The translations under genes were made by a program, and so were the position numbers. From a virus: a stretch of DNA of 33,816 nucleotides. Under the pieces are notes generated by a model, which ran no database searches, had not been told where the DNA came from, and was given only the letters and a program-made list of their open reading frames with translations. Positions 1 to 33,816 of the stretch are shown here, in pieces. Location of the stretch: positions 1 through 33,816 of the IMG/VR virus record IMGVR_UViG_3300020442_002831, one strand, 5' to 3'. Numbering within the stretch: the first letter of the stretch is position 1; every line of letters starts with the position of its first letter.

Positions 1-319
1 AAAGGGCACTTATGTATGCACAATTGATAATTATCACCATGATCCAGACTATGTTGACTATGCCACAAGTGAAAATCCTGCCGAACACAAGTCTCATAAC
101 CTAATTGAACTTGAAAATGGGCAGTATGCACTCTATCCAAACAATCGATTACGTATTTTTGATAATAGTCTGACACCTGCAGAACCTAAAATGCCTGATT
201 TTAAGGTTTCGACTCAATATTATCAAGTTGAAAACGGTTATGAACGATTAGGAATGGGACGAGAGGACGAATATCACTGGAAAACAGCACAAGAACGTGA
301 AAAAGAGGAAAATAAATAA
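1..319 (+). CDS. Conserved cyanophage-type hypothetical protein, C-terminal part
   Basis: This is the 3' end of a gene whose start lies before the window. The open frame begins at base 2, runs 105 codons and stops with TAA at 317-319. The visible part is rich in acidic residues and Asn/Tyr. It contains a segment reading ENGQYALYPNNRLRIFDNSL, followed by a Pro-rich PAEPKMPDFKVS stretch and a charged tail ending in EEENK-like residues. I recognise the ENGQYALYPNNR / PDFKVS pattern from memory as a conserved protein of unknown function in T4-like cyanophages; no catalytic motif is visible. It lies just upstream of the baseplate wedge genes in the same orientation, which fits a late gene but does not prove a structural role. 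The N terminus is missing, so the domain content is incomplete. Confidence 0.8.
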   Translation, partial: KGTYVCTIDNYHHDPDYVDYATSENPAEHKSHNLIELENGQYALYPNNRLRIFDNSLTPAEPKMPDFKVSTQYYQVENGYERLGMGREDEYHWKTAQEREKEENK

Positions 320-349
320 AAATAAGGGATAGCAACCCCTCTAAAAGTT

Positions 350-368
350 CTGATTTCGTGTAAATCAG
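350..368 (+). promoter_or_regulatory. Hairpin overlapping the ribosome binding site of the 98-aa gene
   Basis: CTGATTT at 350-356 and AAATCAG at 362-368 form a perfect 7-bp inverted repeat with a 5-base loop, extendable by a T-G wobble (349/369). The 3' arm includes the first bases of AGGAG (367-371), the likely Shine-Dalgarno sequence for the ATG at 377. No T-run follows, so it does not look like a terminator. Partial masking of the ribosome binding site is an inference from the pairing; the stem is AT-rich and only modestly stable. Confidence 0.45.
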
Positions 369-376
369 GAGCTAAA

Positions 377-673
377 ATGGGTAATTCACCTGTCGATAGA
401 GACCAAAACTACATGAGGGAGATGTGGGGAACCACAAAACTCGTTACAGACTACTACCGAGATGGAAAAATGAACACAAATCACGATTTTTTAGATAATT
501 TGGCAAATCATCAACATCAAAAGATGCTTCGTGAGATTGCAAATGATGATATTACCCCCAAAAAGCATGATTTTGTTCAACAAAACGAACTTCATGAGAA
601 AATTCGTAATGATGAAGACTATGATGACTGGGAATATGGTACAGAACCATATTATGGCAAGATTTCCGGATAA
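377..673 (+). CDS. Small conserved hypothetical protein (98 aa)
   Basis: A 98-aa hydrophilic protein of unknown function, rich in Asp, Asn, His and Lys, with no signal peptide or membrane segment. The start at 377 is supported by AGGAG six bases upstream. The N-terminal half (MREMWGTTKLVTDYY, then HDFLDNLANHQHQKML) looks helical. The C terminus is acidic and aromatic (DEDYDDWEYG, then EPYYGKISG). It resembles small ORFs found next to gene 25 in T4-like cyanophages; I have no functional assignment. It ends 38 bases before gp25 and just upstream of a late promoter, so it probably belongs to the upstream transcription unit. Frames +3 and -1 across it also carry short open stretches, but these lack matching starts and family resemblance. 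Confidence 0.75.
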   Translation: MGNSPVDRDQNYMREMWGTTKLVTDYYRDGKMNTNHDFLDNLANHQHQKMLREIANDDITPKKHDFVQQNELHEKIRNDEDYDDWEYGTEPYYGKISG

Positions 674-676
674 GGG

Positions 677-684
677 TATAAATA
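677..684 (+). promoter_or_regulatory. T4-type late promoter upstream of gene 25
   Basis: Exact TATAAATA octamer in the 38-base gap between the 98-aa gene and gp25, 27 bases before the gp25 start. In T4-like phages this is the -10 element recognised by RNA polymerase carrying the late sigma gp55 with gp33/gp45. Transcription would be expected to start a few bases downstream, near 690. It would drive 25, 6 and the giant gene. Confidence 0.8.
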
Positions 685-711
685 AAAACAAGTATAATCT
701 CAAGTTCGACT

Positions 712-1110
712 GTGGTTCAAAGGATATCCAGAGCATTTAAGGATATTAGTCTATCGTTTGATAAACATCCTGTGACTAAGGATATCCTTGTACTTAAAAA
801 TGAAGATGCGATTAAAAGATCTGTCAGAAATATTGTACAGACAATACCTAGTGAAAGATTTTTTAATCCCATCTTTGGTTCGGATGTAAAAACTAATCTA
901 TTTGATTTTGTTGACTTTGGTACTGCATCGATTTTAGAAAAGCAAATCTTTGTTGCTATTGAAAACTACGAACCAAGAATTAATAATCTTGATGTTGAGG
1001 TAAATCCCAAGCCAGATCAAAATGAGTTTGAAATAACTGTGAGTTTTAATATTATCGGGCTAGAGGTTCCAGCACAAGAATTTACCTTCATCCTAGAGGC
1101 AACCAGATAA
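712..1110 (+). CDS. 25: Baseplate wedge subunit gp25
   Basis: This is the T4 gp25 / GPW family baseplate wedge protein, the tail-lysozyme-like fold without lysozyme activity that connects the wedge to the first sheath layer. At 132 aa it matches the length of T4 gp25. Family features are SERFFNPIFGSDV at residues 47-59, the LFDFVDFG region near 63-70, and the EPRI..LDVEV strand near 87-97. The gene starts with GTG at 712, not ATG. I chose this start because the N-terminal VQRISRAFKDISLSF matches cyanophage gp25 proteins, although no good Shine-Dalgarno sequence precedes it. A late promoter lies 27 bases upstream and gp6 follows after 4 bases. Gene 25 directly before gene 6 is the cyanophage arrangement; in T4 the two genes are apart. 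Confidence 0.93.
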   Translation: MVQRISRAFKDISLSFDKHPVTKDILVLKNEDAIKRSVRNIVQTIPSERFFNPIFGSDVKTNLFDFVDFGTASILEKQIFVAIENYEPRINNLDVEVNPKPDQNEFEITVSFNIIGLEVPAQEFTFILEATR

Positions 1111-1114
1111 GATA

Positions 1115-2980
1115 ATGCCTTTTACTAAGTTTACTAATCTAGATTTTGACCAGATAAAAACATCCATCAAGGATTATCTCCGTGCAAATTCAACATTCAC
1201 GGATTTTGATTTTGAGGGATCTAATTTCTCCGTCTTAATTGATACGTTAGCATATAACACATATATCACAGCATTTAACTCTAATATGGTTGTGAATGAA
1301 TCCTTCTTGGATTCTTCCACACTTAGAGAGAATGTTGTTTCTTTGGCACGTAATATTGGTTATGTTCCAAGATCGAAGAGTGCGGCAAAAGCATCAGTTT
1401 CATTTTCAATTGAATCTTCAACAACAAGTAACCAATTAATCCTTAAGGCAGGTCTTGTTTGTGTAGGTGCAGTAGATAATACACAATATACATTCTCCGT
1501 TCCTGCAGATGTAAGTGCAAACGTTGTTAATGGAGTTGCATCATTTACTGATCTGGAAGTATCTCAAGGAACATATCTAACAAAAGAGTTTGTAGTCGAT
1601 AATTCTCAAGACCAAAGATTTATTCTGAATAATCCTGGTATTGATACATCAACAATTAAGATAACCGTTGGTAGTCGTGAATATAAGCAGGTTGATAATA
1701 TTATTACTGTCAATAAAGATTCTGAAATTTATCTAATTCAGGAAGTTGCAGACGAAAGATATGAGTTATTGTTTGGTGATGGTATTATTGGTAAGAAGTT
1801 AGAAACGGGTGCCGTTATTAAAGTCAGTTATATCGTAACTGATGGTGAAGATGGAAATGGACCTGGTCTGTTCTCTTATGCAGGAACAACCACAGATAGT
1901 AATGGTTTTATTGTAAACCCAACTAATTCGGTTACAGTATCAACTACTGCCAAGTCCACAGGAGGCGGCGACATCGAGCAGATAGACTCGATCAAGTACT
2001 TTGCACCTAGAGTGTATGCATCGCAGTACAGAGCGGTTACTGCAAGGGACTATGAGGCAATTATACAACAAATCTTCCCAAGTACGGAATCTGTAGCAGT
2101 TGTTGGTGGTGAGGAGTTAGATCCCCCAGAATTTGGAAAGGTTGTGATTAGTATCAAACCAAAGAATGGTTATTCAATCTCCGACTTTGCAAAGACACAG
2201 ATTCTTAATGATCTGAAGCAATATACCGTATCTGGTGTTAAACAGGAACTTTCAGACCTCAAACTACTATTTGTTGAGGTTGATTCTGATGTGTTCTATG
2301 ATTCATCTAAGGCAAAGGATGTTCAATCAATTAGAAGCAACATTATAACTGCTTTGAATCAACATTCCAAGACTGTTGATATGAATAAGTTTGGTGGTAG
2401 GTTCAAGTATAGTAAGATTCTACAAATTATTGATAATACTGATAATTCAATTACTTCTAATATCACCAGAGTGAGAATGAGAAGAAACTTGAATGCTATT
2501 ACAAATACCTTTGCTCAATATGAGATTTGTTATGGAAATAAGTTCCATAAAAATCTAACAGGATATAATGTTAAGAGTACAGGATTTAAGATTGCTGGTG
2601 AAGTAGAAACTGTATATTTCTTGGATGTTCCTAGTGCAGAAGGTGATATTGGATTACTATCGATTGTTAAACCAACACTAGATCCTGATACTTTTGAGGT
2701 TGTAAAGAAATCAATTGGTACTGTAAATTATAAGAAGGGTGAAATTATCGTTAATACGATTAATATTATTGCTACAGACCTTCCTGATAACGTTGTTGAG
2801 ATACAAGCAATACCAGAATCAAATGATGTTATAGGATTGAAAGATCTTTATTTGATCTTTGATATGTCGAAAAGCAATATAAATATGGTTAAGGATACGA
2901 TCGCATCTGGGGAACAAATTTCTGGTGTTAATTTCCCAGTAAGATCTAGCTATTCAAATGGACAAATAACAAGGCAATAA
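1115..2980 (+). CDS. 6: Baseplate wedge protein gp6
   Basis: gp6 forms the inner ring of the baseplate wedge and belongs to the baseplate J-like superfamily. The product is 621 aa, close to T4 gp6 (about 660). The N terminus (KFTNLDFDQIKTSIKDYL, then FEGSNFSVLIDTLAYNTY) and the helix around SFLDSSTLRENVVSLARNIG (residues ~68-87) are typical of gp6. The core signature lies at residues ~295-352: an FAPRVYASQYRAVTARDYEA segment followed by VVGGEELDPPEFGKVVISIK. The C-terminal third is beta-rich. The gene starts 4 bases after gp25 and stops 9 bases before the giant gene, so the three genes are almost certainly co-transcribed. No frameshift or unusual feature is visible. Confidence 0.95.
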   Translation: MPFTKFTNLDFDQIKTSIKDYLRANSTFTDFDFEGSNFSVLIDTLAYNTYITAFNSNMVVNESFLDSSTLRENVVSLARNIGYVPRSKSAAKASVSFSIESSTTSNQLILKAGLVCVGAVDNTQYTFSVPADVSANVVNGVASFTDLEVSQGTYLTKEFVVDNSQDQRFILNNPGIDTSTIKITVGSREYKQVDNIITVNKDSEIYLIQEVADERYELLFGDGIIGKKLETGAVIKVSYIVTDGEDGNGPGLFSYAGTTTDSNGFIVNPTNSVTVSTTAKSTGGGDIEQIDSIKYFAPRVYASQYRAVTARDYEAIIQQIFPSTESVAVVGGEELDPPEFGKVVISIKPKNGYSISDFAKTQILNDLKQYTVSGVKQELSDLKLLFVEVDSDVFYDSSKAKDVQSIRSNIITALNQHSKTVDMNKFGGRFKYSKILQIIDNTDNSITSNITRVRMRRNLNAITNTFAQYEICYGNKFHKNLTGYNVKSTGFKIAGEVETVYFLDVPSAEGDIGLLSIVKPTLDPDTFEVVKKSIGTVNYKKGEIIVNTINIIATDLPDNVVEIQAIPESNDVIGLKDLYLIFDMSKSNINMVKDTIASGEQISGVNFPVRSSYSNGQITRQ

Positions 2981-2989
2981 GAGGGAGAT

Positions 2990-5900
2990 ATGATCACAAC
3001 TGGTTTTGATGCTAGGGTAAAAGTCCAACAGATTGTTGATAATCAATTACCAGAATTTATACTATCTGAAAGTCCTAAGGTAGTTGAATTTTTAAAGCAG
3101 TATTACGTCTCCCAGGAATTCCAGGGCGGCACAATTGATATTGTCGAAAATTTAGATCAGTATTTAAGTCTTAATAATTTAACACCAGACGTATTAAATG
3201 AACACACCACCACAACATCTAATGTTGCTGCTTCGGATACTACTGTAAATGTTACAACAACTAACGGATTTCCGAAGGAATATGGTCTAGTCAAAATTAA
3301 TGATGAGATTATTACTTATACTGGTATAACAACTAATAGTTTTACTGGTTGTGTTCGTGGTTTTAGTGGAATTACTTCTTATAGAGATAATTTAAATCCA
3401 GAAGAATTAGTCTTCACCTCTTCTACTGCCGCAACGCATAGTAGTGGTACACAGATTAAAAACTTAAGTGCTCTATTTTTAAAGGAATTTTATCGTAAGA
3501 TAAAGTATCTCCTTGCACCTGGATTCGAAGATGTTAGTTTTGTTAGTAATCTAGATGTAAATAACTTCATCAAGCAGATTCGTAACTTCTATCAGAGTAA
3601 AGGAACTGAAGAAGCATTTAGAATTTTGTTTGGAATTTTATATGATGAAGTACCAAAAATTATCAACCTTGAAGATTTCCTATTAAAACCATCTTTTGCA
3701 GAATTTATTAGAAGAAGAGTTCTTGTAACTGAAGTTATTAGTGGAAATCCAAATAAGTTAGTTGGTCAAATGATCAATAACTTTACAGATACTGCAACTG
3801 GTCCAGTATCTGAAGTAGAAATTATAACCAGAAATAGAAAAACCTTCTATAAGGTTCAATTATTCTCTGGATATAATGAAAAGAGTCTTATTGAAGGAAC
3901 TTTCAACATTACACCAAATAGTTTAGTATCTGATAATGTTTCTATCGGATCATCTGTTATTAGTGTTGATAGTACAATTGGTTTTGGACAAACTGGAACA
4001 GTTGTATGTAATGATGTTGAAATAGAATACACTAGCAAGAGTGTAAACCAGTTCTTTGGGTGTACTGGAATAACAAATACTATTAGTCCAAAAGATCTAG
4101 TATATTCTAAGTCAGATACAATTTATGGTTATGAAAATGGTGATTTATCTAAGCGAGTAGATCTTAGAATTACTGGCGTAATGTCAGATATTGAAAATAA
4201 AGATTCTTACGATTTATTATTTGAGGATGATTTGATTTCTGTCAAGAATCTTGGTGAAAGTATTAAAAATAATAATGATAATTATAAGCAATTTGCATTT
4301 AATACTTGGATCTATAATAATAAAACGAGATATGAAATACAGAGTTTTGCAAATAATGAATTAACACTATTTGAAACTCCAGATAAGTCTAGTCTTAAGG
4401 TTGGTGATTTTACTGATGTCTTAGATAGAAATGCTGAAAATATCGTTGTTTCTGATGCACAGGTATCTCAAATATCTGGTAATGTAGTTACATTAGATAA
4501 AAATGTTACTGTTGCATCAACCAGAGAGTTGAGTGTTAGGAAAAGATTAGATTATGCAACTTCATCAGGAGCACAGTTAGATAGTAATAGAATTCAGGCA
4601 AACGTACAAAATACATATAATGAAAAAAATGAGAGTATGTATGTTGCATCAAACTCTCTTCCAGATTATAATATAACTAAAAATATTTCTAGTTCGACGA
4701 TTACAATTGATTCATCGTCTAATTTAGATTCAATATATCAAGATTTTGTTCCTACAACTGGAAAGTTTTCCGTTTTATCTTTTGATACTGATGTCCCATT
4801 CATTACTGGTGATGAGTTAATCTATAGTGGAAGTGGAGATCCAATTGTTGGATTGGAATATGATAGAAGTTACTATGTTGAAGTTATTAGAGATACTAAT
4901 CCAGCAAGAACTAATAGAATAAAACTATATCCTGCTAGATCTTTTATTGGAACAGAGCAAACAGTACAATTCCATAAAACTAAGTTTAATACATCAACTT
5001 CACATACATTTACTCTAAAGCAACATTACGGAAAAACTCTAAAGCAGAAAAATTCATTAACAAGAATACCTTTAGTAACTAATATCCAATCGGGAACTGA
5101 TACTCCAACAGAATCTGGACAAGTTGGTGTTTTAATTAATGGTGTTGAAATTCATAATTACAAATCTGACGATAGAGTTTACTATGGTCCTTTGGATGAT
5201 ATTCAGGTTTTAAATGGTGGTGTTGATTATGATGTAATTAATCCACCACGTATTGAAATTTCTGCTCCAAAAGTTGGTACTGGGGTTTCAGCAAAGGCAC
5301 AGGCAGTTGTTAGTGGAAGCATAAAAGAGGTAAAAGTAGACCCACAAAACTTTAGTATTAATAGAGTTCTATCAACAACTATAGAAGGTGGTAATGGTAA
5401 AAATGCTCGATTGGAAGCAGTTGTTACTAGACAGTTTAGAGATATTGATTTTAATGCATCAAGAGTTGGTGTTGCTGTAACTGGTGGTATTGATATTACT
5501 AACGACACTCTTACTTTTGAAGATTTCCACAATCTTATTGATGGTCAAAAGATTGTCTATAGTTCTAATGGAAACTCTCCATTAGGTATTGGATCCTTTG
5601 ATGGTTCTAATTTAGATCAAAATGAAACACTTGTAAATGGTGGAATTTATTTCCCACAAATTATTAATACAAGATCAATTTATTTGTATAGAAGTGTAGA
5701 AGAATTTAATGCTGGTATTAATACCGTTGGATTTACAACTGTTGGTACTGGTGGTATTCATAGATTTAGAACTTATGATGAACAGACTGTAATTTCTGAA
5801 ATTAAAGTATTAAATCCTGGAGAAGGATATGAAAATAGAAAATTAAGAGTGAGACCAGTTGGTATTTCTACAATAGAAAATACAATTTCTTTTAAAAATC

Positions 5901-8900
5901 ATGGATTTAGTGATGGTGATCTAGTCGATTATAATTTTGAGACTGCTGGGATTGCTGGTCTTTCTACCTCATTGCAATATAGAATTTTAAAAATAAATGA
6001 TTCTACCTTTAGATTAGCAACCTCAGTTGGTGGTGCTAAAACTGATTTTGAAAGAAGAAACTATGTAAGTTTCGGATCTACTTCTGGTGAAGGATATCAG
6101 ATGTTCTCATATCCACCCATCAAGATTAATATTAATGCAGAGTATGGATCTGGAGTTGGTGTCGCTAATACAATTGTAGCAACTCCAGTTGTTAGAGGAT
6201 CTATTGTAGATGCGTATGTTTATGATGAAGGATCTGATTATGGATCAAATATCTTAAATTTCCATAGAAATCCTGTAGTTACTGTTAAAACTGGTTTAGG
6301 AGCTCAATTAAAAGCAATTATAAAAAGAGGTAGACTAATTGCGGTTGATGTTCAAAATGGTGGTAAATTCTTTGATGCTTCACCTGATTTGGAAGTTGTT
6401 GGTGATGGTGTAGGTGCAAGATTAAGAGCAGTAGTTGATAATCAAAGAATTGTTAGAGTCGTCATTATTAACGGTGGAACGGGATATACAGATGCAAAGA
6501 CATCTATTAAGGTAAAACCACCAGGAAGAAACGTTGTCTTAGAGTCTCATGTGAGATACTTGAGAGTCAACAACTTAAAGAGATTCTCAGATGAGTTGCT
6601 AGTAGAGTATAAGGACGATTTATCTTATGGTATTGTTGGTTATTCCACTGATCGTGAGGGAACTGCATTCTTAGATTCTTCTTCTGCAGAAGATCACTCT
6701 AAAGTTATTGGATGGGCAAATGATGGTAATCCAATCTATGGTCCATATGGATTTGATGATCCAAATGATGACAACTCTACAACTAGAAGAATTAAAACTG
6801 GTTATACCGAATCAGCATCCAATATCAAGAATAGACCATCTCTAGATGTTTTTGAACTTGGTTATTTCATTGAAGATTATGTTTTTGATGATAGTGGTGA
6901 CTTGGATATTCATAATGGAAGGTATACCAAAACTCCAGAATTTCCAAATGGAGTATATGCATACTTTGTTGGTGTGTCTACCAATGCAACCACCGGTAAA
7001 TTAGATCCAGAATTCCCTTACTTTATTGGAGATACTTACAGATCTCAAGTATCTACTGAAATTTTAGATCAAACATTTGATTTTAATAATTCTTCTCTAG
7101 TTAGAAATACATTCCCATATAGAACTGGTGAACCATATTCTGGTGGTGATTTCTTATTTGAATCTAATTCACCTGTTCAACAAATTACAAAGGTTGAGGC
7201 GACTTCTAAAGGATCAATTGACGGATTTGTAATTACAAGCGGTGGTAAAGATTATCAAGTTGGTAACGCATTAGTATATGATGTTGCTGGAACTGGTGGT
7301 GGTGGATCTGCTGCTGAGGTATCTGAGGTTGAAGGGCAAACTATTCAATCGTTAACGACACAGTATTTAAATTATCCATCTGCACTTGTAATAAGAGAAA
7401 CACCACAAACTATCCGTTTATTTACAAATTCAACTCACGAATTATTAGACGGTGATATTATACAGATTTCTGGCATATCAACCTTTATTAATAATTTGGT
7501 TGGACCTCATAATGTAGGAGTATCATCAGAATCTACTAGACTAACTGAAGTTCTTACCCAAAACACTGGTGTGGGAACTGATATATACGTTGCTTCAATA
7601 CCATCAATTATTGGTGCTGGTACATCAATTGGAATTGGAACAGAAACACTCATGGTGTTGAATGTTTTCAATGAGGAAAATATTTTACGTGTAAAACGTG
7701 GCGTAGTTGGAATATCCCATACAGTATCGGATATTGTTGATGTAAAAAATAATTCAATTACTATACCATTAGTTACTGAACATTTTGAATCTGAAAAAAA
7801 TCAATCAGTATATTTTAACCCACTTTTCAGTGCAGGTGTTGGACTACAAACCGGTACTTCAGTAGATATAGATTATCATCTAGGAAAGGCAGCAAAAACG
7901 GTTTCGGTTCCAGTACAAACTTTATTCATTCCAAACCACCCATTTAAAACAAATCAAGCGGTAGATATAAAATTACCTGGTGGTAAAAATGCCCTTCAGG
8001 TTCGTACTGAACCAGGAGATTTAAATTTTAGTATTCCAGATAACGGAATAAGTCAAACTCTTTATGTAATCAATAAAGGTAAGGACTATATTGGATTAAC
8101 AACAGAAGTTGGATTAACAACATCAACGGAGGGATTATTCTTTGTTTCTACAGATGCTGTTACAAATAATAGTTTTGAATATTCATTAAATACTAGATTT
8201 AATGAAGTAACTGCAAATGTTCAAAAGATTCAGACACTAGTATCAATTTCGACTGTTCATAATCTAAAAACTAATGATAAAATTACTCTAACAGTTGAAC
8301 CTAGGTTGTCTGTTGGTGTTGGAACTGAAGAATCCATCAATATAAAATATGATTCTGTATACAAAAAAATATTAGTTAATCCAGTTGGATTTGGATCGGA
8401 TAAAGTTGATATTGATGATAATTCAATCAACATCAATAATCACGGTTTAAAAACTGGTCAAAAAGTTTTCTATAATTCATCAAACGATATCGCAAGTGGT
8501 TTAACAACTGCTGGATACTTTGTATATCGTATTGATGATAATAACATTAGACTTTCAAAAACATTAAACGACACCACATTTGATCCACCAATAAATGTTA
8601 GTATTGCTAGTACTGGTGGTTCTGGGCAGACTATTAGTTTGTTGAATCCACAAATTGAAGTATTTAAAAATAATAATATTGTTTTTGATGTTTCTGATAC
8701 ATCTTTAGATGAATATACCTTTAAGTTCTTCTACGATAAAGAATTAAATAATGAGTTTGTTTCTACGGGAACAACCTCAACATTTAGTGTAATTGAAACA
8801 ATAGTTGATAGTGGAATATCTACATCATATACTATTACCTATAATAATGATTTACCAGAAAAACTATATTATTCATTTGAAAAAGATGGGCAATCAATTA

Positions 8901-11900
8901 AACCAGACTCTGATGTAGTTGATTTTTCTGAGATCGTTTATGTCGATAGTAAGTATAATGCTAAGTATAAAGTTTTTGGTATTGGTGCAACAACCTTTAA
9001 TATTTCACCAAGTGAAGTTCCAGAAAAATTAGATTATAATCAGAATGAGGTTGATGTTCTTAAATATACAACTGATTCTTCAACCGCTCTTGGTCCTATC
9101 TCTGAGATTAAAATTATTTCTCCAGGATCAAATTATTCACGATTACCTGTAATTACTGATGTTGTTATTGGAACAGCGAAGAGTGTTGGGGATAGTGCTA
9201 TTATTAGACCAACAACAAATACTATAGGTAAACTAAACAATTTCAGAATTGTAAATGAAGGATTTGAATACGCTGCTGATAAAACTTTAAGACCTGAAGC
9301 AAATATATCAAAACTACTAACTTTGACTGGATCTGATAAGATCGAATCAATTAGAGTTTTGGATGGTGGTAAAAATTATCTGTCAGCACCACAACTTGTT
9401 GTTGTTGATATGTTTAAGAAGGAAAAAATTGATCCTTCAAAATATATTTTAGAGGCTGATTTTGAAGGAAATACTATTGTTGGTGTTAACATCATTCAAG
9501 AACCTAGAGGTTTAGATTCTGTTGAGCATAAGATTTTCCCACTAAGAAATAGTAATGGTATTCAAGTAGAAAAAATTGTAAGTTATACGGGTGGTGTCGT
9601 TACTTTAGAAGTTAGCACTCCACCTATTGATGGATTTGCTGCTCCACCATTTGCAGAGGGAGATAGAATCTTCGTTGAAGGATTACAGCGTCAAACTGTT
9701 ACTGATGATATTGGTAATATAACTGTTCCTGGAACTGGATTCAACTCTGAAGAGAATGGATTCAATATGTTCAGAGTTACTGAGTTTATTAATTCAAACC
9801 CAGCAATACTAAGATATGATATAAGTGAGTTTACTGCAGATGCTGGAACTCCAGTAGAATTGCAAACAGCATTTACATCTGTTGTTAAGAGTACTAATCT
9901 GCCAGTATTTAAGTTAGATGTAGTTACTGGTCTATTCTTCATAGGTGAAAAACTATCCGTACTGAATGAAGAAGTTGATTTAAAAACTACAGTTGTTGAA
10001 CGTAATTTGATTAAAGTAGATGGAGATTATGATATTAAGATTGGTGATAATATTAAGGGTGTTCTTTCTGGTATTCCAGCAACAGTAGAATCCGTTAAAA
10101 ATTATGAGGGAAGATTTGAAGTTGATTATTCTAGTAGAAAAGAATTTGGTTGGAAAAATTCTGTCGGAAGATTGAATAACAGTTTACAAGTATTACCAGA
10201 TAATGATTACTATCAGAATCTTTCTTACACTATTAAGAGTGTAAAAACATTTGATGATACAAAAGATTTTGTTAATAAGCATGTTCACCCAGTAGGGATG
10301 AAGAACTTTGCTGATTTGGAATCAATAGGAAAAGCAAGTGTTGCTATTGGTGTATCTGATTCATTTGTTGCTCCTGTTATTGACCTTGTGTCAGAACTAA
10401 GAGTTGATACTATTAACTACTATGATTTAGTTCAAGATTATGAAGCAACTTCTGATAGTTCTAGATTTATAATCTTTAAGAATAAGAGACTTGCTGACTT
10501 TATTGAATGTAGAACAAATAGAGTTCTACAAATCGATGATATTAGTGGAAGATTCTCTAGTGCAGAATTTAATAAAGATAATACTGTTGAAACTATTGAG
10601 TATGCAATTACCGATTTCTATTCCAAATTCTTAATCCAGGTATCTGATGAGAATAAGTTAAGCACTCAAGTTAGTGAAGTTATTGTACTGAATGACTTTG
10701 ACAACACGTATACATTCAATAAACTTGATTTATATACAGGTGATGAAAAACTTGGTGAATTTAGGGGAGATTTTGCTGATAGTGGAGATCCAACTTTAGT
10801 ATTTGATCCAGAAAATCCAAATGATTTTAACTATAATCTAAAAGTTTACAGAGAGTCATTTACTCCTCAAGTTGGAAGTGGATTTACTGAATTTGGTGCA
10901 GTTAGAATTGATGCTAGAACTAATGCACTTGGTCCTGCTAATAATAGTGGATTGGTTGGATTTAAGACAGATGTGTTTAGAGCATTAGTAGATAAGTATG
11001 ATACTACGTACACATTTGCTCAGGTATTGAATACTGATACCAATAGAATGAACTATTTTGAAGTTGTATCGCACTTTGATGGTACAGATACACATGTAGG
11101 TGAGTTCTATTATGATACCTTACCATTACAACAGTTCTCTGGTCAAAATATTGGTACTTTTGGATTGTCTGTTTCTGGTGGAATTATTTCACTGGGATTT
11201 GAGAATGATATTGATAATAATTTACTTGTCAAAACAAAAACTGTAGGTCTTGGAACTACAGCGGCTGGTGTCGGAACTTTCCGTTATCTAGTTGATGGAC
11301 AAATTCCTGGAACTGAAAGAACTGCTAAATTTGATTCACAAGTATCAATAATTACTGGTATAACAACAGTATTCACTTTCAATACTGTTGAACAATTTAC
11401 ACAGAAATCTATTGTTAAGGTTTCTGTTGGTGATACAACTGCTATTCATAACCTTATGGTTATTGCTGATCAAACAAGAGTAAATATTCAGCAAGCACCT
11501 TTCCTCAATATTGGAACCAATTCTGGAATTGGAACATTCTCTCAAGAAATGGATGGATCTACAGCGATAGTCAAATTCCATCCAGATGCAGAATTTATTA
11601 ATGATGAAGTATCACTAGTTTCTTACAATCAACACATTTATGCTGATATTGATGAATTTAACTTCCCAGATGATTTTGAGGTTGGAACATTAGAAGAAGG
11701 AATTTCAAATTCTTTCTATGGATCAATTAATGAATTTGGAAAAGATAAGACTGATTTTGATCTTAATTATAAGAGAATTCCTATTTACGAAAAGACTTTT
11801 AATCCAGCTACATCAACACTTTTAAATAAATCTACAGGTGTTTTCTCAATTGATGACCACTTCTTTGAAACGGGTGAAGAGTTAATCTACACCCCAACAT

Positions 11901-14900
11901 CAACATTAATTGGAGTTGCGGCATCAGCAGTTGGAATTGGAACTACGGTTGTTAATGGAACATTATTTACTGGTGATATTGTAACAACAGGATTCTCTAC
12001 GGTTACTGGTATTGCAAATTCTGAGGGATTATCAACAGGTGCTCTTATATTTGGACAAGGAGTTGCTGCAAATACAACAATTGCAGGTATTTCAACATTT
12101 AATACCTACTTTGCTGGAGATGTTATTGGAGCAGGATCCAGTGTAATTACAGGTATTGCAAATACAGCAGTAATTAAAGTTGGTGCTGGAATATTCTCTG
12201 GTGATAATACTGCTCTAGGAACAGTATTTGCTGTTGGAATTAATTCCATTACTGCAACTGTTAATATAACAGGTGGTGATGATAGAGTTTATTTCACAGA
12301 TACTGCTAATTGGTCTGTGGAGATGTCTAATGTTTCTACAGGAACAACCTTCAGAGGATCTCATACAACTGGTATAACCACCGACATAATGCCTGAGAAA
12401 GTCTTTGCTATCAGACTATCAAAGGATACATTTAAGTTAACTGGAACTGCTGGTGGTAGTGGAATTGGATTCACATTTACTGATAATGGATCTGGTAATC
12501 GCCACAAGTTGGAAATGAAGAAAAAACTTGAAAAGGCGTTGATTACTATTGATGGTGTTACACAGTATCCATTAATGTATACCCCTCTGGTATTCGATTT
12601 GGAAAATAACGGTGGTGGAACTATTGGAGCTGCTGTAACATACTTATCACTTACAGGTATTTCTTCTATTAGACCTAGAGACATTCTTAGACTTGATGAT
12701 GAATACTTAGAAATTCAAAACGTTGGATTGGGAACTACAAACTCAGGACCAATTACTGGACTTGGTACTTTCCCAATTGTTAATGTTGCAAGAGGATTTG
12801 TAGGAACTGCTGCTACTGATCATCAAGATGGATCTAGCGCAAGAATTTACAAAGGTGCTTTCAATATTGTTGGTAATAAGATTCACTTTACTGAGGCACC
12901 TGATGGTAAAGGAAATAATGATAGATTGAATGCAAGTGCTCTTGCTCTACCAAAATCAACATTTAATGGTAGAGTTTATTTGAGAAATGATTATACTGGA
13001 AATAAAATTTATGATGATATTTCCTTAGGATTTAATGGAATTGGTAGAACATTCTCAATTAAACGTGAGGGTGAAAATACTTTAGGACTCGAAGCTGGAA
13101 GCAACTTAGTATTCATTAATGATATCTTCCAAACTCCTGATACAGCCAATAACGTAGGTAACAATTATAATTTTGATGCTGATGATGTTACTGGTATTTC
13201 AAGTGTAACTTTCACTGGTATTACTAGAGAAGGAACTGATGATGTAATTATTGTTGACTCTGATGTAAACCAGAACCAAATACCAAGAGGTGGTATTGTA
13301 GTTTCTCTTGCTTCTACTGGTGGACTTGGTTATGCACCATTAGTTGGTGCTGTGGTAAAACCATTTACTGATGCTAACGGAACAATAACAAGTCTTTCTG
13401 GTGTTTCAACGTTCAGTTCATCTTCCATATTGATTAGTACTTCTCGATATGATAATAAAACTGGAATTCTTAATGTCACCACCAAACAACCACATAATCT
13501 TGCAGGATCTGGATCTCAGGTTCATTTATTAGGATTAGAATTCTCTTGCCCATCTCAAGTTGTTGGACAACCAACAAATGTTACTTACGATGGTATAACT
13601 GGTATCTCTACAGTAACAATTGCAAATCATGGGTTAGTAAATGGCGATGCAGTCAAATTTGAAAGTAATTCACTTACATTTACTTGTGGGATGGATGGCA
13701 ATACTGATAATAAAACATATCCACGCCCAAATATTGATCCTATAGTTGATGAGTATTTAACAATTAGTAATGTAACTACAAACACTTTCAGAGTAAATGT
13801 AGGTTCATCACCTATTGTTAGCAATGATGTATCTGCAGCAACTTATAATCCAAACACTGGCGTTCTGACTCTCACAATTGGTGCTCATGATTTGACAGTA
13901 GGTAAGAGCATTAGACTTGTTACTGATTCATTAACATTCACATGTGCCCAAGATAGTCATGGTTCAAACCACACTTATCCAAGAGCAACAGATCCTGCAG
14001 CAAATACTGCTATTGATATTACTGATGTTGGAACTTCAACAGCAAACATTACTGACGCATCTTACAATCCAACAACAGGCGTATTAACTATCACATCTGC
14101 AAGTCATGGTTTAGCAACGAATGATAGAGTTCAGATTGCTGCTAACTCTATGATATTCACATGTGGAGCAGATAGTAATACAACCAAGCATACCTATCCT
14201 AGAGCAACTGACCCAATAAACCAAAAGTGGCAAAGGGTAACGGTAACAAATGCAAACACATTTACTATCAATATTGGTGCCTCAGGTGATACATCACTTC
14301 ATACCTTTGTTGCAGCAAGTGCAGGTGCTTTGATTAGACAAACTGGTGTAATTACGATGAACGTTGGCACTTCATCCAACACCACAGCACATACATTTGT
14401 TTCTGCTACCTCTGGTGCTGTTAGAACTGGTGGAAACTATGCACATACTTTCGTAAGTGCAACAGCAACTGCTGTTCGTACAATTAACTATACTGGTATA
14501 ACCACAACATTCTTCCCAGATGGTAAGTATGGATATGTATTCCCAGTTAATGGAGTGACTTCACTAACAGAATTTGACGTAAATGTTGGTGTTAGCACCA
14601 TACAACACTTCTATGAGAAGGGTGGTGCTATGAGACAGTATTATCCAAATCTCACTATTGGATCTGGATATAGAGGAACTGTTGGTGTTGCAATCACAGA
14701 TCTTGTTTATGATCATAAGTACTTAAGATCTTCTGCCAATTCAATTGCAGATAATTCTGTTGGATCATTCACGGCAACTGCTGCAGTTTACAATCAAACT
14801 ACTGGTAATCTAAGACTTACTATAGGTTCTCACACTTTAACAACTGATAATGTAATTACTATTGAAGATGATTCATTAACATTCACATGTGCGATGGATA

Positions 14901-17506
14901 GTAATGGTTCAAACCATACTTATCCAAGAGCAACAGATCCAGCATCTGGTGCAATACTTGATATTATCGCAACAACTGCAAACACAATTACTGTAAATGT
15001 TGGCGCATCTCAAGCAGGTCATCAATATGCACATACATTTGTAAGTGCAACTGCTAATTCTATTGTTGCTGGTGTAAGTAGAACACCTACAGCAGTTAAG
15101 TATGAACCACAAACTGGATCCTTATTACTTACTCTACCAGATCATGGATTAACCAATTCCAATACCCTACAAATTGCAACAGAATCTCTCGTATTTAAGT
15201 GTTCTAAAGATAACTTCAAGACTGAGCACTTATATCCAAGATCAACAGACCCTGCTGCAGGAATACAAACATCTGTTGTTTCTGTTTCTGGTGATATTGT
15301 TGAGGTTAATATTGGTCCTTCTGGTGGATCAGGAACTGGTGCAAATATAACAGCAACAGTTGGTGCTGGTGGAACACTTGGATTTAATATCGTTTCTGGT
15401 GGATCAAATTATGTTAATCCACTCATATCTATTGATAGTCCTTCTTATGAAAATCTGCCTATGGCAGGTGTATCTAGATTAGGTTTAGGAAATACTACCG
15501 ATGTTGGAATTGGAATGTCCATGACACTTGAAATGGGTCCATCATCTGTTGGTATTGGAACATCGTTCTTTGAAGTTGAGAGATATTTCATTACAAAACC
15601 AGGATATGCGTTCCGTAGAGGTGATGTTATCAAACCAGTTGGATTGGTAACTGCAAAAGGATTGTCTCAACCAATTGAAGAGATATTCTTTACTGTAGAT
15701 GAAGTATTTAATGATTCCTTTGCATCTTGGCAGTTAGGTGAATTTGATTATATTGATAGTAATGCATCCAGACAAGATGGTATCAGAACTAGATTCCCAT
15801 TATTTAAAAATGGTCAGTTACTAAGTTTTGAAAAGAATAATAGCGATGCAACTTCATCACTTATTGATTTTGATGCGATTCTTCTAATTTATATTAATGG
15901 TGTTATGCAAGAACCCAATGTTTCTTACGTATTTGAAGGTGGTACAACTTTCATATTCAGAGAACCACCTAAGAAAGAAGATAAAGTTGATGTATTCTTC
16001 TATAGAGGAACTCGTGGAGAGGATAGTGTTGAAATTGATGTTGATGAAACTATTAAACCAGGTGATGATCTTCAAATTTATAAGAACGATTCCCTCACAG
16101 AAACTGTGACTCAGGGTACTAGAATTGTTTCTGCAATTATCTCTGCAGATACAGTTGAAACTGGAATTTATCTCGGTGATGGTATTGATGAAACAAATGA
16201 TAAACCAGTTTTCTGGACAAAACAAAAGAGAGACCTGTTAATTAATGATAATGCACAATCAAAAGCAAGAGATTCTATTGAGGGTCAAGTTTATCCAACT
16301 GCTAAGGTAATTAAGAACTTTAACCCAACTGATGGTGAAATCTTTGTAGATGATGCACAATTCTTTAATTATGAAGAAAATAGTTCAGATATTGTTATTC
16401 AAGAAACATCTGCACTATTACTACCAGATACTGTTAGCCCTGTAGGAGCAGCATTTACCGCAATTGTTTCTATCGCAGGAACAATATCAGAGGTTAAAGT
16501 TGTTGATGGTGGAAGTGGATATGTTCCATCCTCATCTATTGCTGTTCAGATTGCACCACCTATTGGAGGAATTGGAACAGTATTTAAGGCAGATATTACT
16601 GGAAGAGTTGGAACTGTTGGTATTGGATCAACTGTTGTTACAGGTATTCTTACCACAGGTATTAGAGTTGGACATTCTGTAAATAGAGTATTTGATGGTA
16701 GTGTAGAGGTTATTGATGATACCTTCACAGTAATTGGAATCACTACATTTAATAATGGACAAGTTGAGTTGAATAAATCTGTTGGTAATTCTGCAGTTAT
16801 TACAACAGAATTTGACTTTGGTTTATATCAGGATCAAGAAAAGGCAGTTGCAACTACTGTTGTTTCTGCTGCTGGAACCATTAACTCTGTTACCTTGACT
16901 AATCCTGGTGCTGGATATACAACAACTGCAACTCCAGCATTAATTACAAAACTACCAAATACTACTAAGGAACTTATTTCGGGAATTAGATTTGTATCTG
17001 GTTATAGTGGAATTATTACTGGAATTTCAACTGCGGATGGAATTGGAGTTAGCAACGCAATTAGATTTGATTTGGAGTTCAAACAAACCGATAACATCGA
17101 ATCACTTAAGGTTGGATTCCCAATTCTGGTTTCAAATACAGGTGTTGGTCATGGAGTAACATCTATTGATGATAGTGATACTGCTGTAGTTGGTATAGGA
17201 ACAACCTTTGTTGATAATATATACTATGTACATTCCTTCACAAGATCCAATTTAACTGGTATTGTAACTGCAAATATTTTATCAACCACTAATACTGTTG
17301 GAATAGCAACCACGAGTGGATCATTAACAAATCCATGTGGAACATTCTCTTGGGGTAGACTTGCTGGATTTGAAAGAGGAACTGGAGCAATAGGTGTTGC
17401 AGTTTCTGGTTATACAGTTAATTCTGGATTATCATCATATCCAGTTCTTCAAAGAAGAGGGTTTGGACTTAGAGATAATGGATCTCTAAGAAAGGATCTT
17501 GGATAA
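2990..17506 (+). CDS. Giant mosaic baseplate wedge protein at the gp7 position (4838 aa)
   Basis: One uninterrupted frame of 4838 codons, started after GAGGGAGAT. It sits between gp6 and gp8, where T4 has gp7 (about 1030 aa), so a baseplate wedge role is inferred from position; clear gp7 homology is not visible. Order: helical N terminus (1-~65, LPEFILSESPKVVEFLKQYY), a beta 'DEIITYTG...RG' module (~73-155), a helical segment (~157-240, FIKQIRNFYQSKGTEEAFRI), then repeated beta modules. These include 'NGG.GY/NY' repeats near 740, 935, 1075-1180, 1411, 2040, 2119, 4140, 4501 and 4631; 'HGL..GD.V.Y' modules; a YHYH-like domain (1241-1350); an HPVGMKNFAD region (~2433); five FTC/TYPR repeats (~3560-4088); and an NGVMQEP fibre-like module (~4303). 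The C terminus (GTFSWGRLAGFERG, PVLQRRGFGLRDNG) is of the conserved cyanophage type, so the end appears intact. No membrane segment. Likely on the virion surface. Confidence 0.85.
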   Translation: MITTGFDARVKVQQIVDNQLPEFILSESPKVVEFLKQYYVSQEFQGGTIDIVENLDQYLSLNNLTPDVLNEHTTTTSNVAASDTTVNVTTTNGFPKEYGLVKINDEIITYTGITTNSFTGCVRGFSGITSYRDNLNPEELVFTSSTAATHSSGTQIKNLSALFLKEFYRKIKYLLAPGFEDVSFVSNLDVNNFIKQIRNFYQSKGTEEAFRILFGILYDEVPKIINLEDFLLKPSFAEFIRRRVLVTEVISGNPNKLVGQMINNFTDTATGPVSEVEIITRNRKTFYKVQLFSGYNEKSLIEGTFNITPNSLVSDNVSIGSSVISVDSTIGFGQTGTVVCNDVEIEYTSKSVNQFFGCTGITNTISPKDLVYSKSDTIYGYENGDLSKRVDLRITGVMSDIENKDSYDLLFEDDLISVKNLGESIKNNNDNYKQFAFNTWIYNNKTRYEIQSFANNELTLFETPDKSSLKVGDFTDVLDRNAENIVVSDAQVSQISGNVVTLDKNVTVASTRELSVRKRLDYATSSGAQLDSNRIQANVQNTYNEKNESMYVASNSLPDYNITKNISSSTITIDSSSNLDSIYQDFVPTTGKFSVLSFDTDVPFITGDELIYSGSGDPIVGLEYDRSYYVEVIRDTNPARTNRIKLYPARSFIGTEQTVQFHKTKFNTSTSHTFTLKQHYGKTLKQKNSLTRIPLVTNIQSGTDTPTESGQVGVLINGVEIHNYKSDDRVYYGPLDDIQVLNGGVDYDVINPPRIEISAPKVGTGVSAKAQAVVSGSIKEVKVDPQNFSINRVLSTTIEGGNGKNARLEAVVTRQFRDIDFNASRVGVAVTGGIDITNDTLTFEDFHNLIDGQKIVYSSNGNSPLGIGSFDGSNLDQNETLVNGGIYFPQIINTRSIYLYRSVEEFNAGINTVGFTTVGTGGIHRFRTYDEQTVISEIKVLNPGEGYENRKLRVRPVGISTIENTISFKNHGFSDGDLVDYNFETAGIAGLSTSLQYRILKINDSTFRLATSVGGAKTDFERRNYVSFGSTSGEGYQMFSYPPIKININAEYGSGVGVANTIVATPVVRGSIVDAYVYDEGSDYGSNILNFHRNPVVTVKTGLGAQLKAIIKRGRLIAVDVQNGGKFFDASPDLEVVGDGVGARLRAVVDNQRIVRVVIINGGTGYTDAKTSIKVKPPGRNVVLESHVRYLRVNNLKRFSDELLVEYKDDLSYGIVGYSTDREGTAFLDSSSAEDHSKVIGWANDGNPIYGPYGFDDPNDDNSTTRRIKTGYTESASNIKNRPSLDVFELGYFIEDYVFDDSGDLDIHNGRYTKTPEFPNGVYAYFVGVSTNATTGKLDPEFPYFIGDTYRSQVSTEILDQTFDFNNSSLVRNTFPYRTGEPYSGGDFLFESNSPVQQITKVEATSKGSIDGFVITSGGKDYQVGNALVYDVAGTGGGGSAAEVSEVEGQTIQSLTTQYLNYPSALVIRETPQTIRLFTNSTHELLDGDIIQISGISTFINNLVGPHNVGVSSESTRLTEVLTQNTGVGTDIYVASIPSIIGAGTSIGIGTETLMVLNVFNEENILRVKRGVVGISHTVSDIVDVKNNSITIPLVTEHFESEKNQSVYFNPLFSAGVGLQTGTSVDIDYHLGKAAKTVSVPVQTLFIPNHPFKTNQAVDIKLPGGKNALQVRTEPGDLNFSIPDNGISQTLYVINKGKDYIGLTTEVGLTTSTEGLFFVSTDAVTNNSFEYSLNTRFNEVTANVQKIQTLVSISTVHNLKTNDKITLTVEPRLSVGVGTEESINIKYDSVYKKILVNPVGFGSDKVDIDDNSININNHGLKTGQKVFYNSSNDIASGLTTAGYFVYRIDDNNIRLSKTLNDTTFDPPINVSIASTGGSGQTISLLNPQIEVFKNNNIVFDVSDTSLDEYTFKFFYDKELNNEFVSTGTTSTFSVIETIVDSGISTSYTITYNNDLPEKLYYSFEKDGQSIKPDSDVVDFSEIVYVDSKYNAKYKVFGIGATTFNISPSEVPEKLDYNQNEVDVLKYTTDSSTALGPISEIKIISPGSNYSRLPVITDVVIGTAKSVGDSAIIRPTTNTIGKLNNFRIVNEGFEYAADKTLRPEANISKLLTLTGSDKIESIRVLDGGKNYLSAPQLVVVDMFKKEKIDPSKYILEADFEGNTIVGVNIIQEPRGLDSVEHKIFPLRNSNGIQVEKIVSYTGGVVTLEVSTPPIDGFAAPPFAEGDRIFVEGLQRQTVTDDIGNITVPGTGFNSEENGFNMFRVTEFINSNPAILRYDISEFTADAGTPVELQTAFTSVVKSTNLPVFKLDVVTGLFFIGEKLSVLNEEVDLKTTVVERNLIKVDGDYDIKIGDNIKGVLSGIPATVESVKNYEGRFEVDYSSRKEFGWKNSVGRLNNSLQVLPDNDYYQNLSYTIKSVKTFDDTKDFVNKHVHPVGMKNFADLESIGKASVAIGVSDSFVAPVIDLVSELRVDTINYYDLVQDYEATSDSSRFIIFKNKRLADFIECRTNRVLQIDDISGRFSSAEFNKDNTVETIEYAITDFYSKFLIQVSDENKLSTQVSEVIVLNDFDNTYTFNKLDLYTGDEKLGEFRGDFADSGDPTLVFDPENPNDFNYNLKVYRESFTPQVGSGFTEFGAVRIDARTNALGPANNSGLVGFKTDVFRALVDKYDTTYTFAQVLNTDTNRMNYFEVVSHFDGTDTHVGEFYYDTLPLQQFSGQNIGTFGLSVSGGIISLGFENDIDNNLLVKTKTVGLGTTAAGVGTFRYLVDGQIPGTERTAKFDSQVSIITGITTVFTFNTVEQFTQKSIVKVSVGDTTAIHNLMVIADQTRVNIQQAPFLNIGTNSGIGTFSQEMDGSTAIVKFHPDAEFINDEVSLVSYNQHIYADIDEFNFPDDFEVGTLEEGISNSFYGSINEFGKDKTDFDLNYKRIPIYEKTFNPATSTLLNKSTGVFSIDDHFFETGEELIYTPTSTLIGVAASAVGIGTTVVNGTLFTGDIVTTGFSTVTGIANSEGLSTGALIFGQGVAANTTIAGISTFNTYFAGDVIGAGSSVITGIANTAVIKVGAGIFSGDNTALGTVFAVGINSITATVNITGGDDRVYFTDTANWSVEMSNVSTGTTFRGSHTTGITTDIMPEKVFAIRLSKDTFKLTGTAGGSGIGFTFTDNGSGNRHKLEMKKKLEKALITIDGVTQYPLMYTPLVFDLENNGGGTIGAAVTYLSLTGISSIRPRDILRLDDEYLEIQNVGLGTTNSGPITGLGTFPIVNVARGFVGTAATDHQDGSSARIYKGAFNIVGNKIHFTEAPDGKGNNDRLNASALALPKSTFNGRVYLRNDYTGNKIYDDISLGFNGIGRTFSIKREGENTLGLEAGSNLVFINDIFQTPDTANNVGNNYNFDADDVTGISSVTFTGITREGTDDVIIVDSDVNQNQIPRGGIVVSLASTGGLGYAPLVGAVVKPFTDANGTITSLSGVSTFSSSSILISTSRYDNKTGILNVTTKQPHNLAGSGSQVHLLGLEFSCPSQVVGQPTNVTYDGITGISTVTIANHGLVNGDAVKFESNSLTFTCGMDGNTDNKTYPRPNIDPIVDEYLTISNVTTNTFRVNVGSSPIVSNDVSAATYNPNTGVLTLTIGAHDLTVGKSIRLVTDSLTFTCAQDSHGSNHTYPRATDPAANTAIDITDVGTSTANITDASYNPTTGVLTITSASHGLATNDRVQIAANSMIFTCGADSNTTKHTYPRATDPINQKWQRVTVTNANTFTINIGASGDTSLHTFVAASAGALIRQTGVITMNVGTSSNTTAHTFVSATSGAVRTGGNYAHTFVSATATAVRTINYTGITTTFFPDGKYGYVFPVNGVTSLTEFDVNVGVSTIQHFYEKGGAMRQYYPNLTIGSGYRGTVGVAITDLVYDHKYLRSSANSIADNSVGSFTATAAVYNQTTGNLRLTIGSHTLTTDNVITIEDDSLTFTCAMDSNGSNHTYPRATDPASGAILDIIATTANTITVNVGASQAGHQYAHTFVSATANSIVAGVSRTPTAVKYEPQTGSLLLTLPDHGLTNSNTLQIATESLVFKCSKDNFKTEHLYPRSTDPAAGIQTSVVSVSGDIVEVNIGPSGGSGTGANITATVGAGGTLGFNIVSGGSNYVNPLISIDSPSYENLPMAGVSRLGLGNTTDVGIGMSMTLEMGPSSVGIGTSFFEVERYFITKPGYAFRRGDVIKPVGLVTAKGLSQPIEEIFFTVDEVFNDSFASWQLGEFDYIDSNASRQDGIRTRFPLFKNGQLLSFEKNNSDATSSLIDFDAILLIYINGVMQEPNVSYVFEGGTTFIFREPPKKEDKVDVFFYRGTRGEDSVEIDVDETIKPGDDLQIYKNDSLTETVTQGTRIVSAIISADTVETGIYLGDGIDETNDKPVFWTKQKRDLLINDNAQSKARDSIEGQVYPTAKVIKNFNPTDGEIFVDDAQFFNYEENSSDIVIQETSALLLPDTVSPVGAAFTAIVSIAGTISEVKVVDGGSGYVPSSSIAVQIAPPIGGIGTVFKADITGRVGTVGIGSTVVTGILTTGIRVGHSVNRVFDGSVEVIDDTFTVIGITTFNNGQVELNKSVGNSAVITTEFDFGLYQDQEKAVATTVVSAAGTINSVTLTNPGAGYTTTATPALITKLPNTTKELISGIRFVSGYSGIITGISTADGIGVSNAIRFDLEFKQTDNIESLKVGFPILVSNTGVGHGVTSIDDSDTAVVGIGTTFVDNIYYVHSFTRSNLTGIVTANILSTTNTVGIATTSGSLTNPCGTFSWGRLAGFERGTGAIGVAVSGYTVNSGLSSYPVLQRRGFGLRDNGSLRKDLG
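3206..3457 (+). repeat. 'DE-I-YTG / RG / H-SG' beta module, copy 1 in the giant protein
   Basis: Residues ~73-155 of the giant protein: a Thr/Val-rich lead, then VKINDEIITYTGI, CVRGFSG, and after a short insert AATHSSGTQI. This short beta module is common in phage tail proteins and recurs in this window in the DUF4815 protein and gp15. Here it splits two helical segments of the N-terminal region. Confidence 0.6.
3908..4105 (+). repeat. 'DE-I-YTG' beta module, copy 2 in the giant protein (degenerate)
   Basis: Residues ~307-372: SIGSSVISVDSTIGF, CNDVEIEYTSKS and FFGCTGI. It has the same order of elements as copy 1, but the RG and H-SG parts are weak or lost. Confidence 0.5.
6710..7039 (+). other. 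YHYH-like domain inside the giant protein
   Basis: Residues 1241-1350 match the YHYH-domain pattern in order: GWANDGNPIYGPYGF, then LDIHNGRY, then EFPNGVYAYF, then EFPYFIGDTY. The family usually reads DG.PIYGP ... LD..NGr ... P.g.YHYH ... fPY..G. Here the eponymous YHYH is YAYF, so both His are gone. The function of the domain is not established. Seeing it embedded in a baseplate protein suggests a structural or binding role, which is inference. Confidence 0.75.
12626..12861 (+). repeat. 'DE-LEI / RG-GT-A-H-G' beta module, copy 3 in the giant protein
   Basis: Residues ~3213-3290: TYLSLTGISSIRPRDILRLD, DEYLEIQNVG, then NVARGFVGTAATDHQDGSSA. This is the best-preserved copy of the module in the giant protein, with the RG, GT.A and H..G elements all present. 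Confidence 0.6.
13583..15253 (+). repeat. Five-copy FTC...TYPR.TDP repeat in the giant protein
   Basis: A module with the pattern Y.P.TG.L.LTI..H.L followed by S[LM].F.C..D.N...HTYPR.TDP occurs five times. The SL-to-DP cores lie at 13670-13741, 13928-13996, 14147-14215, 14873-14941 and 15185-15253 (four of 69 bases, the first of 72). Each core carries one Cys and a Tyr-Pro-Arg. Between copies are variable AHTFVSAT-type strands. Copies 2 and 4 are nearly identical in DNA: 13925-13995 against 14870-14940 differ at 6 of 71 positions, pointing to a recent duplication or gene conversion. The first copy is the most divergent (PRPNIDP). Confidence 0.85.
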
Positions 17507-17512
17507 TCACCT

Positions 17513-17520
17513 TATAAATA
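17513..17520 (+). promoter_or_regulatory. T4-type late promoter upstream of gene 8
   Basis: Exact TATAAATA in the 32-base gap between the giant gene and gp8, 18 bases before the gp8 ATG and followed by an A-rich tract. It would drive gp8, the 2367-aa gene and the two small genes after it. Confidence 0.8.
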
Positions 17521-17538
17521 TAGAAAAAAGCCAGTAAT

Positions 17539-19095
17539 ATGTCTGCGATTGTCACAGATCAATTTAGAATTTTAAACGCTTCTAACTTTGTGGATTCTGT
17601 CAGTAATCCTGATAATTCTTTTTATGTCTTTTTGAGTTTGGTAAATCCGTCCTCAGTTGGATTTGGAAGATCAACCACTTGGGATACTAATACACCAACA
17701 CCAGTTGATAATTTTAGTTATCTAAGTCATGTGAAAGACACCATGATTTTTGGTAAAAGGATTACCATTAATGATGTAAGAAGATTAGTTAGAAGAGTTG
17801 ATTGGAAACAAGGTACTGTATATGAAATGTACAGGCATGATTATAGTATCACAAATCCATCACCACAAACAAATTCTACAAGATTGTATGATGCAAATTA
17901 CTATGTAATGAATAGTGATTTCAGAGTATATGTTTGTATTGATAATGGATCATCTGGGGCAAATCCTACTGGAAACTTTTCACAAGACGAACCTTCATTT
18001 GTTGATTTGGAACCATCCAGAGCGGGTGAGAGTGGAGATGGTTATATTTGGAAATATCTATTTACCGTATCACCAAGTGATATTATTAAATTTGACTCTA
18101 TTGAATATATTCCAATTCCAAATGATTGGGACACAACTACAGAGGCTCAGATTGTATCTGTAAGAGATAATGGAGATTCTAATATTAATGAAAACCAGAT
18201 TAAAAAGATTTACGTAGAAAATCAAGGTTCTGGATATAATACAACCGATGCAGAGTTGGATATTCTTGGTGATGGTGTTGGTGGAAAAGCAGTTGTAAAC
18301 GTTGTTGGTGGTAAAATTGAATCCGCAACTGTTTCTGCAGGAGGAAGTGGATATTCTTACGGAAGAGTTGATCTTTCAACAATTAATTCTGGATCCACGG
18401 GATTTGCACACTTAATTCCAATTATTCCTCCATCTAGAGGACATGGATTTGACATCTATAATGAGTTGGGAACTGATAGAGTTTTGATTTATGCAAGATT
18501 TGATTCTTCAACGAAAGATTTCCCATTAGATACTAGATTCTCTCAAATTGGTATTTTGAAGAATCCAACCAGAGTTGGATCCGCATCTTCTGTATTCCAA
18601 GAGAGCCAATTCTCAAATCTTGGTGGATTTAAATTGGCATCTGTATCAAACCCTGAGGATGCTGCTCCAGGTAATAGAATTTTCCAATCTGTTACTGGAG
18701 TTGGTACAGCAACTGGATACATGGCTTCATATGATGAAGAAACTAAAGTGTTGAAATATTTCCAAGATAGATCACTTTATTTCAATACTGGATCATATGA
18801 CCAGAAAGATTCAAAAACTATTGTATCTGAAGCAAAGAATGTTTCTTTTGTGAAAGATGGTGGAACTATCACTTCAGTCAATAGTTTTAGTGGAACTATA
18901 GATCAGAATTTTACTGGAATTACCACTTCAATAACATCCACTAAAAATGTTAATTTGGCAACCCAATTCACAAATGGCATCTCTCTACCAGAGATAAATA
19001 AAGGATCGGGGCAAATTATTTACATTGATAATAGACCTCGCGTCTCAAGAAACCAAAGACAAAAAGAAGATATTAAAATCATACTGGAATTCTAA
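17539..19095 (+). CDS. 8: Baseplate wedge protein gp8
   Basis: gp8 is a wedge subunit that, in T4, sits as a dimer on the gp6-gp7 wedge arms. The product is 518 aa against 334 in T4, a size normal for the cyanophage version. Family features lie in the N-terminal 110 residues: DQFRILNASNF, then FGKRITINDVRRLVRRVDW (from ~71), then GTVYEMYRHDY. Around residue 160-175 is GDGYIWKYLFTVSPSDIIKF, also typical. Residues 221-288 hold two 'GSGY' repeats of the kind found in gp14 and the giant protein (ENQGSGYNTTDAELDI and SAGGSGYSYGRVDL), which accounts for part of the extra length. The stop at 19093-19095 is 2 bases before the next ATG, implying translational coupling. The nearest ribosome binding site is weak. 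Confidence 0.9.
   Translation: MSAIVTDQFRILNASNFVDSVSNPDNSFYVFLSLVNPSSVGFGRSTTWDTNTPTPVDNFSYLSHVKDTMIFGKRITINDVRRLVRRVDWKQGTVYEMYRHDYSITNPSPQTNSTRLYDANYYVMNSDFRVYVCIDNGSSGANPTGNFSQDEPSFVDLEPSRAGESGDGYIWKYLFTVSPSDIIKFDSIEYIPIPNDWDTTTEAQIVSVRDNGDSNINENQIKKIYVENQGSGYNTTDAELDILGDGVGGKAVVNVVGGKIESATVSAGGSGYSYGRVDLSTINSGSTGFAHLIPIIPPSRGHGFDIYNELGTDRVLIYARFDSSTKDFPLDTRFSQIGILKNPTRVGSASSVFQESQFSNLGGFKLASVSNPEDAAPGNRIFQSVTGVGTATGYMASYDEETKVLKYFQDRSLYFNTGSYDQKDSKTIVSEAKNVSFVKDGGTITSVNSFSGTIDQNFTGITTSITSTKNVNLATQFTNGISLPEINKGSGQIIYIDNRPRVSRNQRQKEDIKIILEF
18199..18405 (+). repeat. Two GSGY repeats in gp8
   Basis: Two copies of the pattern 'I..I.V...GSGY......L.I.G.G.GG.A...V..G.' encode residues ~221-288. 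They match the repeat expanded in gp14 and scattered through the giant protein. Confidence 0.65.
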
Positions 19096-19097
19096 AG

Positions 19098-22000
19098 ATG
19101 TCACAAAAAACAAATCTAAATGTTTCCCCATATTTTGATGATTTTGATCCTAATAGTAATTTCTATAGGATCCTTTTCAAACCAGGATATCCAGTTCAGT
19201 CTAGGGAACTGACATCTCTTCAGAGTATTTTACAAAATCAGATTAGTTCTTTTGGCAACCATTTTTTCAAAGATGGATCGATTGTAATACCAGGAAATAT
19301 TACATATAATCCAAATTATTATGCAGTAAAAATTAACCCAACTCATGTAGGTTTAAGTGTTGGATTATATATTGAGCAATTAGTTGGTAAGAAAATAAAA
19401 GGTCAAACATCACAATTAACTGCCGTTGTCCAAAAGGTATTGAAAAATACTGAGTCGGAGACTGGCGATTATACATTGTATGTGAAATATATTAGTGCAG
19501 ATGCTAATTTTAATACATCACAATTTAGAGATAGTGAAACTCTAATTGCTTTAGATAATATCACATATGGTAATACAACTATACCAACTGGTGATACTTT
19601 TGCTACAGCAATTAATGCAGAATCAACATTTACTGCATCTTCAGTTTCTATATTGGATGGAACATATTTTGTAAGGGGACATTTTGTCAATATTTCTGCT
19701 GACACACTAATTTTAGATCAGTATTCCAATAACCCATCATATAGAGTTGGTCTTTTTATAAGTGAAAGTATTATTGATGCACAAGCAGATGGTACATTAT
19801 ATGATAATGCTAGAGGATTCTCAAACTATGCTGCACCTGGTGCAGATAGATTGCAAATATCAGCAAAACTCACTAAGAAGAGATTAACTGATACTGATGA
19901 TAAGGATTTTGTTGAGATTCTTAGAGTTAATAATGGTATTGTTAAAAAAATTCAAGATGATAGTACATATTCACAAATTAGAGACTATCTAGCCCAAAGG
20001 ACATTTGAAGAGTCTGGTGATTATGCTGTAGATCAATTTGATGTTGAAGTTGAAAATTCACTAAATGATAGATTAGGATCTGATGGTGTTTATTTTTCAA
20101 ATCAAGTTACTGAACAAGGAAACGTACCTACAGAAGATCTGTTAGCGGTTAAGGTTTCTCCAGGAAAAGCATATGTTCGTGGATTTGATATTGAAAAATC
20201 GTCATCTTCTATACTAGATGTTGATAAACCAAGAACAACAGATAGTGTTGTTTCTGCTTTAATCCCATTTGAGATGGGAAATAAATTAAAAGTCAATAAT
20301 GTAGCAGGAACACCTGCAATTGGGATTGATAATAATTTCTCTATAAATCTTTTCAGTCAGAGAAAAGCAAATAATACTTCGGGTAATGGCGCACAAGTTG
20401 GTAGAGCAAGAATTTATTCATTCTCTCTTGCTGATGCTGATGAGTTTGCTACAGCAAATCAGTGGGATTTGTATCTTTATGATGTTCAAACATTCACTAA
20501 ACTTGTTTTAAGTTCTTCAGTTACTGAAAATGGTGACGATGCTCCTTTAAATTCTCTTGTAAGAGGTTCTCAAAGTGGAGCAACAGGAATTATAGAATCT
20601 AAAAATGGATCTATAATCACCGTTTCCCAAACATCTGGAAACTTTGTTCCAAATGAAGAAATAACCATTTCCAATACAGGTATTCAGAAAGCAGATGATG
20701 CTTTTACAAGATCAATTGTAGAGGTTACTGTTTATAGTGCTAAAGATATTAAATCAGTATTCCAAGCTGCTGGTGGTGGTAATAGTCTAGCAATTGCATT
20801 TAGTGCAGATACTATTGGAGAACCTAAAGTTCTTAAAGGATTTAGTATAACAGATCAGTTATCAATTTCAGCAAATACGGGTCAAACTACAGGTGTTGCG
20901 ACTTGTGCTGGTAAGAATTTTATTGGAATTGCAACAGATACAATTATTTCATATCAAAATACAGCTACAACATATCCACAGTTTAATAGAGTTAGTGGAA
21001 TATCAACTAATGGATTGGTACTAAGTTTATCATCAACACCTGTTGCCGTACAAGGTGTTAATAATAATCAAGTTCTTTCTGGAAACTTCACCTTTAAAGC
21101 AATAACTCCCAACATTAAAAATGCGGATAAGGGACATTTGTATGCAAAGGTAGATGCAGATAATGTCTCAAACGTTTCATTTAGTGGATCAAATCTCTTA
21201 GTTCAGAGACAAGCAACTGGAAAATCAACAGATAATAATGGATCTTTGACTATTGATCGTACTGATGTTGGCATTACAAGTTGCTTCTTTGAACCATATG
21301 CTGCAGATAGATATGGTATTTTCTATGATGATGGTACATCCGCAAACTTAACTTCTGATCAAGTTGTAGTATCAGCAAACTCACTGGATGTGACATTTAA
21401 TGGATTGATTCCAAATAGAAATAATGTTTTAGTTAATGCTATTGTTAAAAAAGTTGGTGTTACTAATAAACAGAAAAATTATATTAGAAGTGAAAAAGTA
21501 GAAATTTCACAATCTGCTGCTGGTGTTAGTACTAGTATCACTGGTTTAACTTTTAGTGCTTTCTATGGAACTAGAGTTGAAGATAGGGAAATTTCCTTAA
21601 ATATGCCTGATGTTTGTAAAGTTATTGCAATCTATGAATCATTAGATGATGCTAGTGTAACTTTAGATAATTTAAACTTCTCTGCAGGATTAAATTTAAA
21701 TAATACTGCAATATTAGGTGAAAAAGTAATCGGTCAAAGTAGTGGTGCAGTTGGCCAAGTTGTTACTAGAACTTCAGCATCACAAGTTGAGTTTGTTTAT
21801 TTAAATTCTGAAAGATTTGCACCTAACGAAACGGTTGCATTTGAAGACTCTGGTATTAGATCAGCAGTATTATCTATTGGTAAAGGTAATTATATTGATA
21901 AAACAAATGATTATACCTTAGATAAAGGTCAAAGAGAACAATATTATGATTATTCAAGAATTGTTAGAAAATCAGATTCTTTCATTCCATCTGGAAAATT

Positions 22001-25000
22001 AATGATAATCTTTGATTATTATAATGTTCCTAGTAGTGATAGTGGAGATGTTTTTAGTGTTAATAGTTATACTGAAGAAAGATATGAATCAGATATCCCC
22101 ACTCTTAAAAATGGTATAAGAGCAACAGATACTCTTGACTTTAGACCAAGAGTTGCTCCTTTCACAGCAACTAATGCATCACCATTTGCATTCTCTAGTA
22201 GAGATTTTGCCACAGCAGGATCCAATCCATCTCTAGTTGTTGCACCAAATGAAAGTTCTATAATTGGTTATTCGTATTATGTACCTAGAATTGATAAGAT
22301 TGTATTAAGTAAAAATGGACAAATTAATCTTATCAAAGGTGTTCCATCATTATCACCAGTAGAACCTGGTAAAATTGATAATTCTATGGAATTAGCAACT
22401 TTAGAGTTGCCCGCATATTTGTATAATCCTGATGATGTAAGTATTAAACTTGTTAACAACAAACGTTATACGATGCGCGATCTTCGTCAGATCGAAGATA
22501 GATTAGAAAATGTAGAAAAACTAACATCCCTAACATTACTGGAGTTAGATACTAAAACTCTACAAATTCAAGATGCAGATGGACTATCAAGATTTAAGTC
22601 TGGTTTCTTTGTAGATAACTTTAAAGGAACTGACTTTATTGCTATTGAGAATCCAGATGCAAACACAACTGTAGATCGTAAAAATGATGTATTAAGATCT
22701 GATATCTCATTCTCATCCCTTAAATCTCAGTTAGCACCAACAACAACAGAAAATACTGATACTTTAGATTTCTCTTCGAATTTTACATTAACTGATCCAA
22801 ACGTTAAAAAAACTGGTGATTTAGTTACTTTAAACTATTCATCAATTCTATGGGATGATATCCAACAATCATTTGCAACTAAGAGTCAGAAGGTTAATCC
22901 TTTTGGTGTTGAAAATTATAATGGTAATGTGATGTTGCGTCCTTCATCCGATACATGGGTGAAAACACTTAACGTTGAATCTGGTATTGTTAAAACACAA
23001 AGTGATTGGGAAAACACATATATTGGCAATCTTTTAACTAGCTCTAAACCATCCAAAAAACTGAGATCTAGAAATATTGAGTTTAAAGCATCAGCATTAC
23101 AACCATCAACTAACCATTTTGGATTCTTTGGTGGAAATTCTAATATTGATGTTATACCAAAATTGATTCAAGTTACAATGTCTAGTGGATCTTTCCAGGC
23201 AGGTGAGACCGTATATGGTTATAATGATGGTGTTAAGGTAGCAGCATTTAGACTGGCAAATGCCAATCACAAATCTGGTCCATATTTAAGTCCTTCTGAA
23301 GTGTATGAAAAGAATCCATATACACCAGCATTAGATTTAGCAACTGTATATTCATCATCAACTCCAACAATTAATATTGACACTTTCTCCTTAGCAGATG
23401 ATTCTGAAGGTAGATTTTACGGTTATATTTTTGAAGGAATGACATTAGTGGGAGAAACTAGTGCAGGTCAAGCAACTGTAAATGCACAATCTCTTACTAC
23501 AGATGTTGTTGGTGATCTAATTGGATGTTTATTCATCAAGAATCCATTAAAATCTCCAGTTCCAGCAACTACATTTAAGAATGGTACTAAGACATTTAGA
23601 TTATCTACTAGTGCCACAAATTCTATGAGCACTTCAGTTAAGTTCACTGAAGCAACATTCCATGCATCTGGAGTTCTATCCTCAGAAACTTATAGTGAAA
23701 GTATTGTTGTTAGAAAATCACCTCAAGCACTACCACTAAATGCTTTAAGAAGAGATCCACTATCTCAAACCTTTAGATCGGATAATATTGGTGGATTTAT
23801 AACTGAATTTGATCTTTATTTTGGTAAGAAAGACACTACCGAAAAAATATTCGCTGAAATTAGGGAAACAGATATTGGTGGAACACCTAAAGACAAATTA
23901 GTTCAAGATTTTGCTAGGATTGAATTACTTCCATCACAAATTACTACTTCCACAGATGGATCTGTTGCAACTAAAGTTGCTTTACCTTCACCATTATATC
24001 TACAACCAAATAAGCAATATGCTTTGACACTACACTGCCCAACTTCTGAAGAATATGAAGTGTGGGTTGGTGAATCTAATCAACCAACGGTTGCCACGCA
24101 ATCATATCCAGATGCAGATCAGGTTATCTACTCAAATCAATACACTGGAGGAAATCTGTTCAAACCACAAAATGGATCTGTTTGGGAACCAGTAATTTCC
24201 GAAGATTTGAAATTCCGTGTTTATAGAGCAGAATTCTCTTCTACTGCAGGTGTTGCTTATTTCCACAATCCAGCAATTTCAATTGGAAGTACGTATGCTT
24301 CTATTGATACAAATGTACCAAAACTAACAAATAATCCAGTAAAGACTTTACCAAGAAAGTTGAATATTGGTATTACAACAACATATGCTTTAGATAATAT
24401 TCTAACAGTAGGTGTTAAAGTTTTCCAGTCTGCCAATAGTGGAATTATTGAAGAGTTTGGTGGAAATATTAATACTGTTGGTATTAGTACCGTTGGTGTT
24501 GGATATTCAAATGGCACATATAATGGAGTTCCTCTTTATGCTATTAATAGTAAAGGAACTGGTGCAACTGCTAATATTACAATTGCCAATAATCTTGTTT
24601 CTAATGTTGCTTTAGCGGCAACTGGAAACGGATATAGAAATGGTGATTTGTTGGGAATTACAACCTCCAATGTTGGTGGTTCTGGAAGAGACGCTACCAT
24701 TTCAGTTACTGCAGTTCCAAATATTGATACTTTATATCTAACTAACGTCAAGGGAGAATCTTTTGGTATTGATCAAGATCTATCATATGATAGTGGTAAT
24801 GATACCTTAGTTGCTATGGCAGGAACTAGTGTTAGAAGTTCTGCTGTTGCTAATGAATTGTTTACTGGAAATGTATTAGAAGTTAATCACTACAATCACG
24901 GTATGCATTCTAATGCTAATACAGTTAACATTAGTGGCATTCAACCAAATACACCAGCAACTAAATTATCGGCAGCTATTGTTTCAACGAATACAACAAT

Positions 25001-26201
25001 ATCTGTTGCAAATACATCCAATTTCACAACTTTTGAAGGAAGTGATGTTACTGGATCAAATCCAGGATATGTAATTGTTAATGATGAAATTATTTCATAT
25101 AGTGGTGTTAACGTCGGATCTTTGGTTCTTCTAACTCGTGGAGAAAATGAATCTACTATTCGCAATCATGCGGTAGGTGATATTGTTAGAAAATATGAAC
25201 TTAATGGTGTCTCACTAACTAGAATTAATAATTCTCACAGTATGCCAACAAATCAATCTATTGTTGGTGCTAGAGAAATTGACAGATATCATATTGAGTT
25301 TGTTAGACCTGCAAACAAGAATACTGGTGCCAATCTATTAAACTTTGCAAGTTTTGGATCTTTTGGTGGTAGTGATTGTAGAGCAACTCAAAATATTCAG
25401 TTTAACGAAATAATTCCATATTTTAATTATATTAACCCAGAAAACACTAGTATTTCTGCAATACTTAGGACTGTTTCTGGAACAAGTGCTGGTGGAAATG
25501 AAGCATCATTTATTGATCAAGGATTTGAAGATGTATCTTTAAATCAACCAAATAGACTTACTACACCAAGATTAGTTTGTTCAAGGATAAATGAAACTGA
25601 AAGATTATCTGCTCTGACTAGAAGTAGATCTCTTACCCTTGGTATAAAAATGGAAACAACAAGTGATAGATTATCACCAGTAGTTGATCTAACAGAAGCA
25701 GCAACATTTGGATTTGTTAGAAATAGAATTGATAAACCAGTTAGCAATTATGCAACTGATGTTCGTCCTAAGCAAACTGTTGATGATCCCCATGCATCGG
25801 CATATATCTCTAAGGTTGTTAATTTGCAGAAACCAGCAACTTCACTAAAAGTTTTACTATCTGCATATAGAAATTCTTCTAGTGATTTTAGAGTTTTCTA
25901 TAAACTAATAAGACCAGATTCGAGTGAAGTTGAGCAAACTTATGAGTTGTTCCCAGGATACAATAATACTAAAGATACTGATGGTGATGGTATAGGAGAT
26001 ACTGTAATTGATACTTCTCTAAATGATGGATTACCAGATGTTATTGTAAAAGCAAGTAGTGAAGGAGAGTTCTTAGAGTATCAGTTTACTGCTGATAACT
26101 TAGAATCTTTTACAGGTTTCTCAATTAAAGTTGTAATGAGTGGAACAAATGAAGCATATGCACCAATAATTAGTGATCTTAGAGCAATTGCATTAGCATG
26201 A
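19098..26201 (+). CDS. Large DUF4815-type baseplate/adsorption protein (2367 aa)
   Basis: A virion structural protein whose N terminus (NLNVSPYFDDFDPNSNFYRI, then KPGYPVQSRELTSLQSILQ, then HFFKDGSIVIPG) matches DUF4815 proteins encoded after gene 8 in cyanophages. It stands where T4 has genes 9-12, so a baseplate, pin or fibre-attachment role is inferred. Other visible regions: 'SGA.G.V' modules near residues 483-528 and 873-922; a conserved helical segment at ~1125-1160 (MRDLRQIEDRLENVEKLTSL); a conserved beta domain at 1553-1713 (DPLSQTF, ITEFDLYFGKKD, LYLQPNKQYALTL, LKFRVYRAEF); GSGY-like repeats at ~1798-1876; a DEIISYSG...RG module at ~1958-2035; and a Ca-loop-like DTDGDGIGD at 2293-2301. 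The C terminus (ISDLRAIALA) looks complete. It starts 2 bases after gp8 and ends in an ATGA overlap with the next gene. No transmembrane segment. Confidence 0.85.
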   Translation: MSQKTNLNVSPYFDDFDPNSNFYRILFKPGYPVQSRELTSLQSILQNQISSFGNHFFKDGSIVIPGNITYNPNYYAVKINPTHVGLSVGLYIEQLVGKKIKGQTSQLTAVVQKVLKNTESETGDYTLYVKYISADANFNTSQFRDSETLIALDNITYGNTTIPTGDTFATAINAESTFTASSVSILDGTYFVRGHFVNISADTLILDQYSNNPSYRVGLFISESIIDAQADGTLYDNARGFSNYAAPGADRLQISAKLTKKRLTDTDDKDFVEILRVNNGIVKKIQDDSTYSQIRDYLAQRTFEESGDYAVDQFDVEVENSLNDRLGSDGVYFSNQVTEQGNVPTEDLLAVKVSPGKAYVRGFDIEKSSSSILDVDKPRTTDSVVSALIPFEMGNKLKVNNVAGTPAIGIDNNFSINLFSQRKANNTSGNGAQVGRARIYSFSLADADEFATANQWDLYLYDVQTFTKLVLSSSVTENGDDAPLNSLVRGSQSGATGIIESKNGSIITVSQTSGNFVPNEEITISNTGIQKADDAFTRSIVEVTVYSAKDIKSVFQAAGGGNSLAIAFSADTIGEPKVLKGFSITDQLSISANTGQTTGVATCAGKNFIGIATDTIISYQNTATTYPQFNRVSGISTNGLVLSLSSTPVAVQGVNNNQVLSGNFTFKAITPNIKNADKGHLYAKVDADNVSNVSFSGSNLLVQRQATGKSTDNNGSLTIDRTDVGITSCFFEPYAADRYGIFYDDGTSANLTSDQVVVSANSLDVTFNGLIPNRNNVLVNAIVKKVGVTNKQKNYIRSEKVEISQSAAGVSTSITGLTFSAFYGTRVEDREISLNMPDVCKVIAIYESLDDASVTLDNLNFSAGLNLNNTAILGEKVIGQSSGAVGQVVTRTSASQVEFVYLNSERFAPNETVAFEDSGIRSAVLSIGKGNYIDKTNDYTLDKGQREQYYDYSRIVRKSDSFIPSGKLMIIFDYYNVPSSDSGDVFSVNSYTEERYESDIPTLKNGIRATDTLDFRPRVAPFTATNASPFAFSSRDFATAGSNPSLVVAPNESSIIGYSYYVPRIDKIVLSKNGQINLIKGVPSLSPVEPGKIDNSMELATLELPAYLYNPDDVSIKLVNNKRYTMRDLRQIEDRLENVEKLTSLTLLELDTKTLQIQDADGLSRFKSGFFVDNFKGTDFIAIENPDANTTVDRKNDVLRSDISFSSLKSQLAPTTTENTDTLDFSSNFTLTDPNVKKTGDLVTLNYSSILWDDIQQSFATKSQKVNPFGVENYNGNVMLRPSSDTWVKTLNVESGIVKTQSDWENTYIGNLLTSSKPSKKLRSRNIEFKASALQPSTNHFGFFGGNSNIDVIPKLIQVTMSSGSFQAGETVYGYNDGVKVAAFRLANANHKSGPYLSPSEVYEKNPYTPALDLATVYSSSTPTINIDTFSLADDSEGRFYGYIFEGMTLVGETSAGQATVNAQSLTTDVVGDLIGCLFIKNPLKSPVPATTFKNGTKTFRLSTSATNSMSTSVKFTEATFHASGVLSSETYSESIVVRKSPQALPLNALRRDPLSQTFRSDNIGGFITEFDLYFGKKDTTEKIFAEIRETDIGGTPKDKLVQDFARIELLPSQITTSTDGSVATKVALPSPLYLQPNKQYALTLHCPTSEEYEVWVGESNQPTVATQSYPDADQVIYSNQYTGGNLFKPQNGSVWEPVISEDLKFRVYRAEFSSTAGVAYFHNPAISIGSTYASIDTNVPKLTNNPVKTLPRKLNIGITTTYALDNILTVGVKVFQSANSGIIEEFGGNINTVGISTVGVGYSNGTYNGVPLYAINSKGTGATANITIANNLVSNVALAATGNGYRNGDLLGITTSNVGGSGRDATISVTAVPNIDTLYLTNVKGESFGIDQDLSYDSGNDTLVAMAGTSVRSSAVANELFTGNVLEVNHYNHGMHSNANTVNISGIQPNTPATKLSAAIVSTNTTISVANTSNFTTFEGSDVTGSNPGYVIVNDEIISYSGVNVGSLVLLTRGENESTIRNHAVGDIVRKYELNGVSLTRINNSHSMPTNQSIVGAREIDRYHIEFVRPANKNTGANLLNFASFGSFGGSDCRATQNIQFNEIIPYFNYINPENTSISAILRTVSGTSAGGNEASFIDQGFEDVSLNQPNRLTTPRLVCSRINETERLSALTRSRSLTLGIKMETTSDRLSPVVDLTEAATFGFVRNRIDKPVSNYATDVRPKQTVDDPHASAYISKVVNLQKPATSLKVLLSAYRNSSSDFRVFYKLIRPDSSEVEQTYELFPGYNNTKDTDGDGIGDTVIDTSLNDGLPDVIVKASSEGEFLEYQFTADNLESFTGFSIKVVMSGTNEAYAPIISDLRAIALA
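24970..25200 (+). repeat. 'DE-I-YSG / RG' beta module in the DUF4815 protein
   Basis: Residues ~1958-2035 show IVSTNTTISVANTSNF, VNDEIISYSGVN, LLTRGENES and NHAVGDIVRKYELNG. The elements and their order match copy 1 in the giant protein and the gp15 copy. Confidence 0.65.
25974..26000 (+). other. Calcium-loop-like DTDGDGIGD motif
   Basis: Residues 2293-2301 of the DUF4815 protein read DTDGDGIGD, the acidic loop seen in thrombospondin type 3 and dockerin-like calcium-binding repeats. There is only one copy, between a PGYNN turn and an NDGLPD segment, so metal binding is suggestive only. Confidence 0.5.
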
Positions 26202-26401
26202 TACCAGTTGAAGGGCATAAAAATTTATTTCGCGATGAAGATAGTGGAGCTATTGTCAATTGTGATACCTATGAATATAATCAATATATTAAAATGAAAA
26301 ATGAACGTCGAAAACAAAAGGATGAAATATCCGAATTAAAACAAGATGTTCAATTGATAAAAAACTTACTTATGGAGTTAATCAATGACAAATCCAAATG
26401 A
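26198..26401 (+). CDS. Small conserved cyanophage protein with C-terminal coiled coil (67 aa)
   Basis: A 67-aa protein whose start overlaps the stop of the 2367-aa gene as ATGA, implying coupled translation. The N-terminal half (PVEGHKNLFRDEDSGAIVNC) is a strongly recognisable cyanophage motif, followed by YEYNQYIKMK. The second half (KDEISELKQDVQLIKNLLME) has heptad-like spacing of Leu/Ile and is probably a short coiled coil. The function is not known to me. Its position between the large baseplate protein and the next tiny gene, and its conservation in T4-like cyanophages, suggest an assembly or structural accessory role. The 3' end overlaps the next gene by 17 bases. Confidence 0.85.
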   Translation: MIPVEGHKNLFRDEDSGAIVNCDTYEYNQYIKMKNERRKQKDEISELKQDVQLIKNLLMELINDKSK

Positions 26402-26558
26402 AATCACTTTAGAATCGATGGCAAAATTATTTGAATATGAAAAACAGGCTAGAGAAATTGATGAGTGTAGAGATGTAGACCAATTACAGGATATCTGTAA
26501 GATGTATGCAAAACTTTACTTCAAGCAACAGGAAGTCGTGTCCAAACTTGGATTCTAA
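26385..26558 (+). CDS. Tiny conserved-type helical protein (57 aa)
   Basis: A 57-codon gene. ATG at 26385 lies inside the end of the previous gene, and TATGGAGTT (GGAG at 26374-26377) upstream gives a good ribosome binding site. The stop is TAA at 26556-26558. The product begins MTNPNEITLESMAKLFEYEK and continues through REIDECRDVDQLQDICKMYA to a KQQEVVSKLGF end. It is predicted to be almost entirely helical, acidic and soluble. The pattern ITLE.MAK.FEYEK..REID resembles small ORFs of T4-like cyanophages; I know no function. Its end lies 4 bases before the third late promoter, so it closes the second late unit. Confidence 0.75.
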   Translation: MTNPNEITLESMAKLFEYEKQAREIDECRDVDQLQDICKMYAKLYFKQQEVVSKLGF

Positions 26559-26562
26559 GGAG

Positions 26563-26570
26563 TATAAATA
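26563..26570 (+). promoter_or_regulatory. T4-type late promoter upstream of the fibre/neck/packaging block
   Basis: Exact TATAAATA in the 51-base gap between the 57-aa gene and the 75-aa gene, 39 bases before the latter's ATG. It would drive the fibre-like gene, 13, 14, 15, 16 and onward. Confidence 0.8.
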
Positions 26571-26609
26571 TATTTTAGATCCTGATAATTACCATTTGGG
26601 TATGCTCAT

Positions 26610-26837
26610 ATGCCAGACATAAAAGTAAGAGTAGGTCAACAAAACGCAATTAAAGTAGTTTCTTCGATTGTTGGAGATACTGCTGGTACTCTTTCTGGTT
26701 TAAGTGATGTCAATGCTGGAACATTAGCGAACGGCATGGTGCTAGTTTATAATGCTGCCACTATGAAGTGGGATGCGACTTTAGAGTTAACACCAGGAGC
26801 TACACAGAATTTAGATATTAATGGAGGTTCATTCTAA
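26610..26837 (+). CDS. Small fibre-associated structural protein (75 aa)
   Basis: A 75-aa protein starting MPDIKVRVGQQNAIKVVSSI, a start often seen in small structural proteins of marine T4-like phages. The middle (LSGLSDVNAGTLANGMVLVY, then MKWDAT) resembles the 'sDV......G.vL.yn....W' motif common in phage tail fibre N termini. The C terminus is NLDINGGSF, matching the DGGTF end of the next protein. The stop TAA shares a base with the ATG of the next gene (TAATG). I infer a partner, adapter or short homolog of the fibre-like protein encoded immediately downstream; this cannot be proven from sequence. Confidence 0.75.
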   Translation: MPDIKVRVGQQNAIKVVSSIVGDTAGTLSGLSDVNAGTLANGMVLVYNAATMKWDATLELTPGATQNLDINGGSF

Positions 26838-28474
26838 TGGCGAGTATCATTAGAGTCAAAAGATCTACTGGTACTTCTGCACCAGCAACTCTAAATTATG
26901 GTGAACTTGCGGTTACAATTGGCGTTGGTACGCATGGTAATAGAGGTGGAAGGGTATTTGCTGGAGATAACTCCCAGAACCCACAGTTAATTGGTGGTAG
27001 ATATTACACAGATCTTTTAAGTATTGCACCTGGATTGGTTGCTGGGCAAGATAACCCAACAACACCAGCAAACGGATTTGTTCCACTTCTTTTAACTGAG
27101 AACGGAGGTAATCCTGGAGGATTGGGAGCAGTTGCTCGTCTACCTAGAGTAGATCAGTGGACTGTAGATAACCTAACAATTGATGGCAATACTATTTCAT
27201 CCAACGATACGGATGGTGATATTATTGTTAGAACTAATGGAACTGGTGAAGTTGTAATCCCAGACGATCAGTTCCTAACTTTCGGTGATAGCAAGGATGC
27301 TAAAATCGAATATGATGAAAACGGATCAGATTCAGTTCAAGTAACAGGTGCTCCTTGGGTTTGGAATACAAACCAAACATATAATCTACCACCTGGTAGT
27401 CAGTTCTTAATTGATAACGTTGGTATTTCATCTAATGTTATTTCAACAAGACCTGGTGGTGGAAACGAACTATACATTGATCCATATCCCGATGGATTTA
27501 GTAATGAAGGTACTGTAATCATCAAAGGTGATTTGCAGGTTGATGGTACTACAACTACTGTTAACTCAAGTGCTGTTACTGTAAATGAATCAATCTTTAA
27601 TCTGGGTGATGTAACTAGTGCTAGAACTGTCATGACGACAGTTGCTTCTGGTATTAGTACAATCAGATTAGATTCTGTTGTCGGTATTAATACTGGGGAT
27701 ACACTTACTGTTACTGGTATTGGTCCATCAGGTATTGCAACGGTTTCTGCAATTGATATTGCAAATAAAGTTGTTACTTTTGGTGGAACAACAACTGCTG
27801 GTATTACAACTACAACACAAGTTGTTGTAACTCATGGTTTTGATACCAATACTGACCGTGGTATTTCTTTCGACTATAACACCAGTAGTGGAACCAATAA
27901 TAATAAAACAGGTTTCTTTGGTTTAGATGATAGTTCTATTGCTGCAAGTTCAGCAGGTGCTCTAAATCACGGAACACATGCTGATGATAGTAGACGATGG
28001 ACTTATATTCCTGATGCATCTATCTCAAATAGTGTTGTATCTGGAACAAAAGGTTTCCTAGATGTTAAGGGTATCTATTATCAATCTGGTGATTTTGATA
28101 CTAATGGTATTGTATACTTTGACAATCAAGGTTTACAAAGATCTACAAATCAACCAGGAGATGCTAATACAACAGTAACTTCAACTCAAATTTTAACTGC
28201 GGTTACTGAGATCGTTTTAACTTTGAGTGGTAATGCAAGTTTAGCTGCTGGATCACAAATTACACAACAAAATAATAGTGCGGCATATGGTATGGTGAAG
28301 ACTACAACATCTTCATCAAATAGCGTAACCTTGATTGGTGTTCAAGGAACATTTGATACTACTAATGATATTGTTGATGATGGTGCTAGTGCTAACGTAA
28401 ACCCAACTAACGTTGCTACTACATACACTAGTAAACCAACTTGGACATCAACAATTGACGGAGGCACGTTCTAA
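26837..28474 (+). CDS. Tail fibre-like / neck fibre-like structural protein (545 aa)
   Basis: The N terminus MASIIRVKRSTGTSAPATLN followed by YGELAVT resembles the N-terminal adapter segment of many phage tail fibres (Mtd N-terminal type: 'i..kRs.g....p.L..GElA'). The rest is Gly/Thr/Ser-rich beta structure: DLQVDGTTTTVNSSAVTVNE near residue 235, an FFGLDDS...WTYIPDA segment near 360-395, and a C terminus of TWTSTIDGGTF. It sits at the gp12/wac position before gp13, so it may be a neck whisker or a short fibre; sequence alone does not decide. No enzymatic motif is seen. Translation is coupled to the 75-aa gene by TAATG overlap. The 78-aa gene starts 5 bases after its stop. Confidence 0.8.
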   Translation: MASIIRVKRSTGTSAPATLNYGELAVTIGVGTHGNRGGRVFAGDNSQNPQLIGGRYYTDLLSIAPGLVAGQDNPTTPANGFVPLLLTENGGNPGGLGAVARLPRVDQWTVDNLTIDGNTISSNDTDGDIIVRTNGTGEVVIPDDQFLTFGDSKDAKIEYDENGSDSVQVTGAPWVWNTNQTYNLPPGSQFLIDNVGISSNVISTRPGGGNELYIDPYPDGFSNEGTVIIKGDLQVDGTTTTVNSSAVTVNESIFNLGDVTSARTVMTTVASGISTIRLDSVVGINTGDTLTVTGIGPSGIATVSAIDIANKVVTFGGTTTAGITTTTQVVVTHGFDTNTDRGISFDYNTSSGTNNNKTGFFGLDDSSIAASSAGALNHGTHADDSRRWTYIPDASISNSVVSGTKGFLDVKGIYYQSGDFDTNGIVYFDNQGLQRSTNQPGDANTTVTSTQILTAVTEIVLTLSGNASLAAGSQITQQNNSAAYGMVKTTTSSSNSVTLIGVQGTFDTTNDIVDDGASANVNPTNVATTYTSKPTWTSTIDGGTF

Positions 28475-28479
28475 AGATT

Positions 28480-28716
28480 ATGAATAGTGAAGTAGATATT
28501 AATGTGTTAGTGACTCTTTATAATAAAAAATTAGCAGCACTAACAAATCAAAACGTTTTGTTGGAAGCAAAAATTCAAACACTAACAAAAGAGTTTGAAG
28601 ATGAAAAAAATAGGTTACTATCTGAACTTTTAGAATATAAAAAACCAGAACCAGTAACCATTAAATCTAAATCAACAAAAAAGGATGATTATCAGAACTC
28701 AGAGGTTGAAGAATAA
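28480..28716 (+). CDS. Small coiled-coil protein upstream of gp13 (78 aa)
   Basis: A 78-aa protein. Residues ~5-50 (VDINVLVTLYNKKLAALTNQ, then VLLEAKIQTLTKEFEDEKNR) form a probable coiled coil. The tail is charged and low in complexity (Lys/Ser/Glu). Similar small proteins occur immediately before gene 13 in T4-like cyanophages; I know no assigned function. Its stop overlaps the ATG of gp13 by one base (TAATG), pointing to coupled expression with the neck proteins. A scaffold or assembly accessory role is possible but is inference only. Confidence 0.8.
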   Translation: MNSEVDINVLVTLYNKKLAALTNQNVLLEAKIQTLTKEFEDEKNRLLSELLEYKKPEPVTIKSKSTKKDDYQNSEVEE

Positions 28717-29555
28717 TGGCAAAACCGTCAACACGTCAAGGATTAATTGATTACTGTTTAAGGAAACTGGGTGCTCCTGTCCTAGAGATAAACGTTGATG
28801 ATGATCAAATCGATGATTTAGTTGATGATGCCATTCAGTATTTTAATGAGAGGCATTTTGATGGTGTTGAAAGAATGTTTCTTAAATATGAAATTCAACA
28901 GTCTGATATTGATAGAGGTAGAGCGAACGGAACTAGTGGTGTTGGGATTGTAACTACAACTGCAGATGCAACAATTGTTGGAACTGCAACCACTTTTAGT
29001 TATTATGAAACATCAAATTTCATCCAAGTTCCAGATTCTGTAGTTGGAATTGAAAGAATTTTTAAATTTGATACTAGCAGCATCTCTGGAGGGATGTTTA
29101 GTATTAAATATCAACTATTTTTAAATGATCTATATTACTTTAATTCTGTGGAGTTATTGCAATATGCAATGACTAAGAGTTATCTAGAAGATATTGATCA
29201 CTTATTGACAACAGATAAGCAAATAAGATTTAATAAACGTCAAGATAGAATGTATCTTGATATTGATTGGAAAGCACAAAATGCTGGGGATTTCCTAGTT
29301 ATTGATTGTTATCGAGCATTAGATCCAGCATCTTTCACTCAAGTTTATAATGATAGTTTTGTTAAAAAGTATCTAACATCACTTATCAAAAGACAGTGGG
29401 GTCAAAACTTACTGAAATTTAGGGGTGTTAAATTGCCTGGTGGAATTGAATTGAATGGTAGAGAAATTTATGAAGATGCTGAAAGAGAATTAGAACAACT
29501 CAAGCAGACCATGATGCTTGAGCATGAATTACCACCTCTCGATCTTATTGGATAA
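28716..29555 (+). CDS. 13: Neck protein gp13
   Basis: gp13 forms, with gp14, the neck ring that closes the packaged head and provides the docking site for the tail. The product is 279 aa (T4 gp13 about 309). Typical features are the N terminus TRQGLIDYCLRKLGAPVLEI, the acidic VDDDQIDDLVDDAIQYFNER helix (~30-48), and LFLNDLYYFNSVELLQYAMT (~132-151). A C-terminal helical region follows, with YLTSLIKRQWGQNLLKFRGV near 214-233. A short Thr/Val-rich insert (GVGIVTTTADATIVGT) is at ~76-91. The stop overlaps the gp14 start (TAATG), matching the conserved 13-14 pair. Confidence 0.94.
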   Translation: MAKPSTRQGLIDYCLRKLGAPVLEINVDDDQIDDLVDDAIQYFNERHFDGVERMFLKYEIQQSDIDRGRANGTSGVGIVTTTADATIVGTATTFSYYETSNFIQVPDSVVGIERIFKFDTSSISGGMFSIKYQLFLNDLYYFNSVELLQYAMTKSYLEDIDHLLTTDKQIRFNKRQDRMYLDIDWKAQNAGDFLVIDCYRALDPASFTQVYNDSFVKKYLTSLIKRQWGQNLLKFRGVKLPGGIELNGREIYEDAERELEQLKQTMMLEHELPPLDLIG

Positions 29556-31192
29556 TGGCACTAAATCCGTTCTTTCTACAGGGTACACAGTCTGAACAAA
29601 GGTTGGTTCAAGATTTAATCAATGAACACCTTAGGTTTCATGGTGTTGACATAACATATATTCCCAGAAAAATTATAAGTCAAGATACTATTTTAAATGA
29701 AGTTGAGTTATCTCAATTTGATGATAATTATGTTATTGAAGCATATATCAATACTTTTGAGGGGCATACTGGTGCTGGAGATATTCTAACAAAATTTGGA
29801 ATGTCTTTGAGAGATGAATTAACCGTTACAATATCAAAAGAAAGATTTGAAGATTTCGTAACACCATTTTTAGATGCTTCGGATGATATTGAAGTATCAA
29901 CTCGCCCAAGAGAAGGTGATCTAATTTATTTTCCTTTGGGGCAAAGATTGTTTGAAGTTAAATTTGTAGAACATGAGGATCCTTTCTATCAGTTAGGAAA
30001 AAATTATGTTTATCAACTTAAGTGTGAACTATATGAATTTGAAGGTGATGATGTTCTTGACACATCTATTGAAGAAATTGATACTGTAGTTGAAGATGAA
30101 GGTTATATCACGTCACTACAGTTAGTTGGTATTGGTGCAACTGCAACAGGAATGGCAGTTATAAATGGCGTTAATGGATATGTTCGTAGAGTATTTCTGA
30201 ATAATGATGGTAGTGGATATACGTCTGCACCAATAATTCAATTTGATGAATCTCCAGTTTCTGGTGGTACAGCAACTGCTGTAGCAATAACAACATCTGT
30301 TGCTGGTGTCCAATCTATTAAAGAAATACTATTAACTAACGCTGGTTTTGGATATACAGTAACACCAAATATTTCAATTTATAGTGGTGGTGGGACAGGA
30401 GCAGCTGCTACATGTTTAATTGAGAGTACACAAAATGGTGTTATTTCTATTACAGTTGATGATGGTGGTGTTGGATATACTGAAGTACCAGTAGTTACTA
30501 TTGGTCCTCCAACTGCAGGAGCTACAGCAACATCAACAATTAGCACCGGTGGTACTGTAACTACATTATCAATAACAACTCCTGGAGTATCATATTCTAC
30601 AGCACCTACAGTCACCATAGCAGACCCCGTAGGTGTTGGTTCTACAGCAACTGCAACCGCAACAATAGGTGCTGGTGGTACTATTAGTGCCTTAACAATT
30701 ACGAGCGGTGGTAGTGGGTATTCTGTTGCTCCTGTAGTGACAATATCTAATGCCGATGAATTCAAAGATCCATCACTTGGATCTGCGGTTGCAAGAGCAG
30801 AAATTTCTGCTGGTAATGTTGTTACTGCTATCAGAATTGTTGATCCTGGAGCTGGATATGCGTCTGCACCAACTTTAACAATTGCAGACCCACCACTAAT
30901 TTCTGGTATTGGAACATATCAGTTAAGTGAAGTAATTACTGGATCTAGATCTGGAACAACAGCACAAGTCAAATCATGGGATGAAGATACAAGAGTTCTG
31001 AAAATTACTTCAGTTAATGGATCATTTACAAATGGTGAGATGATTGTTGGTGCAGCATCTTCTGCAAGATATGCGGTTGATTTCCATACCAACGATGATG
31101 TTTATGATAAATATACTGACAATGATGAGATTGAAACTGAAGCAGATCTCATAGTTGACTTTACAGAGTCCAATCCTTTTGGTAATTATTAA
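29555..31192 (+). CDS. 14: Neck protein gp14, enlarged by GSGY repeats
   Basis: Neck protein that acts with gp13. The first ~185 residues (MALNPFFLQGTQSEQRLVQD, then HLRFHGVDITYIPRKI, then FGMSLRDELTVTISKERFED) and the last ~30 (DNDEIETEADLIVDFTESNP) are the gp14 family core. At 545 aa it is about twice T4 gp14 (256 aa). The extra length lies between these parts: six GSGY-type beta repeats (residues ~208-448) and then an 'SGTTA.V.SWD' module (~453-508) resembling ones in the DUF4815 protein. The insert is Gly/Thr/Ala-rich, with patterns such as GGSGYSVAPVVTI, and is likely displayed on the neck surface. The stop overlaps the gp15 start by one base (TAATG). The core assignment is firm; the role of the insert is unknown. 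Confidence 0.93.
   Translation: MALNPFFLQGTQSEQRLVQDLINEHLRFHGVDITYIPRKIISQDTILNEVELSQFDDNYVIEAYINTFEGHTGAGDILTKFGMSLRDELTVTISKERFEDFVTPFLDASDDIEVSTRPREGDLIYFPLGQRLFEVKFVEHEDPFYQLGKNYVYQLKCELYEFEGDDVLDTSIEEIDTVVEDEGYITSLQLVGIGATATGMAVINGVNGYVRRVFLNNDGSGYTSAPIIQFDESPVSGGTATAVAITTSVAGVQSIKEILLTNAGFGYTVTPNISIYSGGGTGAAATCLIESTQNGVISITVDDGGVGYTEVPVVTIGPPTAGATATSTISTGGTVTTLSITTPGVSYSTAPTVTIADPVGVGSTATATATIGAGGTISALTITSGGSGYSVAPVVTISNADEFKDPSLGSAVARAEISAGNVVTAIRIVDPGAGYASAPTLTIADPPLISGIGTYQLSEVITGSRSGTTAQVKSWDEDTRVLKITSVNGSFTNGEMIVGAASSARYAVDFHTNDDVYDKYTDNDEIETEADLIVDFTESNPFGNY
30176..30900 (+). repeat. Six GSGY-type tandem repeats in gp14
   Basis: Residues ~208-448 of gp14 repeat the pattern 'V..I.I...G.GY..AP.V.I......G..A.A.....G' six times. 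The turn motifs are DGSGYTSAP, AGFGYTVTP, GGVGYTEVP, PGVSYSTAP, GGSGYSVAP and PGAGYASAP. Unit length is about 38-45 residues. The DNA copies have diverged, so this is not a simple nucleotide repeat. Confidence 0.85.
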
Positions 31193-32238
31193 TGTTAGGT
31201 ACTTACTTCTATCACGAAATAGTTAGAAAAACAGTTGTTTCTTTTGGAACTCTGTTTAATCAAATTTACGTGAAGCACTATGATCAAAGTGGAAATGTTG
31301 AAAGTGAAATTAAAGTTCCTCTAGCATATGGTCCTAGACAGAAATTCTTAGCAAGATTAGAACAGCAGGCAGAACTTAATAGAGCAGTTCAAATTACTTT
31401 GCCGAGAATGTCATTTGAGATGACTAGTATCTCATATGATCCTACAAGAAAAGTATCAGTAACTCAAACTTTTAAGGCAGTAGATGATAAGACAAGGGTT
31501 AAAAAAGTATACATGCCCGTTCCATATAATCTTGGGTTTGAACTTAATATTCTTACTAAATTAAATGACGATGCCTTACAGATTGTAGAGCAAATTTTAC
31601 CATTTTTTCAACCATCATTTAATATTACTGTAGAACTAATTGATTCTATCGGAGAAAAGAGAGATATTCCAGTTGTATTAGATAATATAAGTTTTCAGGA
31701 TGATTATGAGGGTGATTTTTCAACAAGAAGAGCACTCATATATACACTAAACTTTACCGCCAAAACATATCTGTTCGGTCCAATTGCAGACAGCACAGAC
31801 GGTATCATCCGCAAGGTTCAGGTGGATTATTATAGTGATAGTGATCCAAAAACTGCTAAGAGACAAGTTAGATATACAGCAACTCCTACAGCAAGAAAAG
31901 ATTATGATAATGATACTGGATCTTTATTGACTGAAGATGTAGATCGTACAGAAACCATTATTAGTTTAAATGATACATCAAACTTTAATGTTGATGATAG
32001 AGTAATTATTGATAGTGAGATTATGAAGGTTACTGCGAAGACCAGTAACTCTATGACTGTTAAGAGAGCATTTAGTGCTACTATCGCCGCGACTCACGTT
32101 AGAGGTGCCAAGCTAAATGTTCTTAGCACAGCAGATGACGCACTTATTGTTCCAGGAGATGACTTTGGATTTAGTGAGTCAACAGATTTCTTCGAAACAG
32201 GTGCTGATTTCAGCCCAACCAGAAAACTTGATATTTAA
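31192..32238 (+). CDS. 15: Tail sheath stabiliser and completion protein gp15
   Basis: gp15 caps the tail tube and sheath and binds the neck, ending tail assembly. The product is 348 aa (T4 gp15 about 272). Family features are the N terminus LGTYFYHEIVRKTVVSFGTL followed by NQIYVKHYD, then VPLAYGPRQKFLARLEQQ (~43-60), PRMSFEMTSISYDPTRK (~73-90), and the LDNISFQDDYEGDF and LIYTLNFTAKTYLFGPI segments (~163-200). Extra C-terminal sequence at ~244-313 is the 'IDSEIMKV...VKRAF...AATH..G' module also seen in the giant and DUF4815 proteins. The last residues (FFETGADFSPTRKLDI) look like the normal end. gp16 starts 3 bases after the stop. Confidence 0.94.
   Translation: MLGTYFYHEIVRKTVVSFGTLFNQIYVKHYDQSGNVESEIKVPLAYGPRQKFLARLEQQAELNRAVQITLPRMSFEMTSISYDPTRKVSVTQTFKAVDDKTRVKKVYMPVPYNLGFELNILTKLNDDALQIVEQILPFFQPSFNITVELIDSIGEKRDIPVVLDNISFQDDYEGDFSTRRALIYTLNFTAKTYLFGPIADSTDGIIRKVQVDYYSDSDPKTAKRQVRYTATPTARKDYDNDTGSLLTEDVDRTETIISLNDTSNFNVDDRVIIDSEIMKVTAKTSNSMTVKRAFSATIAATHVRGAKLNVLSTADDALIVPGDDFGFSESTDFFETGADFSPTRKLDI
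31921..32130 (+). repeat. 'DSEIM / R / AATH-G' beta module in gp15
   Basis: Residues ~244-313 of gp15: TETIISLNDTSNFNVDDRV, IDSEIMKVTAKT, MTVKRAFSATIAATHVRGA. The same module occurs in the giant protein (best copy 12626-12861) and the DUF4815 protein. The invariant RG is RA here. Confidence 0.65.
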
Positions 32239-32241
32239 TTT

Positions 32242-32691
32242 ATGTCTGACAAATTTGATTCTATCGATGATGCTCTTAACACAAAGTGTGAGATTGTCAA
32301 AAAAGAGGATAAACCTGCCGAATTGACAGTTCCAAATCAAGGAACTCAAGATCTTAAAAAAGATTATGAATATAGTCGCGCAAATTTATATTCATTAATT
32401 GAAAAAGGTCAAGAAGCAATTAATGGCATCATGGAAGTTGCTGGTGAAGGTGGAAGTCCAAGAGCATATGAAGTTGCGGGTCAATTAATTAAAAGTGTGG
32501 CAGATACAACTGATAAGTTAGTTGATCTTCAAAAGAAGGTAAAAGATTTAGAAGATGATTCTATAACAAAAACAACAAATAATGTTACTAATAATGCACT
32601 TTTTGTTGGATCAACATCCGATCTTCAAAAACTATTAAAGCAAGGTTTTCTAAATAATAATACCGCAGACACTAAAAATGAAAAAGTGTAA
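32242..32691 (+). CDS. 16: Small terminase subunit gp16
   Basis: gp16 is the DNA-recognition subunit of the packaging motor and regulates the gp17 ATPase/nuclease. The product is 149 aa (T4 gp16 about 164). It has a disordered acidic N terminus, a helical core from ~35 (DLKKDYEYSRANLYSLIEKG, then QEAINGIMEVA, then PRAYEVAGQLIKSVADTTDK) and a coiled-coil stretch KLVDLQKKVKDLEDD. The NNVTNNALFVGSTSDLQKLL segment near the C terminus is typical of cyanophage gp16. It follows gp15 after 3 bases and overlaps the next gene by 14 bases. Confidence 0.92.
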   Translation: MSDKFDSIDDALNTKCEIVKKEDKPAELTVPNQGTQDLKKDYEYSRANLYSLIEKGQEAINGIMEVAGEGGSPRAYEVAGQLIKSVADTTDKLVDLQKKVKDLEDDSITKTTNNVTNNALFVGSTSDLQKLLKQGFLNNNTADTKNEKV

Positions 32692-33790
32692 ACAGGGTTA
32701 TTATTACTGTCATAAAGATAAAAAGTGTAAAAAGATTCCATTAGGTTATCGTGTGGGTCTGGGTGGATGGCTTCGTCGTGAAAATGACGAAGAAAGTGAA
32801 GATAAAAAGAAAAATGGAAATGGAAATGGAAATCACTCAAATGGCAATGGCAACGGGAATGGGGGGTCTAATGGTGGATCTAATGGCGGTGGAGTTTCAG
32901 AATCGGTCATATCTGAAAAGCGCGATGGAAAGTCTGCCAAAGACAAAGGATACTCACTTAGAGACTGGTTCAAAGGTGGAGGATGGAAACAAACTGGTGG
33001 TAAATACGATGGAAAACCATGTGCCAGACAACCAGGTCAAAAAACCAAACCATTCTGTAGAGATGCCGACGATCGTGCAGCAATGAGTAAGGACGAAAGA
33101 AACAGAAGAGCAGCAAAAAAACGTAGAGAAGATCCAAATCCAGATAGAAAGGGGAAAGCAAAAATGGTAAGTGAGGGTAAAAAAGATGCTTGCTACCATA
33201 AGGTCAAGTCTCGTTATTCTGTATGGCCTTCTGCATATGCCTCAGGTGCTTTGGTTAAGTGCCGTAAGGTTGGTGCTAAGAACTGGGGAAATAAAACTAA
33301 GAAGGAAGGATATGATTATTCTAACTGGAGAGATGATTTCAAAGCACTCCAAATAGATTCTTTTGATATTATTAAACCAGAACCACTTCAGGCAACTGAT
33401 GGTATTGGAAGTAGAATGCTTGATGAAGCGAAAAAGTGCTGGAAAGGTTACAAAAAAGTTGGAACTCAAAAACTTTTTGGTAAGACTTATAACCGTTGTG
33501 TAAAAGAAGGAAATAAATCCTTCGGTCAGTTTATGGAAGATTGGCAGAAAGTCAATAAAGGTGATAAAACTGATGGTATGAGTCAGAAAGCAGTTAATGC
33601 TTACAAGCGTGAGAATCCAGGTTCAAAGTTACAAACTGCGGTAACTGAAAAGAAACCAACTGGAAAGAGAGCAAAACGTCGTACTTCATTCTGCGCTAGA
33701 TCAAAAGGGCAGAAAGATATGCATAATATCGACTGCACTAAAACTCCAGATAAAGCAATCTGTAAAGCACGTAAACGCTGGAATTGCTGA
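32678..33790 (+). CDS. Cys-rich basic multidomain protein between gp16 and gp17 (370 aa)
   Basis: An unusual mosaic with no enzyme motif. Visible segments in order: Cys cluster C4-C11-C17 with KKIPLGYRVG (1-28); acidic/Lys linker; Asn-Gly repeat (46-72); a basic domain at 92-163 (YSLRDWFKGGGWKQTGG, CARQPGQKTKPFCRDADDRA, MSKDERNRRAAKKRREDPNP); a domain at ~168-206 (ACYHKVKSRYSVWPSAYASG, LVKCRKVGAKNWGNK), which I believe is DUF5872; a YDYSNWRDDFKAL helix (~212); CWKGYKKVGTQKLFGKTYNR (~254-278); and a C-terminal domain at ~301-370 (NPGSKLQTAVTEKKPTGKRA, SFCARSKGQ, RKRWNC), which I believe is DUF6321. The domain names are from memory. Similar small domains occur singly or in other combinations in marine phages. 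The start overlaps gp16 by 14 bases, without a strong ribosome binding site. The Lys/Arg content suggests DNA or prohead-core association; this is inference. Confidence 0.85.
   Translation: MKKCKQGYYYCHKDKKCKKIPLGYRVGLGGWLRRENDEESEDKKKNGNGNGNHSNGNGNGNGGSNGGSNGGGVSESVISEKRDGKSAKDKGYSLRDWFKGGGWKQTGGKYDGKPCARQPGQKTKPFCRDADDRAAMSKDERNRRAAKKRREDPNPDRKGKAKMVSEGKKDACYHKVKSRYSVWPSAYASGALVKCRKVGAKNWGNKTKKEGYDYSNWRDDFKALQIDSFDIIKPEPLQATDGIGSRMLDEAKKCWKGYKKVGTQKLFGKTYNRCVKEGNKSFGQFMEDWQKVNKGDKTDGMSQKAVNAYKRENPGSKLQTAVTEKKPTGKRAKRRTSFCARSKGQKDMHNIDCTKTPDKAICKARKRWNC
32813..32893 (+). repeat. Asn-Gly low-complexity repeat
   Basis: A run of AATGGA/AATGGC-type hexamers encodes residues 46-72 (NGNGNGNHSN, NGNGNGG, SNGGSNGGG). 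It is probably a flexible linker between the N-terminal Cys cluster and the basic domains. Its simple repeat nature makes it prone to length change. Confidence 0.85.
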
Positions 33791-33799
33791 GGTTAGTAT

Positions 33800-33816
33800 A
33801 TGAGTGAAATTTATCT
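33800..33816 (+). CDS. Start of next gene, probably large terminase gp17 (cut by window edge)
   Basis: ATG at 33800 follows GAGG (33789-33792) at suitable spacing, 9 bases after the previous stop, and encodes MSEIYL before the window ends. In T4-like cyanophages gp17, the packaging ATPase/nuclease, follows gp16, and as I remember some begin with a similar sequence. Six residues are too few to confirm identity, so the call rests mainly on gene order. Confidence 0.5.

Follow-up and report, generated by a model that had tools for sequence, protein, structure and literature searches.

A giant protein at the gp7 position of an uncultured cyanophage-like virus probably pairs a T4-type wedge core with a long beta-rich extension

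The window analysed here, which is the whole of a 33816-base IMG/VR virus record and probably only part of a larger genome, carries a giant gene that, with good confidence, encodes the gp7 wedge subunit of a cyanophage-like T4-type myovirus, made up of an N-terminal core and a beta-rich extension. A first-pass annotation had presented this protein as exceptional in size, an idea we had to abandon given the proteins of P-SSM4 (7312 aa), Syn19 (6483 aa) and P-SSM2 (5195 aa); it is an ordinary new member of an already known family of giant gp7s of marine cyanophages. The gene and its surroundings are as follows.

712..1110, + strand: gp25 sheath initiator (PF04965, phrog_261)
1115..2980, + strand: gp6 baseplate wedge protein (phrog_219, E=3e-200)
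2981..2987, + strand: Shine-Dalgarno-like purine-rich GAGGGAG directly after the gp6 stop, read from the sequence
2990..17506, + strand: giant gp7, cyanophage-type baseplate wedge protein of 4838 aa (phrog_2885; ORF and profile match)
2990..3862, + strand: gp7 wedge core, residues 1-291, with helices at 6-59 and 159-218 and a small beta-module at 69-126 interrupting them (hhalign, AF2/Foldseek)
3563..3664, + strand: FY-x-SKG-T/S-x-x-(A/S)F motif, residues 192-225, aligned to T4 gp7 726-759
17513..17520, + strand: late-promoter-like TATAAATA in the gp7-gp8 spacer
17539..19095, + strand: gp8 baseplate wedge protein (phrog_438, E=8e-156; PF09215)
19098..26201, + strand: VrlC/DUF4815 structural protein of 2367 aa, by its profile matches not a gp7 homologue

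The frame itself, together with the profile matches of gp6 and gp8, bears out the earlier description of a single intact frame lying between these two genes, in the order gp25-gp6-gp7-gp8. It opens with ATG 9 nt after gp6, closes 32 nt before gp8, and runs for 4838 codons in one frame with zero N and zero internal stops, giving a protein with a computed mass of 523 kDa and pI of 4.8. At the base composition of the window, the chance of an open frame of this length is about 10^-171, and the GC content by codon position is coding-like over the whole length. Two figures given at first pass also stood: the share of the window taken up by the giant protein and the 2367-aa protein (about 64%, computed as 63.9%), and the length of T4 gp7 (about 1030 aa; 1032 aa). 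The sheath family PF04984 had no match in the window, itself a fragment, and the truncated first ORF (window 2-319) has its match in the C-terminal portion of phrog_3704, a family labelled ‘ferredoxin’; in S-SKS1, a gene annotated as ferredoxin occupies the equivalent place before gp25. As for expression, ATAAATA is the cyanophage late-promoter motif (PMC2984593). Such motifs are no more frequent in the window than expected by chance, so the weight of the one behind gp7 rests on its conserved position, ATAAATA being present in the spacer of 16/16 relatives inspected. A promoter in the spacer would let gp8 be transcribed without read-through of the 14.5-kb gene.

To the gene position from which gp7 had initially been named, homology can now be added from three sides: profile-profile comparison, a shared protein family and a structure search. 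When a profile of 39 N-terminal sequences was compared by hhalign with seven T4-type gp7s, window residues 192-291 aligned with residues 726-813 of T4 gp7 (P=91, E=9e-7, score 63.7), and the core profile also matched the single T4 gp7 sequence (E=4e-5). In controls, T4 gp5, gp6, gp8, gp9, gp10, gp11, gp12, gp53 and wac all gave E of at least 0.08 against the core profile, while the reversed profile scored 21.8 and 30 column shuffles scored at most 26.8, against the 63.7 of the real comparison. Among PHROGs, the window protein matches phrog_2885, ‘baseplate wedge subunit’, with 3550 bits and a best stretch of residues 3-2996; its surroundings show the order that goes with membership, gp25-gp6-X-gp8 with X a single frame of several kilobases, and T4 gp7 itself matches phrog_2885 via the core motif also seen in the profile comparison (E=1.3e-4, T4 730-758 to profile 196-224). 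An AF2 model of residues 1-575 had a mean pLDDT of 67.7 (helical core 40-60), and the sole PDB match with E<1e-3 in a Foldseek search with this model was a chain of the T4 baseplate, 5iv5_BJ, with low TM-scores. The length of this chain fits gp7, which is included in entry 5iv5; 5hx2_A, a gp7 structure, came at rank 7, and the BFVD matches include T4-type wedge initiators. A sequence search of the N-terminus against the PDB returned nothing relevant. Pfam placed YHYH alone above cut-off in the giant protein; the helical PF21428, Gp7_5th and Gp7_6th all had no match in it, and PF21428 was found in 0/11 cyanophage genomes. Since these T4-type domains were not found, only the core appears to be shared, so that the comparison with T4 gp7 holds for residues 192-291 and does not extend to the other T4 gp7 Pfam domains. 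On these sequence comparisons we take the homology of the gp7 core as established, with the fold match in a supporting role.

The length of the ORF was then compared between relatives, which revealed giant frames at the gp7 position throughout the isolates, spanning 3515-7312 aa. Single frames lie directly after gp6 in P-SSM2 (5195 aa, annotated gp7), S-T4 (4749), Sf-CH5 (4878), S-SRM01 (3895), S-CAM7 (4314), ACG-2014f (4225), Bellamy (4067), S-RSM4 (3515), P-HM2 (4454), Syn19 (6483) and P-SSM4 (7312), and separate records from metagenomes likewise hold orthologues in a single frame (nearest 4321-4527 aa, distant 2819-3714 aa). Residues 1-500 of gp7 are matched by 462 phage records, of which 457 are from named cyanophages, the remaining five being records of uncultured marine viruses. 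Giant gp7s are in this sense normal for marine T4-like cyanophages; in several isolates the protein is annotated merely as ‘virion structural protein’, and among the papers searched none dealt with giant gp7 or a cyanomyovirus baseplate structure. In the record of S-SKS1 (L048 20001-32384), the gp7 region lies in several frames, with pieces of 4803, 3339 and 2217 bases, unlike its relatives; these splits may be sequencing or frame errors, or real breaks.

A 16-member alignment and comparisons of the chain with itself divide the protein into a conserved body, diverged modules and optional blocks.

2990..11989, + strand: collinear conserved body, residues 1-3000 (16-member alignment)
5177..5431, + strand: GGxGY-type beta-module, residues 730-814 (self-hhalign)
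6662..6991, + strand: YHYH domain PF14240, profile positions 81-187 only, residues 1225-1334 (E=1e-23)
10634..11638, + strand: three diverged tandem units of ~130 aa, residues 2549-2883 (hhalign P 93.6-94.2)
11990..12289, + strand: optional insertion, residues 3001-3100, occupancy 0.5 (alignment)
13400..15301, + strand: optional block of ~75-aa TYPRATDP-type repeats, residues 3471-4104 (alignment, self-comparison)
15302..17503, + strand: mostly conserved C-terminal part, residues 4105-4838, optional at ~4500-4600 (alignment)

Between residues 1 and 2500 the occupancy is 0.92-1.0; it drops to 0.78-0.87 at 2500-3000 and to 0.5 at 3001-3100, is high at 3101-3500 and 4101-4500, falls to 0.06-0.5 at 3501-4100 and is 0.54 at 4501-4600. 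The C-terminal part has 286 relatives in IMG/VR. The ~635 residues of the window at 3470-4104 correspond to 16 in S-SRM01, and another relative is without residues 3572-4103. In total ~760 residues are optional, chiefly those at 3470-4104, and the other ~4000 are collinear in relatives down to ~30% identity. Internal repeats escaped BLAST of the whole protein against itself and were revealed by chunked BLAST and by profile self-comparison, with units of ~70-90 aa at 585-681, 833-1040, 1604-1673 and 1771-1893. By profile self-comparison, GGxGY units lie at 730-814, 1067-1190, 2035-2195, 4106-4148 and 4485-4537, and units of another family at 69-121 and 307-358. Self-similar segments make up between 37% (hhalign P>=95) and 55% (P>80) of the chain; none of 1600 reversed pairs exceeded P=21. 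A chain consisting mostly of repeated beta modules, as proposed at first pass, is borne out for this 37-55%, while the majority of the chain is collinear in relatives; likewise, growth by accretion fits the stretches at ~3000-3100, 3470-4104 and ~4500-4600, as against the other ~4000 collinear residues. Recent duplication of the repeats was considered and rejected, the copies being just ~64-89% alike at the DNA level. The ~75-aa module recurs outside gp7, for example in large ORFs of S-CAM7 (4172 aa), ACG-2014f (3973 aa) and P-HM2 (3682 aa), isolates that also have giant gp7s, which suggests that it is exchanged between giant proteins. Elsewhere in the window, gp14 (head closure, 29555-31192) has C-terminal beta-modules related to gp7 2035-2140 and 4106-4148, and gp15 has weak matches to fibre-type profiles. 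The resulting map of ~4000 conserved and ~760 optional residues provides targets for structural and proteomic work on isolates.

The YHYH domain accompanies the family closely. PF14240 matched in 32/32 aligned relatives and lies in the gp7 frame of 11/11 cyanophage genomes, but not in T4; in distant isolates BLAST still aligns two segments, the core and the one that bears YHYH. On the strength of three histidines and one aspartate, a review predicts YHYH proteins to be Zn-dependent hydrolases (PMC7824862). Here most of the opening part of the profile finds no counterpart, and no YHYH motif was seen in the window copy or the aligned gp7s, in which the His of HSxxIGWA is nearly invariant and that of HNGR is variable and often replaced. 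The YHYH segment gave nothing relevant in a sequence search of the PDB, and an AF2 model of residues 1055-1505 (pLDDT 64.5) led to no matching PDB fold for the domain. We lean towards a structural or binding role for the YHYH domain of gp7, judging by sequence.

Isolate proteomics place proteins of the gp7 position in virions, as the first-pass reading of a wedge protein supposed. ORF122 of S-CREM2 (77594-83407), which is gp7 by position and by its authors' label, yielded 91 unique peptides at 27.2% coverage, and an S-SM1 protein of cluster T4-GC969, to which the 6483-aa protein of Syn19 is assigned, was found in virions. The S-CREM2 ORF at the VrlC position yielded 450 peptides at 46% coverage; the VrlC/DUF4815 protein was found in 11/11 cyanophage genomes tested.

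A 2020 paper (PMC7029224) states that in cyano- and pelagimyophages gp7 is absent, with VrlC in its place, in which case the giant chain would be an unrelated structural or receptor-binding protein and VrlC would have taken over the role of gp7. The lack of detectable T4-type gp7 Pfam domains and the noncommittal annotation of several isolates sit well with that published statement. Against it stand the specific N-terminal match to T4 gp7 with its clean controls, the match of T4 gp7 itself to phrog_2885 and the structure search that led to the T4 baseplate; moreover, segments of VrlC gave E of at least 0.36 against the T4 gp7 family, which is no match, although such a single-sequence query is weak alone. 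We regard the absence of gp7 as quite improbable, and the assignment of the N-terminal ~290 residues to the gp7 core, made from sequence, contradicts the published statement. It offers testable evidence that marine T4-like cyanophages keep gp7.

Even if the protein is gp7, its length might be reached or used in other ways. Six copies would amount to 3.1 MDa, as opposed to 0.7 MDa in T4, and optional repeat blocks could act as linkers, both of which would suit a 4838-aa precursor that is cut into a wedge core and at least one separate peripheral protein. Processing of this kind, part of the first-pass proposal, found no evidence in its favour: the frame is single in all intact orthologues examined, also in those without the repeat block, the only apparent splits are those in the S-SKS1 record, which are maybe frame errors, and neither a protease nor a conserved cleavage site was identified. 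We therefore think cleavage unlikely; it is neither needed nor supported. An apparent length exaggerated by misassembly of the repeats has in its favour that residues of the repeat block (3470-4104) are more numerous in the window than in its nearest relatives (4838 vs 4321-4527 aa), and this block is the sole stretch whose length short-read assembly could affect. The repeat copies differ from one another, however, with Tandem Repeats Finder reporting no array; the isolates P-SSM4 and P-SSM2 carry more repeats than the window, and both flanks of the block share one frame. We consider such inflation very unlikely. Because single-frame orthologues occur both in separate IMG/VR records (4321-4527 aa) and in isolates of equal gene order (3515-5195 aa), an assembly join inside the ORF is also unlikely, in keeping with the uninterrupted frame reported at first pass.

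Returning to an uncleaved gp7, what might so long a chain do? T4 gp7 is a monomer, present in six copies per baseplate, that is located in the wedge and also in the pins with gp10 and gp11 (PMC3004832). At the level of Pfam HMMs, where divergence could explain a miss, the gp11 family and the gp10 C-terminal domain were each found in 0/11 cyanophage genomes, with T4 positive for both; the gp9/10 N-terminal domain was found in two of the 11, Syn19 and P-SSM4, and in T4. As gp10-C and gp11 escape detection, their functions may fall to the extension, and the simplest reading is that it forms the baseplate periphery together with VrlC. The N-terminal ~290 residues would pair with the gp6 dimer and dock on gp25 as in T4, to give six wedges with six copies of gp7 per baseplate. 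The remaining ~4500 residues would form a string of mostly beta-rich domains, in part diverged versions of three or four kinds of module. This string most likely surrounds and underlies the wedge as the outer baseplate, and could do what in T4 falls to gp10, to gp11 and to the N-terminal two thirds of gp7. Projection of the protein from the surface, as the first-pass annotation envisaged, is plausible, and the ~75-aa repeat block at 3470-4104 is probably a surface-exposed spacer or binding arm, perhaps in contact with the host. More tentatively, and short of an even chance in our view, cyanomyoviruses may have transferred a large share of what forms the baseplate periphery in T4 (the gp10/gp11 tail pins, perhaps also short-fibre attachment) into a single-chain gp7 with its core at the N-terminus, in which host contact is tuned by exchangeable repeat arms that also occur in other giant proteins of these genomes. 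If the extension does replace gp10 and gp11, these baseplates would be built quite unlike that of T4. The structure models behind this picture cover residues 1-575 and 1055-1505 of 4838, the latter at low confidence. What the analysis contributes is the evidence for the gp7 core, the map of conserved and optional parts, and the question of whether the giant chain replaces the T4 tail pins.

Compared with known systems, the window gp7 lies between gp6 and gp8, as does T4 gp7 (phrog_964, 1032 aa, PDB 5hx2/5iv5), which lacks the ~4500-aa extension. In T4 gp7 the core lies in the C-terminal part, whereas here it is N-terminal, which puts the extension on the opposite side. At the other extreme, the minimal gp7 orthologues, Vibrio phage XM1 gp17 (242 aa) and R2 pyocin PA0619 (PMC10457771), are core-sized partners of the gp6 dimer without a giant extension, likened to the window protein here by description; the 242-residue orthologue suffices for phage XM1 (PMC10457771), and such wedge partners show that a core alone is enough. 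The T4-GC969 proteins of cluster-B cyanophages (Syn19, 6483 aa; S-SM1) and P-SSM4 gp7 follow gp6, as in the window, and share the core motif, the YHYH domain and repeat modules with it, but their core is interrupted by an insertion of ~500 aa. The stretches of Syn19 and P-SSM4 that were examined showed no gp8, and in Syn19, unlike the window, it is not directly downstream, gp9 being the gene after giant gp7. The other giant gp7s of cyanomyoviruses (phrog_2885; P-SSM2, S-T4, Sf-CH5, S-SRM01), a type known from isolates whereas the window is an uncultured fragment, differ from the window protein in length and in the number of ~75-aa repeats at 3470-4104. They have the same gene order, share the YHYH domain and the ATAAATA of the gp7-gp8 spacer, and at ~30-54% identity are collinear with it through residues 1-~3000 and again at the C-terminus.
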